Shown: one piece after another, positions 1 to 64,000 of the stretch | Numbering within the stretch: the first letter of the stretch is position 1 | Layout of the letters: each line of letters starts with the position of its first letter | Source: Caldicellulosiruptor diazotrophicus | GTDB taxonomy: Bacteria > Bacillota > Thermoanaerobacteria > Caldicellulosiruptorales > Caldicellulosiruptoraceae | NCBI RefSeq assembly: GCF_017347585.1 | Contig: NZ_AP024480.1 | Coordinates: 1,882,001 to 1,946,000 of the forward strand | Direction: 5' to 3' | Length of the DNA: 64,000 nt | The notes under the pieces: model-generated | Databases searched by the model: none | The model's input: the letters and a program-made list of their open reading frames with translations, nothing else | Told to the model about the DNA's origin: nothing | Program-made: the position numbers and the translations under genes

Positions 1-1
1 C

Positions 2-397
2 AAACTCTATCCAACTGAGATTGAGAAGAAAATATTCTCTGAAGGGAAAGGTCCTCTTGTTTTTGAATACAAACAAAAACGTTTTGGTATTGCCATCTGC
101 AGAGACCAGAATTTTTATAACATATTTAAAGAATACAAAGATAGGGGATGCGATGGTGTATTTATTTTAGCTGCACATTATTACAGTCCGAATGAAGCAC
201 GCTGGAAAATAGACAAAAATAGAAGTATCCCTATTGCAAGAGCTGTTGAAAATGAATATTATGTGTTTCTGGCAAACGCCACAGGTGCTCATTTTAACAT
301 GATAAGCCTTGGTCATAGCCTAATTGTGGATAAAAGGGGATGTATTGTGTGTGAAGCAGACGAAGCTGGGGAACATCTTTTGACTGCAGAAATATGA
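2..397 (+). CDS. Nitrilase-superfamily carbon-nitrogen hydrolase, C-terminal part (partial)
   Basis: The reading frame is open from the first base of the window and ends at a TGA at 395-397, so only the last 131 residues are present. The segment FGIAICRDQNF matches the nucleophile-cysteine region of the nitrilase superfamily (hydrolysis of C-N bonds in amides or nitriles). The cysteine is residue 33 of the fragment, and IPIARAVENEYYVFLANATG is the usual conserved block downstream. The catalytic Glu and Lys would lie at or before the window edge. The substrate cannot be told from this piece. The gene converges tail to tail with the PRC-barrel gene, with three bases between the two stop codons. 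The superfamily call is fairly secure. Confidence 0.75.
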   Translation, partial: KLYPTEIEKKIFSEGKGPLVFEYKQKRFGIAICRDQNFYNIFKEYKDRGCDGVFILAAHYYSPNEARWKIDKNRSIPIARAVENEYYVFLANATGAHFNMISLGHSLIVDKRGCIVCEADEAGEHLLTAEI

Positions 398-400
398 TGA

Positions 401-631
401 CTATATCTCAACCAGTATTACGTCTTCACCAATCTTTTTTATTTTTTCCCATGGAATCACATAATCTTTTTCTTTTGAGAAGATGTTGCCCACAGAAAAT
501 GGTGCCGGGACAACTATTGCATCTATCTTGCCGGTTTTTACATCAACTTCTAAATCACAGACCTTGCCAAGTTTTTTACCATCAGAGACGTTTATAACAT
601 CCTTTTCTCTCAAATCCGATGATTTATACAT
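401..631 (-). CDS. PRC-barrel domain protein, YlmC/YmxH type
   Basis: This 76-residue protein is a single PRC-barrel domain. It has the family opening (KSSDLREKDVINVSDGKKLG), then a strand-turn pattern ending in IPWEKIKKIGEDVILVEI. Small proteins of this type are called YlmC/YmxH in Bacillus and clostridia and are often found near sporulation or cell-division genes. Their molecular role is poorly defined. No signal peptide or membrane segment is visible. It starts at the ATG at 631 and has its own upstream region (632-716) beyond the terminator of the RNase J gene. Confidence 0.7.
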   Translation of the reverse strand: MYKSSDLREKDVINVSDGKKLGKVCDLEVDVKTGKIDAIVVPAPFSVGNIFSKEKDYVIPWEKIKKIGEDVILVEI

Positions 632-688
632 ATTATTTTTCTCATCCTAAATCACTGTTGTCTTTTACTATTATATGCATTAATTTTG

Positions 689-713
689 TTCATGTGAAAA
701 TTTCACTTGAACA
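689..713. repeat. Imperfect palindrome upstream of the YlmC-like gene
   Basis: The arms GTTCATGTGAAA and TTTCACTTGAAC pair with one mismatch around a central base. The site lies between the RNase J terminator and the YlmC-like gene (minus strand), about 60 bases from that start codon. It could be an operator or an extension of the RNase J termination region. Sequence alone does not decide. Confidence 0.35.
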
Positions 714-716
714 AAA

Positions 717-749
717 AGCCGCAGGTACATTCCATATTTGCCTGCGGCT
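717..749 (-). terminator. Rho-independent terminator of the RNase J gene
   Basis: On the minus strand the arms AGCCGCAGG and CCTGCGGCT form a GC-rich stem around a 15-base loop, followed by TTTTTG. It starts about 24 bases beyond the RNase J stop codon. Confidence 0.85.
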
Positions 750-772
750 CTATTAAGCATGAGTAAGTATAT

Positions 773-2440
773 TCAAATCTCAGTTATGATTGGAATTATC
801 ATTGGGTTTCTTCTTGTCTTTTCAAACAAGAAATTCCTTAGATTATCTTTTAAAATTACCTTTATTGCGTTAGGCTCAGTAATATCGTTTTTGTAGCAAA
901 AGTAAAGAACATCCTTTATCACTCTTTTTGCCTCTTCAATCAGGGGCTCAGATTCTTTTATATATATAAAGCCTCTTGTGATAATATCCGGTCCAGAAAG
1001 GACATCTCTTGTTGACGAATCAATTGTGAGCACAACAATGAAAAGCCCGTCCTGGGCAAGATGACGTCTGTCGCGCAGAACAACATTTCCTACATCTCCA
1101 ACTCCAAGTCCATCAACAAGCACATTCCCTGCTTGCACCATTCCAACAACCTTTGCACCGTCTTTTGTAATCTCCAAAACCTTCCCATTTTCTAATACAA
1201 ATACGTTTTTTTCGCCAAGCTCCATTGCGAGCTTTGCATGGTGTATCAAGTGTTTGAACTCTCCATGCACGGGAATACTGTATTTTGGTCTTGTAAGATT
1301 GTGTATAAGCTTTATCTCTTCCTGGCAGGCATGACCTGACACATGAATGTCATCAATGTCTTCATATATCACCTGTGCACCCTGCTTAAATAAATCGTTT
1401 ATTACTCTATTTACAAACTTTTCATTTCCAGGAATGGGCGCTGCTGAGATTATAACAACATCACCGGGTATAATCCCTACCTTTTTGTGCTCGGCAGAAG
1501 CCATTCGTGAAAGTGCAGACATAGGCTCGCCTTGGCTTCCTGTGGTGATAAGAACAATCTTGTTCAAAGGATAGTTGTCAATCTCATCAACATCAATCAG
1601 CATCCCATCTGGCATCTTCAGATATCCAAGTTCAAGTGCTTTGTTCACAACATTCACCATGCTTCTTCCCAAGACGCAAATCTTTCTTCCTTGCTTTTCA
1701 GCCGAGTTTATGACCTGCTGTACTCTGTGAATGTGCGAAGAAAATGTTGCAACAATTACTCTCCCCTGAGCTTGGGAAAATATCCTGTCAAATGTCGCAC
1801 CAACAGTCTTTTCAGACAATGTAAAACCAGGCCTCTCTGCGTTTGTTGAGTCGCACAAAAGCGCAAGAACTCCCTGTTTGCCGAGTTCTGCGAACCTTAT
1901 AAGGTCAATTGGTTCACCTTCAATTGGTGTAAAGTCCACCTTGAAATCACCTGTGTGAACAATGGGACCAAGCGGTGTGTGTATAGCAACAGCAACAGAG
2001 TCAGCTATCGAATGTGTTGTTCTGATAAACTCAATGCGCATATTGTTAAAACTAATTACATCCCCTGCCCTAACAGTAAATAATTTTATTGCATTCAAAT
2101 CTATGCCAAATTCTAAAAGTTTTATCTCAACAAGCCCAAGTGTAAGTCTTGTACCATATATCGGAACGTTCAAGTCACGTAGAACATATGGTATTGCTCC
2201 AATGTGGTCTTCGTGACCATGAGTTAAAATTAATGCTTTTACCCTTTCTTTATTCTTTATAAGATATGATATGTCAGGTATTACAAGGTCAACGCCAAGC
2301 ATCTCATCTTCTGGAAAAGCAAGACCACAATCAATGACAACTATTTCGTCATTTACTTCTATGACTGTCATATTCTTGCCAATCTCATTTAGCCCACCAA
2401 GTGGTATAATTTTGATTTTATGTTCTTGTTTCTTTTTCAT
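773..2440 (-). CDS. rnj: Ribonuclease J
   Basis: This 555-residue metallo-beta-lactamase/beta-CASP ribonuclease matches the usual length of RNase J1. The metal-binding motif HGHEDHIG lies near residue 80, and IKIIPLGGLNEIGKNM at the N terminus is the typical opening. GEFKHLIHHAKLA and the C-terminal domain follow. RNase J is a 5'-3' exo- and endoribonuclease for mRNA decay and rRNA processing in Firmicutes. The start chosen is the ATG at 2440, because a GGAGG lies about 7 bases before it. An in-frame TTG five codons upstream would place that ribosome-binding site inside the coding sequence. It lies behind secDF but after a terminator, so it may have its own weak promoter. Confidence 0.96.
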   Translation of the reverse strand: MKKKQEHKIKIIPLGGLNEIGKNMTVIEVNDEIVVIDCGLAFPEDEMLGVDLVIPDISYLIKNKERVKALILTHGHEDHIGAIPYVLRDLNVPIYGTRLTLGLVEIKLLEFGIDLNAIKLFTVRAGDVISFNNMRIEFIRTTHSIADSVAVAIHTPLGPIVHTGDFKVDFTPIEGEPIDLIRFAELGKQGVLALLCDSTNAERPGFTLSEKTVGATFDRIFSQAQGRVIVATFSSHIHRVQQVINSAEKQGRKICVLGRSMVNVVNKALELGYLKMPDGMLIDVDEIDNYPLNKIVLITTGSQGEPMSALSRMASAEHKKVGIIPGDVVIISAAPIPGNEKFVNRVINDLFKQGAQVIYEDIDDIHVSGHACQEEIKLIHNLTRPKYSIPVHGEFKHLIHHAKLAMELGEKNVFVLENGKVLEITKDGAKVVGMVQAGNVLVDGLGVGDVGNVVLRDRRHLAQDGLFIVVLTIDSSTRDVLSGPDIITRGFIYIKESEPLIEEAKRVIKDVLYFCYKNDITEPNAIKVILKDNLRNFLFEKTRRNPMIIPIITEI

Positions 2441-2491
2441 AAAGAATTCCTCCAAAAAAAATCAAATGTACAAAAGGTAAAAAGACATTTT

Positions 2492-2532
2492 AAAAAAGCC
2501 CTTACGAAAATGGCTTTCGCAAGAGCTTTTTG
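2492..2532 (-). terminator. Terminator after secF
   Basis: On the minus strand a long hairpin has arms AAAAAGCTCTTGCGAAA and TTTCGTAAGGGCTTTTT with two G-U pairs and a four-base loop. It is followed by a T-run. It separates secDF from the RNase J gene. Confidence 0.85.
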
Positions 2533-2567
2533 AAGAATTTAAAAATAAGTCAAAAATCAGCATTCTT

Positions 2568-3500
2568 TTATGCTCTTTTCGGCTTTACCTGGAGTTTCTT
2601 CTTTCTTGTGCTGAGCTCCCAATCAAACCACAGCGCAGTTGCTATAAATATGGACGAATAAGTACCTGATATAACACCAATCAAAAGAGGAAATGCAAAT
2701 TCTTTTATTGCCTGAACACCCATTGTATACAGAACAACAAGAACTACAATGACACTCATTGCTGTTGCAATTGATCTTCCTATCGTCTGGTTCATGCTAA
2801 GGTTCACAAGATCTTTGAGTTCCATCTTCCCTGCTATCCTTCTGTTTTCTCTTATCCTATCAAATACAACAATAGTGTCGTTTATAGAATAACCAAGGAC
2901 AGTAAGGATTGCCGCTATAAAAGTAGAATTTAGTGGAATTTTAAAGAGAGTATATACAGTCAAAACAATCAACAGGTCATGAATCAGGGCTGCTACAGCA
3001 GTTGTACCAAACCGGAACTCAAATCTGATAGCAATATAAATGAGCATCAAAATTGATGCAATCACAACCGCCCAAATAGCCTGAGATTTTAGCTCAGATG
3101 AAATAGTAGCTCCTACATTTTGATAAGATATTAAATCCTCTTTTTTCAGATTATATCTTTTTGCAATCTCTCCAAAGAGCTTGTCTCTTGTCTGTTTTGA
3201 AAGCTCTGTCTTGTTTTTGCCATGAACCTCATGTGCGTTTATCATTATCTTTTTGCCATCTTCAACTTTTCTCACAATTGGAGTTTGAGTTCCTGTAATT
3301 TGCTTTGTCAGTTTTTCAAGTTCTGATATCTCTTGAGCTGTCGGAACCTTATGAAGGTTTATCTCCAAAACTGTACCACCTGTAAAGTCTATGTCATAGT
3401 TAAAACCTTGTACAAAATATGAAATCAACCCAACTACCATAACCAAAATTGAAACTATATAAAAGTATTTTCTTTTCCCCATGAAATCAATCTTGGTCAT
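2568..3500 (-). CDS. secF: Protein-export membrane protein SecF
   Basis: This 310-residue protein has one N-terminal membrane helix (about residues 9-29), an extracytoplasmic domain opening with the conserved FTGGTVLEI, and five helices at the C terminus. The family motif GYSINDTIVVFDRIREN lies near residues 203-219. SecF works with SecD to pull preproteins across the membrane using the proton gradient. Its start codon is directly adjacent to the secD stop codon (no gap), so the two are probably translationally coupled. Many secreted and S-layer enzymes in this window would use this export route. Confidence 0.96.
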   Translation of the reverse strand: MTKIDFMGKRKYFYIVSILVMVVGLISYFVQGFNYDIDFTGGTVLEINLHKVPTAQEISELEKLTKQITGTQTPIVRKVEDGKKIMINAHEVHGKNKTELSKQTRDKLFGEIAKRYNLKKEDLISYQNVGATISSELKSQAIWAVVIASILMLIYIAIRFEFRFGTTAVAALIHDLLIVLTVYTLFKIPLNSTFIAAILTVLGYSINDTIVVFDRIRENRRIAGKMELKDLVNLSMNQTIGRSIATAMSVIVVLVVLYTMGVQAIKEFAFPLLIGVISGTYSSIFIATALWFDWELSTRKKKLQVKPKRA

Positions 3501-4748
3501 TTAAGCATCCACCTCCCTGGTTTTCTTGCCACCATACCACCTGATATCTTTAAATAACCCTGTATTTATAATTGAAGTAAGTAAAAATCTTGTAACAGTG
3601 ATTGCTGTGAAGAACGATACCACAATACCTATGGTGAGCGTCCAAGCAAAGCCCTTAATAGGACCTGTTCCTAAGAACAAAAGCACAATTCCTGCTATTA
3701 TAGTGGTCACGTTAGAGTCAATAACAGCATTTAATGCTCGCCTAAAACCTGCATCCATAGCAGCCCTTAAAGTTTTTCCACTTCTCAGCTCCTCTTTCAA
3801 CCGCGCAAAGATCAAGATATTCGCGTCAACTGCCATGCCAGCAGACAGAATTATACCTGCAATACCAGGGAGGGTCAAAGTTATCTTTGCATACCCCACA
3901 ATTGCAACCAGAATAACTATATAAGCAACTAAAGCTATATCTGCAACAAGCCCTGGCAGTCTGTAGAAAATTATCATGAATAGGAACACAAGCAAGATTC
4001 CAATAATTCCAGCCTTTAAAGTTGATTTAAAAGCCTCATTTCCAAGTGAAGGTCCTATAGCCTTGCTCTCTATCACATTCAAAGCAAATGGCAGTGCACC
4101 AGCTTTTATCTGCTGAGCAAGTGTTTTAGCCTCTTCCAGATCTTTCATACCTTCAATCACAGCTTCACCACTGTCAATCTCTGCCCGAACAACAGGATTT
4201 GAAATGAGCTTGCCATCAAGATAAATTCCAATGTTCTGACCCAAATATTTTTTTGTCCCTTCTGCAAACTTTTTTGTTCCCTCTTTGTCAAACTTTAGTG
4301 CAACAACGTATCCTGATGTTGTCTGCTGTGCATATGCATCAACAACGTTTCTACCTGAAACAATCAAATCTCCAGAAGGTCCTTTGAATTCAATCAAAGC
4401 TGTTCTTCCTATATACTGTATAGCTTCATCAGGGTCTTTGACACCTGGAATTTCTACCCTTATTCTCTTTGAGCCCTGAATTGTCGCCGTTGCATCATAA
4501 AAGTTTCTCATGTCAAGCCTTGTTCTGATAAGTTGCAACGCTGATTCCATTTCTCTTCTTGTTGGATTCTCTTTTGCTGCCTCATATACAATGTAAACGC
4601 CGCCTTTCAAATCAAGCCCATACCTTATAACTTTTTGGACTGACGGGATGCTTGCAGTTCCAATTTCCAGCCCAAAAAACACTATGTAAAATGCAAAGGC
4701 TATTACTAAGCATCCTATCAGAAACTTTGCTAAGCTTTTATTTTGCAT
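3501..4748 (-). CDS. secD: Protein-export membrane protein SecD
   Basis: This 415-residue partner of SecF has an N-terminal membrane helix and the conserved LDLKGGVYIVYEA segment. A large extracytoplasmic domain follows, then five C-terminal helices with the signature GMAVDANILIFARLKEEL. It is shorter than enterobacterial SecD, as is common in Gram-positive bacteria that keep secD and secF as separate genes. An AAGGAG lies 7-8 bases before the ATG at 4748. It is the first gene of the secDF operon, read from the promoter at 4833-4862. Confidence 0.96.
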   Translation of the reverse strand: MQNKSLAKFLIGCLVIAFAFYIVFFGLEIGTASIPSVQKVIRYGLDLKGGVYIVYEAAKENPTRREMESALQLIRTRLDMRNFYDATATIQGSKRIRVEIPGVKDPDEAIQYIGRTALIEFKGPSGDLIVSGRNVVDAYAQQTTSGYVVALKFDKEGTKKFAEGTKKYLGQNIGIYLDGKLISNPVVRAEIDSGEAVIEGMKDLEEAKTLAQQIKAGALPFALNVIESKAIGPSLGNEAFKSTLKAGIIGILLVFLFMIIFYRLPGLVADIALVAYIVILVAIVGYAKITLTLPGIAGIILSAGMAVDANILIFARLKEELRSGKTLRAAMDAGFRRALNAVIDSNVTTIIAGIVLLFLGTGPIKGFAWTLTIGIVVSFFTAITVTRFLLTSIINTGLFKDIRWYGGKKTREVDA

Positions 4749-4832
4749 AACCCTTTCTCCTTTCTTTTTAGAAGGTTAAGAAAAACATGTAGAAAATCTA
4801 ATATATACTCAGACAAATACTCATTCAGTAAA

Positions 4833-4862
4833 ATTATAATCTTCTACTTGATAAAAAGTCAA
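4833..4862 (-). promoter_or_regulatory. Predicted sigma-A promoter of secDF
   Basis: On the minus strand TTGACT and TATAAT are separated by 18 bases, ending about 85 bases before the secD start codon. Confidence 0.65.
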
Positions 4863-4872
4863 CAAACAAAAT

Positions 4873-5388
4873 TTAATAATCTTTTATCTTTTTATACTCA
4901 TTGCTAAGCTCTATATACTCCTTTGCAGAAATTGCAATCTTTTCAATCTCCTCTGGAGTGAGCTCTCTTATCACTTTAGCAGGTCTGCCAAACACAAGGG
5001 TATTTGGCGGGATAACCATGTTTTGAGTTATAAGACTTCCTGCTCCAATCAAGCAATTGTCTCCTATTATGCTTCCATTCATAATGATAGTCCCCATTCC
5101 AATTAAAACGTTGTTGCCTATCTCACAACCATGAAGAACCACATTGTGACCAACTGTAACATTGTCGCCTATTATAACAGAGCAGCAGTGATCTGTGTGA
5201 ATTGTCGTAAGGTCCTGTATATTTGTATTCTTTCCAATTATAATTCTATTCTCTTCACACCTTAAAACACAACCAAACCATACACTTGAATTTTCTCCAA
5301 TTTCGACATCGCCTATGATAACCGCATTTTCTGCAACAAAAGCAGAACTCGCAATTTTGGGTGTTTTGCCTTTATAAGTAATTATCAT
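4873..5388 (-). CDS. Gamma-carbonic-anhydrase-like hexapeptide-repeat protein
   Basis: This 171-residue protein consists of left-handed beta-helix hexapeptide repeats (for example IIGDVEIGENSSVWFG, VIIGDNVTVGHNVVLHG). The three metal-binding histidine positions of the gamma-carbonic anhydrase / YrdA / PaaY family are visible: HTDH, VGHNV and LHGCEIG. Members bind zinc or iron as trimers, but many have no proven carbonic anhydrase activity. It starts one base after the SCIFF maturase stop codon, so it is the last gene of that operon. No functional link to SCIFF is known to me. Confidence 0.85.
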   Translation of the reverse strand: MIITYKGKTPKIASSAFVAENAVIIGDVEIGENSSVWFGCVLRCEENRIIIGKNTNIQDLTTIHTDHCCSVIIGDNVTVGHNVVLHGCEIGNNVLIGMGTIIMNGSIIGDNCLIGAGSLITQNMVIPPNTLVFGRPAKVIRELTPEEIEKIAISAKEYIELSNEYKKIKDY

Positions 5389-5389
5389 T

Positions 5390-6751
5390 TTAGATTCTTA
5401 TCCCCTTTTCCATAAGATAAAGATTTATAGCTATTGCATTTTCCACCCTCTTTCTTTCGAGTTCGCAACCAACAATGTAAGATTTCTTCACATCACCGTT
5501 CATATTATAGTTTGCAGCAGCGCACCCACCACTGCAGTAAAACCTCGCCCAGCACTTTGAACATTCATCTTTTTCATACACTGTATTTTTCTTAAATTCC
5601 TCAACCAAATCAAGTCTTTTTATGCCTTCAAATACATTTCCTAATCTGAAACTTGGTTTGTCAACAAACTGGTGGCACGGGAATATATTACCCTCAGGGT
5701 CAACTGCTACATACTCAAACCCGGCACCGCACCCTGAAAGTCTTTTTGAAACACAAGGCCCACCTGTAAGGTCTATATTAAAATGGAAGAAGTTAAAACC
5801 TTCTCCTTTAAGTTTTGCATTTATATACTCCTCAGCCAACATATCATACTCTTCTTTTATCCGTTCGATATGACTCTCACGTATCGCCCAGGGACTGTTT
5901 TTCTCCAGCACAACAGGTTCAACCGAAATTTCTTTTATCCCAAGGCTGTATAAGTGTAAAACGTCCTTTGAAAAATCCAAGTTCTTTGCTGTAAATGTTC
6001 CTCTCACATAATAAGTTTTCCCATTTCTTTTTTGGATAAACCTCAAAATGTTGTTTGTGATTTTGCTATAAGTGCCATTGCCGTCCCTGTCAATCCTCAT
6101 AAAGTCATTGACTTCAGGTCTTCCATCATGGCTGAGTACAACATTTTCCATGTTCTGGTTTAGATATTCAATTATATCGTCTGAAAGGTTTGTTGCATTT
6201 GTTGTCAGTGTAAAAGATATTTTCTTGTTATACTTCTTCTCTTCTTCTCTTGCATATTCAACAATCTTTTTTACCACATCAAAATTCAAAAGTGGCTCTC
6301 CACCAAAAAAATCAACCTCTAAGTTCTGTCTTGAACCAGAATTTTGAAGCAGAAAATCTATTGCCTTTTTGCCAACATCAAAGCTCATAAGTTTTCTCTC
6401 TTGTTTGAAACTACCACTTGATGCAAAACAGTACCTGCACCGAAGGTCACAGTCGTGAGCAACATGAAAGCACATTGCCTTTATAACCGGATTTCTTTTT
6501 TCAATCAAGTTCATCTCCTTATAAGTATCCTCAGAAAACAGAATCCCTTGTTCAATCAAGCTTTTTACTTCAAAAACTGCCTCAGCTATCTGCTGTTTAT
6601 CAAAATCAAGTACATCTTCTACTCCATCAAAACTTCCATTTTCTTTGTAATACTTTATTACCTTATAAGCAACACTATCAACTGTGAAAATTGAACCTGA
6701 CGCCACATCCACTACAATTTTGAGTCCGAATTTCTCAAACGTATGAACCAT
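5390..6751 (-). CDS. scfB: Radical SAM/SPASM maturase of the SCIFF peptide
   Basis: This 453-residue radical SAM enzyme has the 4Fe-4S/SAM motif CDLRCRYC at residues 101-108, written CX3CX2C. Before it is a peptide-recognition-type N-terminal domain (about residues 1-90). After it is a cysteine-rich SPASM region (SGCGAGF, CHQFV, CSKCWARFYCSGGC) for auxiliary clusters. Enzymes of this class form thioether cross-links between cysteines and other residues of the six-cysteine SCIFF peptide, whose gene lies directly upstream (6856-6999). The product's biological role in clostridia is unknown. The gene is separated from the peptide gene by a hairpin that may lower its expression relative to the peptide. 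Confidence 0.93.
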   Translation of the reverse strand: MVHTFEKFGLKIVVDVASGSIFTVDSVAYKVIKYYKENGSFDGVEDVLDFDKQQIAEAVFEVKSLIEQGILFSEDTYKEMNLIEKRNPVIKAMCFHVAHDCDLRCRYCFASSGSFKQERKLMSFDVGKKAIDFLLQNSGSRQNLEVDFFGGEPLLNFDVVKKIVEYAREEEKKYNKKISFTLTTNATNLSDDIIEYLNQNMENVVLSHDGRPEVNDFMRIDRDGNGTYSKITNNILRFIQKRNGKTYYVRGTFTAKNLDFSKDVLHLYSLGIKEISVEPVVLEKNSPWAIRESHIERIKEEYDMLAEEYINAKLKGEGFNFFHFNIDLTGGPCVSKRLSGCGAGFEYVAVDPEGNIFPCHQFVDKPSFRLGNVFEGIKRLDLVEEFKKNTVYEKDECSKCWARFYCSGGCAAANYNMNGDVKKSYIVGCELERKRVENAIAINLYLMEKGIRI

Positions 6752-6810
6752 CTCTTCCTATTTGTCTTCCTCCTGCTTTATCACATTTTAAATTAAAAAA
6801 GTTTTGCGCA

Positions 6811-6843
6811 GGGCTGCCCTCAAAAAAATTTTTTTGACAGCCC
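6811..6843 (-). terminator. Hairpin between scfA and scfB (probable attenuator)
   Basis: On the minus strand GGGCTGTCAAAAAAA pairs with TTTTTTTGAGGGCAGCCC across a bulge. The stem is symmetrical, so it can form on either strand. It lies between the peptide gene and its maturase. A partial terminator here would give more peptide than enzyme, as in other RiPP operons. This is inference. Confidence 0.6.
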
Positions 6844-6855
6844 ACTCACAGAAGA

Positions 6856-6999
6856 TTATTTTCTGTTTTTGCAAATTTGGTTTCCAACAGTACAAGATGT
6901 CTTGCAAGCTGACTGGCAGGATGCCTGGCACTCACCACAGCCGCCAGAAACAACTGTTTTTGAAAGAGCATTTTTTACAACAACCTTTATATGCTTCAT
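6856..6999 (-). CDS. scfA: SCIFF ribosomally made peptide precursor (six cysteines in forty-five)
   Basis: This 47-residue peptide opens with MKHIKVVVKNALSKTVVSGG and has six cysteines at positions 21, 24, 28, 32, 36 and 43. This is the SCIFF pattern found in nearly all clostridia. A strong ribosome-binding site (AAAGGAGG) precedes the ATG at 6999. A longer in-frame reading upstream to 7092 lacks such a site and is not family-like. The adjacent radical SAM enzyme is its expected maturase. Confidence 0.95.
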   Translation of the reverse strand: MKHIKVVVKNALSKTVVSGGCGECQASCQSACKTSCTVGNQICKNRK

Positions 7000-7052
7000 A
7001 AAGACCCAAACCTCCTTTTTAAAGTATAAAACTTGTTCTTTTTTAGCAAAAA

Positions 7053-7069
7053 TATGCGTTATACGCATA
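7053..7069. promoter_or_regulatory. Palindrome in the scfA leader (possible operator)
   Basis: TATGCGT and ACGCATA are perfect inverted 7-base arms around TAT, about 55 bases before the scfA start. A candidate promoter, TTGTAT-N17-TAAAAT on the minus strand, lies just upstream, so the palindrome would sit near the transcription start. A regulator is not identified. Confidence 0.4.
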
Positions 7070-7123
7070 AACAACATATAGTATTTTACCACAAACTATT
7101 TTACAATACAATTTTGTCAAAAG

Positions 7124-7153
7124 AAAAAGGGCAAGGTTTTTCCCTCGCCCTTT
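7124..7153 (-). terminator. Terminator after fba
   Basis: On the minus strand AAAGGGCGAGG and CCTTGCCCTTT pair (with G-U) around AAAAA-type loop bases, followed by TTCTTTT. It lies about 15 bases after the fba stop codon. Confidence 0.8.
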
Positions 7154-7168
7154 ATTTGGCAGTATTTT

Positions 7169-8140
7169 TTATCCTCTGTTTTTCTTTATCTCCTCTAAAA
7201 TTTCGGGAGCCTTGCCCGCACAGCCAAGAACATTTCTAAGCTTGTGTTTTACCATCTCTTTTATTGCATCTCTGCCATCTTTGAGATACTGTCTTGGGTC
7301 AAAATGGTCAGGATGCTCATATAGGTGTTTTCTGATAGCTGCGGTCATTGCAAGTCTCAAGTCAGTGTCAATGTTAATCTTCCTCACACCAAGCTCTGCT
7401 GCTTTTCTGAGCATATCCTCTGGTACACCTTTTGCACCTGGAATATTTCCTCCATACTTGTTACACATCTCAACAAATTCAGGCAAGACTGTTGATGCAC
7501 CATGAAGAACAATTGGAAAATCTTTTGGAAGCTTTTCAACAATCTTCTGAAGTCTTTCAAAATCAAGCCTTGGGTCGCCTTTGAATTTGTATGCCCCATG
7601 GCTTGTTCCAATTGCAACAGCTAAAGAGTCAACACCCGTTCTTTCAACAAACTCTGCCGCCTGGTCAGGGTCTGTAAAAGCCGCTTCATGCTCTGCAACC
7701 TTTACATTGTCCTCAATTCCGGCAAGCTTGCCAAGTTCTGCCTCCACCACAACCCCGCGTTCATGAGCATATTCAACAACCTTTTTTGTAAGAGCAATAT
7801 TTTCCTCAAAAGGAAGCCTTGACCCGTCAATCATAACAGAAGTAAAGCCACCATCAATACAAGCTTTGCATATTTCAAAGTCCTCACCATGGTCAAGGTG
7901 AAGGGCTATCGGAAGATCTCCAGAATCTTCAAGTGCTGCTTCAACAAGCTTGATAAGATAGATGTGCTTTGCATACTTTCTTGCGCCAGCTGAAACCTGC
8001 AAAATAAGCGGTGCCTGTTCCTCCTTTGCAGCCTCAACAATTCCCTGGATAATCTCCATGTTGTTGACGTTAAATGCACCTATTGCGTACTTGCCTTCCG
8101 CCGCTTTTTTAAACATTTCTCTTGTGGTAACTAACGGCAT
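7169..8140 (-). CDS. fba: Class II fructose-1,6-bisphosphate aldolase
   Basis: This 323-residue TIM-barrel enzyme splits fructose 1,6-bisphosphate into dihydroxyacetone phosphate and glyceraldehyde 3-phosphate in glycolysis. The zinc-binding LHLDHGEDFE segment lies near residues 80-89. EAELGKLAGIED and the glycine-rich loop with SHGAYK, and VLHGAST further on, are class II landmarks. The first residues (MPLVTTREMFKKA) are typical, supporting the ATG at 8140. It follows the PHP-domain gene by 28 bases, so it is probably read in the same operon as the sugar-phosphate isomerase. Confidence 0.96.
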   Translation of the reverse strand: MPLVTTREMFKKAAEGKYAIGAFNVNNMEIIQGIVEAAKEEQAPLILQVSAGARKYAKHIYLIKLVEAALEDSGDLPIALHLDHGEDFEICKACIDGGFTSVMIDGSRLPFEENIALTKKVVEYAHERGVVVEAELGKLAGIEDNVKVAEHEAAFTDPDQAAEFVERTGVDSLAVAIGTSHGAYKFKGDPRLDFERLQKIVEKLPKDFPIVLHGASTVLPEFVEMCNKYGGNIPGAKGVPEDMLRKAAELGVRKINIDTDLRLAMTAAIRKHLYEHPDHFDPRQYLKDGRDAIKEMVKHKLRNVLGCAGKAPEILEEIKKNRG

Positions 8141-8168
8141 TTTAAATTACCTCCTCAAAGTTTTTGTT

Positions 8169-8909
8169 TTAAATCTCAATATCCTTTCCATGAAGCTTTA
8201 GAAAGCTTATAAAGCTTTCTAAGCTTTTGTTGACAATAAGCTCAGGCGGAAATTCATATTCACACACAAGTTTCTGGGTAATTTCGCATCTGCCGATGTC
8301 TGTCTTATAGTGTGCATCTGAGCCCATGGCGATATACACACCATGTTTTTTGCACAGCTTTAAAATCTCTATGCAATTTTCCTTACTCTTTTCACGAACA
8401 TAGAACGAAGAGTTGTTTATCTCAATTGCTTTTTTATATTCCTTTGCAGCAAGCACAACCTCTTCTTTGTCAATTTCATATAAGGGATTCCCCGGATGCC
8501 CTATACAATGTATATAAGGATTTTTGATAGCACCAATGAGTGCCCTGGTATGGTCAGAAACTGTCCCGCTCGGGATACAAACATCGTGCAGGCTTGCAAT
8601 CACAAAATCAAGCCTTCTCAATGCCGCTTCCGGGATATCTATCTTGCCTTCATAGTCAACAATATTTGCCTCGCACCCTCTAAATACCATTATACCATTT
8701 ATTTTTCTCGGTACAACAATTAGATTGTAAAAATATAAACTACTGCACGACCCTGGCATCTCAGGGCCGTGGTCAGTTATACATATCCCTTTTAAACCTT
8801 TTTTTTGTGCCTCAAGTACCATCTCTTCCAAGGTATTGTAAGCATGACCGCTTGCAATAGTATGACAGTGCGTCTCAACTTCCAAAAACATCTTCATCTC
8901 AGCTCGCAT
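8169..8909 (-). CDS. PHP-domain phosphohydrolase (YcdX-like)
   Basis: This protein of about 246 residues has the polymerase-and-histidinol-phosphatase (PHP) metal motifs: THCHT near the N terminus, ITDHGPEM, an internal IASLHD, and GSDAHYKTDIG near the C terminus. YcdX-like PHP proteins are trinuclear zinc phosphatases whose natural substrates are mostly unknown. It starts about 20 bases after the sugar-phosphate isomerase stop codon and has no strong ribosome-binding site. Candidate ATG codons are at 8909, 8897 and 8891. It is probably translated by coupling. The location between two glycolytic genes suggests a sugar-phosphate substrate, which is inference. Confidence 0.85.
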   Translation of the reverse strand: MRAEMKMFLEVETHCHTIASGHAYNTLEEMVLEAQKKGLKGICITDHGPEMPGSCSSLYFYNLIVVPRKINGIMVFRGCEANIVDYEGKIDIPEAALRRLDFVIASLHDVCIPSGTVSDHTRALIGAIKNPYIHCIGHPGNPLYEIDKEEVVLAAKEYKKAIEINNSSFYVREKSKENCIEILKLCKKHGVYIAMGSDAHYKTDIGRCEITQKLVCEYEFPPELIVNKSLESFISFLKLHGKDIEI

Positions 8910-8928
8910 CAAAAATTTTTGTTAAATA

Positions 8929-9993
8929 TTAATCTTTAATCTCTGCAAGTTTGTTCTTTAAAATATCAATCTTTTTCACAGGAGTTGGGTCATTTTGGTA
9001 AAGTGTTGCGAGATAAAGTGATACATAGTCGCCTAAGTAGATTAGAGAAAACATTCTTGCAAGTCTTGAATTTCCGATTGAGTATATATCATTTACACCA
9101 GACACAACACCCTTTATAAGGTCTTTTGTAATATCCATTCTGATTGCATTTCTCTTGTGGTCTTCTGTGTCATGGAGCATTACAATTTCAAAAAGTCCAA
9201 GAATATGTTTTGGCGACTCAGTTCCAACTATCTCGTTGTGGTTGAGTTCTGAAAACACATTGAAATATGCTGGTGACTTTGAATTTTCACAAATCTGACC
9301 CTTCCATCTCTCTGCAATGACCTCTGTGGTTCCACTAATGCCATATATGATTGGGAGCTTGTTCCAAAGTTTTAGTGTAAGTCTCTTTGCAAGGTTTTTC
9401 TCTTCCGGCACCTCTGGTTTATATCTTTCTCTTAGGTCACTCAAAACCTTTACTGTCTCTTCTATCTGGTCATCAACAGGTTCAATCAGACCAAGTTTGA
9501 CAAATAGCATCAAGAGTGGAATGAATGAGTATCCAAGTGCAGCTCTTGGCTGAAGCCCGCTTGGAATTGTGATTACATCAAACCCATCTTTTTCGGCAAA
9601 CTCTTTTAACTTTCCGCCTGTTGTGATTGTAATGATTTTTGCTCCTTTTGCCTTTGCATCCTGGTATGCAGAAAGCGTTTCTTCGGTATTACCTGAATAG
9701 CTGGACGCTATGACAAGAGTTTTAGAGTCTACATACGCAGGAAGTACATAGTCTCTGTTAACAATTACAGGAATTTTGCACTTGTCAAGGACAAATACTC
9801 TTAAAAGGTTCCCACCTATTGCTGAACCGCCAAGACCTGTAATCACAACCTTATCTATATCTTCTGCTTTTACATTCACGCTAATATTTTTGCCTATCTC
9901 ATATGCTTTTTGAATTTGCTCAGGAAGATTATACACCGCTTCAAACATACCGCTTGGGTCGTTCTGTGCAATTGTCTCTAAATTATCAAGCAT
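8929..9993 (-). CDS. Bifunctional phosphoglucose/phosphomannose isomerase
   Basis: This 354-residue protein has two SIS (sugar isomerase) domains. The phosphate-binding GLGGSAIGGNLLR is near residues 53-65 and ASSYSGNTEETLSAY near 96-110. This is the short archaeal/clostridial type that interconverts glucose 6-phosphate or mannose 6-phosphate with fructose 6-phosphate, rather than the long classical Pgi. GTESPKHILGLFEIVML and the C-terminal TLYQNDPTPVKKID are also typical of this family. A GGAG lies before the ATG at 9993. It is the first gene of an operon with the PHP and fba genes, read from the promoter at 10029-10057. Confidence 0.93.
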   Translation of the reverse strand: MLDNLETIAQNDPSGMFEAVYNLPEQIQKAYEIGKNISVNVKAEDIDKVVITGLGGSAIGGNLLRVFVLDKCKIPVIVNRDYVLPAYVDSKTLVIASSYSGNTEETLSAYQDAKAKGAKIITITTGGKLKEFAEKDGFDVITIPSGLQPRAALGYSFIPLLMLFVKLGLIEPVDDQIEETVKVLSDLRERYKPEVPEEKNLAKRLTLKLWNKLPIIYGISGTTEVIAERWKGQICENSKSPAYFNVFSELNHNEIVGTESPKHILGLFEIVMLHDTEDHKRNAIRMDITKDLIKGVVSGVNDIYSIGNSRLARMFSLIYLGDYVSLYLATLYQNDPTPVKKIDILKNKLAEIKD

Positions 9994-10028
9994 TTTCCCT
10001 GACTCCTTTCTATAAAATTTTCTATTTC

Positions 10029-10057
10029 ATAATATAACAATTTTTCAGTTTTTTCAA
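10029..10057 (-). promoter_or_regulatory. Predicted sigma-A promoter of the isomerase-PHP-fba operon
   Basis: On the minus strand TTGAAA and TATTAT are separated by exactly 17 bases, about 35 bases before the start codon of the isomerase. Confidence 0.65.
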
Positions 10058-10079
10058 CTTCAAAACCACACAAAAAATA

Positions 10080-10127
10080 GGAAAGCACCACTTCTAAAGA
10101 AGTTTAAAACCTTCTTGTGGTGCTTCC
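10080..10127 (-). terminator. Terminator after the GH10 xylanase
   Basis: On the minus strand GGAAGCACCAC and GTGGTGCTTTCC pair, with a second inner stem, and are followed by TATTTTTTG. It marks the end of the xylan operon. Confidence 0.85.
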
Positions 10128-10143
10128 CCATTCTATCCGCTTT

Positions 10144-12213
10144 TTACTCCTCTGGCACAACTGACGGGTCTATTAAGCTCCAGAAAGCAAATTTTGGCTG
10201 ATAGTCCTTGTCAAACAAAAGTGGAAAATCACCTTTCAGCCATGAATAGTCATCTTTAAGCCCCCAGAACGAAACACTTGTCACCACATTTTTGTATTTT
10301 TTAAACACTTCAAAAAGGTCTTTTAACTTTCTTGCCTGCTGAATCAAAAGATATCTTTTTGTTTCTTCATCTATATCTTCACCAAATTCTTTTGAGATAC
10401 TTATATCAATTTCTGTTATATGTACCTTAATACCAGGAATGCTGGTAAAAAGTTTTATGGTTTTTTCCACCTCCTCAACGCTTGGCCAGCTCACAGAGAT
10501 ATGGCACTGAAGACCAACGCCATGAATAGGTACTCCTTTTTCTTTTAAGTTTTTTATAAGCTTGTAAATGTATTCTCTCTTTATTGGATTTTCTGTACTG
10601 TAGTCATTATAAAAAAGCAGTGCGTTTGGGTCTGCTTGATGAGCGTAGATGAACGCTTTTTCGATATACTCTGGACCTAATATATTGAACCACTCGCTTC
10701 TTCTAAAACCGTCCGGCTGGTTTTCGTCAATGGCCTCATTTACAACATCCCAGGCATAAATTCTGCCCTTGTATCTTGAAACAATTGTCTGGATATACTT
10801 TTTTAGCCTCTCTAAAAGTATCTTTCTGTCTTTTTCGTTATTTGTAAGCTTTTCCCCTGTCTGAGGGTTTTCAAAAAACCAGCTTGGCGTTTGCTGATGC
10901 CACACAAGAGTGTGTCCACGAATAGCTATATTATTTTTCTTGCAAAAATTCAAATACTCATCAGCAATTGAAAAGTTAAAAGTTCCTTCATATGGTTCTA
11001 TTGCTTCCGGCTTCATCTCATTTTCTGCTGTAATACTGTTAAAATGTCTCTTTATGAGTGCAATATCAACAGGATTTGTCAAAGCCTTGTAGGGTACAGC
11101 AACACCAACTTTAAAGTAGTTTTTGTATTTCTCACTTAAAGAAGGTAAATCTAAATCAGGCACAGCTGAATACCACCCATCATCTGAAATTGTGAAGTTG
11201 TCAAAATAATAATAGGAAATATCTGAAAGGGGTCTTATGAAAATCACAAAGTCTTTTATCTTTGAATCCAAAGAGGGCGTATAACTTGCAAATACTTCTG
11301 TCCACTTATTCTTTGGAACAGCTACTTTTTCAAGCACAATCTCTCTCGTGCTCTTCCCATTTTCCAGAAACCTAACGCCAACTGCCAAGTTTAAACTCTT
11401 TAAAATGGGCTGATATACATAAAAAGATATTGAATAGTTCTTACCCCTTTCAAATGTGCCTTTTACGGGCAAGATAACTGTTGTGTTTTGTCTTTTTGCA
11501 GTTTGCTGAAGTTTTATGCTATATGTACTTTGATAAGCTTTTTCTTTTGAAATGGATAATTTACATTTTTTGTCTTGAGAGATAAATCCTGCTATGTTTT
11601 TGTCTTCAAAGCTTTCAAATTTTATGAGATGAGAGCTGCCGGCAACTTTGAGTGTAAAAAGGTCAACGTAAAAATTTGTGGTTGAGGTTGGCACATATAC
11701 CTTTAGCCAAACTTTTTTAATCCCTTTTAGCTCAGTCAAATTTAAACTTGCATCAAGTTTTTTCCAACTGTTTGGAATAATAACTTTTTCGCACAGCAGT
11801 TTATTTTCTTTTCCGCTTTTTGTCTCAATTTCGCTACTCACAACAAAACGCTGCAGCTTGCTGGACTTTTGATAAACATATAGAGTAATTATATATTCAT
11901 TTGCATAATCTATAAGATTGGTTACATCAAGCAAAACTCCATCATCTATTTGCTTTCGGCCACTTGCAAGAAGTGAAAAGGTTCCTTCTGCTGCAGTTGT
12001 ATTGTCAATCTTTAAAGTCATAGATTTGCCTGATGCTTTAAATGGCGTTGCAAATTTATTTTCAAAATTAAACTCCACAAAACTCTTTTTTGTTGCTCCG
12101 ATGACTTTATCAATTTTAACACTATCTATCTCTGCAAAAGTTGTAAATAAAACTAAAACTATTAAAATTTTAACTGAAAACCTTTTCATTTTTCTATAAA
12201 AATCAGATTTCAT
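10144..12213 (-). CDS. Secreted GH10 endo-1,4-beta-xylanase with two CBM22-type modules
   Basis: This 689-residue secreted enzyme hydrolyses internal beta-1,4 bonds of xylan. The N terminus has a basic start and a hydrophobic stretch (about 13-27) that acts as a signal peptide. Two related CBM22-type modules follow (about 43-190 and 195-345). The GH10 barrel spans about 352-685. The acid/base glutamate is E493 in WDVVNEA, and the nucleophile is E601 in HITEIDIS. HTLVWHQQTPSW is another GH10 landmark. No SLH domain is present, so it is probably released. A GGAGG precedes the ATG at 12213. It begins 14 bases after the ROK regulator stop codon, making it the last gene of the xylan transport operon. 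Confidence 0.96.
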   Translation of the reverse strand: MKSDFYRKMKRFSVKILIVLVLFTTFAEIDSVKIDKVIGATKKSFVEFNFENKFATPFKASGKSMTLKIDNTTAAEGTFSLLASGRKQIDDGVLLDVTNLIDYANEYIITLYVYQKSSKLQRFVVSSEIETKSGKENKLLCEKVIIPNSWKKLDASLNLTELKGIKKVWLKVYVPTSTTNFYVDLFTLKVAGSSHLIKFESFEDKNIAGFISQDKKCKLSISKEKAYQSTYSIKLQQTAKRQNTTVILPVKGTFERGKNYSISFYVYQPILKSLNLAVGVRFLENGKSTREIVLEKVAVPKNKWTEVFASYTPSLDSKIKDFVIFIRPLSDISYYYFDNFTISDDGWYSAVPDLDLPSLSEKYKNYFKVGVAVPYKALTNPVDIALIKRHFNSITAENEMKPEAIEPYEGTFNFSIADEYLNFCKKNNIAIRGHTLVWHQQTPSWFFENPQTGEKLTNNEKDRKILLERLKKYIQTIVSRYKGRIYAWDVVNEAIDENQPDGFRRSEWFNILGPEYIEKAFIYAHQADPNALLFYNDYSTENPIKREYIYKLIKNLKEKGVPIHGVGLQCHISVSWPSVEEVEKTIKLFTSIPGIKVHITEIDISISKEFGEDIDEETKRYLLIQQARKLKDLFEVFKKYKNVVTSVSFWGLKDDYSWLKGDFPLLFDKDYQPKFAFWSLIDPSVVPEE

Positions 12214-12227
12214 ATTTCACTTCCTCC

Positions 12228-13427
12228 TCATGCATACTCTGGAAAAGAAAGCATATCAGAGATTACCATTGCTATGCACCCCAAGACCACAGCTCTGTCT
12301 TTCAGTTTTGAAACCTCAATCTTAAGATTATAGAACTGGGCGATAAAAGACTTTTGATTAACTATCTCTCTCAATTTTTCCAAAAACAAATCACCAAAAA
12401 ACGACGCTTTGTTTCCTATAATTACTATTTCAGGATTAAAAATGTTTACAAGATTCGCAATTCCTATTGCCATCTTTTCAGCAACCTCAAGTACAGCCAT
12501 CCTGCAAACTCTGCTTCCATCCATTGCTGCTTGTATTATCTGAAAAGGAGTTATTTCATCTACATTTTCACAGCTTATATACCTATCCTCTGCTCCTTCT
12601 TTTACAAGTTTTTTGATAACACTCAAAAGAGCCCTCTCAGAGGCAAAGTTTTCAAGACAGCCGATGTTACCACAGCTGCAAACATCGTCCTGAAAGTTGA
12701 TAGTTGTGTGTCCAACCTCACCTGCAAATCCTGCAGCGCCCCTGAAAAGCTTGTTATCAATAATAATCCCTGCTCCAAGGCCAATGCCAACACTTAAGTA
12801 AATCAAATCACTAACTTTTCCCCACTCGCCAAACCACTTTTCGCCCAGTGCGCCTGCATTTGCTTCATTGTCAATATAAACAGGGAGGTTGAACCTTTGC
12901 TGAACAATAGACTTTAAGTGAACATTTTTCCACTTCAAATTTGGAGCAATAAGTACTATCCCAGACTTCTTTTCCACAATACCTGGAACACCGATTCCTA
13001 TACCTAAAATTCCTTTCGGTGTTTGTGGAGATTTATCTATTGCTTTTTCAATCAACTCAAAAAGAAGTTCAAAAAGTTTTTCCTTGTTTTCTCCCATTTT
13101 TATATCAGCATACTCTTCGAAAATAATCTCACCCACAAAGTTCGAAAGAATTATATGAATATAGTCAACACCTAAATCAATTCCAATGATTGAACCCACA
13201 TCTTTATTTACCTGTAAAAGTACAGGTCTTCTTCCACCTTTGGACTTGCCATATCCTTTTTCTACTATATATCCTTCTTTTATGAGTTCATCGGTGAGGT
13301 TCGACACAGTTGCTTTATTTAAATCAACAAGCCTTGATATTTTCGCACGGGATATTATTTTATTGTCTAAAATTGTTTTTAAAACTAAAAGTTTATTTAT
13401 TTGTTTTAGTAGTGTGTGGTTACCCAT
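12228..13427 (-). CDS. ROK-family transcriptional repressor (XylR-type candidate)
   Basis: This 399-residue protein has an N-terminal winged-helix DNA-binding domain (about residues 10-65, including SRAKISRLVDLNKATVSNL). A ROK sugar-binding/kinase-like domain follows, beginning GIDLGVDYIHIIL. The ROK zinc site CSCGNIGCLE lies near residues 249-258. ROK repressors release DNA when they bind a sugar. Because it sits between a CUT1 transporter and a xylanase gene, and because a XylR-type operator is present at xylA and in part before this operon, it is the likely xylose-responsive repressor. That link is inference. A TATAAT at 13466-13471 (minus) suggests it may also have its own promoter. Confidence 0.9.
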   Translation of the reverse strand: MGNHTLLKQINKLLVLKTILDNKIISRAKISRLVDLNKATVSNLTDELIKEGYIVEKGYGKSKGGRRPVLLQVNKDVGSIIGIDLGVDYIHIILSNFVGEIIFEEYADIKMGENKEKLFELLFELIEKAIDKSPQTPKGILGIGIGVPGIVEKKSGIVLIAPNLKWKNVHLKSIVQQRFNLPVYIDNEANAGALGEKWFGEWGKVSDLIYLSVGIGLGAGIIIDNKLFRGAAGFAGEVGHTTINFQDDVCSCGNIGCLENFASERALLSVIKKLVKEGAEDRYISCENVDEITPFQIIQAAMDGSRVCRMAVLEVAEKMAIGIANLVNIFNPEIVIIGNKASFFGDLFLEKLREIVNQKSFIAQFYNLKIEVSKLKDRAVVLGCIAMVISDMLSFPEYA

Positions 13428-13520
13428 CCTGTCATTTTCCTTTGCTAATTTAAACTTTGCAAAATATTATACAACAAAAATAAGTTGTGGGAAAATGTTT
13501 TTTACCACAGAAACATTTCT

Positions 13521-14348
13521 TTATCCTTTTACGGCACCTGCCATCATACCCTTTATGATTTTATCTTGACCTAGGATATATGCAATCAGCATTGGCAAAA
13601 GCGACAATGTCAAGAATGCCATGATGGCTGGAATGTCTGAACCATATCTTGCCTGAAAATCCCAAATACCAAGTGGTAATGTTCTTTTATCTGGTGAACT
13701 TGTTAATACCAAAGCAAAAACAAACTCATTCCAAAGATATGTTCCATTGTATATACCAACTGTAATTAATGCAGGTCTTGATAGAGGAAGAAGAATATCA
13801 GAATACAATCTGAACATGGAACATCCATCTATTTTTGCTGCTTCTTCAAGTTCAACAGGAATTTCTCGCATAAACTCTGTCAGGATAAATATAGACATTG
13901 GTAAACTCAATGCTACGTAAGGTCCAATTAATGCAAATATAGTATCATACAATTTAATTTTATTAGTAAGAACATAAATTGGAATTAAAGTAACATGAAT
14001 AGGAATTGCCATTCCTGCAATTATAAGAGAATACAAAATATTATTCAAAGAAAATTTCATTCTGGCAAATACATACGCTGCCATTGAAGATATAATAAGT
14101 ATTAAAACTACTGAAATCGAAACTGCAATAATACTATTTTTGAGGTAATTGAAAAAACTACCGTGAATAACAGTTGAGTAATTTCCAACAGTAGGCTGTT
14201 TTGGTATTTGCCATGTATTACCTTCAAGTAGTTCTGATTGTGTTTTTATTGATGTAAAAAACATAAATAAAAATGGCACATCTGCTATTAATGTCCATAT
14301 AGCTAAAAATATGAAATACCATTTTTTGGTTTCTTTTGCAGAACCCAT
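13521..14348 (-). CDS. CUT1 sugar ABC transporter permease (MalG type)
   Basis: This 275-residue membrane protein has six predicted helices and the permease-ATPase contact motif EEAAKIDGCSMFRLYSDILLP. It forms the channel with the adjacent MalF-type protein. The ATPase is not encoded here and is probably shared (MsmK/UgpC type). The start chosen is the ATG at 14348, preceded by AAGGAGG. An upstream in-frame start at 14411 would overlap the previous gene and has no such site. The setting with a xylanase and a ROK regulator points to xylo-oligosaccharide uptake. Confidence 0.93.
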   Translation of the reverse strand: MGSAKETKKWYFIFLAIWTLIADVPFLFMFFTSIKTQSELLEGNTWQIPKQPTVGNYSTVIHGSFFNYLKNSIIAVSISVVLILIISSMAAYVFARMKFSLNNILYSLIIAGMAIPIHVTLIPIYVLTNKIKLYDTIFALIGPYVALSLPMSIFILTEFMREIPVELEEAAKIDGCSMFRLYSDILLPLSRPALITVGIYNGTYLWNEFVFALVLTSSPDKRTLPLGIWDFQARYGSDIPAIMAFLTLSLLPMLIAYILGQDKIIKGMMAGAVKG

Positions 14349-14385
14349 TATAGTGTCGTACCTCCTTTTGGCACAAAGTTGTAAT

Positions 14386-15276
14386 TTAAGTTTCTTTTTT
14401 CTTTGTTGCAAAATATGCTAATATTCCTGCTGTTGTAATTATTATGAACATTGCTGAGGCAATTGTACTGCCGTATCCCATCTTAAATGAGGCAAAAGCG
14501 TTTTTATACATATAAGTTGCCATAAGTTCTGTTGCGTTTGACGGTCCGCCCTCTGTCATAACATAAATCAAATCAAAATATTTAAGAGAACCAATCAAAG
14601 ATAAAATACAAGCAGTCTTTATTGAGGGGGCTAAGAGAGGAAGTTCTATTTTCCAAAAATACTGACCTTGTGTTGCTCCATCTATTCTTGCTGCTTCGTA
14701 AAGTTCATGCGGAATATTAGAAATTGCAGCTATAAAGAATATCATATAAAAAGGTATATATTGCCAACATATAACAGCAACAACAGAGTAAAAAGCTACA
14801 TTTGGGTCACCCAGCCAATCCTGATTTAAAAAGTCAAGATGTAAAAAGTTAAGTATTCCAGCTAAAAGCCCAAATGATGGATCATATATATATTTAAATA
14901 GCACACCAATTGCTACTGATGACATTAGCATTGGAAGATAAAATAGTGACTTAAATGCATCAAATTTTTTGCCACCTCTGTCGAGCATTACAGCTATCAA
15001 TATTGAAATTGGCATTTCGATTATTATAGATAAAAATATAAACTTAATATTATTACCAAATGCATGCCAAAATATCGAGTCATGTATAAGGTCAATCCAG
15101 TTTTTAAAACCAAGATATAATTTTTGAGGAGAAACGCCATCCCACTCGTACATACTGAGATTAAAAGACATTATTATTGGCCAAATTATATAAACTCCAA
15201 TAAGAATTAAGGCGGGAGCCAAAAACAATAAAATTCCTAAATTTTGCATTAGTTTTGATGCCTTATCTCTCGGCAA
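14386..15276 (-). CDS. CUT1 sugar ABC transporter permease (MalF type)
   Basis: This membrane protein of about 296 residues has six helices and the EAA-type motif YEAARIDGATQGQYFWKIELP. It pairs with the MalG-type permease that follows. The start is uncertain. A GGGGAG lies about 11 bases before a TTG at 15276. A GTG at 15288 overlaps that ribosome-binding site and is less likely. It is separated from the binding-protein gene by a long stable hairpin (15333-15378). Confidence 0.92.
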   Translation of the reverse strand: MPRDKASKLMQNLGILLFLAPALILIGVYIIWPIIMSFNLSMYEWDGVSPQKLYLGFKNWIDLIHDSIFWHAFGNNIKFIFLSIIIEMPISILIAVMLDRGGKKFDAFKSLFYLPMLMSSVAIGVLFKYIYDPSFGLLAGILNFLHLDFLNQDWLGDPNVAFYSVVAVICWQYIPFYMIFFIAAISNIPHELYEAARIDGATQGQYFWKIELPLLAPSIKTACILSLIGSLKYFDLIYVMTEGGPSNATELMATYMYKNAFASFKMGYGSTIASAMFIIITTAGILAYFATKKKET

Positions 15277-15332
15277 TTTTAACTTCACTCCCCAAAATTA
15301 AGTTTTAATTTAAACAGTTTTATAGAAAATTG

Positions 15333-15378
15333 AATTGGTATTAGCCATGGAGATTACTATCCATGGCTAATACCAATT
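15333..15378 (-). repeat. 19-bp perfect stem-loop between binding protein and permease genes
   Basis: The arms AATTGGTATTAGCCATGGA and its exact complement enclose an eight-base loop. On the minus strand only a weak T-tract (CAATTTTC) follows. It probably stabilises the 3' end of the binding-protein mRNA or partly terminates transcription, so that the binding protein is made in excess over the permeases. Confidence 0.75.
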
Positions 15379-15406
15379 TTTCCTCATCAGCACAAATATT
15401 TAATTT

Positions 15407-16714
15407 TTACTTCTTGAAATATTCCTTTGCCGCTTTCTCCATTTTTTCTGCAGCAGCTTTTGGTGTAATTGTCAAGCCAAATAAAGACTGAACAATATCC
15501 TTATGGGTCTCTGCAAGTTGTGGTGGAAGGTATTGATCCCACCAAAGCTGAATACTCTTTGCTTTTGAAATTACATCATATACTTTTTGTAACATTGGAT
15601 CTGTAAATTTCAATCCTTTTACAGGTGGAATTTGACCATAGTTTATTCTTTCTTTTACTGCCTGGTCATCAATCAAGTATTGTATCATATTGAATGCTTC
15701 TTTAGGATACTTACATGTAGTTGTCACAGCATAATAGTTTGAAGATGCCATTCCTACTAAACTTGTTGGTTCCCCTTTCCCACCCTTAATTGATGGGAAT
15801 GGGAAGAAATCAAGATTCTTTTCATAAAATTCTTTCTTTTCTGCTTTTACTATAGGTATTTGCCAAGTTCCCATTAATTCCATTGCAGCTTTACCAGAGT
15901 ACAAAAGCATTCTTGATTGCCCTGTATCCCAGTCAAGTCCATTAAATCCTTTTGGGAATGCGCCCATTTTGACTAAATCCTGAAGCATCTGACCTGCTTT
16001 CACAAACGGTTCATCTGCAAAGCTGCCACCTGTTCTTTCAGCAGCTTTTTCAAATGCTGATGCACCACCTAATTTATTTACCAAATTCCAGTACCAAAAA
16101 CAACCAGGCCATTTTGTTTTATTAGCAAGTGTAATAGGTGTTATTCCTTTTGATTTTAAAACTTTTACGATATTTAAAAATTCATCATAAGTTTTTGGTA
16201 CTTTCAAATTGTATTTTTTGAATATCTCTTTATTGTACCAAACAAGTGCAACACCGGCACCTTCAACTGGTACAGCCCATATCTTATTGTTATAAGTAAT
16301 TGGCCCAAACGCTGCATCAACAAATCTGTTTTTGTAGTTATTTTCATTCATATAAGCTGTAATATCTTTTACTTTACCAGCTCTTACATATTCAAAGAAA
16401 GGACCGCCACCCCATGTAACAAATACATCCGGTGCTTGGTTAGAACCCATAGCAATTTTTAATTTTGTCTTGAATGAATCATTCTGAAGCGGAACAACTT
16501 CAACCTTAAAGTCTGGATGCGCTTTCATAAATCTGTTTACTTGGTTTTGAATCATTTGTTTTCCGACAGCATCAGTTGTGATGTGCCAAAATACAATCTT
16601 CTTCGTGCTACCTGCTGAGCTGAAAGCCTTTTCAGATGGTGAAAAAACTAAAACTAAGCTTAACACGAAAACAACCAAAGTCACCACTGCCACAATTCTT
16701 CCGAATCTCTTCAC
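15407..16714 (-). CDS. CUT1 sugar-binding protein (probable xylo-oligosaccharide)
   Basis: This 435-residue family-1 extracellular binding protein has a basic, hydrophobic N terminus (about residues 1-33) and then KKIVFWHITTDAVGKQMIQ, the usual start of the mature domain. Typical fold landmarks are APDVFVTWGGG and LMGTWQIPIV. There is no cysteine in the signal region, so it is not an obvious lipoprotein. The start codon is a GTG at 16714, with GGAG nine bases before it. It is the first gene of the transporter - ROK - xylanase operon. A XylR-operator-like site lies in its leader. Confidence 0.94.
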   Translation of the reverse strand: MKRFGRIVAVVTLVVFVLSLVLVFSPSEKAFSSAGSTKKIVFWHITTDAVGKQMIQNQVNRFMKAHPDFKVEVVPLQNDSFKTKLKIAMGSNQAPDVFVTWGGGPFFEYVRAGKVKDITAYMNENNYKNRFVDAAFGPITYNNKIWAVPVEGAGVALVWYNKEIFKKYNLKVPKTYDEFLNIVKVLKSKGITPITLANKTKWPGCFWYWNLVNKLGGASAFEKAAERTGGSFADEPFVKAGQMLQDLVKMGAFPKGFNGLDWDTGQSRMLLYSGKAAMELMGTWQIPIVKAEKKEFYEKNLDFFPFPSIKGGKGEPTSLVGMASSNYYAVTTTCKYPKEAFNMIQYLIDDQAVKERINYGQIPPVKGLKFTDPMLQKVYDVISKAKSIQLWWDQYLPPQLAETHKDIVQSLFGLTITPKAAAEKMEKAAKEYFKK

Positions 16715-16730
16715 ATTATACCACTCCTTT

Positions 16731-16754
16731 TTTGTTTATTTATTAAACAAACTA
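16731..16754 (-). promoter_or_regulatory. Partial XylR-type operator in the leader of the xylan operon
   Basis: This site shares the 16 bases TTTATTAAACAAACTA exactly with the operator at xylA (44415-44439). Its other arm is degenerate (TTTGTTTA in place of TTAGTTTG). It lies just before the ribosome-binding site of the binding-protein gene. Confidence 0.6.
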
Positions 16755-17009
16755 TTTATATATTTCGCTGCAAATTTTAAAATTCCTTCTTTGATTTTTT
16801 AATCTTTCGTTAATTATTATTAAATAATTTGTTGTTTTAAAGATATTTTTGTATAACATTTATTAACTCTTATAATGAAATATATGGCTTTGATTTGTTA
16901 AATATTAATAACTTTAAATAAGCCTTTTAGGCTGATTTTTTAACTGAAATGCTTTATAATTTAAATTAGATACTTCACTATACATTTTAATTGAGGAGAT
17001 TTTAAAGCT

Positions 17010-17705
17010 ATGAACAAAACAATAGTAAAGTTTTTTACTATACTTGCGTTTTTACTTGTACCTATGTACATCATAACCGCTATTGTCAATAATGTGAAGT
17101 TAAAAAATGAGATTCAACATTCTTCTAATCGTCAATATTATATAACAGCCCCAAATAAAACTTCTAACAAGAACTCACAGCTTTTAGCTTCTGTATATTC
17201 TAAGCCATATGAAAACCAACAGGCAAATGAAAATTTTACTATTCCAGATGCTATTTATACACAAAAGGTTTCAGATTCCATTTATATTGTAAGTAGCAAA
17301 AATTCAAATGGGACAACAACTCAGAAAATTTACTATAGAAATAAGGTTTCTGCAACTGAAATGAAACATTATAATCCAGTTATTAGCTTTATCAAGTCTC
17401 AAATATTGATGTCGAATGTCTTTGAAAGAGGAATTTACGACGTGTACATCGAAAAAATCGATGTTTCATCAAAGTACATAAACGCTGCCGTGATGTTTTA
17501 TCCTTTAGAAAAGATTGAAAGTAGCAAAAATTCCCTAATTGATGGTGAAATGATTGTCCTTACAGTCTTTGTCGATAGAAGTAAAAAACCAGAAGAATAT
17601 TCGCTCTTATCTGTGATAAAAGACCACAGCCCAAATGACTTTTTTAATGTGTTTTTAAAGTCGGTTTATAAATTTACTGTGATAAAGAAAGGAGAAGAGG
17701 ATTAG
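17010..17705 (+). CDS. Hypothetical secreted or membrane-anchored protein
   Basis: I do not recognise this 231-residue protein. Residues about 7-27 are a single hydrophobic segment (signal peptide or anchor). A polar Ser/Asn-rich linker follows to about 85. The rest is a mixed alpha/beta-looking domain with YDVYIEKIDVSSKYINAAVMF and EMIVLTVFVDRSKKPEEYSLL. There is no cysteine. A GAGGAG precedes the ATG at 17010, and a TATAAT lies about 50 bases upstream. The endonuclease III-like gene begins nine bases after its stop codon, so the two are probably co-transcribed. Confidence 0.7.
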   Translation: MNKTIVKFFTILAFLLVPMYIITAIVNNVKLKNEIQHSSNRQYYITAPNKTSNKNSQLLASVYSKPYENQQANENFTIPDAIYTQKVSDSIYIVSSKNSNGTTTQKIYYRNKVSATEMKHYNPVISFIKSQILMSNVFERGIYDVYIEKIDVSSKYINAAVMFYPLEKIESSKNSLIDGEMIVLTVFVDRSKKPEEYSLLSVIKDHSPNDFFNVFLKSVYKFTVIKKGEED

Positions 17706-17714
17706 AAAAACGCT

Positions 17715-18419
17715 ATGAAACAAGAAGATATTAAAAAATTACCTCTTCCTACTGAGATTTCGCAATTTCTTTACAATATTTATAACAAGCTTTATGAATT
17801 TTGGGGACCACAGCACTGGTGGCCTGCTGAAACCAAATTTGAGATGGTCATAGGCGCAATCTTAGCTCAAAATATCTCTTGGAACTCCGTGGAAAAGGCT
17901 ATTTGTAATCTAAAAAGATCAAATATCCTGTCAGTTGAAGGAATTTTACAGACTTCTGATGAAAAGTTGTCTGAATTAATCAAACCAGCAGGTTATTATA
18001 ACCAAAAAACCAAAAGGTTGAAGGAATTTTGCAACTTTTTAGAAAGAGAATTCAACTCTGACTTAGAAAAATTGTTTGCTCTTGATATCTCAAGTTTGAG
18101 ACAGGTTCTACTTTCTCAAAAAGGTATAGGATTTGAAACAGCTGATAGCATAATTTTGTATGGTGCTGAAAAACCCATCTTTGTGGTAGACAGTTATACA
18201 AAAAGACTTTTTTATAGGCTGGGTTTAATAGAAAGTGAAAAAATATCATATAATGATTTACAAGCAATTATTATGGCCAATCTGACTCCTCAAACCAAGT
18301 TTTTTAATGAGTTTCATGCACTTATTGTAAAGCATTGCAAAGAAATTTGTAAAAGCAAAAAGCCAATTTGTAACAAATGCTGTTTAAGATTAATTTGTAA
18401 TTACTACAAGAACAATTAA
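17715..18419 (+). CDS. Endonuclease III-like base-excision repair protein (HhH-GPD, 4Fe-4S)
   Basis: This 234-residue protein belongs to the helix-hairpin-helix-GPD superfamily. FEMVIGAILAQNISWNSVEKAI and the hairpin LLSQKGIGFETADSIILYG are followed by the catalytic-aspartate region FVVDSYTKRLFYRLG. The C terminus has the iron-sulphur pattern C-X6-C-X2-C-X5-C (CKSKKPICNKCCLRLIC). The hairpin normally has a lysine in Nth. Here the equivalent position reads ETADS, so it is more like a DNA glycosylase without the lyase lysine (MIG/MutY-like side of the family). Its exact substrate lesion is not clear. Confidence 0.88.
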   Translation: MKQEDIKKLPLPTEISQFLYNIYNKLYEFWGPQHWWPAETKFEMVIGAILAQNISWNSVEKAICNLKRSNILSVEGILQTSDEKLSELIKPAGYYNQKTKRLKEFCNFLEREFNSDLEKLFALDISSLRQVLLSQKGIGFETADSIILYGAEKPIFVVDSYTKRLFYRLGLIESEKISYNDLQAIIMANLTPQTKFFNEFHALIVKHCKEICKSKKPICNKCCLRLICNYYKNN

Positions 18420-18420
18420 A

Positions 18421-18455
18421 AAGAAGGCTGTTCAATGGTGTTGGACAGCCTTCTT
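18421..18455. terminator. Bidirectional terminator between convergent genes
   Basis: A 15-bp stem with arms AAGAAGGCTGTTCAA and TTGGACAGCCTTCTT (one G-T pair) and a five-base loop is followed by T-rich sequence on the plus strand. It serves both the plus-strand repair gene and the minus-strand sensor gene. Confidence 0.88.
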
Positions 18456-18461
18456 TTTTCT

Positions 18462-20366
18462 TTAAAGCTTGTATGCAGACACATATTCTTTTATTGCTTT
18501 TGCAAGTTGTTCAACCTTTGAAATTTCATTCATCATATGTTTTATATTTTCTTTTATTGAAAAACAATCAGTTAGCACTTGCTGAACATTATTTTTGGTA
18601 TTATTTAGTTTTGCAATGTCAATAGCAATCTCATTGTTAACTTCTTGAATCTTTGACTTCAATGTATCAATTTCATTAACTATATCATTAATTTTTTGGT
18701 ATACTCCCAAAATAGTGATTTCCATCTTGTTTAGTATCCACAAAAATTGTTCTTGTAAATCTTTATCTTTTTTTAAATCACTGTGTAAATTCCAGATTTC
18801 CTTTATAACATTTTGATTTATACCATCAATATTTTTTAGCACATCATAAAATCTTGTAATTAGCTGTTCTATACTGGTTATTAGTTTTTCAAGTTCGGAA
18901 ATATTTAAAAAATTTGTAATTTTATTATTCATCAACTCTATCTTAACTGAAATTTGCACTATTTTTAATCCTCTTGCTAATATTCCAGAATTGTAGGCTA
19001 ATTTTATTAATTCTTTTGTTTTATTGCTTAAATCGCTAACAATATTATTATAGTGAAACAATATTTCTTCGATCTCATTAGTGTAATTTTCTACTTTTCC
19101 TATCTCTAACTTGAATGAACTGCATAAACTATCTAATGCTTTTAATTTATTACTTTGGTTCAATAAATATACTTTTATATTTTCCAGGTTATGCATATAC
19201 ACGTCCATGCTTTCACTTAAAATTTTCAAGCAATCTCTCTGCATTTCTAATGAATTTAAAAATTTTATAGATTTCTCATTAATCTCTTTGTTTATATCTT
19301 CACTCTGTTGAATCACATTTTCAAATTTACTTTTGGATATATTTGGATTATATGCTATTTCATTAAAATACATTATTGGCTTTTTTAGGGATTGTAGAAT
19401 TCTAAAGAAGGAATCATAAATCTTGTCAATTTCATCATTAATTTGACTTATCTTTTTCTCAACACTCAAATCTTTCTGCTTTATTTTTTTGAATAAATGT
19501 TCCAATCCTTTTAAAGGATTAACTACAACATTGGAAATAAACAATGATAGTACAATAATAAAGATCATTGATATAAAAGTTAGTATCAAAAATAGCCAAC
19601 GAACAAAGCTTATTTGTCTGTATATATAGTCTTTAGCACCACCTACAGACAAGTTAAAATTGCCACCAACTACATTTTGCGAATATACAAATTGTTCTCT
19701 GCTTGCTTTTCCCATGCTTATTAATACTTGCCCGTTTTTCGTTTTTACAACAAACTGATAGTGTTTATAGATTTTGAGTATATTTTGCAATATACTTGCT
19801 TTATTCATTACAAGATATATTTCTCCAATCTTACTAAAAGTCATAAAATTCAAGACTGGCATTTCAAACACTAATTTATCCTTGTCAGAATATACAGTAA
19901 GCGGAATATCTGCTTCTATAGAAGCAACTTTTTCTAACTTAGTAAGTTCTTCATACTTAGCACTCTCAATTTCTCCTCTAAGATTTGCAAACAAATAAGT
20001 ATCTTTAACATGAAGATATAAATCTCCACCCAATCGCTGAGCTGCATCTTTTAAGCTAGAAAGTATTATTTCATACGACGCTATATTATCTTTACTTTTA
20101 GCATCTTCTTGAGGCAAAGTAAGAATTCTTGAAACCTCTCTATTTAACGAAAACGATAAAAGCATGTCATTCACAAACTTAAAATAACTTTCAAATTGCT
20201 CAGCTATTGCCTTAGCATCACCATCAAAGCTTTTTTTAAGCTCTTTTTCCAAGGTCCTTTTGGGAACAGCATAATTTGTTAATATCGAAATAGTCAACAA
20301 AATTGTATACAAAAAAAACAAAAATCCTGCTACTTGTCTCCTTAAAAGTCTTGTTGTGCCTACCAT
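18462..20366 (-). CDS. Membrane sensor with chemoreceptor-like coiled coil, degenerate tip (copy 2)
   Basis: This 634-residue protein has two membrane helices (about 12-31 and 255-277) enclosing an extracytoplasmic domain of the double-Cache size and style. A HAMP-like segment (278-325) and a long coiled coil (about 350-630) follow. Near its middle, KIVQISVKIELMNN and NFLNISELEKLITS lie where chemoreceptors have LLALNAAIEAARAG and GFAVVADEVRKLAE. The spacing is kept but most contact residues for CheA/CheW are lost. No kinase, cyclase or other output domain is present. It follows its 651-residue relative with two bases between, so they form a pair. The function is unknown. A sensing role linked to the upstream starch genes is inference. 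Confidence 0.75.
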   Translation of the reverse strand: MVGTTRLLRRQVAGFLFFLYTILLTISILTNYAVPKRTLEKELKKSFDGDAKAIAEQFESYFKFVNDMLLSFSLNREVSRILTLPQEDAKSKDNIASYEIILSSLKDAAQRLGGDLYLHVKDTYLFANLRGEIESAKYEELTKLEKVASIEADIPLTVYSDKDKLVFEMPVLNFMTFSKIGEIYLVMNKASILQNILKIYKHYQFVVKTKNGQVLISMGKASREQFVYSQNVVGGNFNLSVGGAKDYIYRQISFVRWLFLILTFISMIFIIVLSLFISNVVVNPLKGLEHLFKKIKQKDLSVEKKISQINDEIDKIYDSFFRILQSLKKPIMYFNEIAYNPNISKSKFENVIQQSEDINKEINEKSIKFLNSLEMQRDCLKILSESMDVYMHNLENIKVYLLNQSNKLKALDSLCSSFKLEIGKVENYTNEIEEILFHYNNIVSDLSNKTKELIKLAYNSGILARGLKIVQISVKIELMNNKITNFLNISELEKLITSIEQLITRFYDVLKNIDGINQNVIKEIWNLHSDLKKDKDLQEQFLWILNKMEITILGVYQKINDIVNEIDTLKSKIQEVNNEIAIDIAKLNNTKNNVQQVLTDCFSIKENIKHMMNEISKVEQLAKAIKEYVSAYKL

Positions 20367-20368
20367 TT

Positions 20369-22324
20369 TTATTCACTCCAATGCTTCTTTAACTTTGTTA
20401 TTATCTCCATTATTTCTTCCAGCTGGTTTTTCAGACCATCTACAGATGTTCTATATGCTCTTAAACTACTTGTAAGCTCATAAAAATAATCTTTCATGTT
20501 TGTAACCTCATCAAACGCTGTATTATAGTTGTCTATCATCTTTCTTAAAACATCTTTCTGTTGTTTAGTCTTATCGTTAACTTCTACAACATTTTTTGAC
20601 ATTTCACGTAATATTCTTTTTATTTCATCAAAATGCATGTCATAATTTGTGTATGAATCTATGTTATTCATAACGTTGTTATATTTTGATATAGAAGGCG
20701 TACTTTTTATTATATTTTGAATTATTTTTGTAATGTTTACTAAATCCGACTTTAATAATTTCGTTTGATAAATCAACTGCTGACTAATCATATTTAATGT
20801 TCTGTTTGATTCCTCTTTTGCTGTTTTTATTATAGAATTTAGCGATATTATGTCCAGTTGTTCAACTGAATTTATGTTCTGTCTATTGAAATTCTCTAAT
20901 TCTTTTATTTTTTCAAGTTGTGAGGAAATTCGATCTATCTTTGTAGATACCACCCTTTTCTTATTTACTATATCTTCTATCTTATGTTTATAATCACTAA
21001 TAATGTCTCCCAATTTCTGAGCTTCTTCTTGAATTTTTTGATTATCTTCAATAAAACGTTTAGAAAATTTATCTTCTGTTGCCATTATTTTATTTATATT
21101 GTCTGAGATGCTCAAAAATAATTCTTTCATTTTATACCATATTCCTTCTATGCTTCCCATATTGTCCTCAATACTACGAATTTCTTCAATCATTATATTA
21201 ACACTTTTTAATGCATTCTCCAAATATACGCTAAACTTTTTGGTTACGTCAACATTCATCCTTGAAATTTCTTCTTTAGTTTCAATCAATTCTTGAGCAG
21301 AGTTGTAAAACTCATTTAATAACTTTATTTCGTTTGTCGGTTGCAATGTATTCATATATGTTTCAATTGCTGTTAGTTCCTTCTTTATGTTTTTCATTAT
21401 CATAGATAGAATTCTCCATGCCAATAATGTTATAAATAAAAATATTATAAAAGGAATATATGTTAAACCTTTGAATTCAACTTGTTTTGCCACATATATA
21501 TCCAACGGAAAATTTGCTACTCTATAGTGATAAATTAACTTCTTATCTTTTACAATAAATTCATCTAATCCAATATGCTTTACCGCATTCAAGCTTATTT
21601 TTGTCTTGCTATAAACAACTTTTTCATTAGAAACAAGCATAAATTCATCAGTACTGCTACCATAAGCTTCATCCAGCAATTCGTTAAGTAATTCATAATT
21701 AACTCCAAATACTACTATTCCTTCTTTTTTGTTTTTATCTCCAATCCACTTAAAATAACAAATAGATTGATTTACTGTATCTTTATCAGCTCCAAATTTA
21801 ATCTCTAAATCAGACGGGAGAATTCCCCAACCTTCCTCTTTTAATTGACTTATTAAATTCCTATTTTGCCCTATATCATTCACATTGTAAGGACTTTGTC
21901 CTCTCAATTGGGGAGTTATATTAGGATGCTTTGGAATATATAAGATAAATGAAATAGCTTTTGCAGTATCTGAAATAGCATTAAGATATTGCTGAATTGC
22001 ATTATCAATTGCATACTTTTCATAATCATCAAGACTGTCATATTGTGTCACTAATTTTACCACCTGCGGGTTGCTGGCAAATGAATCAGCCTGAACCTCA
22101 ATTAAGTTAAGTTTGTACTCCAAATACTTGTTAACAGATGTTACAACGTTTTTTGCTGATTTCAATTCGGCTGAAATAGCTATGTTTTTAGCAACATAAT
22201 ATGTAGAAACTAATATCATAAACGCTAACAAAGCAGTAAGAAAAAAGCTTATTACTTTTGTAAAATTCAATTTGTTCTTCATATACTCTTTAAATCTCTC
22301 AAATAGATTTCTGAAAAATTTCAT
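20369..22324 (-). CDS. Membrane sensor with chemoreceptor-like coiled coil, degenerate tip (copy 1)
   Basis: This 651-residue protein has membrane helices at about 24-46 and 288-309. The roughly 240-residue outer domain resembles a double Cache sensor (SICYFKWIG..GIVVFGVNYELLN..EFMLVSNEKVVYSK). The cytoplasmic part is almost entirely coiled coil (about 335-645). Residues 492-520 (IISLNSIIKTAKEES..LNMISQQL) align with the chemoreceptor tip, but the invariant Glu is replaced by Lys and the glycines are missing. No effector domain follows. It lies downstream of the starch-binding SLH protein with a hairpin between. It is not a classical MCP. It could be a structural sensor or a partner of the neighbouring copy. 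Confidence 0.75.
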   Translation of the reverse strand: MKFFRNLFERFKEYMKNKLNFTKVISFFLTALLAFMILVSTYYVAKNIAISAELKSAKNVVTSVNKYLEYKLNLIEVQADSFASNPQVVKLVTQYDSLDDYEKYAIDNAIQQYLNAISDTAKAISFILYIPKHPNITPQLRGQSPYNVNDIGQNRNLISQLKEEGWGILPSDLEIKFGADKDTVNQSICYFKWIGDKNKKEGIVVFGVNYELLNELLDEAYGSSTDEFMLVSNEKVVYSKTKISLNAVKHIGLDEFIVKDKKLIYHYRVANFPLDIYVAKQVEFKGLTYIPFIIFLFITLLAWRILSMIMKNIKKELTAIETYMNTLQPTNEIKLLNEFYNSAQELIETKEEISRMNVDVTKKFSVYLENALKSVNIMIEEIRSIEDNMGSIEGIWYKMKELFLSISDNINKIMATEDKFSKRFIEDNQKIQEEAQKLGDIISDYKHKIEDIVNKKRVVSTKIDRISSQLEKIKELENFNRQNINSVEQLDIISLNSIIKTAKEESNRTLNMISQQLIYQTKLLKSDLVNITKIIQNIIKSTPSISKYNNVMNNIDSYTNYDMHFDEIKRILREMSKNVVEVNDKTKQQKDVLRKMIDNYNTAFDEVTNMKDYFYELTSSLRAYRTSVDGLKNQLEEIMEIITKLKKHWSE

Positions 22325-22388
22325 GTAGTATTCACACCTTTACTTTTTTATATAGTATGAAAATTTGTTTACTATTTTTTAAATAGCA

Positions 22389-22422
22389 AGATAGGATTGA
22401 GAGGTACCTCTCAATCCTATCT
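22389..22422 (-). repeat. Perfect 34-base palindrome between the SLH and sensor genes
   Basis: Each 17-base arm begins AGATAGGATTGAGAGGT, and the arms are exact complements with no spacer. In RNA it would fold into a very stable hairpin. No T-run follows on the minus strand, so it looks like an mRNA stabiliser or processing site rather than a full terminator. Confidence 0.7.
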
Positions 22423-22445
22423 CTAAAAAATCACAAAATATTGCT

Positions 22446-25400
22446 CTATTTATCTGCCCACTTAGAAACAGTATCTTCAATGAGCATTTTGTTATCTGTT
22501 CCTTTTTTGATTGTTACACTTCTATTTGATAATTCCTCACCATTTGGCCCTTTTTCTACCTTGCTCCACTCGCCTCTGACGTATTTGTACTCAATGGTTG
22601 TTCCTTCAGGAATATACATTGTGATTGAATAAGTACCATCTGCATTCTTTGAAAGCTTCAAATTGTTATCAGACGGATTCCAATCGCTGTACCCAATTGA
22701 ACTGAAGGTTCCAGCAATATGAATGTTATCATCCGGTGTATTTTGTGGAACTTTAACTTTAAACGTTACTTCAACACCCAAGGGTTTTAAATCAGATGTT
22801 ATATAATTCTTTAAACCTTTGTTTCTCAACACTATCAGGTTATAAAGTGTAGTGAAAACTTCATTTCTTGTTGCATAGTCCTGTGGTCTGAAATTGCCCT
22901 GATCATCTACATCCATAACTTTATATGCCAAGGCTTTTTGAATATATTCTTTTGCCCATCCCGACGCTTTCTCCAAATCAGCTATATCTTTCTTCTGTAA
23001 TGTTTCACTTACATATTTTTCAGCAATATTAACAGCAATTTTAGAAAGCTGTTCTCTTGTGACAAGACCATTAGGATTAAACTTATTATTATATCCATCT
23101 AAAATGCCATTTTCTTTTAGTGCTTCTACATATGGTGCATACCAATTGTACTTCGAAATATCAGCAAAATAACCCCTGTAGTACTTCTGAGATAGGTCAA
23201 AAGTTCTGCCAAGCAATGCTGCCAGCTCAGCACGTGAGACAAACTTGTCAAGATTGAGGCAATTTTCATTATCGCCTTGAACTATGCCAAGACTCACAAG
23301 AGTAGCTACACTATTTTCAATTGAGTCAACATCACTGAACTTCTTTTCAACTTTAGCAAAACCTATTGTTTGACTACCTTTGCCCTTTACTATGACATAT
23401 TCGCCTTCTATATAGAAGTCCTTTATTGGTGTTATTCCATTGTCATTGAATGTAACAGGTACAACACCATCATCAATTGGTGAACTGAGCTTGAACACGT
23501 AGATTGCATTATTAGATTTATCAACTTCTTCTCCACGTACTATTTTAAAGTTCCTCATACTAAAAATCTTTATATTTGTGTAATCATCTACACCTGTTAA
23601 AAGCTTTGACTCTTCTATCTTTATTTTCTCTTTTGGTACTTGGAAGGCCTGAACTTGAATATCACTTGGAGCCGAATTGTATATATCCACAAAGACTGAT
23701 GTATCAGAATATTTAACCTCTATATTCTTTGCACCTTTTTGCTTTAAACTCTCTACTGCTCGTTTTTCAATACTTACCAGAGGATAAGTTTGTTGAGAGC
23801 TTTTTACGGCTACAGTATAATTTTCTCCTTTAATAATAGCATTTAATGCACTTCGACTATCTATCAAAACAATATTCTTAGCATTTGGAACTGAAATAGC
23901 ACCACCTTCTGCTTTTATTACCTTTCCACCATCACCTGTATCAATTACGGTCTGTTGAGGAACATTGATGACCAGATTCACTGTCGGAAGACCTTGCTTG
24001 ACTGCTTCAAGGTCTGCAAATGCTTCAACTACATCATTTTTCGTCACAGCCTGAGTATTTATCTGCAGAACTCTATTTGATATTTCATTGCCAAATGCAT
24101 CCTTTTCTACTTTTGACCAACTTCCGCGGGTATATTTATATTCAATTGTTACATTCGGTGGAAGATACATTGTTACACTATATTTTTTCTCTCCAACTTT
24201 TGTTAATTTAATTCCTGAAGGATCCCATTTTGGTAGTTTGTCAGTTTTAAAATCTCCAGCAATATAAATATTGTCATTAGCAGGAGTATAATCTGGAACT
24301 GTCACATTAAACGTAACAGGTATTCCACCATCTACTCCTAATAGGAATTTCTTTATTGTAAGAGTAAATATTTTCTGTCCATCTGCTAAAACAGCACCAA
24401 ACCTTGCTCTTGCTCTCAATTCAACCTGAAGGTCACCTTGGGTTGGCCTTGTAACTGTAACTGCATTTCCATTTATTGCTAATATAGACGAATTGCTGCT
24501 CTCCCAGTCAATATTAAATGTTAATGGGTAACTATTCCCTTCGTACACGACATTATAGACGTATGAAGTAACAACTGAGAAATTTGAAGTTATGCTTTGA
24601 ATTGTATCACCTTGAGCCAGATTTAAAAATGTTTCATCTATAGAGGTATACGTGATATAGTTAGCTGTCTCAACTATTAAGTTTTGGGGTAAATCAACAA
24701 CATTCAATGTAAACTCAACATTAGGTCCTGTTATTTCACCTATCTTGGCATTTGCAACAATTTTAACTGTCTTTCCTATCCACTCTCTCGGAATATCTAT
24801 TTTGTTGTTCGTGCTGTAATCACTCAGGCTTACCAACTCGCTATTATTGCTCACATCAATTATTTTGTAGTAAAGCTTGGCTAACAGAGGATTTGCATTT
24901 GGTGTATATGGTGCCCATGCAAGGTGAACTGAACTTCCACCAATTACAGAGCTGTTATTTGCAAAATCCACTGGTCGGATGTTTGTCAAATCTTTTTCGG
25001 TAAAGAGCCAGCCGTTTAGGATATCAAGGTAAAATTTTGTTTTGAGAAGATTACCATTAGATTCTTTAAATTCTGTCAGGTCAATATTATCTCCACCGTC
25101 TTTAAATTTAACAACTGAACCTTCTTTTGCACCATTCCATGCCCATGATAGGTTCCCAAAACCACCTATTACAATCTTAAATCCCCATGGAATCGAGAAA
25201 TCATTGGAAGTATTATCATATACATAGGTATATGTGGCATCTGGCACTTTTACAAATTGATATTTACCATCATTAGGGTTCCATTCATTATTTACTCCTA
25301 CAAATTTAAAAGAATTTTGCCCTACTAAACTCTCAGGTCCATTGGGAAAATGAGTACTGTCAATTACAAGCTGAGAATTTTTGAAAAACCAAAACTTAAC

Positions 25401-25736
25401 TGTCTGACCATCTGTAACATTAAGAGGTATGTTAGTATTATTATCTGCTACTTTTGGAGCGCCTGTACACCATATACTACCATTTATAACTGCTTTGAAC
25501 TCATAAGAACCACCAGTTTTAAAAGTATACTCACCATAATAAAGTCCCGGAGTTGAGGTTTCACTCAAAACAATATTAGAGCTGTCAAAATTCCAGTTAC
25601 CAGCATCTTGCCAGCTACCTACAATTTTTATGGTATCTTGTGCTCTTGCTTGCTGTGGAAAAATACTTAAAACCAACGAAAATACAAAAAAAATACTTAC
25701 CAGCAGAGCAAGAGACCTTTTTAATAGCATTCTCAT
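22446..25736 (-). CDS. S-layer-anchored, non-catalytic starch-binding-type protein
   Basis: This 1096-residue secreted protein has no recognisable catalytic domain. It has a signal peptide (1-32), then two beta-rich N-terminal modules (about 34-130 and 140-245). Fibronectin/Ig-like regions lie at about 250-465, and a CBM20-like module at 472-566 ([28 protein letters not shown]). A second beta region is at 585-795, three SLH repeats at 799-972, and a second CBM20-like module at 988-1096. The CBM20-like modules are closely related to the C terminus of the pullulanase encoded just upstream. It is unusual that SLH repeats lie inside the protein rather than at an end. It may hold starch at the cell surface. 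That role is inference. Confidence 0.88.
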   Translation of the reverse strand: MRMLLKRSLALLVSIFFVFSLVLSIFPQQARAQDTIKIVGSWQDAGNWNFDSSNIVLSETSTPGLYYGEYTFKTGGSYEFKAVINGSIWCTGAPKVADNNTNIPLNVTDGQTVKFWFFKNSQLVIDSTHFPNGPESLVGQNSFKFVGVNNEWNPNDGKYQFVKVPDATYTYVYDNTSNDFSIPWGFKIVIGGFGNLSWAWNGAKEGSVVKFKDGGDNIDLTEFKESNGNLLKTKFYLDILNGWLFTEKDLTNIRPVDFANNSSVIGGSSVHLAWAPYTPNANPLLAKLYYKIIDVSNNSELVSLSDYSTNNKIDIPREWIGKTVKIVANAKIGEITGPNVEFTLNVVDLPQNLIVETANYITYTSIDETFLNLAQGDTIQSITSNFSVVTSYVYNVVYEGNSYPLTFNIDWESSNSSILAINGNAVTVTRPTQGDLQVELRARARFGAVLADGQKIFTLTIKKFLLGVDGGIPVTFNVTVPDYTPANDNIYIAGDFKTDKLPKWDPSGIKLTKVGEKKYSVTMYLPPNVTIEYKYTRGSWSKVEKDAFGNEISNRVLQINTQAVTKNDVVEAFADLEAVKQGLPTVNLVINVPQQTVIDTGDGGKVIKAEGGAISVPNAKNIVLIDSRSALNAIIKGENYTVAVKSSQQTYPLVSIEKRAVESLKQKGAKNIEVKYSDTSVFVDIYNSAPSDIQVQAFQVPKEKIKIEESKLLTGVDDYTNIKIFSMRNFKIVRGEEVDKSNNAIYVFKLSSPIDDGVVPVTFNDNGITPIKDFYIEGEYVIVKGKGSQTIGFAKVEKKFSDVDSIENSVATLVSLGIVQGDNENCLNLDKFVSRAELAALLGRTFDLSQKYYRGYFADISKYNWYAPYVEALKENGILDGYNNKFNPNGLVTREQLSKIAVNIAEKYVSETLQKKDIADLEKASGWAKEYIQKALAYKVMDVDDQGNFRPQDYATRNEVFTTLYNLIVLRNKGLKNYITSDLKPLGVEVTFKVKVPQNTPDDNIHIAGTFSSIGYSDWNPSDNNLKLSKNADGTYSITMYIPEGTTIEYKYVRGEWSKVEKGPNGEELSNRSVTIKKGTDNKMLIEDTVSKWADK

Positions 25737-25788
25737 CCTTCTCTTGACCTCCTTCTATTTATTTTGGTTTTAGGGGTGAATACCCAAC

Positions 25789-25833
25789 CCTGCACACCTA
25801 TCCATCTCACTTAGAGATTGGATGGTGTGCAAG
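25789..25833 (-). repeat. Hairpin between the pullulanase and the SLH starch-binding gene
   Basis: The arms TTGCACACCATCCAATCTC and the nearly complementary GAGATGGATAGGTGTGCAG form a long stem with a short loop. No T-run follows on the minus strand. It may segment the mRNA but is unlikely to stop all transcription. Confidence 0.6.
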
Positions 25834-25852
25834 GTAGGCAAATAATCTTGCT

Positions 25853-28800
25853 TTATTTATCAGCCCAGTTCAAAACTGTATCGCTGACTATCATCTTTCC
25901 GCTGCCTTCATCTTTAACTGTTAGTTTCCTATTCTCTATCTCTTCTTTATTTGCACCTTTCTCGACTGTAGACCAGCTACCTCTTGTGTATTTATATTCG
26001 AATGTTTCACCTGCGTTAAGTTTAACAGTCACAGTATATGTCCCATCTTGCAATCTTACAAGTTCTATTGCTCCATCCTTATCTCCTGGATTCCAATCAG
26101 AAAGTCCAGCTTTCCCAAACGAACCTGCCAAATAGATAACATCATCATCTGTCCCAGCTGGTACCTTTACTTTAAATGTGACTTCAATATTTCCATTACC
26201 ATAAACTTTTGGAACTGCTACTGTACTTGAGCTTTCTAATGATACAGGGTCCTTACCGGTTACCTTAGCAAAACCTTGTGGAAATTCATTGCTCTTGTAT
26301 GCAACAAACATAGAAATTGGTGCAACCAATGCTTTGCCAGCAACAAAGTTTGTAAGATTCTTAATTGGTGTTGTGCCAACTTCATCTCCATTTGCAACAA
26401 CTACCCAGTTCCCTTCTGGCAGTGTGACCTCTTGTACTTTCTTTGTTGAGTTGTAAACAACTATAATGTCATTCCATGTATCTTTTGGATATGTGAGTCT
26501 GAATCCTAATGTTCCTTTCGGTGTTTGGATAAATGTAAGATATTTCTGTATGTCTTCTGCAGTTGTCATTCTGAAGGCCGGATGAGCCTTTCTTAGTGCA
26601 ATCAGACCCTGATAGTACTTGAAAGTGTTGTACCACTTTACTTTAAGGTTCCAGTTGTACTTATTAATTTTATCGCCCGCATTGTATGAGTTATGATTCA
26701 TATATTTTGTTCGGTTGAATTCAACTCCACCATGCAAGAATGGAACACCCTGTGCTGTCAAAACAATTGCATTCGCAAGTCTGCCCATTTTATCCTTGAT
26801 GTAATCTGGTTCATTTGGCACACTCTTTTGAAGTTTATCCCAAAGAGTTAGGTTGTCATGTGCCGAAACATAGTTTATGCATTCATCCGGGTCTGCAGCA
26901 AAATCACCAAGTCCACCCTGAATGCCTCTTTTGAGGTCTTCAAGCCTAAATGAGTAGTTTCCTTGCATGAATCCCTTAGATTCATTGTCAAGGTTACCTC
27001 TTATTGCTTCTCTTATTCTGTCGTTAAAAAGTCCTATGTGAAGGCCTGCCTGATTAAATGAGCCTATTTCCATTCTAAGTGAGCTATCAAGTGGTGTTGA
27101 CCCTGCAAGCCATCCCTCGCCATAGATAACTGCCGACGGATTTATCTTTCTTATCTCTTCTTGAGCTTTTGCCATTGTAACTCTGTCTATTGCTGCCATT
27201 AAGTCAAATCTAAAACCATCTATGTGATATTCTCTTGTGAGGTATGTCAAGGTATCAATTATAAATTTTCTTACCATTGGCTTTTCTGTTGCAACTTCGT
27301 TACCACAACCTGATGCATTAGAATAGTTACCATCTTTGTCTTTTCTGTAGAAGTATCCTGGTACTATCTTGTCGAATATTGAGAATTTTGCATCACCTAT
27401 CTGAAACGTGTGATTAAAAACAACATCCTGAATGATGCCTATCCCAGCCTTGTGCAGTGCCATGACCATTTGTTTGTACTCTTTAATTCTTGCAATTGTA
27501 TTTGGATTTGTAGCATATGAACCTTCAACGTTTTGATATAAAACAGGGTCATAACCCCAGTTATAGCCTTTATCAGGATTTGTTTCATCCACCGAACCAA
27601 AGTCATATGTTGGAAGAAGATGTACATGAGTTATACCAAGCTCTTTCAAATGGTCAATACCTGTTTTTACGCCATTTGGTCCTTTTGTCCCTGTTTGGGT
27701 AAAGCCTAAGTATTTGCCTCTAAACTCTGGCCTTACACCACTTGAATCATCTATTGTGAAGTCTCTTACGTGCGTCTCATAAATTATTGCGTCCTCTTGG
27801 TTTTTTAGCGTCACAAAAGTATCTTTTTCCCAGCCAACAGGGTTTGTATCCTTGGGATCAAAGATTAAAGTCCTTTCAGAATTTGCAGATGTTGCTCTTG
27901 AATATGGGTCTGGCACAACATATTTTCTGATTGTATCGTCGGTTATAGAGTTAGAAGCATGCCAAACTTCATATTGGTAGTATTTACCTTTCAAATCTCC
28001 ATTTATCTTAAGATACCATGTTCCGTTTACCGACTGCTGCATTTCATACTCTTTGTATTTTGTAGTCTTATAATCGTCGTAGAGTCTCAATATAACTCCA
28101 ATTGCTGTTGGAGCCCACAATCTGAATGTTGAATAAGCTTTTGTATAGGTGCATCCTAAATCATTGCCTTTGTAGTAGTACTTTGGATTGTCTAAAATAT
28201 TTCTTGCCTGAGCAACTGTTGGTTTGAAACCATCCTTTGACACAACATAAGGAACTTGTGGTTCTAATTCATCTTCAGTTGTAATCTTAAAGGTGTCAAC
28301 TTTTGTTATCTTTTCATTACCTGTGTAAAGCTCCTCAATTACTTTGTCATTTCCCATTCCATCTGGATACCACTTTGCAGATGTACCATCCCATGATGTG
28401 AACTTGAACTTAGCACCAATTACAACGCCGTCTTTGCCAAGCTCTTTGACAAGTTCATAGTAACCTTTCTGTGCATTCCATGTCATTTTCCATGCAGGAA
28501 GTGGTTTGTACTTTCCTTCAGAAGAAGCCGTTCCGCCCCAGTCGTTCATAGTTCCAGAGACATATACCTCAAGCTTGCCAGATGTGTCTGTAAATTTAAA
28601 ATCACCTGCACCAGGTTTTAATATAAATCTCACTTTTGTGCCGCCATCAATTAGCTCATACCCTGCATCCTCTGGTTTAAAATTCTTGTTTATCTTCGGC
28701 AAAACTGGTTCAACCTTTTTGATAGGAACTTCATCATAAAAAGCTGTCACTTTAAAACCTTGAGTTTTATTATTCGAAAGAATGTCTGCTTTCTTTGCAA

Positions 28801-29263
28801 GCCTTACAACGATCGTATTAAGACCATCAACAAAAGCTGTCATTTTCGGAGTTTTCTGGGGCTGAGATGTATAGATTTGCTCTTCACCTTCTATCAGCCA
28901 AACCTCTTTTGAACCGCTGATTCCTGAGATGAACCTGTCAACGGCAACATCTTTTGCTTCCCAGTTACCTTTTCTAACTATGATACCTACTTTTGTTACT
29001 TTCCCAGGAAGTTCAACTACTGCTTTTACTCCAAAGTCATCCTTGGAAGTAAACTCATAAGCTTTGCCTTCTGCACCAACTGGCTCAACAGGCCATATCC
29101 ACAAATTCCAACCCTGATAGTCTTCATTGTACCTGTAGTAGTGAATGATGAGAGTTGTTTTTTCATCTGCCCCCAGAATAGAAATTGGAAAAATTAGAGT
29201 AGCAATAAATAGGACCACCATCAAAAGGCTTATAAAACGTTTGCTCTCAAAATATTTCACCAT
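25853..29263 (-). CDS. pulA: Secreted type I pullulanase (GH13) with CBM41, CBM48 and CBM20-like modules
   Basis: This 1136-residue secreted enzyme cuts alpha-1,6 bonds of pullulan and branched starch. A signal peptide (1-31) is followed by a CBM41 domain (about 34-140, [13 protein letters not shown]). A linker/beta module (about 190-335) and a CBM48-type N domain (about 365-480) follow. The GH13 barrel carries the type I signature YNWGYDP and the four regions [23 protein letters not shown] and VSAHDN. The C-terminal 110 residues are a CBM20-like module almost shared with the next gene. AGGAGG precedes the ATG at 29263. It has a full consensus promoter (29379-29407). It has no SLH repeats, unlike many clostridial amylopullulanases. 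Confidence 0.96.
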
Positions 29264-29351
29264 CTTTCCTACCTCCTAGTTAATTTAATTAGTTTTTTTG
29301 AAACAACGCAACAAATAATAAACCCGAAACTCTAAAATGTCTTTTATGAAT

Positions 29352-29363
29352 GCAAAGGTTTGC
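29352..29363. promoter_or_regulatory. Short palindrome downstream of the pullulanase promoter
   Basis: GCAAAGGTTTGC has inverted arms GCAAA/TTTGC around GG, about 16 bases downstream of the -10 box. This is the position and shape of a LacI-family operator, but too short to assign. Confidence 0.3.
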
Positions 29364-29378
29364 CTTAACTTTGTAATG

Positions 29379-29407
29379 ATTATATATCTTTTTATTAAAA
29401 TTGTCAA
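29379..29407 (-). promoter_or_regulatory. Consensus sigma-A promoter of the starch operon
   Basis: On the minus strand TTGACA and TATAAT, both perfect, are separated by exactly 17 bases. The predicted leader to the pullulanase start is about 110 bases. This is the best promoter match noticed in the window. Confidence 0.8.
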
Positions 29408-29463
29408 TATGCTGCAATTTGAATAAATTAAAGACTTGAATTTATGAAAAGTAAATAAAAATA

Positions 29464-29489
29464 GCAGTCTCCACACACTGGAAGACTGC
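29464..29489 (-). terminator. Terminator after the 547-residue SLH gene
   Basis: On the minus strand GCAGTCT and AGACTGC pair around a 12-base loop and are followed by TATTTTTATTT. It separates the galactan locus from the starch operon. Confidence 0.75.
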
Positions 29490-29517
29490 CGTATAGAAAA
29501 GTTGTAAAGTTTATTTT

Positions 29518-31161
29518 TTATTCCCATTTGAAAAATATCCTGAACAAAAGCTGAGCAGCTTCTGCACGATTTGCAAACTTTCGCGGCAGTATTTGATTTT
29601 TATTATTTCCTTTTATTAAATCATTTGCAACCAAAACAGAAACACTATCTTGAGCATACGTAGATATATCAGACGAATCAGAAAATTTAGTTGCAAGGTT
29701 ACTTTTTATTTTTACAATTGGTTTGTTTGCAACCTCCAATGCTCTTTGTACAAGTACCATCATATCTTGCCTTGTTATATAATCTTCTGGTTTAAATTTA
29801 TTTGCATAACCTTTTACAATACCAAGTGCTTTTGCAATTGCAACTTCACGCCAGTAGCTGCTATCTTTTTTAACATCTTCAAAGTTCGAAGAATACTGAG
29901 CATCAAGGCCAAGAACATTTACCAGCCACTTGACAAACTCTCCACGCTTTATATATTCTTGGGGTCTAAAACTATTTTGGTCAACACCACTTATTATATT
30001 TCTCGTGGCCAGCGAAGATACAGCTTTTTCAGCCCACGAATAATTCTTCAAGTCGTCAAATTTTTTGCTAATATATCCCACTGCAAATTTGCTAAAACTG
30101 TTCACATTCGCAACCATACGTTTAGAATTAGCAACATATTTGCTATTTGATACAATCTCTACTTTCCCATCATCATTTATATGAAATAAAACCAAGTTTT
30201 CAATACCGCTCAGCTCTTCTACTCCAGGAGTATAAGCAATAGATATTTTTATAGAATTTGTAGGTCTTTCAACATTCACCTTTTTCAAATCTTGATAAAA
30301 CCCAATTTCATATATTGGTCTTTTCCCAACTGCCGCGCGAATCTCTGAAGGTATATTAGAATTTTCTACTTTTTTTATCAATATCTCTATTTGCTTATTC
30401 TTGTCTATATTCTTTTCCTTTAATAGGTCAGCTGGAAGTTTCAAATCTAATTCATCTGTATCAATTAAAACTTCATGCACATCAAAAGAAGTTGTAAATA
30501 CTTTCGATGGAAGCACAATATTGTACTGTACTAAAGGCTTGCTGTTTTTTAGATCCAACGTTAAAATTTTGTTTTTTGACACCTGCATCTGCAGTGCTTT
30601 TTGTACTAAAGACTCATCTAATCTAACGTCTAATCTTCCCTCTGACAGCTGAGATATTTTGGGCCTAATTATCCCATTATTGTCAATCGTAATTTCAGGC
30701 AAAGCCTCTTTATCACTTTGTTTAATATCTTCCTTTTGAGATGATTGCGCACCTACCTGCCTTTTAGCTTCATTGAAATTAGGGATTAAAATCTCAGGAG
30801 ACGAAGTAGGTAAAGATGGTTGTTTCCTTACTACATTGAAAGTTTTTATATCGACAATAGAACCTTTACCTGCCACAACCGTGTAAGTACCCTCAGGCGA
30901 GTCTGCTGGTAAAGTAAATTTGTCACTGAAGTTTTTCCCCTTCACTGTATTTATATAAAGTATGGTAGAATTTGGTCTCAACACTTTGATAACAATCTCA
31001 TCAAACACTGTTTGTCCAGAAATTACAACGTCTTCACCTGGACTTTTATCAGGTATGGAATTTAAAATAACTTCTTGGGCAGAATATCCTATAGACAATA
31101 AAGGGACTAATAACACAAAAACTAACAATATACTTGAAACAATCCTTGTTCTTTTTTCCAT
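29518..31161 (-). CDS. Secreted SLH-domain protein of unknown function
   Basis: This 547-residue protein has a signal peptide (about 1-27), a small beta domain (28-110) resembling an Ig-like or macroglobulin-type fold (SPEGTYTVVAGKGSIVDIKTFNV), and a polar linker (112-150). A beta-rich middle region of unknown type (about 155-360) follows. Three SLH repeats (about 365-547) end the protein and anchor it to the S-layer or secondary cell-wall polymer. No catalytic motif or carbohydrate-binding module is recognisable. AAAAGGAGG precedes the ATG at 31161. It lies directly downstream of the GH53 galactanase, separated by a terminator-like hairpin, so it could be a surface partner of that enzyme. 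That is inference. Confidence 0.85.
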   Translation of the reverse strand: MEKRTRIVSSILLVFVLLVPLLSIGYSAQEVILNSIPDKSPGEDVVISGQTVFDEIVIKVLRPNSTILYINTVKGKNFSDKFTLPADSPEGTYTVVAGKGSIVDIKTFNVVRKQPSLPTSSPEILIPNFNEAKRQVGAQSSQKEDIKQSDKEALPEITIDNNGIIRPKISQLSEGRLDVRLDESLVQKALQMQVSKNKILTLDLKNSKPLVQYNIVLPSKVFTTSFDVHEVLIDTDELDLKLPADLLKEKNIDKNKQIEILIKKVENSNIPSEIRAAVGKRPIYEIGFYQDLKKVNVERPTNSIKISIAYTPGVEELSGIENLVLFHINDDGKVEIVSNSKYVANSKRMVANVNSFSKFAVGYISKKFDDLKNYSWAEKAVSSLATRNIISGVDQNSFRPQEYIKRGEFVKWLVNVLGLDAQYSSNFEDVKKDSSYWREVAIAKALGIVKGYANKFKPEDYITRQDMMVLVQRALEVANKPIVKIKSNLATKFSDSSDISTYAQDSVSVLVANDLIKGNNKNQILPRKFANRAEAAQLLFRIFFKWE

Positions 31162-31211
31162 TACTAAAATCCTCCTTTTAGGATTATAGCCTTATAAAAC
31201 CTTTAAAATCT

Positions 31212-31242
31212 GCCCGGCAACCACTAAAAATAGTTGCCGGGC
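31212..31242 (-). terminator. Hairpin between GH53 galactanase and SLH genes
   Basis: The arms GCCCGGCAAC and GTTGCCGGGC form a perfect, very GC-rich stem in an AT-rich region. On the minus strand only AGATTTTAAAG follows, so termination is probably partial. Confidence 0.65.
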
Positions 31243-31252
31243 GGTTAAAACC

Positions 31253-34200
31253 TCATCGAAGATCAACAGGCTCAGCAAGACTATTTGGAACAGAAAGGCT
31301 TGTGTCAAATTTGTCAAATACAAATACTTTTACCCTGTAGTCAGTGCTCAGATAATCACTTACATTAAAATAGGCCTTAAAATCTTCAGCTTCTACTACA
31401 TCCTTTTCAACAGCAACAACTGAAACAGGAGTTGTCCCTTTTAATAGTTCAAACACCACAACTTCTCTGCTATCGTGCTGAATACCTTCTGATTGTTTTA
31501 CCGTAACACTTGCAATAAGTCCTTTATCTTTTTGCATGCTTGCATTTGAAATTTCAAATTCCCTGTCAGCAACCTTGAAAAATTCTACATCGTCAAGGTT
31601 GCACCATGTCCCTCCTGCATTCTCTGAATCTGAATAAAGCCCTATTGTAACGCGTCCAGTGGTAACCTTAATGTTAGCAATTACCATTCTATGCCATTCA
31701 GCAACCCATTTGGTTGGCATATTTATTCTCAGTTCTTCCCCGCCATAGTCTTTTACAAACAAGTAGTTAGCATTCTGACCGCCGCCACCATTTGCAAAGG
31801 CTCTGAAGATGTATATACCATTTGGTATATTTTCAATTGTTTGATATGTGACCACCTTGTAAGGTTTGTCACTCCAGTGAGTAAGCTGCGCTGTCCCAGA
31901 ATGCCCACCACTTTCAGTTTTGACTGCATTTGTATTTCCTTCACTTATCCAATACTTTAGTCCTTCTTCAAAACTGTAATTTTTTATAAGGTTTTTGCTG
32001 TTGATAACTTTGACTTTGGCATATGCTTTTAGAGTCGTGCCTTCTACAGTACCAGTCACAGTAAATTCACCAATCGCTGAGTATTTACTCTCATCAATAG
32101 CTTCCCATGTAACACTTGCCTCAGAGGATGTATCATCATCATAAACCACCATGACAGTTGGCGGAAGCTGTGGCTTTTGCCCTACCTCTGTTGTAATATC
32201 TAATCTTTGAATGCTCACTATATTCTTTTCGATATCTGGGTCCTGGCGATAGAACAGAACATCGTCTATTGCACACCAGAAACCTGAATCAGCAGTAATT
32301 TCAAATGAAATTGTGCACTTTCCTGTTGTCACACTAATATCATTTATTTCAGCAGGTGTCCAAGCATCCCATGAAGCTGACTGTGGAATTTGCATTCTTA
32401 TCTCCTGTCCACCATAATCCTTTATTACAATATCACGTTTTTGAGCACTACCAGTGTTAACAAACCATGCTTTAAATGTATACTTGCCTTGCCCTAAGCC
32501 TGTAATTGTCTGAGATATTACAAGATTGTATGGTGAGTTATACCAAATATTTAATTTCTTATTACCTGAACGGACAGGGGCGTTGCTGTTTGCATTTGCA
32601 GCTCCAGTCTGCCCTTCTATGTTCCAGCCAGTTAAATCTTCTTCAAATCCAGAATTTTGTATTAGATTAGCTACTTTTACTTTTGCAACAGGTGTAACCT
32701 CACTTCCTTCAACATGCCCGTAAACTTCAAAGCTACCAGCTTGAGTATATTTTGACGGATCAATACCGTCCCATGTGACATCAACCTCTTTTGTAAGACC
32801 ATTGCTCAAAATGGCTGTGATTTTAACAGGAAGTTTTGGCATCTCACCTGGAGTTGTTCCAACAACAATTGGTTTATAACCTACAATCATGATGTTATTG
32901 AGCATCTTGAACACATACAGAGAATCCAAAGCATTTCCATTAAAATCAAACATAGCTTGGTTATCCCATCCATTTCCTTCACCTGTCTTCCATCCAGCAC
33001 CTTCAACTGGTATCCAATCAGGCTCCCAATAGAATATGCCAAGTCCTTTGCCATCTGGAACTTGTGCTACAGCGTTTGCAATGTTTCTAATAACCAGTGC
33101 TTGATTTTGGACTGATGGCTCATACCAGGCTGTTGCAGCTTCCCTTGTGCCAAAGATATTATTCAGTCCATCTCCATTTTCTAAAGTGTATGCATACGCT
33201 GTTTCTGCAATAACTACCTCTTTGTTATATCTTTTGCTAATATCATTCATATTGTAGATTAAATCACTAAGCTTTCCATGCCAGTATGGGTAATATGAAA
33301 GTCCAATTACATCAAACTTAACATCGCGCTGGGTCAAATTGTCAAATACTCTTCTGTATAATTCATTGTCCCCGCCATTTGCAAGGTGAATCATAATCTT
33401 TACCTGATTATCCGCCCCAGCTGCATCTTTTACACCTCTAATCCCTGCCTTTAGAAGCTCTGCAAAATTGTCATATCCTCCAGCATCTTCGCCCCATGTT
33501 TTTCCGTCCGGCCAGAGCATACCGCCATTAACCTCATTTCCAACCTGAACCATGTCAGGAAGTGCACCTTGATCTTTGTACATTTTTATGACGTCATAAG
33601 TATACTGGTAAACTGCCTGTTTTAGCTGGTCAAATGAAAGATTTGCCCATGCTTTTGGTTTGTCTTGCTTTCCCGGGTCTGCCCAAAAGTCACTATAATG
33701 AAAATCAAGCAAAAGTTTTATACCTAAAGCTTTTGCTCTTTTTGCAATTTCCAGCATATTCTCTGCACTGCAATTTCCACCTCCCAATGGATTACCATTG
33801 ACATCTTTTGGATCATTCCATATTCTAAGCCTTATCCAGTTAACTCCAAAATATTTCAAAATCTCAAGTGCATCCATCTGGACTCCGTTCAAATAGAACT
33901 TACCGCCACAATCTTCTATTTGTTTTAGCATTGATACATCTGCGCCCTTTATGAAAGTATCACCAACCATTTTGTATACTCTCAGCTCCTTTATTGAAGC
34001 TGGCTGATTGTTTGGTGTTGAGGTGATTGTGACACGGATATATCTTATCCCTGAGGCAGATGGTATGAACTTGTCATACTGTGTTTGTGAAGTGTCAGTA
34101 TTGTTTGATTTGTCTACTAATACTGTCCACCTATTGTCATCTATTGAATATTCAATTTTATACTGATAGCTCCCATTACCATTAAAAACTATTTCGGTTG

Positions 34201-34501
34201 CAAAAAGGTCTTTATAAACATCTCCCAAATCAATCTTCAGCCAATGAATGCCTGCATCCTGTGCACTCCAAAAAGTAGTCTCATCACCGTCATTTGCAAG
34301 GGTTGCCTGATGTGTTGGGGCTTCACTGTCAGAAAAAATATTTTTGCCTACAGCTATATTAGGACCAATTGGGTCAACTTTTATCCCAATTTGCTTCTTT
34401 ACCTGAGCTGAACTCTGTGCAAAGACCTTGGTTGGCAACAAAGGAAAAGCAAAAGAAATGACAAAAATGAAGAATACAAAAATAGCAAATGTTCTTTTCA
34501 T
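31253..34501 (-). CDS. Secreted GH53 endo-1,4-beta-galactanase with multiple binding modules
   Basis: This 1082-residue secreted enzyme hydrolyses beta-1,4-galactan side chains of pectin. It has a signal peptide (1-29), then an F5/8-type (CBM32-like) module (about 48-178). The GH53 barrel (about 182-545) has acid/base E323 in QVGNEVNGG and nucleophile E433 in VIAETAYAYT. Two repeats of an Ig-like domain plus a CBM61-like galactan-binding module (LIQNSGFEEDLTGW and LIKNYSFEEGLKYW) follow, and a final Ig-like region. There is no SLH repeat. The ATG at 34501 is preceded by AAGGAGTG. An in-frame start at 34564 has no such site and no signal-like sequence. It lies downstream of an Lpl-type transporter. 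Confidence 0.95.
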   Translation of the reverse strand: MKRTFAIFVFFIFVISFAFPLLPTKVFAQSSAQVKKQIGIKVDPIGPNIAVGKNIFSDSEAPTHQATLANDGDETTFWSAQDAGIHWLKIDLGDVYKDLFATEIVFNGNGSYQYKIEYSIDDNRWTVLVDKSNNTDTSQTQYDKFIPSASGIRYIRVTITSTPNNQPASIKELRVYKMVGDTFIKGADVSMLKQIEDCGGKFYLNGVQMDALEILKYFGVNWIRLRIWNDPKDVNGNPLGGGNCSAENMLEIAKRAKALGIKLLLDFHYSDFWADPGKQDKPKAWANLSFDQLKQAVYQYTYDVIKMYKDQGALPDMVQVGNEVNGGMLWPDGKTWGEDAGGYDNFAELLKAGIRGVKDAAGADNQVKIMIHLANGGDNELYRRVFDNLTQRDVKFDVIGLSYYPYWHGKLSDLIYNMNDISKRYNKEVVIAETAYAYTLENGDGLNNIFGTREAATAWYEPSVQNQALVIRNIANAVAQVPDGKGLGIFYWEPDWIPVEGAGWKTGEGNGWDNQAMFDFNGNALDSLYVFKMLNNIMIVGYKPIVVGTTPGEMPKLPVKITAILSNGLTKEVDVTWDGIDPSKYTQAGSFEVYGHVEGSEVTPVAKVKVANLIQNSGFEEDLTGWNIEGQTGAANANSNAPVRSGNKKLNIWYNSPYNLVISQTITGLGQGKYTFKAWFVNTGSAQKRDIVIKDYGGQEIRMQIPQSASWDAWTPAEINDISVTTGKCTISFEITADSGFWCAIDDVLFYRQDPDIEKNIVSIQRLDITTEVGQKPQLPPTVMVVYDDDTSSEASVTWEAIDESKYSAIGEFTVTGTVEGTTLKAYAKVKVINSKNLIKNYSFEEGLKYWISEGNTNAVKTESGGHSGTAQLTHWSDKPYKVVTYQTIENIPNGIYIFRAFANGGGGQNANYLFVKDYGGEELRINMPTKWVAEWHRMVIANIKVTTGRVTIGLYSDSENAGGTWCNLDDVEFFKVADREFEISNASMQKDKGLIASVTVKQSEGIQHDSREVVVFELLKGTTPVSVVAVEKDVVEAEDFKAYFNVSDYLSTDYRVKVFVFDKFDTSLSVPNSLAEPVDLR

Positions 34502-34635
34502 TTTTTGTTTCACTCCTTTATTGTTGTTTAAAATAAGGCAAGAATCTACCTCAAAAATTTGCATTTCACAATAAGCTACTCTATAATTTAATTAATAAAA
34601 CTTCTTTATGCTCTTTTTTCTAACTTAATTAGTGT

Positions 34636-34683
34636 AGAGGCTACCAGCAAAACACACCCATCTCTTGAGCACTGGTAGCCTCT
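34636..34683 (-). repeat. Hairpin between binding-protein and galactanase genes
   Basis: The arms AGAGGCTACCAG and CTGGTAGCCTCT are perfect complements with a 24-base loop. No T-run follows on the minus strand. It may protect the 3' end of the binding-protein message. Confidence 0.65.
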
Positions 34684-34711
34684 TTCTTTTTCAAAAAACT
34701 ATTCTATAAAT

Positions 34712-36301
34712 TTACTGATTTCTCTCCTTGAAGTATTGCTCAAGCTGTCTTAGCGCTTCAGCTTTGACCTTGTCAACACCTGCTGCTTTGAGCTTTTTGT
34801 CAAGTGTTGCAAAAGCTTCATCCACATTCTTTACCATACCCAAACAGATTGGATTGTAATACTGTGTCATAACGCTGTTTAGGTTTGCAATCTCAGTTTT
34901 TACCTTTGTCTGGTCAAGTGAGAATGAAGATAGTGGTGAGCTTACAAGCGCCTTCTTGATTGTGTTTCTTAGTGCAATGTAGTTATCATCCCAGCTTGCA
35001 AGTGGTAAGAACTGGTCTTTATTTGTGAACCAGAACCCTGCAGCATCTGGCGGATAAGTGTTGTTATCTGGTGTAACACCTTTTGGTAAGTCAATTTTGT
35101 TGTTTTTGATTATATAGTTCTTGCCTTGAATTCCAAAGTATACAAGATAGTTGTAAGACTTTTCTTCCATAATAAGGTCAAGTGCCATAAGTGTTCTCTC
35201 TGCGTTTTTTGTCTTTGCAACAAGAGCAACGCCATTATTTATATATGGGTCTGCTGGTCTGTGACCTCTTTTATCAAATATTGGAATAATCTCAACCTTC
35301 CAACCTTTAGCTTTTGCATTTGCAAGATTGGACTGGATGTCTTGGCTATTTCCAAACGCAACTGCCGATTTTCCTTGGTCAAAAGCATCTTTGCTTCTCA
35401 CCTTATTAGCATAAGCATTTCTATTGATGTATCCTTTGTCGTACCATGATTTTACTTTCTTGGCTGCTTCTTTGAAAGCAGGCAAAATTTCTTTGTCCAT
35501 TATATAGTAAACTTTTGGTTTAGTGTCGTATATGGTTGTGAAAAGACCTGTTCCACCTGTTGAAACTCTTGCAACATCTTCTAAGTAATCTGTTTTTTCA
35601 ACCAAAAGTCTCCACATAACTGAGTTCAAATCATACTGGTTGTCCAAGTTCATTGGCATCATGCCTTTTTCATTTTTCTTTACTGCAGCAAGAAACGGCT
35701 CTATATCATTGTATTTTTTGATTGGTGGCAGCTTATATTTTTCTCTCAAATCTCCTCTCAAAATTACAACATCAGCTTTTCTGTCGGGTGTTGCAGTCGG
35801 AATCATGTAGATTTTCCCTTTTACCTTTGCTTCCTGCCATGCAACAGAAGGTGTTGCTTTGTAATGTCTTGGCATGTATTTTTTGATCATATCCATTGTA
35901 AGTTCCTTAAATCCACCTTTTGCAGCTTCCTGGAAGTAGAAACACCAATTTGCTGCATACATCCAATCAACATTCTCTCCTGATGCCAAAATAAGTGGAT
36001 ATTTGTAGTTCAAATCTCCCCATCCAATGTAGTTAATCTCCATTGTTGCGTTGATATCTTTTTGAAGTTTTTTGTTAAGCTCTTTCATAACGTTTGGAAA
36101 TTCAGCTGGTGCATCACCCAAAAGATAACCAACAATCTTGACAGGTTTTGATACATCAATGCTCGGGTCAAAACCGGGTGCAGTTCTTTTCGCTTTTGTT
36201 TGTGCACCAAAACCAACCGCAAACATTGAAACTAAAATGGTTGAAAATACAAAACATACCGTCAAGATGAGCACTAAAAGCCTGAAGTTCTTTTTCATCA
36301 T
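34712..36301 (-). CDS. Lpl-type ABC transporter substrate-binding protein (galactan locus)
   Basis: This 529-residue extracellular binding protein is of the large LplA/YtcQ type. The signal region (about 1-33) has a cysteine at position 16, but it is preceded by LTV rather than a good lipobox and lies inside the hydrophobic core. The conserved GYLLGDAPAEFPNVMKELNKKL and NGVALVAKTKNAERTLMALDLIM are typical of the family. GGGAGG precedes the ATG at 36301. It is the last gene of permease-permease-binding protein, followed by the GH53 galactanase gene. Galacto-oligosaccharides are therefore the likely cargo, which is inference. Confidence 0.92.
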   Translation of the reverse strand: MMKKNFRLLVLILTVCFVFSTILVSMFAVGFGAQTKAKRTAPGFDPSIDVSKPVKIVGYLLGDAPAEFPNVMKELNKKLQKDINATMEINYIGWGDLNYKYPLILASGENVDWMYAANWCFYFQEAAKGGFKELTMDMIKKYMPRHYKATPSVAWQEAKVKGKIYMIPTATPDRKADVVILRGDLREKYKLPPIKKYNDIEPFLAAVKKNEKGMMPMNLDNQYDLNSVMWRLLVEKTDYLEDVARVSTGGTGLFTTIYDTKPKVYYIMDKEILPAFKEAAKKVKSWYDKGYINRNAYANKVRSKDAFDQGKSAVAFGNSQDIQSNLANAKAKGWKVEIIPIFDKRGHRPADPYINNGVALVAKTKNAERTLMALDLIMEEKSYNYLVYFGIQGKNYIIKNNKIDLPKGVTPDNNTYPPDAAGFWFTNKDQFLPLASWDDNYIALRNTIKKALVSSPLSSFSLDQTKVKTEIANLNSVMTQYYNPICLGMVKNVDEAFATLDKKLKAAGVDKVKAEALRQLEQYFKERNQ

Positions 36302-36331
36302 ACAATCAACCTCCCTGATTCATTTTAATCT

Positions 36332-36367
36332 ATATCAACAGGCATTACAAAAAATACCTGTTGATAT
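36332..36367 (-). repeat. Hairpin between permease and binding-protein genes
   Basis: The arms ATATCAACAGG and CCTGTTGATAT are perfect 11-base complements with a 14-base loop. No T-run follows on the minus strand. A similar hairpin lies at the same place in the second Lpl operon (52831-52880). Confidence 0.65.
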
Positions 36368-36372
36368 CATTT

Positions 36373-37251
36373 TTAGCCTTTTACAGCACCAAGTGTAATA
36401 CCTCTGACAAAATACCTTTGAACAAACGGGTACAAGAAAATTATTGGACCTGTTGCAACAACTGTCATTGCAAGTTTTAAAGATTCTTTGGGCATGTCTA
36501 TTCGCACAACATTTTGTAGAATATTTGCCGCAACATTGACACTTGACAGGATTAAATACAGCGTATACTGCAAAGGATACAAGCTCTGTTTTTCGATGAA
36601 CATCATCGGTGTCCACCAATCGTTCCAGTAATTAAGAGCTATAAAAAGTCCAATAGATGCCAAAGCTGGTTTTGAAAGTGGCAAAACAATTCTTAAGAAT
36701 ATTGTAAAATCTCCTGCGCCGTCAATTTTTGCTGACTCTATCAAAGAGTCTGGAATAGAACCTCTAATAAAGTTGCGCAAGATTAAAATGTAAAATACAT
36801 TGAAAAGTGGCACAAGTATGAGAACAAGTACATTGTTTTTTAAATGATAGTAATTTGCTAATATTATATAGTACGGAGCAAGGCCACCGTTAAAAAGTGT
36901 TGTGAAGTATAGGAAGAAAGCCAATGTATTTCTATATTTTACATCTTTTCTGTACATAACATACGCAGCCATTGTGGAAAGAAACAACGACAAACTTGTG
37001 CCAACACTTGTTACTATAATGGTTACCAAATAAGCTCTGAAAATTCTTTGAGGATTTTGGAAAATGAGCTTGTATGCACTGAGTGAAAATTCTCGTGGAA
37101 TCAAAGTGTAACCGTGGTTTATAATATAGTTTTCTGAAGCAAACGAACTTACCACAAGCACAACAAAAGGTATGAAGGTAAATAGCCCGATTATTGTTAT
37201 AAATATATATCCAATAATGTTAAAGAGGATATAATCCTTACCCTTTCTCAA
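36373..37251 (-). CDS. Lpl-type ABC transporter permease (LplC/YtcP type)
   Basis: This 292-residue membrane protein has six helices and the contact motif IESAKIDGAGDFTIFLRIVLP. The C terminus FVRGITLGAVKG is typical of the LplC/YtcP group. The start codon is a TTG at 37251 with GGGGAG six bases before it. It follows the LplB-type permease by 26 bases and forms the channel with it. Confidence 0.94.
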   Translation of the reverse strand: MRKGKDYILFNIIGYIFITIIGLFTFIPFVVLVVSSFASENYIINHGYTLIPREFSLSAYKLIFQNPQRIFRAYLVTIIVTSVGTSLSLFLSTMAAYVMYRKDVKYRNTLAFFLYFTTLFNGGLAPYYIILANYYHLKNNVLVLILVPLFNVFYILILRNFIRGSIPDSLIESAKIDGAGDFTIFLRIVLPLSKPALASIGLFIALNYWNDWWTPMMFIEKQSLYPLQYTLYLILSSVNVAANILQNVVRIDMPKESLKLAMTVVATGPIIFLYPFVQRYFVRGITLGAVKG

Positions 37252-37277
37252 TGTTCTCTCCCCTTTTAAGTCAAGAT

Positions 37278-38198
37278 TTAGAACAGTGCATAGTCTTTGT
37301 CATATCTTCTGACAAGCCAGTTGACAAACATTATAATTACAAAGCACAGCACAGACTGATAAGCACCTGCTGCTGACGCCATCCCAATATCCTGAACCTG
37401 CATGAGACTTCTGAACACAAGAGTGTCTATGATATCTGTATAGTCAAGCAAAAGACCGTTATTACCTATTATCTGATAAAACATATCAAACTCGCCACGC
37501 AAAATTCTTCCAAGTGCAAGCAAAATCAATATTATCATTGTCGGTTTTAACATCGGGATTGTGATATAAAAGATTCTCTGGAAGATATTTGCGCCATCAA
37601 TTATTGCTGCCTCATAACACTCTTCGTCAAATCCCATTATAGCTGCAAGATATAAAACGCTTCCGTAACCTACCCATTTCCATACATATAACATTGGCAA
37701 AAGGAAATACCAGTAAGTAGGATTTGAGTAGATATCTATAGGCTCACCACCAAGGTTTTTTATCAAGGTGTTAATAAGACCATAATCATAGTTGAAAAAG
37801 TTATACATCATGGCTGCTACAACAACCCACGATACAAAATACGGTAAAAACATGACAGACTGGATGAACTTTTTAAATATCTTACCTGCAAGCTCAGCTA
37901 TAAAAATTGCGCACGCAACTGAAAATACTGTGTATGCAGCTAAAAAAGCTAAGTTGTAAAGAATAGTGTTTTTTGTGACAAGCCAAGCTCTGCCCGAAGC
38001 AAAGAAATACTCAAAGTTTTTGAAGCCGTTCCATGGACTGAAAAGTATTCCATCTCGATAGTTGAACTCTTTAAAAGCAAGAACAATTCCACCCATTGGT
38101 ATGTAGGCAAACAGAATGTAGTAAATTGCTACTGGTAAGAACATGGCATAAAGTACTTTGTTCTTTTTTATTTCGTGCCAAAAACCATTCTTCTTCAA
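37278..38198 (-). CDS. Lpl-type ABC transporter permease (LplB/YtcO type)
   Basis: This membrane protein of about 306 residues has six helices and the contact motif YEAAIIDGANIFQRIFYITIP. It forms the transporter with the next two genes. The start chosen is a TTG at 38198, because AAAGGAG lies nine bases before it. A further in-frame TTG at 38234 lacks a ribosome-binding site. It lies after the terminator of the histidine kinase gene, so the transporter probably has its own promoter, perhaps controlled by the neighbouring YesN-type regulator. Confidence 0.92.
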   Translation of the reverse strand: MKKNGFWHEIKKNKVLYAMFLPVAIYYILFAYIPMGGIVLAFKEFNYRDGILFSPWNGFKNFEYFFASGRAWLVTKNTILYNLAFLAAYTVFSVACAIFIAELAGKIFKKFIQSVMFLPYFVSWVVVAAMMYNFFNYDYGLINTLIKNLGGEPIDIYSNPTYWYFLLPMLYVWKWVGYGSVLYLAAIMGFDEECYEAAIIDGANIFQRIFYITIPMLKPTMIILILLALGRILRGEFDMFYQIIGNNGLLLDYTDIIDTLVFRSLMQVQDIGMASAAGAYQSVLCFVIIMFVNWLVRRYDKDYALF

Positions 38199-38344
38199 TT
38201 TCTGCCACTCCTTTGTAGTGATTGAACAAATCAATTATTTTAGTTTCTTATATTTCTTATTATAAAAGGTCAGTTAAAAATTCATATCAGACAAAATTAA
38301 TATTTTCTTTGTAAAATTAAGATGATAAAAATTGCAAAAAAATA

Positions 38345-38370
38345 AAAGCTGGCCTTTCAAAACCAGCTTT
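38345..38370 (-). terminator. Terminator after the histidine kinase gene
   Basis: On the minus strand AAAGCTGG and CCAGCTTT pair around a ten-base loop and are followed by TATTTTTTTGC. Confidence 0.8.
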
Positions 38371-38419
38371 CCTATCTTTTTGAGCATTGCAAGGAGAAAA
38401 AATTAAAATGCTGCTGTGG

Positions 38420-40204
38420 CTATTCTTCCACAGGAAACAGGACTTTTACAACTGTTTTCTCGTTGATTTTGCTCTCGTAAAACAGTCCAGCTTCATTTCC
38501 AAAATAGATTTTTAATCTCTCATTTATATTTTTTATACCAAAACCATGTCCTTTTGACGTCTCAACTTCTCCTTTCTTTATCTTTTCAAGTACTTCTTTA
38601 CTGATTCCAACGCCATCGTCAATGACACATATCGCAGCCATTTTGTCATCTAATATTTCGCCTTTTATGATTATAGTACCTTTCTGCTCGTCTTTTTCCA
38701 AAATTCCATGGTGAATAGAATTTTCAACAAGCGGCTGAAGTGTCAGTTTTGGTATCCGCGCTTTTAGAAGTTTTTGTGGAACATCTATCTTAAGGTCAAT
38801 GCAGTTGTCAAACCTGTAATTTTGAATCATCACATAGGCTTTTACATGTTCTATCTCATTTTCCACTGTTACTACATCCTCACCCTTGCTAAGACTTAAT
38901 TTATAAAATTGAGAAAGAGAGGTTACAAGCCTTGAAATATCTTCATTTTTGTTCTTAATTGCAATCCAGTTTATAAGGTCAAGGGTGTTGTACAAAAAAT
39001 GCGGATTTATCTGGGACTGAAGAGCTTTGAGCTCTAAATTTTTCTTCTCTTTCCCAAGCTGGTATTGTTCATGCAAAAGTTCTTTTATCTTTTTTAGCAT
39101 ATAGTTAAACGTATATATGAGCTGTCCAACCTCGTCTTGAGAGTGTGAATCCAGTTCTATATTAAAATCACCTTTTTCAATTACTTTTTTCATATTATAA
39201 GTAAGCCTTTTAATTCTTGATGTACTTGATGTCGCTGCCCAAAAAGAAAATATTAAAGTAAAAGGTGCAATCAAGAATATCATGAAAAATACCTGTTTAA
39301 TAGTCTTTATATTAAGCTCATGAATCTCTTTGTAAGGTGTAACAAGTACAAGATACCAATCTGTATCACTAATATTCCTTGTTCGAATAAGAAGTTTCTC
39401 ACCCTCTACTTCCATTTCAACAACATTTGCCTCTTGAGATAATATATTTTCTTTTATTCCTTTTATTATATCTTTCACAGATAAATTTGTTCCATTTAAA
39501 GAACGTGCAACAACTTCACTATTTGAATTGACAATAAAAGCAAGTGTTCTGTTTGTAAATAAAGCCTGATTTAGTATTCTTTCAATTTCAGTAATTGAGA
39601 TATCAGCTCTGAGGGCAGCTCTGTATTCACTAATATTCTTAGGGTCTGGAATCAGTCTTATCAAAGACACAATATCTTTTCGTGCAACATTAAGCATTTT
39701 GGGGGTAACCCAAGCAAAAAGCTCCCCTTTTAAAACCATCTGCTGATACCATGGAAGCTTCTCTATCCGTTCAAAGAGAAAATAGCTGTCTGTCTCGCTA
39801 AGTTTTGCCAATCCCTGTGTCATATAAATTGAGATGCTAAGTATATCGAAATTTTGGCATGTGCTGTAAAAAAGTTTTGTTAATCTTTGGGAATCTACAA
39901 GCCAGTTACCTATATTTTCGTAGTAATAATCATCTGGCCTGTTTACAAGCTCTTGCACAGTTGAATCAAGAGCTAAAATGTTCAGTACATTTTTGACTGA
40001 TGAGACCCTGTTTTCTAAGAAAGAAACTGTCTGGTCCACAATCTTGCCAGAAGAATAAATAGCCTGTTTTTCCACATCCCTTCCAACAATAACATAGTTC
40101 ATAAAAGAAAATATACCAAATGATATTAAAATCACAAACATATATGAAGCAAACAATTTGTATTTTATACTCATATTTGAAAAAGTATTTGCGATCATTT
40201 TCAT
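38420..40204 (-). CDS. YesM-type sensor histidine kinase (galactan locus)
   Basis: This 594-residue membrane kinase has two membrane helices (about 17-38 and 295-320) around a double-Cache-type outer domain. A HAMP domain, a His_kinase domain with INPHFLYNTLDLINW (the phosphorylated histidine is in NPHF), and an ATPase domain with LVENSIHHG, IDDGVGIS and GHGFGIKNINERL follow. It overlaps the response regulator stop codon by four bases (ATGA), so the two are translated together. It lies directly before an Lpl-type transporter and is likely to sense a sugar or a binding-protein complex. The ligand is not known. Confidence 0.94.
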   Translation of the reverse strand: MKMIANTFSNMSIKYKLFASYMFVILISFGIFSFMNYVIVGRDVEKQAIYSSGKIVDQTVSFLENRVSSVKNVLNILALDSTVQELVNRPDDYYYENIGNWLVDSQRLTKLFYSTCQNFDILSISIYMTQGLAKLSETDSYFLFERIEKLPWYQQMVLKGELFAWVTPKMLNVARKDIVSLIRLIPDPKNISEYRAALRADISITEIERILNQALFTNRTLAFIVNSNSEVVARSLNGTNLSVKDIIKGIKENILSQEANVVEMEVEGEKLLIRTRNISDTDWYLVLVTPYKEIHELNIKTIKQVFFMIFLIAPFTLIFSFWAATSSTSRIKRLTYNMKKVIEKGDFNIELDSHSQDEVGQLIYTFNYMLKKIKELLHEQYQLGKEKKNLELKALQSQINPHFLYNTLDLINWIAIKNKNEDISRLVTSLSQFYKLSLSKGEDVVTVENEIEHVKAYVMIQNYRFDNCIDLKIDVPQKLLKARIPKLTLQPLVENSIHHGILEKDEQKGTIIIKGEILDDKMAAICVIDDGVGISKEVLEKIKKGEVETSKGHGFGIKNINERLKIYFGNEAGLFYESKINEKTVVKVLFPVEE

Positions 40205-41763
40205 ACATAATACCTCTCTCTAAATTCAGATGGAGTCATCCCAACCTTCTTTTTGAACAAGGCTGAGAAATAATTCGGGTCTCCAAACCCAACTCTCTCT
40301 GCAATCTCATATAGCCTGATGCTATTATCTTTTAGAAGCTGTTTGGCTTTTTCAATTCTGACCTCAGTTATATAATCGTTAAGTGTCTTACCAGTTGCTT
40401 TTTTAAACATACTACATAAATAATTCGGACTGAAATAAAAATGGTTAGCTATCTTTTGAACACTCAGATGCTTGTCATAGAAGTTTTCTTCAATAAACCT
40501 CATTATTCTATATACCTTTCGATTTAAATTGACACGTGTTGTAAATAGATCAAATATCTCGTCAAGCGTCTCATAAATAACCTCTTTTAACTGGTTTAAA
40601 GTAAACTTTTGTTCTATTTCATGCCACTTTTTTGATCTCCCAGCCTCATCCAAAAGTTGCGTTATTTTTCTTTGTCTCCCTACTTGGTATGCAATCAATA
40701 TCATCTCAAAAAATATATTTTTAACCTTTTCAATCTCAATATTCTGGTTTGACCTTAGCCAAAAATATAGTTTCTCAATTTCTTCTTTTGCTTTTTTTAT
40801 CTCATCCTTTTTCAGATACTCCTCAAATTTTTCAAAGTCAAAACTAACTTCCTGTTCTCTTTTGCCAACAAAACCTTCATATGTATATATATTACCAAAA
40901 CCATTATAAAATACATTTCTCTTGAGCAACTTGAACATGCTTTCTACGGTTTCTTTTGCTTGACTTGTATTTATTGAGTTAGCAATCATCAAAGAAATCT
41001 CTGCTTTCTGTAATAAAGCTTCTTTTAGTATATTTACTGCCTTGTTTATGTCAATCCCACTTTTTTCGCTGCAGATAAGAACAAAACTGCTCTGTGATAA
41101 AAACGAAAATAACACAGAAATTCTTGATGCAAAGTCTTGACCCAAAACTTGTTTATAAATTTCTTTTGATATTATCCCATCCGAACAAGCCTCTTCAGTC
41201 TTCCAGTCTACAAATCCAACAATAACATCTAATGTTGATGTTAAAAAATGTTCGGCAGCATGTTTTTGGAAAATGCTATAATCTGTATAGTCTTTTAATA
41301 GCTGCTGAACAAGCTGTGTAGCAGCATAATATATACTCTCACTGTAATGTTCTTTCAGTCTTTCTTTTTCTTCCTCTTCTTTTCTCTCAAACTCTATAAT
41401 CTCCACAACTTTTTTCATAGTGCTTTTAATCTTTTCTATATCGAGAGGTTTTTCAATGTAGTCAACTGCATTTAAACGAATGGCTGATAAAAGATACTCT
41501 TTTTCAGCATAGCCACTTATAAAAACTATTTTACATTTTGGGAAAATATTTTTTAATCTCCTAGAAAACTCTATACCATCCATCCGTGGCATTCTTACAT
41601 CGCACAGCAGAATATCGGGAGTGTAAGTTTTTACAATTTCTAAAGCTTCTTGACCATTTTTAGCACTCTTAATTTCTCCAATCCCAAACTCATTCCATGG
41701 TATCAGTGTTTCAAGACTTTCTCTTGTTATTCTTTCATCTTCTACAATTAAAAGTTTAAACAT
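40201..41763 (-). CDS. YesN-type response regulator with AraC DNA-binding domain (galactan locus)
   Basis: This 520-residue protein has a receiver domain (1-120) with acidic pocket ED near residue 8 and the phosphoacceptor D55 in LLCDVRMPRMDG. A middle region of about 250 residues follows. The C-terminal AraC/XylS DNA-binding domain (about 420-520) has two helix-turn-helix units (SVQKIANHFYFSPNYLCSMF and RLYEIAERVGFGDPNYFSALF). GGGAGG precedes the ATG at 41763. It is expected to activate the downstream transporter and galactanase genes when phosphorylated by the adjacent kinase. Confidence 0.95.
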   Translation of the reverse strand: MFKLLIVEDERITRESLETLIPWNEFGIGEIKSAKNGQEALEIVKTYTPDILLCDVRMPRMDGIEFSRRLKNIFPKCKIVFISGYAEKEYLLSAIRLNAVDYIEKPLDIEKIKSTMKKVVEIIEFERKEEEEKERLKEHYSESIYYAATQLVQQLLKDYTDYSIFQKHAAEHFLTSTLDVIVGFVDWKTEEACSDGIISKEIYKQVLGQDFASRISVLFSFLSQSSFVLICSEKSGIDINKAVNILKEALLQKAEISLMIANSINTSQAKETVESMFKLLKRNVFYNGFGNIYTYEGFVGKREQEVSFDFEKFEEYLKKDEIKKAKEEIEKLYFWLRSNQNIEIEKVKNIFFEMILIAYQVGRQRKITQLLDEAGRSKKWHEIEQKFTLNQLKEVIYETLDEIFDLFTTRVNLNRKVYRIMRFIEENFYDKHLSVQKIANHFYFSPNYLCSMFKKATGKTLNDYITEVRIEKAKQLLKDNSIRLYEIAERVGFGDPNYFSALFKKKVGMTPSEFRERYYV

Positions 41764-41878
41764 TTTATTTGTTTTCCTCCCAACAGTGAAAAAAGCTAAT
41801 CTTGCACAATTTTTTGTAGACTTTCTACTTGAATATTATACACCATGTAAACTTTTTTAGTATCTAAAATTTAAAAAA

Positions 41879-41921
41879 GCCTGTCCATGTTGATTTTTCT
41901 CTTTTGAAATAATGGACAGGC
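41879..41921 (-). terminator. Terminator after the small winged-helix gene
   Basis: On the minus strand GCCTGTCCA and TGGACAGGC pair around a 25-base loop and are followed by TTTTTTAAATTTT. Confidence 0.82.
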
Positions 41922-41939
41922 AGCAAGCTTTTTTAATAT

Positions 41940-42116
41940 TTATTTTGCCGTATAAAAGCATCTTTTTGGTGACTCTATCAGTCCTTCACTTTTTAGTTCC
42001 TTGATAGCTTTTTCAACCTCTTTTTTGTCAAGTCCTGTTTTTAGCATAATATCTTGAGTTTTCATAGGCTTAGTAGAATTTTTCAGTGCTTCTAATACCA
42101 TCTCTTTTGCATTCAT
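41940..42116 (-). CDS. Small winged-helix DNA-binding protein
   Basis: This 58-residue protein is a minimal winged helix-turn-helix: MKTQDIMLKTGLDKKEVEKAIKELKSEGLIESP has the recognition helix and wing pattern of MarR/ArsR-like regulators. No ligand domain is present. The ATG at 42116 has GGAG nine bases before it. A start three codons further upstream would leave no spacing to that site. It is divergent from the arginase-like gene across 149 bases and could control it. That is inference. Confidence 0.72.
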   Translation of the reverse strand: MNAKEMVLEALKNSTKPMKTQDIMLKTGLDKKEVEKAIKELKSEGLIESPKRCFYTAK

Positions 42117-42265
42117 AAATGTCATCTCCTTCCGTATTATTAATTTTTACAAACCTATCTTTCAATAGATTTTTATACCCACGTTTTGTTCTTTGTAACA
42201 ATCTCTTTTACTTTAAAGTGATATAATTATATATGTAGACTTTTCAAAAGAAGGAGATGATGAGC

Positions 42266-42973
42266 ATGAAAAGCTTATTATCTTCTTCATACATTTTGAT
42301 GTTTGATGAATATTATTCTTTTCAGCCAAGGCTCAAAGAGATGTGCAGTTGCATTGACCTTAAAGACTTTTCTTCAATTAGATTCATGTGTTCAAAAAAG
42401 GTACTCGACTCAATCTCAGAAAAGATAAAAAAAGTTGAAAATTCTTTGTTTTTTCTTGGTGCTGGCGAATTTCATCACTTTACATATATGCTCTTAAAAA
42501 AATTTGATAAAACCATTTCTTTAATAGTCATAGACAAACATATTGACTATTCAGATACATACCAAGGATTTATAACATGCGGTTCATGGTTAAAAGATGT
42601 AGCTAGATTAAACCAAATTGCCGAAATCTTTGTTCTCTCAGAGGATAAAAGAAATGTCCATAACAATAAGGTTAAAATTTTCTCACCACTTGAATACAAA
42701 AAAATAAAACCTTGCCTACCAGTTTATATTAGCATTGACAAGGACATTTTGACAAAGTCCTCAATAAACACAACTTGGGACCAGGGACATTGCCAGCCAA
42801 AAACCTTAATTGAAATAGTTTCATATTTTTCATCAGCTTTTGAAATAGTTGGAGCAGATATTTGTGGTGAACCACCTGCACAGTTTTTCTCACCTGAACA
42901 CAAAAAAAGTGAAGATATAAATTTAAAACTCCTTCTACTGCTCACAGCAAAATCTCAAAGTATTGTTGCATGA
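42266..42973 (+). CDS. Arginase/agmatinase-superfamily protein, divergent and short
   Basis: This 235-residue protein keeps ureohydrolase landmarks in order: LGAGEFHHF (in place of GGDHS), VIDKHIDYSD (the D-X-H-X-D metal motif), and YISIDKDIL (S-X-D-X-D). TTWDQGHCQP and EIVGADICGEPP follow. Arginase-family enzymes bind two Mn ions and hydrolyse guanidino groups. This protein is about 60 residues shorter than usual, and its first metal-site histidine context and active-site loop differ, so substrate and activity are uncertain. GGAG lies nine bases before the ATG at 42266. Two nearer ATGs are too close to that site. Confidence 0.8.
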   Translation: MKSLLSSSYILMFDEYYSFQPRLKEMCSCIDLKDFSSIRFMCSKKVLDSISEKIKKVENSLFFLGAGEFHHFTYMLLKKFDKTISLIVIDKHIDYSDTYQGFITCGSWLKDVARLNQIAEIFVLSEDKRNVHNNKVKIFSPLEYKKIKPCLPVYISIDKDILTKSSINTTWDQGHCQPKTLIEIVSYFSSAFEIVGADICGEPPAQFFSPEHKKSEDINLKLLLLLTAKSQSIVA

Positions 42974-42976
42974 AAA

Positions 42977-43006
42977 AAAGCTGGAAGGAAACCCTTCCAG
43001 CCTTTA
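42977..43006 (-). terminator. Terminator after xylA
   Basis: On the minus strand CTGGAAGG and CCTTCCAG pair with extensions and are followed by seven T residues. On the plus strand it may also serve the convergent arginase-like gene. Confidence 0.85.
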
Positions 43007-43022
43007 GTTTACAATATTGGTA

Positions 43023-44339
43023 TTATTCAGTGAACATATATTTATTTAAAATCATCTCAAGAAGCTCTTGCTTACCCGATTTATTTTCTATCTTGTCAAG
43101 TGAAAGAGCATATTCTTCTAACATCTTGAAGTTTGCTTCACCGTTTACAATCTTAGCGCCAATTCCTTCTTTGTAGCTCTTGTATCTCTCATCTATAAAT
43201 TTATCAAATACGCCATCTTTAACAAGCTTGTAAGCAATCTTGAAGCCTTTAGCAAAAGCATCCATACCGGCAATGTGACCAATTACTAAATCTTCAAGCT
43301 CAAACGAACCTCTTCTTACCTTTGCGTCAAAGTTGAGTCCGCCTTTGTCAAAGCCGCCAGCTTTAATAACCTCATACATAGCAAGTGTGGTAAGTCTTAC
43401 ATCTGTTGGGAACTGATCTGTATCCCAGCCCAAAAGCAAATCGCCCATGTTAGCATCAATTGAACCAAGCATATTATTTATTCGTGCAAATCTCAACTCA
43501 TGGTGGAAATCATGTCCTGCTAAAGTTGCATGGTTTACCTCTATGTTGAGCTTGAAGTATTTGTCAAGATCATACTTTTTCAAAAATCCATATACATGAG
43601 CAGCATCAAAATCGTACTGATGCTTAGTTGGTTCTTTTGGCTTTGGTTCAATCAAAAACTGACCGTCAAACCCTATCTCTTTTGCATAATCAACTGCCAT
43701 ATGCAAAAACCTCGCCAAGTTGTCAAGCTCAAGCTCCATATCGGTGTTCAAAAGTGTTTCATATCCTTCTCTTCCGCCCCAGAACACATAGTTTTCTCCG
43801 CCAAGATCTTTTGTAACCTCTAACGCTTTTTTAACTTGAGCTGCTGCATATGCAAAAACATTTGCATTGCAGGATGTTGCAGCACCATGAACATATCGCG
43901 GATGTGAAAATAGGTTTGCTGTTCCCCACAATACTTTTGTCTTGCTTGTCTTTAGATACTCTTTTATCATAGATACTATCTCATCCAAATTCTTATTTGT
44001 TTCTCTTAAATTTTCCCCTTCAGGTGCAATGTCTCTGTCATGGAAGCAGAAAAATGGTACATCTAACAGTTCAAAAAATTCAAATGCTGCCTCAACCCTT
44101 GCTTTTGCATTGTCCATTGGGTTTGAAAACTTATCCCAAGGTCGAACAATAGTAGCTTGTCCAAACGGATCAGAACCAGTTGCACAGAATGTATGCCAGT
44201 AAGCAATAGCAAAACGAAGATGGTCTTTTAAGGGTTTGCCGTCAATAATTTCATCAGGATTATAGTACTTGAAAGCAAATGGATTGTCTGACTGTGGACC
44301 CTCATATTTTATTTTTGGAATATCTTTGAAGTACTTCAT
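43023..44339 (-). CDS. xylA: Xylose isomerase
   Basis: This 438-residue class II (long N terminus) xylose isomerase converts D-xylose to D-xylulose. The two family signatures are visible: [16 protein letters not shown] and the metal-binding [10 protein letters not shown]. [17 protein letters not shown] ([16 protein letters not shown]) and [10 protein letters not shown] complete the site. It is transcribed alone: the terminator 42977-43006 follows and the convergent gene lies beyond. Its promoter has a XylR-type operator at the predicted start of transcription. No xylulokinase gene is adjacent. Confidence 0.98.
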
Positions 44340-44414
44340 TTTGTAATTTCACACTCCTTCTAGAGATATATAATCTTTGAGTAAGTTTTATTGCTTAACG
44401 CAACATACATACAC

Positions 44415-44439
44415 TTAGTTTGTTTATTAAACAAACTAA
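44415..44439. promoter_or_regulatory. XylR-type operator of xylA
   Basis: This is a perfect 25-base palindrome with 12-base arms TTAGTTTGTTTA and TAAACAAACTAA around one base. The outer arms match the known xyl operator bound by the ROK repressor XylR in Bacillus. It lies directly downstream of the xylA -10 box, where a bound repressor would block initiation. Confidence 0.9.
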
Positions 44440-44443
44440 CATC

Positions 44444-44472
44444 ATTATAATATATATTCTTCATTTTTTCAA
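44444..44472 (-). promoter_or_regulatory. Predicted sigma-A promoter of xylA
   Basis: On the minus strand TTGAAA and TATAAT are separated by exactly 17 bases, followed within five bases by the operator. Confidence 0.8.
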
Positions 44473-44533
44473 AAAATCCTTCTATAAAACAAAGATTATT
44501 TTGCAAAAAATAATAACAGATTGTCAGTTCAAC

Positions 44534-44562
44534 TTGCACGATGAATGTATTTTGTTTATAAT
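44534..44562 (+). promoter_or_regulatory. Predicted sigma-A promoter of the HTH-MFS operon
   Basis: TTGCAC and TATAAT are separated by exactly 17 bases, about 48 bases before the ATG at 44610. Confidence 0.6.
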
Positions 44563-44609
44563 ATAACTATAAATTGAATAGAATTTAGGTGTAATATGAG
44601 GTGATACAA

Positions 44610-45038
44610 ATGGAAAAAGAAGTTTTGAACTTTGAAGAAGCGGCTGAGTTTCTGGAAATCTCTACAAAAACACTCAATCAAATTCTAAAAGATGAAGATA
44701 TACCAGCAAGAAAGATAGGCAGAGAGTGGCGTTTTTCTAAGCACGCTTTGCTTGACTGGCTTGGAAGAGGATCGTCAAAAGATTATTTTAAAAATCAGAC
44801 TATATCTCGTTTTGAAGAGACAAGAAAAGGAAAGACTGAAAATCTCATTTTTCATGCAAAAGAGATTCTTGACATAATCTCTCGCGAAAGGTCTATTACT
44901 ATTGAAAATCGAAGGTTCGATTTCCCAGAAGATGTTGAAATGGAGGTCAAAATTAAAAAAAGAACGGACACTATAAAGTTTGAACTCGAGTTTGAATGGC
45001 AAACTGATGAGAAAGGAGAAATTGAGAGTGAAGAATGA
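44610..45038 (+). CDS. Excisionase-type helix-turn-helix DNA-binding protein
   Basis: This 142-residue protein has an N-terminal MerR/excisionase-type domain (about residues 4-53: LNFEEAAEFLEISTKTLNQIL..DIPARKIGREWRFSKHALLDWL). A charged C-terminal half without recognised motifs follows, beta-like at EVEMKIKKRTDTIKFELEFEW-type positions 105-130. No integrase or phage gene is near, so it is probably a regulator rather than a true excisionase. GAGGTGA precedes the ATG. Its last 11 bases overlap the start of the MFS transporter gene, suggesting coupled translation. Confidence 0.78.
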   Translation: MEKEVLNFEEAAEFLEISTKTLNQILKDEDIPARKIGREWRFSKHALLDWLGRGSSKDYFKNQTISRFEETRKGKTENLIFHAKEILDIISRERSITIENRRFDFPEDVEMEVKIKKRTDTIKFELEFEWQTDEKGEIESEE

Positions 45039-46254
45039 AATGAACAATCTTGAGGAAAAAAAGATTCTTGGCATACCATGGAACGCTTTTATATTCGGTT
45101 TTGTAAGTTTTCTCAACGACTTTTCAAGCGAACTGACAATCAGAACTCTCCCTCTCTTTTTGAAAAACGTTTTAAATGCAAAAACCTCTGTAATAGGCCT
45201 TATTGAAGGCGTAGCTGATTCAACTGCAACAATCCTAAAAATCTTTTCAGGGTATCTTTCTGACAAACTAAATCAACGAAAGTGGCTTGTAACCATTGGT
45301 TACGGCTTTTCTGCACTTTCAAAACCACTTTTGTATTTTGCTAACAACTGGATGTTTGTTTTGGTAATAAGGTTTTTGGACAGAGTTGGAAAAGGCATAA
45401 GAACCTCTCCTCGTGATGCCTTGATTGCAAATACAACCAAAAAAGAAGAACTTGGAAAGGCATTTGGATTTAACAGAGCAATGGACCCGGCAGGGGCAAT
45501 TTTAGCTTTGATTGTAGGCAGTTTGATAATATATCATACATCTAAAAACACCTCGAAACTCACAGAGCATCTATTTCAGATTCTTGTTTTAGTATCAATC
45601 TTTCCAGTCTTTATTGCACTTTTTTTAATAATTGCATTTGCAGTAGATATTAAAAAACAAAACTCATTGACCGCAAAGGTTAACCTTTCATTGAAAGGAT
45701 TTGATAAAAAGTTTAAACTGTATCTCTTGACAATCTCCATCTTTACCCTTGGAAATTCTTCAGATGCATTTTTGATACTCCAGGCTCAAAACAGAGGATT
45801 GACAGTTTTAGAAATATTTTTGATGTTGGCCGCATTCAATTTGATAACAACTCTCAGCAGCTATCCTGCTGGAATTTTGTCAGATCGAATAAAACGCCAA
45901 TATTTGATTGTGATAGGCTGGATTGTTTATGCCTTGATATATTTAGGTTTTGGACTTGCAACAAAAACATATCAAATAGTTGCACTGTACATTTTGTACG
46001 GTCTTTATTATGGACTTACAGAAGGTGTTGAAAAGGCATTAGTTGCAGATTTAGTCCCCCCTGAGAAAAGAGGCACAGCTTATGGTCTCTACAATGGTGC
46101 TGTTGGAATTTTCGCCTTTCCAGCAAGTTTGATTGCAGGACTTTTGTGGCAATATATAAGTCCTTCTGCACCATTTATATTTGGTGCTATTCTTGCTATT
46201 ATGTCCTCAATAATGCTTCTTAAAGTAGTGACCATGAAACAAGAATACTTTTAA
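45028..46254 (+). CDS. Major facilitator superfamily transporter
   Basis: This membrane protein of about 408 residues has 12 predicted helices and MFS loops: FLDRVGKGIRTSPRDALIA after helix 4 and SDRIKRQYLIVIGW in the second half. It exports or imports an unidentified solute by ion coupling. The start chosen is a GTG at 45028, with AAGGAG nine bases before it. An ATG at 45040 is an alternative. It overlaps the upstream HTH gene by 11 bases, so that protein may regulate this transporter. Confidence 0.88.
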   Translation: MKNEMNNLEEKKILGIPWNAFIFGFVSFLNDFSSELTIRTLPLFLKNVLNAKTSVIGLIEGVADSTATILKIFSGYLSDKLNQRKWLVTIGYGFSALSKPLLYFANNWMFVLVIRFLDRVGKGIRTSPRDALIANTTKKEELGKAFGFNRAMDPAGAILALIVGSLIIYHTSKNTSKLTEHLFQILVLVSIFPVFIALFLIIAFAVDIKKQNSLTAKVNLSLKGFDKKFKLYLLTISIFTLGNSSDAFLILQAQNRGLTVLEIFLMLAAFNLITTLSSYPAGILSDRIKRQYLIVIGWIVYALIYLGFGLATKTYQIVALYILYGLYYGLTEGVEKALVADLVPPEKRGTAYGLYNGAVGIFAFPASLIAGLLWQYISPSAPFIFGAILAIMSSIMLLKVVTMKQEYF

Positions 46255-46265
46255 TTTAAAAAAAT

Positions 46266-46296
46266 AAAAGGGGCAATTCTTGCGTACCCCCTTTTT
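46266..46296. terminator. Terminator between the convergent MFS and response-regulator genes
   Basis: AAAAGGGG and CCCCCTTTTT pair around a 13-base loop. It touches the stop codon of the minus-strand gene and serves the plus-strand gene best. Confidence 0.7.
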
Positions 46297-47935
46297 AATC
46301 GCTTACTTTTTCGCCTTTTAGTTTTATACCTTCTTTGTATTCAGAAGGACTATAGCCAGTGTAGCGTTTAAAAAGTCTTGAAAAATAGTGTGGATCTGGA
46401 ATACCAACCCTGTCAGCAACTTCATATGTTTTAAGGTCGGTTGTAAGTAAAAGATGCTTTGCTTTTTCTATTCTATACTCATTTATAAAATCCGAAAGAT
46501 TTTTCCCTGTCTCTTTTTTGAACAACCTGCTTAAATATGATGGACTTACAAAAAATTTTTCTGAAATATCACTGAGTGAAATCTCACCTGAGTTATAGTT
46601 ATCTTTTATGTAGTCAATCACCTTTTTTATTAAGCTCCCCATTTTGTTTTGGTTGTGTTTTTGAACTTCTTCGATAGTTTGTTGAATAGACATTCGTAGG
46701 ATACTACTTAATTCTGACAAATTTTTGCATTTAATAATCTCATTGAAATAATCTATATCTTCAAACATCTCTGGATTTTCGGATTTATTAACAGCCGAAG
46801 AAAGTTGAGCTTTTATCATATTTATTTCAATGAGAAGAAGATAGTAAAAATTAAAGATATACTGTTTATCTGCTTTTGACTTTTTCAAGGTCTCTTCGAG
46901 CTCAAGCAAGAGATTATTTATATTTGAGTAATTTCCATATCTGACACTTGACAAAATTTCATTCTTAAGATTCTTTAACTTTCTGTCATCCATATACATG
47001 AAAAAATGTGAAAGGTCCTTATAATATATTATATCATCTTCATCAAAATAAAATCTGTAATTTATTGCATCAATGCATTCTTTAAATTTATCTGGAAGTT
47101 GCACAATTCCATTACCACACGTACTTACTGCAAGTGTCAAATCAATATTGAAACATTCAACTGCAGCTTTTTTAAGTTGGCTCAAAAGATCAAAGAATTT
47201 TTTCTCTTCTTCTTTTTCAAATTCTTTATTTGAATTTACAATATATACCGCTTGAGAGTTATTCAAATAAATAGTATAAATTGTAAAATTGTTGCTCAAA
47301 AAATCATTTAGCATATTTGAGATTCCCAAAAGATATAAATGAGAATTTTTTCTCTCTCTTTCTTCTTTTGTACTACACTCAGCTAAAATCATTAAAAATT
47401 TACCAATATCAATCTCATAAAGAGATGCCATCTGGAGAATCTCATCTTCATTGGAAATCATCTCAAATATGACATTGAACAAAAAATTTTCTTTTAAAAT
47501 TGGCAATTTCTCTTTCAAAATGTTATTTATCTTTTCTAACTCCTCAACTATTGTCTTTTCTTTTTTAATCTCGTTTATAGCTTTTTGCACAACATTTATT
47601 ATATCTTCCACCTTAGTTGGTTTTAAAAGAAAATCAAAAGCACCGTATTTTATAGCTCTCTGTGCGTACTCGAACTCTCTGTAAGCCGTTAAAATCACAA
47701 TCTTACACTGAGGAATAATCTTTCTAATTCTTTCTATAAGTTCAATTCCATCCATATTAGGCATTTTTATATCTGTTATTACAATATCTGGTTTTACTTC
47801 TTCAATCACTTTTAAAGCTTCATCTCCACTTGAAGCCTCAGCACAAATTTCACATTCTATATCTTTCCATCTTATTACATTTCTAATTCCTTTTCGAATA
47901 AGCATATCGTCATCCACTATTACAATTTTATACAT
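46295..47935 (-). CDS. YesN-type response regulator with AraC DNA-binding domain (second locus)
   Basis: This 546-residue protein has a receiver domain with D55 in IVITDIKMPNMDG, a long middle region, and a C-terminal AraC DNA-binding domain (about 440-540: SLSDISEKFFVSPSYLSRLF, TYEVADRVGIPDPHYFSRLF). The start chosen is the ATG at 47935, which overlaps the kinase stop codon by eight bases. The bases GAAGGGGAAG before it serve as a ribosome-binding site. It is the last gene of the tethered binding protein - kinase - regulator unit, and ends at a convergent terminator. Confidence 0.94.
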   Translation of the reverse strand: MYKIVIVDDDMLIRKGIRNVIRWKDIECEICAEASSGDEALKVIEEVKPDIVITDIKMPNMDGIELIERIRKIIPQCKIVILTAYREFEYAQRAIKYGAFDFLLKPTKVEDIINVVQKAINEIKKEKTIVEELEKINNILKEKLPILKENFLFNVIFEMISNEDEILQMASLYEIDIGKFLMILAECSTKEERERKNSHLYLLGISNMLNDFLSNNFTIYTIYLNNSQAVYIVNSNKEFEKEEEKKFFDLLSQLKKAAVECFNIDLTLAVSTCGNGIVQLPDKFKECIDAINYRFYFDEDDIIYYKDLSHFFMYMDDRKLKNLKNEILSSVRYGNYSNINNLLLELEETLKKSKADKQYIFNFYYLLLIEINMIKAQLSSAVNKSENPEMFEDIDYFNEIIKCKNLSELSSILRMSIQQTIEEVQKHNQNKMGSLIKKVIDYIKDNYNSGEISLSDISEKFFVSPSYLSRLFKKETGKNLSDFINEYRIEKAKHLLLTTDLKTYEVADRVGIPDPHYFSRLFKRYTGYSPSEYKEGIKLKGEKVSD

Positions 47936-49796
47936 TGTTCTCTTCCCCTTCACCAGAAAATTCCTGTAAACTTTCTTCTACCACTCTTGAAAGAGCGTCT
48001 AACAGAATTTCAATCTTTATAGTAGTGCCTCTCTGTGGCAAGCTTTCAATTGAAAAATCTGCATCCTTCCCATATATAAGTTTTAATCTTTTTACCACAT
48101 TCACAAGCCCTATTCTTGTGTATGACCTTTCCTCCTGTTCAAGCAAAACCTCACTGTTATTTTCTAAATCCTGACGTATCCCTTTTAATTTTTCAGCTGG
48201 TATCCCCACCCCATCATCTTTTACAATTATGGTAAGCTTGTCGTTCCAAATATAACCACCTACAAATATTCTGCCAAAACCTTTTGGTCTTATGCCGTGA
48301 AAGATAGAATTTTCTACAAGAGGCTGAATTAGCAGTTTAGGAATTCTAAGTTTTAAAGCTTTTCTGTCTACATCTATTTCAAGCTTTAAGTTCTCTTCAC
48401 CAAAGTTTATCTTCAAAATTGAAATGTAAGAGGTTATGTATTTTATCTCTTCCTCTAAGGTTAAGAACTTTTCTTCTTTTAGATTCACTTCTAAGAGCTT
48501 TGAAAGTGCAATGACAACATCGCTTATTTGGGATACACCATTTAGCTGTGCAAGCCAGTTAATCGATTCCAAAATGTTAAACAAAAAATGTGGATTTAAC
48601 TGAGTTTGCAAAACTTTTATTTCTGCTTCTTTTCGTGTTATTTGTTCCTTATAAATTGAATTTATCAGATGATTTATTTTCACAACCATACTGTTAAAGT
48701 TATCAATTAGAATACCAAGTTCATCCTTTCTCTCAAGATTCTCTATCGTCTTGTATTCACCTTTTCTTATTTTCTTTGTTGCTTCCACAATAGCATTAAT
48801 TGGTTTTAATAAGTCCATTGAAAGCATCAGCGACATTGCAGACGTTATTACAAACGACAAAAAACATAAAACTATAAGCCACATTCTTAGCTTTTCTATA
48901 TCTTTGAACAATATTTTAACAGGAATAGATGTTACTATATACCAATCCAGTTGTTTTATAGGTAAAATATTGACAATATATTCGCTTGAGGTATATGTAA
49001 CAACCCCGTTCTTATTTTTTGCCCGCGACATGAATTTGAGAATCTTTCCTCTATTTATTTCACCCTTTGTTGAAATAAATATACCACTTCCTACCACTGC
49101 AATTGCCTGACTTTTTTCTGCAACAAGTTCAGAAAATGTCTTGTTAAAAAGCTCTGTGTTTACCATAACAGCTAAAATTCCTTCAAATTTTAATGTTTTA
49201 GGGTTATTTATACACCTTGTTATTAAGACCGCCGCTTTGCTCTCTTTGTCTTTTTTAAGCAAAGTTACATACCAAACAGGTTTCCCATTTCCTTTTGCAG
49301 CTATTTTGTATATTTCCTCTAAAGATATCTGAGACGATATTATTTCGTCAAGTCCTATTTCTTTTGAAGTGTTATCAACTATACACAGCTTCTTATCTTT
49401 TGTAAATATACCTATTGACTGAACATCAAGGTGTCCTAAGATTATTTTGCGAAACTTGTTTGTAAGTGAAGTGACATCATCATAATAATCAACATTTTTA
49501 ATTGATTTATCTAAAACATTGTACAGTTCTGCTTGATACAAAATGTCCTGAGTTATGCTGTTAAGTTCATTTATCTTATCAACAATACGCAGTCTTGCTG
49601 TTTTTATAACATCAGAGGTGTATCCTACGTATTTTTTGAATATCAAATCTGACGAAATTCTAAAACTTAAAACCCCAATGAGGATTATTGGAATGAATAT
49701 TTGAATATAAGAAATGGTTAAAAATTTTTTATCTATGGAAATGGTACGATAATATTTAATAAAGCTCTTGAAAATCAACTTCATCTTTTTTAACAT
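47928..49796 (-). CDS. YesM-type sensor histidine kinase (second locus)
   Basis: This 622-residue membrane kinase has membrane helices at about 25-45 and 300-322. Between them is a double-Cache-type outer domain. A HAMP region (DLLKPINAIVEATKKIRKGEY), the phosphorylation motif LNPHFLFNILESINW, and an ATPase domain with LVENSIFHGI and VKDDGVGIP follow. It starts two bases after the stop codon of a membrane-tethered binding protein gene. The binding protein may present the bound sugar to this kinase, an arrangement known for the unrelated XylFII-LytS pair. That is inference. Confidence 0.94.
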   Translation of the reverse strand: MLKKMKLIFKSFIKYYRTISIDKKFLTISYIQIFIPIILIGVLSFRISSDLIFKKYVGYTSDVIKTARLRIVDKINELNSITQDILYQAELYNVLDKSIKNVDYYDDVTSLTNKFRKIILGHLDVQSIGIFTKDKKLCIVDNTSKEIGLDEIISSQISLEEIYKIAAKGNGKPVWYVTLLKKDKESKAAVLITRCINNPKTLKFEGILAVMVNTELFNKTFSELVAEKSQAIAVVGSGIFISTKGEINRGKILKFMSRAKNKNGVVTYTSSEYIVNILPIKQLDWYIVTSIPVKILFKDIEKLRMWLIVLCFLSFVITSAMSLMLSMDLLKPINAIVEATKKIRKGEYKTIENLERKDELGILIDNFNSMVVKINHLINSIYKEQITRKEAEIKVLQTQLNPHFLFNILESINWLAQLNGVSQISDVVIALSKLLEVNLKEEKFLTLEEEIKYITSYISILKINFGEENLKLEIDVDRKALKLRIPKLLIQPLVENSIFHGIRPKGFGRIFVGGYIWNDKLTIIVKDDGVGIPAEKLKGIRQDLENNSEVLLEQEERSYTRIGLVNVVKRLKLIYGKDADFSIESLPQRGTTIKIEILLDALSRVVEESLQEFSGEGEENNV

Positions 49797-49798
49797 CT

Positions 49799-51139
49799 TT
49801 ATTCACCCAATTTTTTTATATTCTCTTCCCACGCTTTGATTGCTATTTCCCAAAACAGTTTTGAAGATATTGTCCCTTGAAGATAATAAGGAATATTTTT
49901 TGTAATAACCTCTTCCCAAACCGTTCTATCAACAAAATGGTCAGGCGGTGCAACAAACACATTAGCTTCTTTTATAAGCCCTTCCACCTTCGACCTCAAA
50001 GGATTTTTGACATTTGGTTGATCTTTTATCTTTACATTCGAAATCAACCCTGTCCTTTCAACAAATATTCTTGCAACTTTTTCAGATGTCAAATATTTTA
50101 ATATTTCTATTGCCCAGACTCTTTTTGTGTTATCTTGCCAGGCTTGAGTGCTCACATAAAATGTTCCCCCGCCAAGACCATAAATTAAGTGTTTTTTGTC
50201 AGTACCATTTACTTGGGGAAAAAAATATATATCAACTGTCTTAGGATCACATTTAGGTATGAACCATGAACCTTGAACAATCATTGCAGCTTTTTTTGTT
50301 AAAAATAAATCATTTCGTTGTTTGCTGGTAAGTGAATAATAGTTTGTCGGAAATGCACCGACTTTGTATAGTTCCTTTAAATAATCAAGTGCTTTTATGT
50401 AAGGATCTGAAAACTTTCCATTTTTTATTGGATTTTCTACATCATGTTTTGTTCCAATCGAAACAATAATATTCTGATATATGTATGTTCCTTCTGGCTG
50501 GGCATTGAATGCAATTGGAATAATCCCTTTACTCTTCAGTATTTTTGAGACATTTATTAATTCATTAAGTGTTTTAGGAACTTGCAAATTGTATTTTTCA
50601 AATATGTCCTTGTTAACAAATAAGCACTCAACTATTGTTTCAAGTGGAACACCATAAATCCTTTTATTGAAAGTTACATACTTCCACATGTTAGGATAAA
50701 AACTTTGATACCACTTTACATCTCTTTTAATTACATCTGTCAAATCAGCTATTTGATGTCTTTGTATTAGCAAATCTCTAACAGAACCTGGAAAAAGTCC
50801 AAAAACATCAGGCGGATTTCCAGATGCGAAATCTGTTTGGAGTTTTATCAAAAAATCATCACCAAACAGAGATTCGTTTACAATAGTTATGCCAGTATTT
50901 TCTTCTTGAAACTTTTGAAGAACAAACGATAGCGTATCAGCATACGGATCACTCCCTCCCCATGGACTTAGAAACCTTATTTTTGTGTTAACTTCTAATT
51001 CCTCATTTTCAATAGTCACACTCTCTTCAACAGTTTTTTGAGTGTTCAAGATTAACACAATTATTAGCACAATCGTAGTTACAAGAGGTACAAAAAAACC
51101 TATAGAAAGAATATGTCTTTTATTAAATAATTCTTTCAT
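49799..51139 (-). CDS. Membrane-tethered MalE-type sugar-binding protein, probable kinase co-sensor
   Basis: This protein of about 446 residues is a family-1 (MalE-like) binding domain (about 60-440: KIRFLSPWGGSDPYADTLSFVL, NPPDVFGLFPGS, MIVQGSWFIPKCD). Before it is one membrane helix (11-32) with no signal-peptidase or lipobox site, so it is likely to stay anchored. No permease or ATPase gene is adjacent on its side. The next two genes are a kinase and a regulator with tight spacing. It is therefore probably a sensor rather than a transport component. The ATG at 51139 follows a weak AGGG. A start at 51169 is possible. Confidence 0.87.
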   Translation of the reverse strand: MKELFNKRHILSIGFFVPLVTTIVLIIVLILNTQKTVEESVTIENEELEVNTKIRFLSPWGGSDPYADTLSFVLQKFQEENTGITIVNESLFGDDFLIKLQTDFASGNPPDVFGLFPGSVRDLLIQRHQIADLTDVIKRDVKWYQSFYPNMWKYVTFNKRIYGVPLETIVECLFVNKDIFEKYNLQVPKTLNELINVSKILKSKGIIPIAFNAQPEGTYIYQNIIVSIGTKHDVENPIKNGKFSDPYIKALDYLKELYKVGAFPTNYYSLTSKQRNDLFLTKKAAMIVQGSWFIPKCDPKTVDIYFFPQVNGTDKKHLIYGLGGGTFYVSTQAWQDNTKRVWAIEILKYLTSEKVARIFVERTGLISNVKIKDQPNVKNPLRSKVEGLIKEANVFVAPPDHFVDRTVWEEVITKNIPYYLQGTISSKLFWEIAIKAWEENIKKLGE

Positions 51140-51243
51140 AAAAATCACAACCCTAAAACTCTTCAACATTGAGTACTTTATTCTATTTTAGCTCATATTG
51201 ATACAAAATCACAATCCGTTTATTTTAATTTTTAGCAACAAAA

Positions 51244-51279
51244 GGGATACTGATGCTTTAATTTTTGCACCAGTATCCC
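51244..51279 (-). terminator. Hairpin after the second Lpl-type binding protein gene
   Basis: The arms GGGATACTG and CAGTATCCC pair around 18 bases, with TTTTGTTG following on the minus strand. It separates the transporter operon from the tethered binding protein-kinase-regulator unit. Confidence 0.7.
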
Positions 51280-51298
51280 GCTTAAATATTTTTTTACA

Positions 51299-52801
51299 TT
51301 ATTTCTTTCTTCCAGTCTTTTTAAGAAACTCATCATACTGTTTCTGTGCTTCTTTTATAATAGCGTCAACACCTGCTTTTTTGAACTTGTCAATTGCCTG
51401 TGGAATGTATTTATCTGGGTCTACACTACCTGTTTCAAGCATTGGAATATACTGTTTCCATACATTCTTACATGCTGCAACTTGAGTTTTAACCTTGGAG
51501 TCATCAAAGTTGAATCCAAGGCTAAGAAGTGGCAATGCTTTTTTGTTATACTCTTCAAAGTTTTTCCACTTGTTAGGATCTTCATTCTCATAGATGTAGT
51601 TTATAAACTGATTTCCAAACATCCAGCCAAGTCCTGGACTGTAGTCTTTTGCTTTTGGTCCTGGAGCAATAATGCCTTTTGCTTTGTCTTTAAATACATA
51701 GTGCTGACCTTCAATTCCAAAGTTTACAAGGTTGTTAAGATACTTGTCTGTGTTGAAAAGTTCTAGGAACATTAAAGCTCTTTCAGGGTTTTTAGACTTT
51801 GCATTGATTGCCTGCATAGACCCTATACATTCTCTTGTTGACATAACTGGTGGTGTTATATCTATTTGTTTCCACTCATAGCCTGTTGAAATGGACATTT
51901 CAGCATCCTTTCCAGGCTTTAATGACTGTGGCATTACAAAGACTTTTCCAGCTTTCAAGTCAGACATCCAGTCTGTTACACTTGCCGCATCTTTCCTTAT
52001 ATATCCAGCTAAGTAATATTTTCTTACAGTCTTAAATAGTGCTTTTGTATTAGGCTGCTCAAGTTCATTGACAATCTTTGTGCTCTTGTTGTTTGGATAA
52101 AGTGATACAGGAACATCATCATCAACTACCTTATCCCAGTCTAAAAGGAATCTTGGAGACTCACCAGCATATGCTCCAAGCGGATATATACCTGGTTCTT
52201 TTTGCTTGATTACTTTAAGATATGGCTCTAAATCTTCTAATTTCTTAACCTTTTTAAACATGTCTTCCAACTTATATTTCTTTACTAAGTCCATTCTTAC
52301 AATGAATCCCCAGTTGTGAGCTTTCTCTTTGTTTGCTGGGATTGCATACAAAATTCCATTGATGGATGCACCCTTTATAAAATCATCCCCAAGAAGCTTC
52401 TTTGTCTTTGGCGCATACTTTGAAAGTAGGTCATTTCCGGGCTTATTGAGTGGTAAAAATGCACCCTTTGCAACATTAGTTCTATAATTGTTTGTCCAGA
52501 TTGCTGTAAAACAGATATCAAATGGCTCACCAGCTGCAATTTTTGTCTGGAGCTTATCATTATATTCGCCCCAATCAAACATCGTCATTTTAATTTCAGC
52601 ATTTAGTTTTGGTTTGATGTACTCATTTACCTTTTGATTAATTAAATCCCAGTCTTTTTGCGGAGTTCCAATAACATACCATGTAAGCTTTACATAAGGA
52701 AGTTTTGAAGATGATGCACCAAACCCTGTCACCACGCCTATAACGCTTGTCACTACAAACGCCAACACAAGCATTACCACAAAAAACTTTTTGAGTCTCA
52801 T
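51299..52801 (-). CDS. Lpl-type ABC transporter substrate-binding protein (second locus)
   Basis: This 500-residue extracellular binding protein is of the LplA/YtcQ type. Residues about 1-30 form a signal sequence without any cysteine, so it is not an obvious lipoprotein. LTWYVIGTPQKDWDLINQKVNEYI opens the mature domain, and KSKNPERALMFLELFNTDKYLNNLVNFGIEG is a family landmark. The ATG at 52801 has GGGAGG nine bases before it. It is the last gene of permease-permease-binding protein. The upstream GH5 enzyme suggests a beta-glucan or mannan oligosaccharide as cargo, which is inference. Confidence 0.92.
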   Translation of the reverse strand: MRLKKFFVVMLVLAFVVTSVIGVVTGFGASSSKLPYVKLTWYVIGTPQKDWDLINQKVNEYIKPKLNAEIKMTMFDWGEYNDKLQTKIAAGEPFDICFTAIWTNNYRTNVAKGAFLPLNKPGNDLLSKYAPKTKKLLGDDFIKGASINGILYAIPANKEKAHNWGFIVRMDLVKKYKLEDMFKKVKKLEDLEPYLKVIKQKEPGIYPLGAYAGESPRFLLDWDKVVDDDVPVSLYPNNKSTKIVNELEQPNTKALFKTVRKYYLAGYIRKDAASVTDWMSDLKAGKVFVMPQSLKPGKDAEMSISTGYEWKQIDITPPVMSTRECIGSMQAINAKSKNPERALMFLELFNTDKYLNNLVNFGIEGQHYVFKDKAKGIIAPGPKAKDYSPGLGWMFGNQFINYIYENEDPNKWKNFEEYNKKALPLLSLGFNFDDSKVKTQVAACKNVWKQYIPMLETGSVDPDKYIPQAIDKFKKAGVDAIIKEAQKQYDEFLKKTGRKK

Positions 52802-52830
52802 AAAAATCAACCTCCCACATCTTTTTTATT

Positions 52831-52880
52831 TATAAGCTTCAATAAACCGCTGTAAAATTTGCAGCTTACTGAAGCTTATA
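52831..52880 (-). repeat. Hairpin between permease and binding-protein genes (second locus)
   Basis: TATAAGCTTCA and TGAAGCTTATA are perfect 11-base complements enclosing a smaller GCTG/CAGC stem. No T-run follows on the minus strand. Position matches the hairpin at 36332-36367. Confidence 0.65.
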
Positions 52881-52897
52881 GCCCGTTCAAATAAACA

Positions 52898-53803
52898 CTA
52901 ACCTTTAATTGCACCAATGGTTAGACCTTTTACAAAATAGCGCTGGAAGAATGGATATGCCAAAACTATTGGTCCCATACCCAAAACAGCCATTGCCATT
53001 CGTGCAGACTCAGTTGGAAGGTCAGTTGGAACAATACCCGATGCCCCAAGTTTTCCTGCAATTTCTGCTAAATACTGTATTTTTTGCTGAACTCTGTACA
53101 TCATGTACTGAAGGTTGTAAAGTTTTTCATTTTCGATTAGCATAAACGGAAGCCACCAATCATTCCAGTATGTTATTGCTGCAAAAAGAGCTATTGTTGC
53201 AAGTCCTGGTTTCACAAGTGGAACAACAATTCTGAAAAAGGTTGTAAATTCACCTGCACCGTCTATCTTGGCAGACTCTATGATAGAATCAGGTAGAGAC
53301 ATCGAAAGATACGTTCTAAAAATCAAAACATACCACATGTTCATAACATACGGTAAAATCAACGCATAGATAGTATCTTTTAAGTGAAGTACATTTACAC
53401 ATACTATATACCATGGAACAAGACCGGCATTGATTAGCATTGTAAAAAAGCCAATGAATGTAAAGAATTTTCTGTATTTAAAATCTTTTCTAAACAGTAT
53501 ATATGCGTACATTGAAACTACAAGCACACACAACACCGTTCCGACTATAGTCACCAAAATAGTAATACCATATGCATGCCAAATTGCTCTTCCTTGTGAT
53601 AAAACAAAATCATACGATTTTGCACTAAAGCCCACAGGCCACAGTCTATATCCACTTTGTCTGATTTTGTTGTCATCACTGAGCGAAATTGATATGACAG
53701 CCCATAGTGGTATTAAACATGCAAGCGTTACAATTCCAAAGAAAATGTGTAAAATAGCTTCTGATATTGCTGATATTTGTAAAAATCTGCTCTTTGTATG
53801 CAT
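52898..53803 (-). CDS. Lpl-type ABC transporter permease (LplC/YtcP type, second locus)
   Basis: This 301-residue membrane protein has six helices, the contact motif IESAKIDGAGEFTTFFRIVVP and the ending FVKGLTIGAIKG. It is close to the permease at 36373-37251, so the two Lpl systems are paralogous. AAAGGTGATG precedes the ATG at 53803. It pairs with the LplB-type permease 46 bases upstream. Confidence 0.94.
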   Translation of the reverse strand: MHTKSRFLQISAISEAILHIFFGIVTLACLIPLWAVISISLSDDNKIRQSGYRLWPVGFSAKSYDFVLSQGRAIWHAYGITILVTIVGTVLCVLVVSMYAYILFRKDFKYRKFFTFIGFFTMLINAGLVPWYIVCVNVLHLKDTIYALILPYVMNMWYVLIFRTYLSMSLPDSIIESAKIDGAGEFTTFFRIVVPLVKPGLATIALFAAITYWNDWWLPFMLIENEKLYNLQYMMYRVQQKIQYLAEIAGKLGASGIVPTDLPTESARMAMAVLGMGPIVLAYPFFQRYFVKGLTIGAIKG

Positions 53804-53849
53804 ACTATATCATCACCTTTCTATGGTGTTTGTTTTCACACAACCGCTT

Positions 53850-54791
53850 TTAAAAGAGTGCTTTTTCCGGATCAAGTCTGCGAACAATAAGATTTGAAGT
53901 TAGTACCAAAATAAATCCCATAATTGATTGATAAAAACTTGCAGCAGATGCCATTCCTATATCGTTCATTCCCATAAGAGTCCTATAAACATAAGTATCA
54001 ATGACATTTGTAACATCAAAAAGAGCACCGCTATTCATCGGAAGTTGATAAAAAAGTCCAAAGTCTGCATAAAAGATTCTGCCTATACCTAAAAGAACAA
54101 GTACAACAACAAGCGGGGACAAAAGCGGAATTGTAATGTGTCTTATCTGCTGCCATTTTGATGCACCATCGATTAAAGCTGCTTCATAATATTCAGGGTC
54201 AATCCCTGTAATTGCTGCCAAATATATGACTGCATTGTAACCTGTATATTTCCACAGATTAGCAAGTATCAGTATTACAGGCCACGGTTTTGTTTCAAAA
54301 TACCAGGCAATTGGCTGCAAGCCCAGCTTTGGTAGAATCATTGTATTTAAAATCCCCAAGTCTATACTCAAAAACGCAAATGCCATATATGCAACAACAA
54401 CCCACGACAAAAAGTATGGTAAAAACATTACTGATTGATAGAACTTTGCCATAAATCTTGCTCTCATTTCACTCAGTGCGATGGCTGTTGCAATTGCTGC
54501 CAAGTTCCCAAACACTATAAATGCAAAGTTATAAAGAAGGGTGTTCCTTGTAATAATAAAAGCATCAGGTGTTTTGAAAAGAAACTCAAAATTCTTTAGA
54601 CCCACCCACGGACTTTTAAGGATTCCCAAATTATAGTGCACATCTTTGAATGCAATGATTAGTCCAAACAGTGGTAAGTATGAAAATGCTATTAAAAGAC
54701 CAACCCCCGGCAATGCCATCAAGAATAGTGGAAAATTCTTATTAAGTTCTTTTAGAAACCCGCTTCGATATGTGCGATGACTGCTTGCCAT
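53850..54791 (-). CDS. Lpl-type ABC transporter permease (LplB/YtcO type, second locus)
   Basis: This membrane protein of about 313 residues has six helices and the contact motif YEAALIDGASKWQQIRHITIP. It is related to the permease at 37278-38198. The start chosen is the ATG at 54791, with AAAGGAG twelve bases before it. A TTG at 54815 would overlap that site. It is the first gene of the second Lpl operon, separated from the GH5 gene by a terminator, so a promoter should lie within 54792-54975. Confidence 0.92.
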   Translation of the reverse strand: MASSHRTYRSGFLKELNKNFPLFLMALPGVGLLIAFSYLPLFGLIIAFKDVHYNLGILKSPWVGLKNFEFLFKTPDAFIITRNTLLYNFAFIVFGNLAAIATAIALSEMRARFMAKFYQSVMFLPYFLSWVVVAYMAFAFLSIDLGILNTMILPKLGLQPIAWYFETKPWPVILILANLWKYTGYNAVIYLAAITGIDPEYYEAALIDGASKWQQIRHITIPLLSPLVVVLVLLGIGRIFYADFGLFYQLPMNSGALFDVTNVIDTYVYRTLMGMNDIGMASAASFYQSIMGFILVLTSNLIVRRLDPEKALF

Positions 54792-54978
54792 TTCTGATGC
54801 CGTCTCCTTTCTCAAGGTTATTATTAAAAGCTTTTATTCAGCTTTTTGGACTTTCCGTTTATAGTTTACATCCTATTTTAATTAAAATGAATTGATAAAA
54901 TTGCAGTCTTTTTGTGAATTATTGATATTAAAATGTGCAATATTTTGTCATATTGGAGTGTCAAAATAATATAAAAAT

Positions 54979-55003
54979 AGCTACCAGCATTTAGCCGGCA
55001 GCT
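54979..55003 (-). terminator. Terminator after the GH5 gene
   Basis: On the minus strand AGCTGCCGGC and GCTGGTAGCT pair with G-U pairs around a five-base loop, followed by ATTTTTATATT. Confidence 0.82.
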
Positions 55004-55033
55004 TTTTGTTAAAGATTTTTTCAATTTCATGTG

Positions 55034-57301
55034 TCATAGCTTACCTGCTAAGTTCAAGATGTTATAGAAAATTGTTGCCGCCTCCCCTCTTGAAATGCTC
55101 TTACTTGGTGCAAATGTTCCGTCTGAATACAGGTCAATAATACCGAGCTGAATAGCTAACTTCACACTTTCTCTGTATTGAGGATTTATAAGATTTTCAT
55201 CGACAATCTGAATATCTTCTGTGCTAACTTCTATTTTACCTGTTAATCTTTTGTATACTTCAATTGCTAAAGCCACCACTTCTTCTCTTTTCATTGTATT
55301 TTCAGGAAATATTTTATTTCCATTTATTTCAAATAACCCATTTTTATATGCTGTATAAACCATATCTGTGTACCAGCTGTCACTTTTCACATCAGAAAAT
55401 CTATTATCATATTTTTCAATTTTCAAGTTCAATGCCCTGACACAAAGTGCAGCAAATTCAGCCCTTGTAATGTTTTTATCTGGCAAGTACTTAAATTCTG
55501 AAATTCCTTTTATGATTCCTTTAGAATAAAGTTTGGCAACAGCATCATAAAGGCTGCTCCCAAAATTGATATCTTCAAAAAGGACATTGGTAAATCTAAC
55601 ATTATCTATATACATTTTTCCTTTAAAATCGCTATTTCCATCTGCGATGACTACTATTACATCTCTTAAAAGCGTATCTTTGCCCAAAATTTTCCCATCC
55701 TGTATTTTGTCTAAGTCAAAAAATACATTGAATTTGTAAATTCCGTCTTCTATCTTTTTTGCACTTGAAAGTTTTGCCAAGTCGATATTAAAACTGTCTT
55801 GCACCTGGACCCAGTAACCTAAGGAAGGTGGTGAAAAAGCTAAAAATATCTGAATCATACCTTTTGAAGCTCTATCTGGCTTTAAATAAAAATCAAAAGC
55901 CAAATATTTGTTATCTTCCCTTTTGGTATTTATGTCTTTAAGTATAAGTCTTGCAGCTGTTGCCCAGCCATCTTGTGGTTTTTTCTCTGGATACTCAATC
56001 TCAAAAGATAGCGCTTTTGAACCATTTACACTTTCGATGGTAATAGGACCTTTTACACCAGATGGTCCATCCCAATCCCAGCCTTGACGTGTGTCATCTT
56101 CGAATGTGGAGGGTAAAACTTTTTCGCCTAAGGGTGCACTTTGTCCTTCTTTTTTTTGGCTATTCCTCTCAATTGGCTTATATGGAATTCCTTTTATTCT
56201 TGATCTCACATACTCGCCAGATATACTCAGTTCTTTTATATCCCATACTTTATCATCACCTGGGTCAAGTGATGTAGCATTATTTATACCACTTATATAT
56301 GAAACAAAAGCAGCTGATGTTTCATTTTTGTTTGACAGTGACCAGTTCACCCAGCTAATATAGTTTTCATTTAAATACTCAAGCCATTTGTCCGCCTCAT
56401 CAAGATATGGTCCACCATCACCGCTTGCCAAACTTGTTCCCCATTCGCTAACAAAAATTGGTACCCCATTTTCGAATGCATTTTTCATATTCTCAAAAAC
56501 ATAGCCATCAACCTTGTGAGTTCCAGAGTAAAAATGAACTGAATACATAACATTTTTATCATTTATAGGATCTTGGATAGCAAAGTCAGGTCTCTGGCTC
56601 CAATTGGGAGAACCTACAATTATAATGTTTTGATTCCCCAAACTTCTGAGCATCTGTATAATAGGCTGTGCGAAAGATTTTACCTTTTTCCAACCATCCA
56701 AACTATTTTCTACTCCCGGTTCATTTGGATTTGGTTCATTGCAAACTTCATATATTATGTGATAGTCATTAGGAAAACTTGTAGCTATCTCTTTGAAAAA
56801 GTCTTTTGCCCCTTTGTAAATTTCAGCATTCGGGTCGCCGGGATTTAATACATGCCAGTCAACAATTACATACATATCATTTTCAATAGCAAGCTTAATT
56901 CCCTCTAAAACTTTTTCTTTGATACTTGGATTTGAAGCATAACCACCTTCACCCACATACATCGCAAGCCTTACAACATTGCACTCCCAATCTTTTGAAA
57001 GAGCTTCAAATGCATTTTTGTTTATAATATCACCATACCATTGAAGTCCATGTGTGCTCATACCACGAAGCTGGATTATTTCACCTTTTTGATCAGCTAA
57101 ATACTTTTTTCCGTTCTTTTCAATAATCTGCAGTCTACCAGCAATCGATGGTTTTTTAACTGCCTGATTGCCAAGAAGATTTGGGTATTTTTCTTTCTCA
57201 TACGGTATGCTCTGAGCAAACATAGGTAAAATTTTTAAAATAGAAACAATAAAAATAACTACCATCAAGAGTACACAAGTCTTTAGAACAATTTTTTTCA
57301 T
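55034..57301 (-). CDS. S-layer-anchored GH5 endoglucanase-type enzyme with CBM28 module
   Basis: This 755-residue surface enzyme has a signal peptide (1-30) and a GH5 barrel (about 50-370). The acid/base is E189 in IYEVCNEPN and the nucleophile is E286 in FVSEWGTS. A CBM17/28-type module (about 393-573: TFEDDTRQGWDWDGPSGV, YWVQVQ) follows, then three SLH repeats (about 575-750). The CBM28 type binds amorphous cellulose or beta-glucan, and the SLH repeats hold the enzyme at the cell surface. I recall Caldicellulosiruptor proteins of the same layout that act on CMC and xylan. AGGAGG precedes the ATG. It is transcribed separately from the adjacent Lpl transporter. Confidence 0.94.
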   Translation of the reverse strand: MKKIVLKTCVLLMVVIFIVSILKILPMFAQSIPYEKEKYPNLLGNQAVKKPSIAGRLQIIEKNGKKYLADQKGEIIQLRGMSTHGLQWYGDIINKNAFEALSKDWECNVVRLAMYVGEGGYASNPSIKEKVLEGIKLAIENDMYVIVDWHVLNPGDPNAEIYKGAKDFFKEIATSFPNDYHIIYEVCNEPNPNEPGVENSLDGWKKVKSFAQPIIQMLRSLGNQNIIIVGSPNWSQRPDFAIQDPINDKNVMYSVHFYSGTHKVDGYVFENMKNAFENGVPIFVSEWGTSLASGDGGPYLDEADKWLEYLNENYISWVNWSLSNKNETSAAFVSYISGINNATSLDPGDDKVWDIKELSISGEYVRSRIKGIPYKPIERNSQKKEGQSAPLGEKVLPSTFEDDTRQGWDWDGPSGVKGPITIESVNGSKALSFEIEYPEKKPQDGWATAARLILKDINTKREDNKYLAFDFYLKPDRASKGMIQIFLAFSPPSLGYWVQVQDSFNIDLAKLSSAKKIEDGIYKFNVFFDLDKIQDGKILGKDTLLRDVIVVIADGNSDFKGKMYIDNVRFTNVLFEDINFGSSLYDAVAKLYSKGIIKGISEFKYLPDKNITRAEFAALCVRALNLKIEKYDNRFSDVKSDSWYTDMVYTAYKNGLFEINGNKIFPENTMKREEVVALAIEVYKRLTGKIEVSTEDIQIVDENLINPQYRESVKLAIQLGIIDLYSDGTFAPSKSISRGEAATIFYNILNLAGKL

Positions 57302-57466
57302 AATGTTATAACCTCCTATGTAATCGTTATCATCTTTATGTAAAATTAATATAACTCTTATTCAAGAAGTTTAAAATTAAAAAAAATTCATATCTGTTTC
57401 AAATTTTTGACTTGATATTTGAAGCATTTTGTTCTAAGACAAGATAAAAATTTTGCAAAAAATAAA

Positions 57467-57510
57467 GCTCCTGTCCTTCCAAAAATCTTTAACTCTCTTA
57501 GGACAGGAGC
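57467..57510 (-). terminator. Terminator after aspS
   Basis: On the minus strand GCTCCTGTCC and GGACAGGAGC are perfect 10-base arms around a 24-base loop, followed by TTTATTTTTTGC. Confidence 0.85.
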
Positions 57511-57526
57511 CTTGAAAAATTCTCCA

Positions 57527-59311
57527 TTACTTTATAACATCAACTTTGATGTGAAGTTCTTTGAGCTGTTTTGGTTCAACCTCAGAGGGTGCATCGGTCA
57601 GCGGGCACGACGAATCTTTTACCTTTGGGAATGCAATTGTATCTCTTATAGAATCCAGACCCAAAAGCAGCATACAAAGCCTATCAAATCCATAAGCAAT
57701 TCCACCATGTGGTGGAGTACCATACTTGAAAGCTTCGAGTAAAAATCCAAACCTATCCTGCGCCTTTTCCTCTGTAAATCCAAGTGCTTTGAACATTCTT
57801 TTTTGGATCTCAGGTGAATGAATTCTAATAGAACCACCACCAATTTCTGTACCGTTTAACACAATATCATATGCTTTTGACCTTACTTTCGCCGGGTCTG
57901 TCTCTAAAAATTCTATATCTTCATCCATTGGCGACGTAAACGGATGGTGTTTTGCAACAAACCTACCCTCTTCTTCTGAATACTCAAAAAGCGGAAACTC
58001 TACAACCCATAAAAGATTAAATTTTGACTTGTCAAGAAGATTTAGCTTTCTTGCTATCTCAAGTCTCAAGTTCCCAAGAACATCAAAGACAATTTCATCC
58101 TTGTCAGCAGAAAATAGCAGCAAATCTCCAACCTCTGCACCAAGTCTCTTTAGAATTTCATTTATCTCCTCTTCTTTTAAAAACTTGACAATAGGGGATT
58201 TCAGACCATCACTTTCAACTGCAATCCATGCAAGACCCTTTGCTTTAAAATTTTTTGCAAACTCAACAAGTGCATCAATCTCACGCCTTGAAAATGTAGC
58301 TGCACAACCCTTTGCATTGATGGCTCTAACAGACCCACCCTTGTTTGCCGCATCAGAAAATACTTTAAATTCACAGTTTTTCACAATGTCAGTAATATCA
58401 ACAAGTTCCATTCCAAAACGAGTATCTGGTTTGTCAGAGCCAAACCTTTCCATTGCTTCCTTGTAGGTAAGTCTTGGAAGAGGAAGTTTTAAGTCTATCC
58501 CCAGCATCTGTTCAAAAATGGCCTTAAGCAACTTTTCATTTATCTCAATAACATCGTCAACATCAACAAACGACATCTCAATGTCTATCTGGGTAAACTC
58601 AGGTTGTCTGTCTGCTCGCAGGTCTTCATCTCTAAAACACTTTACAATCTGAAAATATCTGTCAAACCCTGCAACCATCAAAAGCTGTTTAAAAAGCTGT
58701 GGTGACTGTGGCAGCGCAAAAAATTTACCCGGAAATATTCTGCTTGGAACTAAGTAGTCTCTTGCACCTTCTGGAGTAGATTTTGTGAGCATAGGTGTCT
58801 CTACTTCTATAAACCCATTTTGAGAAAGAAAATTTCGCACAACCTGATAGAGCTTGTGTCTGAACATCAAATTCCTCTGCATATCAGGTCTTCTTAAATC
58901 CAAATATCTGTATTTTAGCCTCACTGCCTCATTTACATTTATTCCTTCTTCAATTGGGAAGGGAGGAGTCTCAGACTTGTTAAATATCCTCAGCTCTGTT
59001 GCTCTTACTTCTACCTCGCCTGTTTTTATTTTAGGATTTACTGTCTCAGGTGGTCTTTTTTCCACAATACCTCTAACTCCGATGCAGTATTCGGACCTTA
59101 ATGAGTCAGCCTTGTCTAAAAGTTCTTCTCCCATCTTTTCATCAAATACAACCTGTACAATACCAGTTCTATCCCTCAAATCAACAAATATTATCCCGCC
59201 AAGGTCTCGTCTTGTGTCAACCCAACCTGTTAGTACAACCTCTTTTCCAACATCTTCAACCGACACTTCTCCACAGTATTTAGTTCTTTTAAAGTTTTTA
59301 ATACCTTCCAC
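57527..59311 (-). CDS. aspS: Aspartyl-tRNA synthetase
   Basis: This class II synthetase of about 594 residues has an N-terminal OB-fold anticodon-binding domain (VVLTGWVDTRRDLGGIIFVDLRDRTG), motif 2 CFRDEDLRADRQPEFTQID, and a GAD insertion typical of bacterial enzymes. Motif 3 is GGIAYGFDRLCMLLLG. It charges tRNA with aspartate. The start chosen is a GTG at 59311, with GAAGG eight bases before it. A further GTG at 59320 overlaps that site. It follows hisS by 47 bases in the same operon. Confidence 0.97.
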   Translation of the reverse strand: MEGIKNFKRTKYCGEVSVEDVGKEVVLTGWVDTRRDLGGIIFVDLRDRTGIVQVVFDEKMGEELLDKADSLRSEYCIGVRGIVEKRPPETVNPKIKTGEVEVRATELRIFNKSETPPFPIEEGINVNEAVRLKYRYLDLRRPDMQRNLMFRHKLYQVVRNFLSQNGFIEVETPMLTKSTPEGARDYLVPSRIFPGKFFALPQSPQLFKQLLMVAGFDRYFQIVKCFRDEDLRADRQPEFTQIDIEMSFVDVDDVIEINEKLLKAIFEQMLGIDLKLPLPRLTYKEAMERFGSDKPDTRFGMELVDITDIVKNCEFKVFSDAANKGGSVRAINAKGCAATFSRREIDALVEFAKNFKAKGLAWIAVESDGLKSPIVKFLKEEEINEILKRLGAEVGDLLLFSADKDEIVFDVLGNLRLEIARKLNLLDKSKFNLLWVVEFPLFEYSEEEGRFVAKHHPFTSPMDEDIEFLETDPAKVRSKAYDIVLNGTEIGGGSIRIHSPEIQKRMFKALGFTEEKAQDRFGFLLEAFKYGTPPHGGIAYGFDRLCMLLLGLDSIRDTIAFPKVKDSSCPLTDAPSEVEPKQLKELHIKVDVIK

Positions 59312-59358
59312 ATCTATCACCTTCTTTGAAAATTTTTAAAGTTATAAACACATCCTTG

Positions 59359-60624
59359 TTATTTTTGAAGTTTCTCTTTTAAATACTGACAAATACTTTC
59401 TATATTTACTTCATCTTCTGACGATGTTCTCATATTTCTAATTTTGCAAACACCCTTTGCGATTTCCTCATCTCCAATGATTATAGAAAACTGACAGCCA
59501 ATCTTGTCAGCATATTTCATCTGGGATTTTAAACTTCTTGACATCTCTTCAATTATAGTGGAAATTCCTTCAAATCTGAGTCTACTTGCAATCTCAAAAG
59601 CTTTTTTGAGACTATTTTCCCCTATTGTTGCAACAAATACCTCTGGAACTTGCGGTCTTGTAGGAAAAAGTCCATTTTGAGCAAGCAGCATCAAAAGTCT
59701 CTCAACACCAATTGCAAAACCAATTCCTGGAGTAGAATTCCCACCTATCTGTTCTATTAAATTGTCGTATCGTCCGCCACCACAGATTGCAAGCTCTTTT
59801 TCTGTGACAGTTGCAACAATTTCAAAAACTGTTTTTGTGTAATAATCCAAGCCCCGAACAATAAAGGGGTCTACTTTATATAAAACCTTTGCCTGGTCTA
59901 AATAAGTCTTTACTTTTTCAAAATGGCTTTTACAATCATCACAAAGATAATCAATTGGTTTTGGTGCATCTTTTGTAACAAGCTTGCAACCCTCTTCTTT
60001 GCAGTCCAAAATTCTCATTGGATTTTTGTCAAGCCTTTGGTGGCATGTGGTACAGAGCTTTTGAGAATTTGCCGAAAAATACTCTTTTAAATTTTTCACA
60101 TACTCCTTCCTACACACAGGACACCCGATGCTGTTAATGTTCACAGTAATATTGTCAAGCCCAATGCTTGTAAAAAAATTGTAAGCAAGAGAAATCACCT
60201 CTGCATCTGTTACAGGAGAAGAAGAACCAAAATTTTCAATTCCAAATTGGTGAAATTCTCTAAATCTTCCACCTTGTGTGTTTTCATATCTGAAAGCGGA
60301 AATAATGTAATAAAACCTCTGCGGCATTGGACGTGATGCAAAACCATGTTCGATAAATAGTCTTGCTGCGGATGCTGTCCCTTCTGGCCTTAAAGTGATG
60401 CTCCTTCCACCCTTGTCCAAAAAGGTATACATCTCTTTTTGGACAATATCAGTGGTCTCGCCCACTCCTCTTTGGAAAAGCTCTGTGTACTCAAATGTAG
60501 GAAATCTAACTTCCTGATATCCATAAAGCTTGCAAACCTCTCTGAATTTATTCTCAACATATTGCCATATATAACTTTCTTCCGGAAGCACATCCTTTGT
60601 TCCTTTTGGCGCTTGGATTTTCAT
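59359..60624 (-). CDS. hisS: Histidyl-tRNA synthetase
   Basis: This 421-residue class II synthetase has APKGTKDVLPEESYIW at the N terminus, motif 2 AFRYENTQGGRFREFHQFGIE, and the histidine-specific motifs VRGLDYYTKTVFEI and GGGRYDNLIEQIGG. An anticodon-binding domain forms the last 95 residues. GGAG precedes the ATG at 60624. No T-box leader is visible in the 118 bases upstream. A promoter is predicted at 60676-60705. Confidence 0.97.
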   Translation of the reverse strand: MKIQAPKGTKDVLPEESYIWQYVENKFREVCKLYGYQEVRFPTFEYTELFQRGVGETTDIVQKEMYTFLDKGGRSITLRPEGTASAARLFIEHGFASRPMPQRFYYIISAFRYENTQGGRFREFHQFGIENFGSSSPVTDAEVISLAYNFFTSIGLDNITVNINSIGCPVCRKEYVKNLKEYFSANSQKLCTTCHQRLDKNPMRILDCKEEGCKLVTKDAPKPIDYLCDDCKSHFEKVKTYLDQAKVLYKVDPFIVRGLDYYTKTVFEIVATVTEKELAICGGGRYDNLIEQIGGNSTPGIGFAIGVERLLMLLAQNGLFPTRPQVPEVFVATIGENSLKKAFEIASRLRFEGISTIIEEMSRSLKSQMKYADKIGCQFSIIIGDEEIAKGVCKIRNMRTSSEDEVNIESICQYLKEKLQK

Positions 60625-60675
60625 TTCCTACTCTCTCCTCAAAATAATCAAAAGATTAGAATTTGCAATATTTAA

Positions 60676-60705
60676 ATTATATATTAATTCAATTTAGGGT
60701 TTCAA
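60676..60705 (-). promoter_or_regulatory. Predicted sigma-A promoter of hisS-aspS
   Basis: On the minus strand TTGAAA and TATAAT are separated by 18 bases, about 50 bases before the hisS start codon. Confidence 0.65.
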
Positions 60706-60742
60706 GTGAGGAAAGTTAAAAATAATCAAAATACAATTATAC

Positions 60743-61099
60743 TTAAACAAAGCTTGCTAACCAAATTCCTACACAAGCTGCAGTAATTCCAGAGATAATG
60801 GAAACAAATATATAAATAATGGCTTTTATATGCTTTTCCTTCTTTATATACCTTGATGTCTCAAACATAAAGGTAGAATATGTTGTAAAACCTCCAAGAA
60901 GACCAGTCATTAGAAAAAGTTTGTATTCACTTGAAAGATGCTTTGTTGACAAATATCCTATTAAAAAACTTCCAATCATATTTATAAACAATGTAGCAAC
61001 AGGATGATCTCTATCCATTACTTCTCTAAATATCTTACCAACTATATATCTTAAAATTGCTCCAATGACCCCACCTGCACCAACCACAAGATAGTTCAT
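60743..61099 (-). CDS. crcB: Fluoride channel CrcB/Fluc, second subunit
   Basis: This 118-residue protein has four membrane helices and Fluc signatures: GAGGVIGAILRYIVG, the first-helix HPVATLFINMIGSFLIGY with the conserved Asn, and TGLLGGFTTYSTFMFE. Fluc channels are dual-topology dimers that export fluoride. The gene overlaps the other crcB by four bases (ATGA). Paired genes usually encode a heterodimer with fixed opposite orientations. Both lie behind a fluoride riboswitch. Confidence 0.95.
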   Translation of the reverse strand: MNYLVVGAGGVIGAILRYIVGKIFREVMDRDHPVATLFINMIGSFLIGYLSTKHLSSEYKLFLMTGLLGGFTTYSTFMFETSRYIKKEKHIKAIIYIFVSIISGITAACVGIWLASFV

Positions 61100-61494
61100 G
61101 CTGCATCGTACTCCTCTTTTTGCTGTCTTTCTGAAATCACCCTTGCAAGTTCAAAACCAAAAATTGAAGTTAAAAGCCCAAGCACAATGGATAAAAGAGG
61201 ATAGACAATAGCAACTGTAAATTCTCCTTTCATTAAAAACCTCACAATTTCAAGTACAAACGTTGAAAAGGTTGTAAAGCTGCTTATAAAACCTGTTGTT
61301 ATCATGTGTCTTAATGCGGTTGAAATCTTTATGTGTTCTACCGTTATCTCTGCAACAAAGCACAAAACAAAACTGCCAATAACGTTTATAAAAAGTGTTG
61401 CAAATGGAAAGCTGCCAAGGCTTAGCTGAGATATAAAAAACCTACAAACAGCACCAAAAAAAGCTCCAATAGCAATTGCAACAATGTTTTTCAT
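61096..61494 (-). CDS. crcB: Fluoride channel CrcB/Fluc, first subunit
   Basis: This 132-residue protein has four membrane helices, the opening GAFFGAVCRFFIS, the conserved FATLFINVIGSFVLCF and TGFISSFTTFSTFVLE. It is one half of the predicted heterodimeric fluoride exporter. AAGGAGG precedes the ATG at 61494. Its mRNA leader holds a fluoride riboswitch with terminator, so it should be made only when fluoride is present. Confidence 0.95.
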   Translation of the reverse strand: MKNIVAIAIGAFFGAVCRFFISQLSLGSFPFATLFINVIGSFVLCFVAEITVEHIKISTALRHMITTGFISSFTTFSTFVLEIVRFLMKGEFTVAIVYPLLSIVLGLLTSIFGFELARVISERQQKEEYDAA

Positions 61495-61559
61495 ATAATT
61501 TTGCCTCCTTCAGTAAAATCAAAGTAGTCGGCATGAAATTAGTCCAATAAAATACAAAA

Positions 61560-61599
61560 ACTCCTACAGATGTTGCTCTTTTGCAGCATCTGTAGGAGT
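61560..61599 (-). terminator. Riboswitch-controlled terminator before crcB
   Basis: On the minus strand ACTCCTACAGATG and CATCTGTAGGAGT pair, with T-rich TTTTTGTATTTT after. The 5' arm overlaps the 3' end of the fluoride aptamer, as expected for a switch that opens when fluoride binds. Confidence 0.88.
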
Positions 61600-61641
61600 C
61601 ATCAGCCTTCATTGGCACAAGCACGGCGGACTCCATCGCCA
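61590..61641 (-). ncRNA. Fluoride riboswitch (crcB motif) aptamer
   Basis: On the minus strand GGCGATGGAGTCCGCC, then GCC and AATGAAGGCTGATGACTCCT, are the conserved fluoride riboswitch segments in order. Downstream genes are two crcB fluoride channels. The assignment rests on both consensus and context. Confidence 0.95.
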
Positions 61642-61648
61642 CTTAAAT

Positions 61649-61677
61649 ATTATACCATTTGACACAGCGGATTTCAA
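61649..61677 (-). promoter_or_regulatory. Predicted sigma-A promoter of the fluoride riboswitch-crcB operon
   Basis: On the minus strand TTGAAA and TATAAT are separated by exactly 17 bases. The -10 ends about eight bases before the aptamer begins, so transcription would start at the aptamer edge. Confidence 0.8.
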
Positions 61678-61697
61678 TATAGACTTTTGCGACTTTT

Positions 61698-62555
61698 TTA
61701 CTTCTCATCCTCAGGTTCAATGTGGATTGTGATATACGAATTTGGTAGAGCCGATTTTATATCATTTTCTATCTGGTTACAGAGGTTGTGAGCGTCGATT
61801 AAAGTAGTTGAATTTTCCATTCTAATATGAACGTCAATCTCACGTCTGTCTCCACTCTTTCTTGTTCTGAGTTTGTGAAAACTTGTAACCTTAGAATATT
61901 TTTTTATTATATTTTCAATTATCTCTATCTCACTTTGTGGAAGACTCTTGTCAACAAGGTCACATAGAGCCTTTTTAGTCAAATCAACAGAAGCTTTTAT
62001 TATCATCAAAGCAACAACAATAGCAATTATTGGGTCTATAATGTACACATGTGTAAGTTTTATTGCAACAAGCCCTAAGAATACTCCAAATGAGGTAAAC
62101 ACATCTGTGAAAAGATGCATAGCATCTGCTTCCAAAGCCACAGAATCTGTTTTTTTAGCTACTTTAAAGAGTTTTGAAGATATAAAAAGGTTTACAACGG
62201 CTGAGATTAGCATAACCAAAAGCCCTGCTTCTATTTTCTCAACTTCTCCACCCTTTACAATCTTTTTTATTGCCTCATAAATAATCATAGCTGCTGCTAA
62301 AAATATTAATATTGCCTCAAATGCACCAGAGACATTTTCAAACTTGCCATGACCAAAAGGATGGTCACTGTCTGCTGGTTTTCTTGCTTGTTTGATGGAA
62401 AAATACGCAACCAAGCTTGCTAAAAGGTCAATGCCAGAATGAATCGCTTCTGATATAACAGACACAGAACCCATAATGCTGCCTGCAATAAGTTTGAATA
62501 AAACCAATGCTGTATTAGAAAAAACTGACAAAAGCGCCGCACCTTGTTTTTCCAT
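61698..62555 (-). CDS. Cation diffusion facilitator (CzcD-like) metal exporter
   Basis: This 285-residue protein has six membrane helices and a cytoplasmic C-terminal domain of about 80 residues. The CDF metal-site motifs are visible: SEAIHSGIDLLASL (helix 2), HPFGHGKFE in the first loop, and ALEADAMHLFTDVFTS (helix 5). CDF proteins export Zn, Co, Ni, Fe or Mn in exchange for protons. The leader holds a probable NiCo-type riboswitch, favouring Ni/Co export. The ATG at 62555 has only a short AAGG before it. Confidence 0.93.
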   Translation of the reverse strand: MEKQGAALLSVFSNTALVLFKLIAGSIMGSVSVISEAIHSGIDLLASLVAYFSIKQARKPADSDHPFGHGKFENVSGAFEAILIFLAAAMIIYEAIKKIVKGGEVEKIEAGLLVMLISAVVNLFISSKLFKVAKKTDSVALEADAMHLFTDVFTSFGVFLGLVAIKLTHVYIIDPIIAIVVALMIIKASVDLTKKALCDLVDKSLPQSEIEIIENIIKKYSKVTSFHKLRTRKSGDRREIDVHIRMENSTTLIDAHNLCNQIENDIKSALPNSYITIHIEPEDEK

Positions 62556-62618
62556 ATACCTTCATTAAAACCCCTTTCATTATAATCTTCTTCGCAAAAC
62601 TATTAAAACAATAAAAAA

Positions 62619-62665
62619 ATCCTGCCAAGACTCATGTTTTGTAAAAAACATGGGTCCCGCAGGAT
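62619..62665 (-). terminator. Switch-controlled terminator before the CDF gene
   Basis: On the minus strand ATCCTGC and GCAGGAT pair, enclosing a second hairpin (CATGTTTT/AAAACATG), and are followed by seven T residues. The 5' arm AATCCTGC can pair instead with GCAGGGATT upstream, giving a competing antiterminator. Confidence 0.82.
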
Positions 62666-62735
62666 TTTTAATCCCTGCTGCCTGGTAAAATCCCCAGGCC
62701 CGAAAAGAGCTTTTGAACTCTTTTCTGACCGCTTT
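62625..62735 (-). ncRNA. Probable Ni/Co-sensing (NiCo/czcD-type) riboswitch
   Basis: The leader of the CDF gene folds into hairpins AAAAGAG/CTCTTTT, GCCTGG/CCAGGC, GCAGGGATT/AATCCTGC and CCATGTTTT/AAAACATGAG on the minus strand. Linking segments CCAGGCAGCAGG and CCTGCGGGAC..GAGTC resemble the conserved parts of the NiCo riboswitch as I remember it. The terminator overlap and the downstream metal exporter support the call. A covariance-model search would decide between NiCo and another class. Confidence 0.6.
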
Positions 62736-62762
62736 TTAATAGAGAATATTAACTTATTCATG

Positions 62763-63632
62763 TTACTTGAGCTTTATTTTAACATCAAAGAGGTCTTTTG
62801 TAAAGATTTTTTTAGCATCTGAAAAGTTATTTATTGTTGTAAAAAGAAGCTTTTCACAAATGATTTCAACCATGTTAATAGGCAAATTGATAAAGGGTGT
62901 CACGTTATATATACATATATCTTTCAGAGGAAGAAAATCAACACAAATCTCAGAAAGAAAAAAGAACTTCTTCAAAAATTCAAAATCTTCTACCACACCC
63001 TTTTCAGGATAGCATACCATCCCTCTTTTTAACGCATAAGCTGTCTTGTCTAACTCTCTGAACACAAACACTAGATCAGCATTTTCAAACAATTTCTCTT
63101 CTTCCCAGCAGTTTATTATAACTGTTCCGAACTCTCCCAAAAGTTCATCAGCTATTTTTGTCTCTTGAAATGAAGCAAATGAAGTATAAAGAATATCTGT
63201 ATTTTCCGCAAGCTCATATAAAAGTCCATTTTTTTTAGCTTTTTCAAGTCCAATTATTCCTATTTTTCTGTTTTTTAAACGCTGACCATATTTTTTTAAT
63301 ACTTCTCTTACAATATAATATGCAATAAAACAATTAATGTGAATGTTTTGTTCATACGTCCAATCAAAATGTATAACTCTTCCTTTTCTTTGTTGGTCAA
63401 TAAAATGTCTTATTTTTTTATGTTTTTTAGAAATATTTTTTGTTTCTGGAAACATGAAAAATTCCAATCTCATCTCTATTCCACTAATTAGCCTTATATA
63501 TTCTTCAAACTTAGGTTGTGAATTTGCAACCAAAATTTTTCTTAAAAATAGAGGAAATAACTTTGCATATTCTGGAACGAAAATCCTATTTTCACTTTCT
63601 AAAACAAATGTAACAGTATAAATTTTTATCAA
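62763..63632 (-). CDS. Conserved hypothetical protein, Rossmann-like C-terminal half
   Basis: I do not recognise this 289-residue protein. The first half is rich in basic and aromatic residues without clear motifs. The middle NRKIGIIGLEKAKKNGLLYEL looks like a nucleotide-binding beta-alpha-beta unit. TVIINCWEEEKLFENADLVFVFRELDKTAYALKRGMVCYPEKG continues an alpha/beta pattern similar in spirit to dehydrogenase domains. There is no signal peptide or membrane helix. The start is a TTG at 63632 without a strong ribosome-binding site. It follows the quinate-dehydrogenase-like gene by 19 bases, so the two are probably co-transcribed. Confidence 0.72.
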   Translation of the reverse strand: MIKIYTVTFVLESENRIFVPEYAKLFPLFLRKILVANSQPKFEEYIRLISGIEMRLEFFMFPETKNISKKHKKIRHFIDQQRKGRVIHFDWTYEQNIHINCFIAYYIVREVLKKYGQRLKNRKIGIIGLEKAKKNGLLYELAENTDILYTSFASFQETKIADELLGEFGTVIINCWEEEKLFENADLVFVFRELDKTAYALKRGMVCYPEKGVVEDFEFLKKFFFLSEICVDFLPLKDICIYNVTPFINLPINMVEIICEKLLFTTINNFSDAKKIFTKDLFDVKIKLK

Positions 63633-63651
63633 CCCAAGAAAATATCTTCTA

Positions 63652-63999
63652 CTAATAGAATATTTCTACTCTGGGCTTAAAATCAATCTCTTTTATGAGC
63701 TTTTCTATCTCTTTTTGGCTCATATCTTCCAATTTTTTACCCGTCAGGGCAACTAAAATAGCCTCAACAACATTTGTTCCAAAAGATCTGCCCTCAAATT
63801 CAGGTGTTGTAGTAACAAGCATCTTTAGTTTTCTTTTTTTAAGCTCTTCAACATCCTCTTTTGTAATGGTATTTGTGATGATTATCTTTCCTTCCAAACT
63901 ATCTGGCATGTACTTTTGAATGTATTTATAATCTCCCGCAATGATGTCTGCCATTTTAAAATATTTCCAATACTTTCTAAGCTTTTTAGGGTTTTCTTC
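63652..63999 (-). CDS. Quinate 5-dehydrogenase-like conserved protein, C-terminal part (partial)
   Basis: The frame is open to the window edge on the minus strand. Only the last 115 residues are present, and an internal ATG at 63954 is probably not the start. The segment ADIIAGDYKYIQKYMPDSLEGK, then TKEDVEELKKRKLKMLVTTTPEFEGRSFGTN and EAILVAL, matches what I recall of clostridial proteins named quinate 5-dehydrogenase. That name is an automatic annotation and the activity is not established for this group. The full protein is expected to be around 300 residues. Confidence 0.7.
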   Translation of the reverse strand, partial: EENPKKLRKYWKYFKMADIIAGDYKYIQKYMPDSLEGKIIITNTITKEDVEELKKRKLKMLVTTTPEFEGRSFGTNVVEAILVALTGKKLEDMSQKEIEKLIKEIDFKPRVEIFY

Positions 64000-64000
64000 T

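Follow-up and report, generated by a model that had tools for sequence, protein, structure and literature searches.

A probable CuaDSR-type three-component cellobiose sensor in Caldicellulosiruptor diazotrophicus with an Athe_0598-type binding protein

In C. diazotrophicus, a thermophilic cellulose degrader, three consecutive genes coding for a MalE-fold binding protein, a YesM-type histidine kinase, and a YesN-type response regulator probably form a three-component cellobiose sensor of the CuaDSR type (estimated probability, about 0.8). The genes lie within a window of 64 kb, which is the whole stretch of DNA that was analyzed, and are listed with their neighbors in Table 1. Two aspects go beyond previously described systems: the strong evidence from gene context that proteins of the Athe_0598 type are dedicated sensor subunits, and a repeated change between lipid and helix anchors in this group, for which we consider the odds slightly better than even. 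According to the mechanism that we propose, the binding protein would be held in the membrane by an uncleaved N-terminal helix and would bind cellobiose outside the cell. Once closed, the binding protein would alter a preformed complex in which it meets the dCache outer domain of the kinase dimer, probably in a two-plus-two arrangement, upon which the kinase would phosphorylate D55 of the regulator. The regulator, in turn, would turn on two separate operons, that of a cello-oligosaccharide transporter (permeases and LplA-type protein) and that of a surface GH5 endoglucanase. We infer contact, activation, and target genes for the genus.

Table 1. Positions of the sensor genes, their parts, and neighboring elements in the window
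Feature	Position	Strand	Basis
YesN-type response regulator, AviR by published gene order	47935-46295 from ATG	minus	Pfam
YesM-type histidine kinase, 622 aa, AviS by published gene order	49796-47928	minus	Pfam, NPHF
Outer (dCache-fold) domain of kinase	48873..49667	minus	AF2 model, pLDDT 89.6
Binding protein, CuaD/Athe_0598 type, putative tethered cellobiose sensor	51139-49799	minus	SBP_bac_1, 446 aa
N-terminal membrane helix of binding protein	51017..51139	minus	Model residues 5-40; without lipobox or A-x-A after core
Promoter-like site TTGTGA-18-TAAAAT before sensor unit	51185..51214	minus	9/12 matches
Hairpin between transporter and sensor units, then TTTTGTTG; likely terminator	51279-51244	minus	Covariation
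LplA-type transport binding protein with DUF3502, Athe_0597 type	52810-51299	minus	Pfam
Permease (second)	53803-52898	minus	BPD_transp_1
Permease (first)	54815-53850	minus	BPD_transp_1
Conserved block 5' of permease operon, candidate regulator site	54884-54940, 57 bp	minus	Genus alignment
GH5-CBM17/28-SLH surface endoglucanase, celD, Athe_0594 type	55034..57301	minus	Pfam

A preliminary description of this DNA had named a MalE-type protein, a YesM-type kinase, and a YesN-type regulator separated by a 2-bp gap and an 8-bp overlap, respectively, with which both the coordinates and the Pfam matches agreed (the overlap being counted from the regulator ATG). The binding protein matched only SBP_bac_1 (3.5e-32) and SBP_bac_8. 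Its AF2 model (pLDDT 91) had a fold match to 4g68 with a Z score of 43.5, and 4G68 was the top sequence match as well. Translation probably begins at the ATG at 51139, since an extra base in two genomes of the genus shifts the upstream frame out of register. In the kinase, Pfam recognized His_kinase, HAMP, and HATPase_c domains and, weakly, dCache_1; the NPHF motif, which contains H403, was invariant. The regulator consists of Response_reg (2.2e-31) and HTH_18 (4.5e-22) domains, with D55 as phosphoacceptor by position in the translation.

The same logic of binding protein, LytS/YesM-type kinase, and YesN-type regulator is known from XylFII-LytS-YesN of Clostridium beijerinckii, where the binding protein belongs to the type I, XylF-like family and the ligand is xylose. 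No type I (XylF/RbsB-like) match was found by Pfam for the protein studied here. The preliminary description proposed that the trio would be a MalE-fold version of that logic, with XylFII as the nearest system, but had missed CuaD-CuaS-CuaR of R. cellulolyticum, a published and experimentally shown cellobiose-sensing three-component system with a family 1 (MalE-fold) binding protein modeled on 4G68 (PMC10384115); the proposed version is thus not the first. Gene context and homology to CuaDSR lend good support to its functional reading, in which the kinase has a sugar presented to it by the binding protein, but not to the claim of novelty. CuaDSR and the locus studied here are clearly homologous and have in common the MalE-fold protein, the YesM-type kinase, the YesN-type regulator with D55, the gene order, the cellobiose ligand (here measured on the ortholog from Anaerocellum bescii), and a nearby cellodextrin transporter with its own binding protein. 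They differ in the anchor, as CuaD is a lipoprotein and the protein here has a membrane helix (the mechanism probably does not need the lipobox), in affinity (20 nM for CuaD versus ∼3 µM for the A. bescii ortholog), and in the adjoining transporter, which is of the LplBC type here and of the MalFG type for CuaDSR, as seen in R. papyrosolvens. HptA-HptS-HptR of Staphylococcus aureus likewise comprises an extracellular binding protein that signals to the kinase outer domain in a complex; its ligand is glucose-6-phosphate instead of cellobiose, and the likeness considered here is one of mechanism (PMC8774646).

Orthologs of the binding protein were present in all 12 genomes of the genus, and the order binding protein-kinase-regulator was kept in each of them and in 44 loci of other Clostridia, which argues that it did not arise by chance. 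Relatives were drawn from named genomes, whose scan yielded 38 loci, and from the class of R. cellobioparum (18/391 genomes); of the 38 loci, 37 were readable, and one that stops at a contig edge (L070) was left out of the count. In a phylum-wide sample of 398 genomes, no strong match was found outside the genus. In each of 56 loci (12 from the genus, the 37 readable ones, and 7 further), the kinase gene lay 3' of the binding-protein gene and in the same orientation, although in one of them (L045) across a gap of 850 bp. In the 37 loci the kinase was homologous and was followed by the regulator wherever the contig was long enough. Related transport binding proteins had a kinase downstream in 0 of 38 cases and a permease in 37 of 38; directly 3', where a CUT1 transport protein has a permease of the same unit, all readable clade members had the kinase instead. 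Each genome held a single clade member, separated by a wide gap in profile score from the next binding protein (for example, E values of 1e-192 versus 1e-69). In the tree, the group joined the CuaD-type proteins, apart from transport binding proteins, with an SH-aLRT value of 92, the node not being starred. One of the loci, from R. papyrosolvens (L066), was arranged as published for cuaDSR-cuaABC of R. cellulolyticum; its CuaR measured 538 aa, and a large gene resembling cbpA came next. As a simple genome rule, a kinase gene behind that of a CuaD-clade binding protein may mark likely cellobiose sensors across Clostridia and separate receptor from transport subunits. In Cellulosilyticum ruminicola (L072, L101, and L108), the sensor binding-protein gene was split into two overlapping frames, either by a frameshift or by a sequencing error.

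Pairwise distances of the binding protein correlated more closely with those of the kinase core and the regulator (r of 0.80) than with those of the transporter proteins (r of 0.61 to 0.72). Once the kinase core was accounted for, the residual covariation between binding protein and kinase outer domain was weak (partial r of 0.19). Mirror-tree correlations were rejected as a sign of direct contact: they fit coinheritance of the three genes and did not single out the outer domain.

Directly upstream of the trio, on the same strand, are two permease genes and the gene for an LplA-type binding protein, contrary to the earlier statement that the binding protein had no transporter genes on its own side. 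This adjoining transporter probably forms a unit apart from the trio and has a binding protein to itself. The LplA-type gene ends 159 bp before the ATG of the sensor binding protein, and the interval contains a hairpin of 18 pairs, 5 of them with compensatory changes, which was found in all 10 genus sequences aligned; a terminator scan missed it because its loop of ∼10 bases exceeds the 8 allowed. The TAAAAT box 3' of the hairpin was also conserved in the genus sequences, while the number of promoter-like sites in the region was not clearly above that in shuffles. Since a covarying hairpin and a kept TAAAAT box precede the sensor gene, we favor the view that the trio forms a transcription unit of its own, separate from the transporter operon. 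In one genome (G008, locus L086), a transposase-like insertion of ∼1.5 kb lies in the sensor promoter, downstream of the LplA-type gene, and parts the transporter and sensor units. At its ends the insertion shows what looks like an 8-bp repeat, TGAAAAAT. With TTGACA at its end, close to the original −10 box, the insertion may have taken the place of the −35 element. Farther upstream, the block 5' of the permease operon, strongly conserved across the genus, contained TGCA-type repeats 34 bp apart in some genomes of the genus. A regulator motif shared by the transporter and endoglucanase promoters was considered and rejected: upstream of the endoglucanase gene, the element from the permease side did no better than shuffles, and the block therefore stays a candidate only.

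On the evidence of gene order and identity profile, this region is orthologous to athe_0594-0600 in A. bescii, published as celD-aviABCD with the regulators AviRS, where Athe_0598 (AviD) is filed as a transporter component and the kinase and regulator are treated as an ordinary two-component system (PMC8579813, PMC12838199). In vitro, Athe_0598 binds cellobiose only and Athe_0597 binds G2-G5 (Tjo et al.). The affinity of Athe_0598 for cellobiose was 2.84 µM versus 0.228 µM for the transport protein, that is, ∼10-fold weaker, the reverse of what CuaD shows; the stoichiometry obtained, n = 2.13, is unusual. In Tjo et al., athe_0594-0598 figures as a single induced unit, and a role of Athe_0598 in regulation is raised as a possibility, by analogy with CuaD; neither "histidine kinase" nor "two-component" is present in their text. 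The weak affinity, the unusual stoichiometry, and the treatment as a single unit weigh against the sensor reading. In C. bescii the published induced set consists of celD and aviABC, and in C. saccharolyticus of Csac_0678-0681; both end before the tethered protein.

Athe_0598-type proteins might instead be the second binding protein of the adjoining transporter, feeding cellobiose to the two permeases while the kinase senses something else, or, in a milder form, might have a dual role in delivery and signaling. In favor of this reading, which we nevertheless consider unlikely, athe_0595-0598 has been published as a single transporter that has two binding proteins, and the transporter lies directly upstream in the genus. 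A far more conserved binding protein (94.6 to 97.8% identity across the genus) already belongs to the transporter, and the sensor gene appears to have its own unit and is omitted from the published induced sets. Moreover, the gene remains beside the kinase even where the neighboring transporter belongs to a different class or is missing: the adjoining transporter was mostly of the LplBC type but of the MalFG type in the R. papyrosolvens locus and in L046, and none was recognized in the 10-kb flanks of the trio of Acidaminobacter sp. JC074 (L063). The latter trio (9989-14554) lies beside sulfatase-like genes and is possibly a sensor for another sugar. The context evidence that the Athe_0598-type protein is a dedicated sensor subunit is new and strong, and it would revise how a locus employed in cellulose engineering is interpreted. 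In A. bescii strain HTAB187, which lacks athe_0595-0598, the sensor subunit would be missing along with the transporter, so that the strain's loss of growth on cellulose could not be ascribed to transport alone.

The preliminary description had also noted an uncleaved-looking membrane helix, which was borne out in all 12 genus proteins. Each has an uncharged N-terminal stretch, of 22 residues in 11 and of 17 in one, and none of the 12 N termini contained a lipobox cysteine or an A-x-A-type cleavage site past the hydrophobic core; in two of them, T-L-A occurs within the core, not past it. The AF2 model consists of a single helix (residues 5 to 40), a low-confidence linker (38 to 48), and the MalE-fold domain from about residue 50. 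Within the genus, a missing lipobox is by itself uninformative, because most transport binding proteins of the genus also have no cysteine; several of them have A-x-A-like sites. In the wider clade outside the genus, a lipobox was found in 31 members and was absent from 14, which share the trio gene order, and at least 4 anchor changes were needed on the clade tree, from which the N-terminal columns had been left out. In three genomes whose sensor has the helix (G409, G412, and G414), the transport relatives examined were lipoproteins. We lean slightly toward the view that CuaD-clade sensor proteins switched between lipid anchor and uncleaved helix at least 4 times while the export signals of transport proteins in those genomes stayed ordinary. 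If so, the helix would make the sensor proteins permanent membrane-receptor subunits, and Athe_0598 would belong to a receptor and not to a transporter.

For the kinase outer domain, the model had a dCache-type fold with Z scores of up to 18.6 to dCache-type domains, and the order of its elements (long first helix, two cap helices, two sheets) was as described for CuaS-EC. A profile search of solved structures returned one weak match, 7k5n (E value of 0.0015). Fold comparison returned many dCache domains; LytS of the XylFII complex was not listed, which is uninformative either way. In R. cellulolyticum, CuaD binds CuaS with or without cellobiose, contact being shown by two-hybrid assay, and release brought about by the ligand is listed among known binding-protein/kinase systems (PMC10384115). 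Both points would fit a ligand-free binding protein that keeps the kinase off until cellobiose relieves it, i.e., release instead of activation, yet loss of CuaD lowered, not raised, growth on cellobiose and cellulose (PMC10384115), and we regard this alternative as rather improbable. That the kinase senses a small molecule directly via its dCache domain, with the binding protein a mere concentrator or modulator, is highly improbable: many dCache folds bind ligands directly and overproduced CuaSR without CuaD still answered cellobiose in R. cellulolyticum, but the CuaS outer domain bound no tested sugar, CuaD raised efficiency (PMC10384115), and the kinase neighbor was lost in no clade locus.

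Elsewhere in the window, a second LplA-type transporter (34712-41763) has its own kinase-regulator pair and no sensor binding protein, and so provides a natural two-component contrast to the CuaDSR-type trio. Consecutive genes at 22446-34564 code for large surface proteins, among them an SLH-CBM20 protein without a catalytic match, a pullulanase-type enzyme (PUD, CBM48, CBM20), an SLH protein, and a GH53 enzyme. Two neighboring proteins of 634 and 651 aa, encoded at 18462-22324, had zero Pfam matches.
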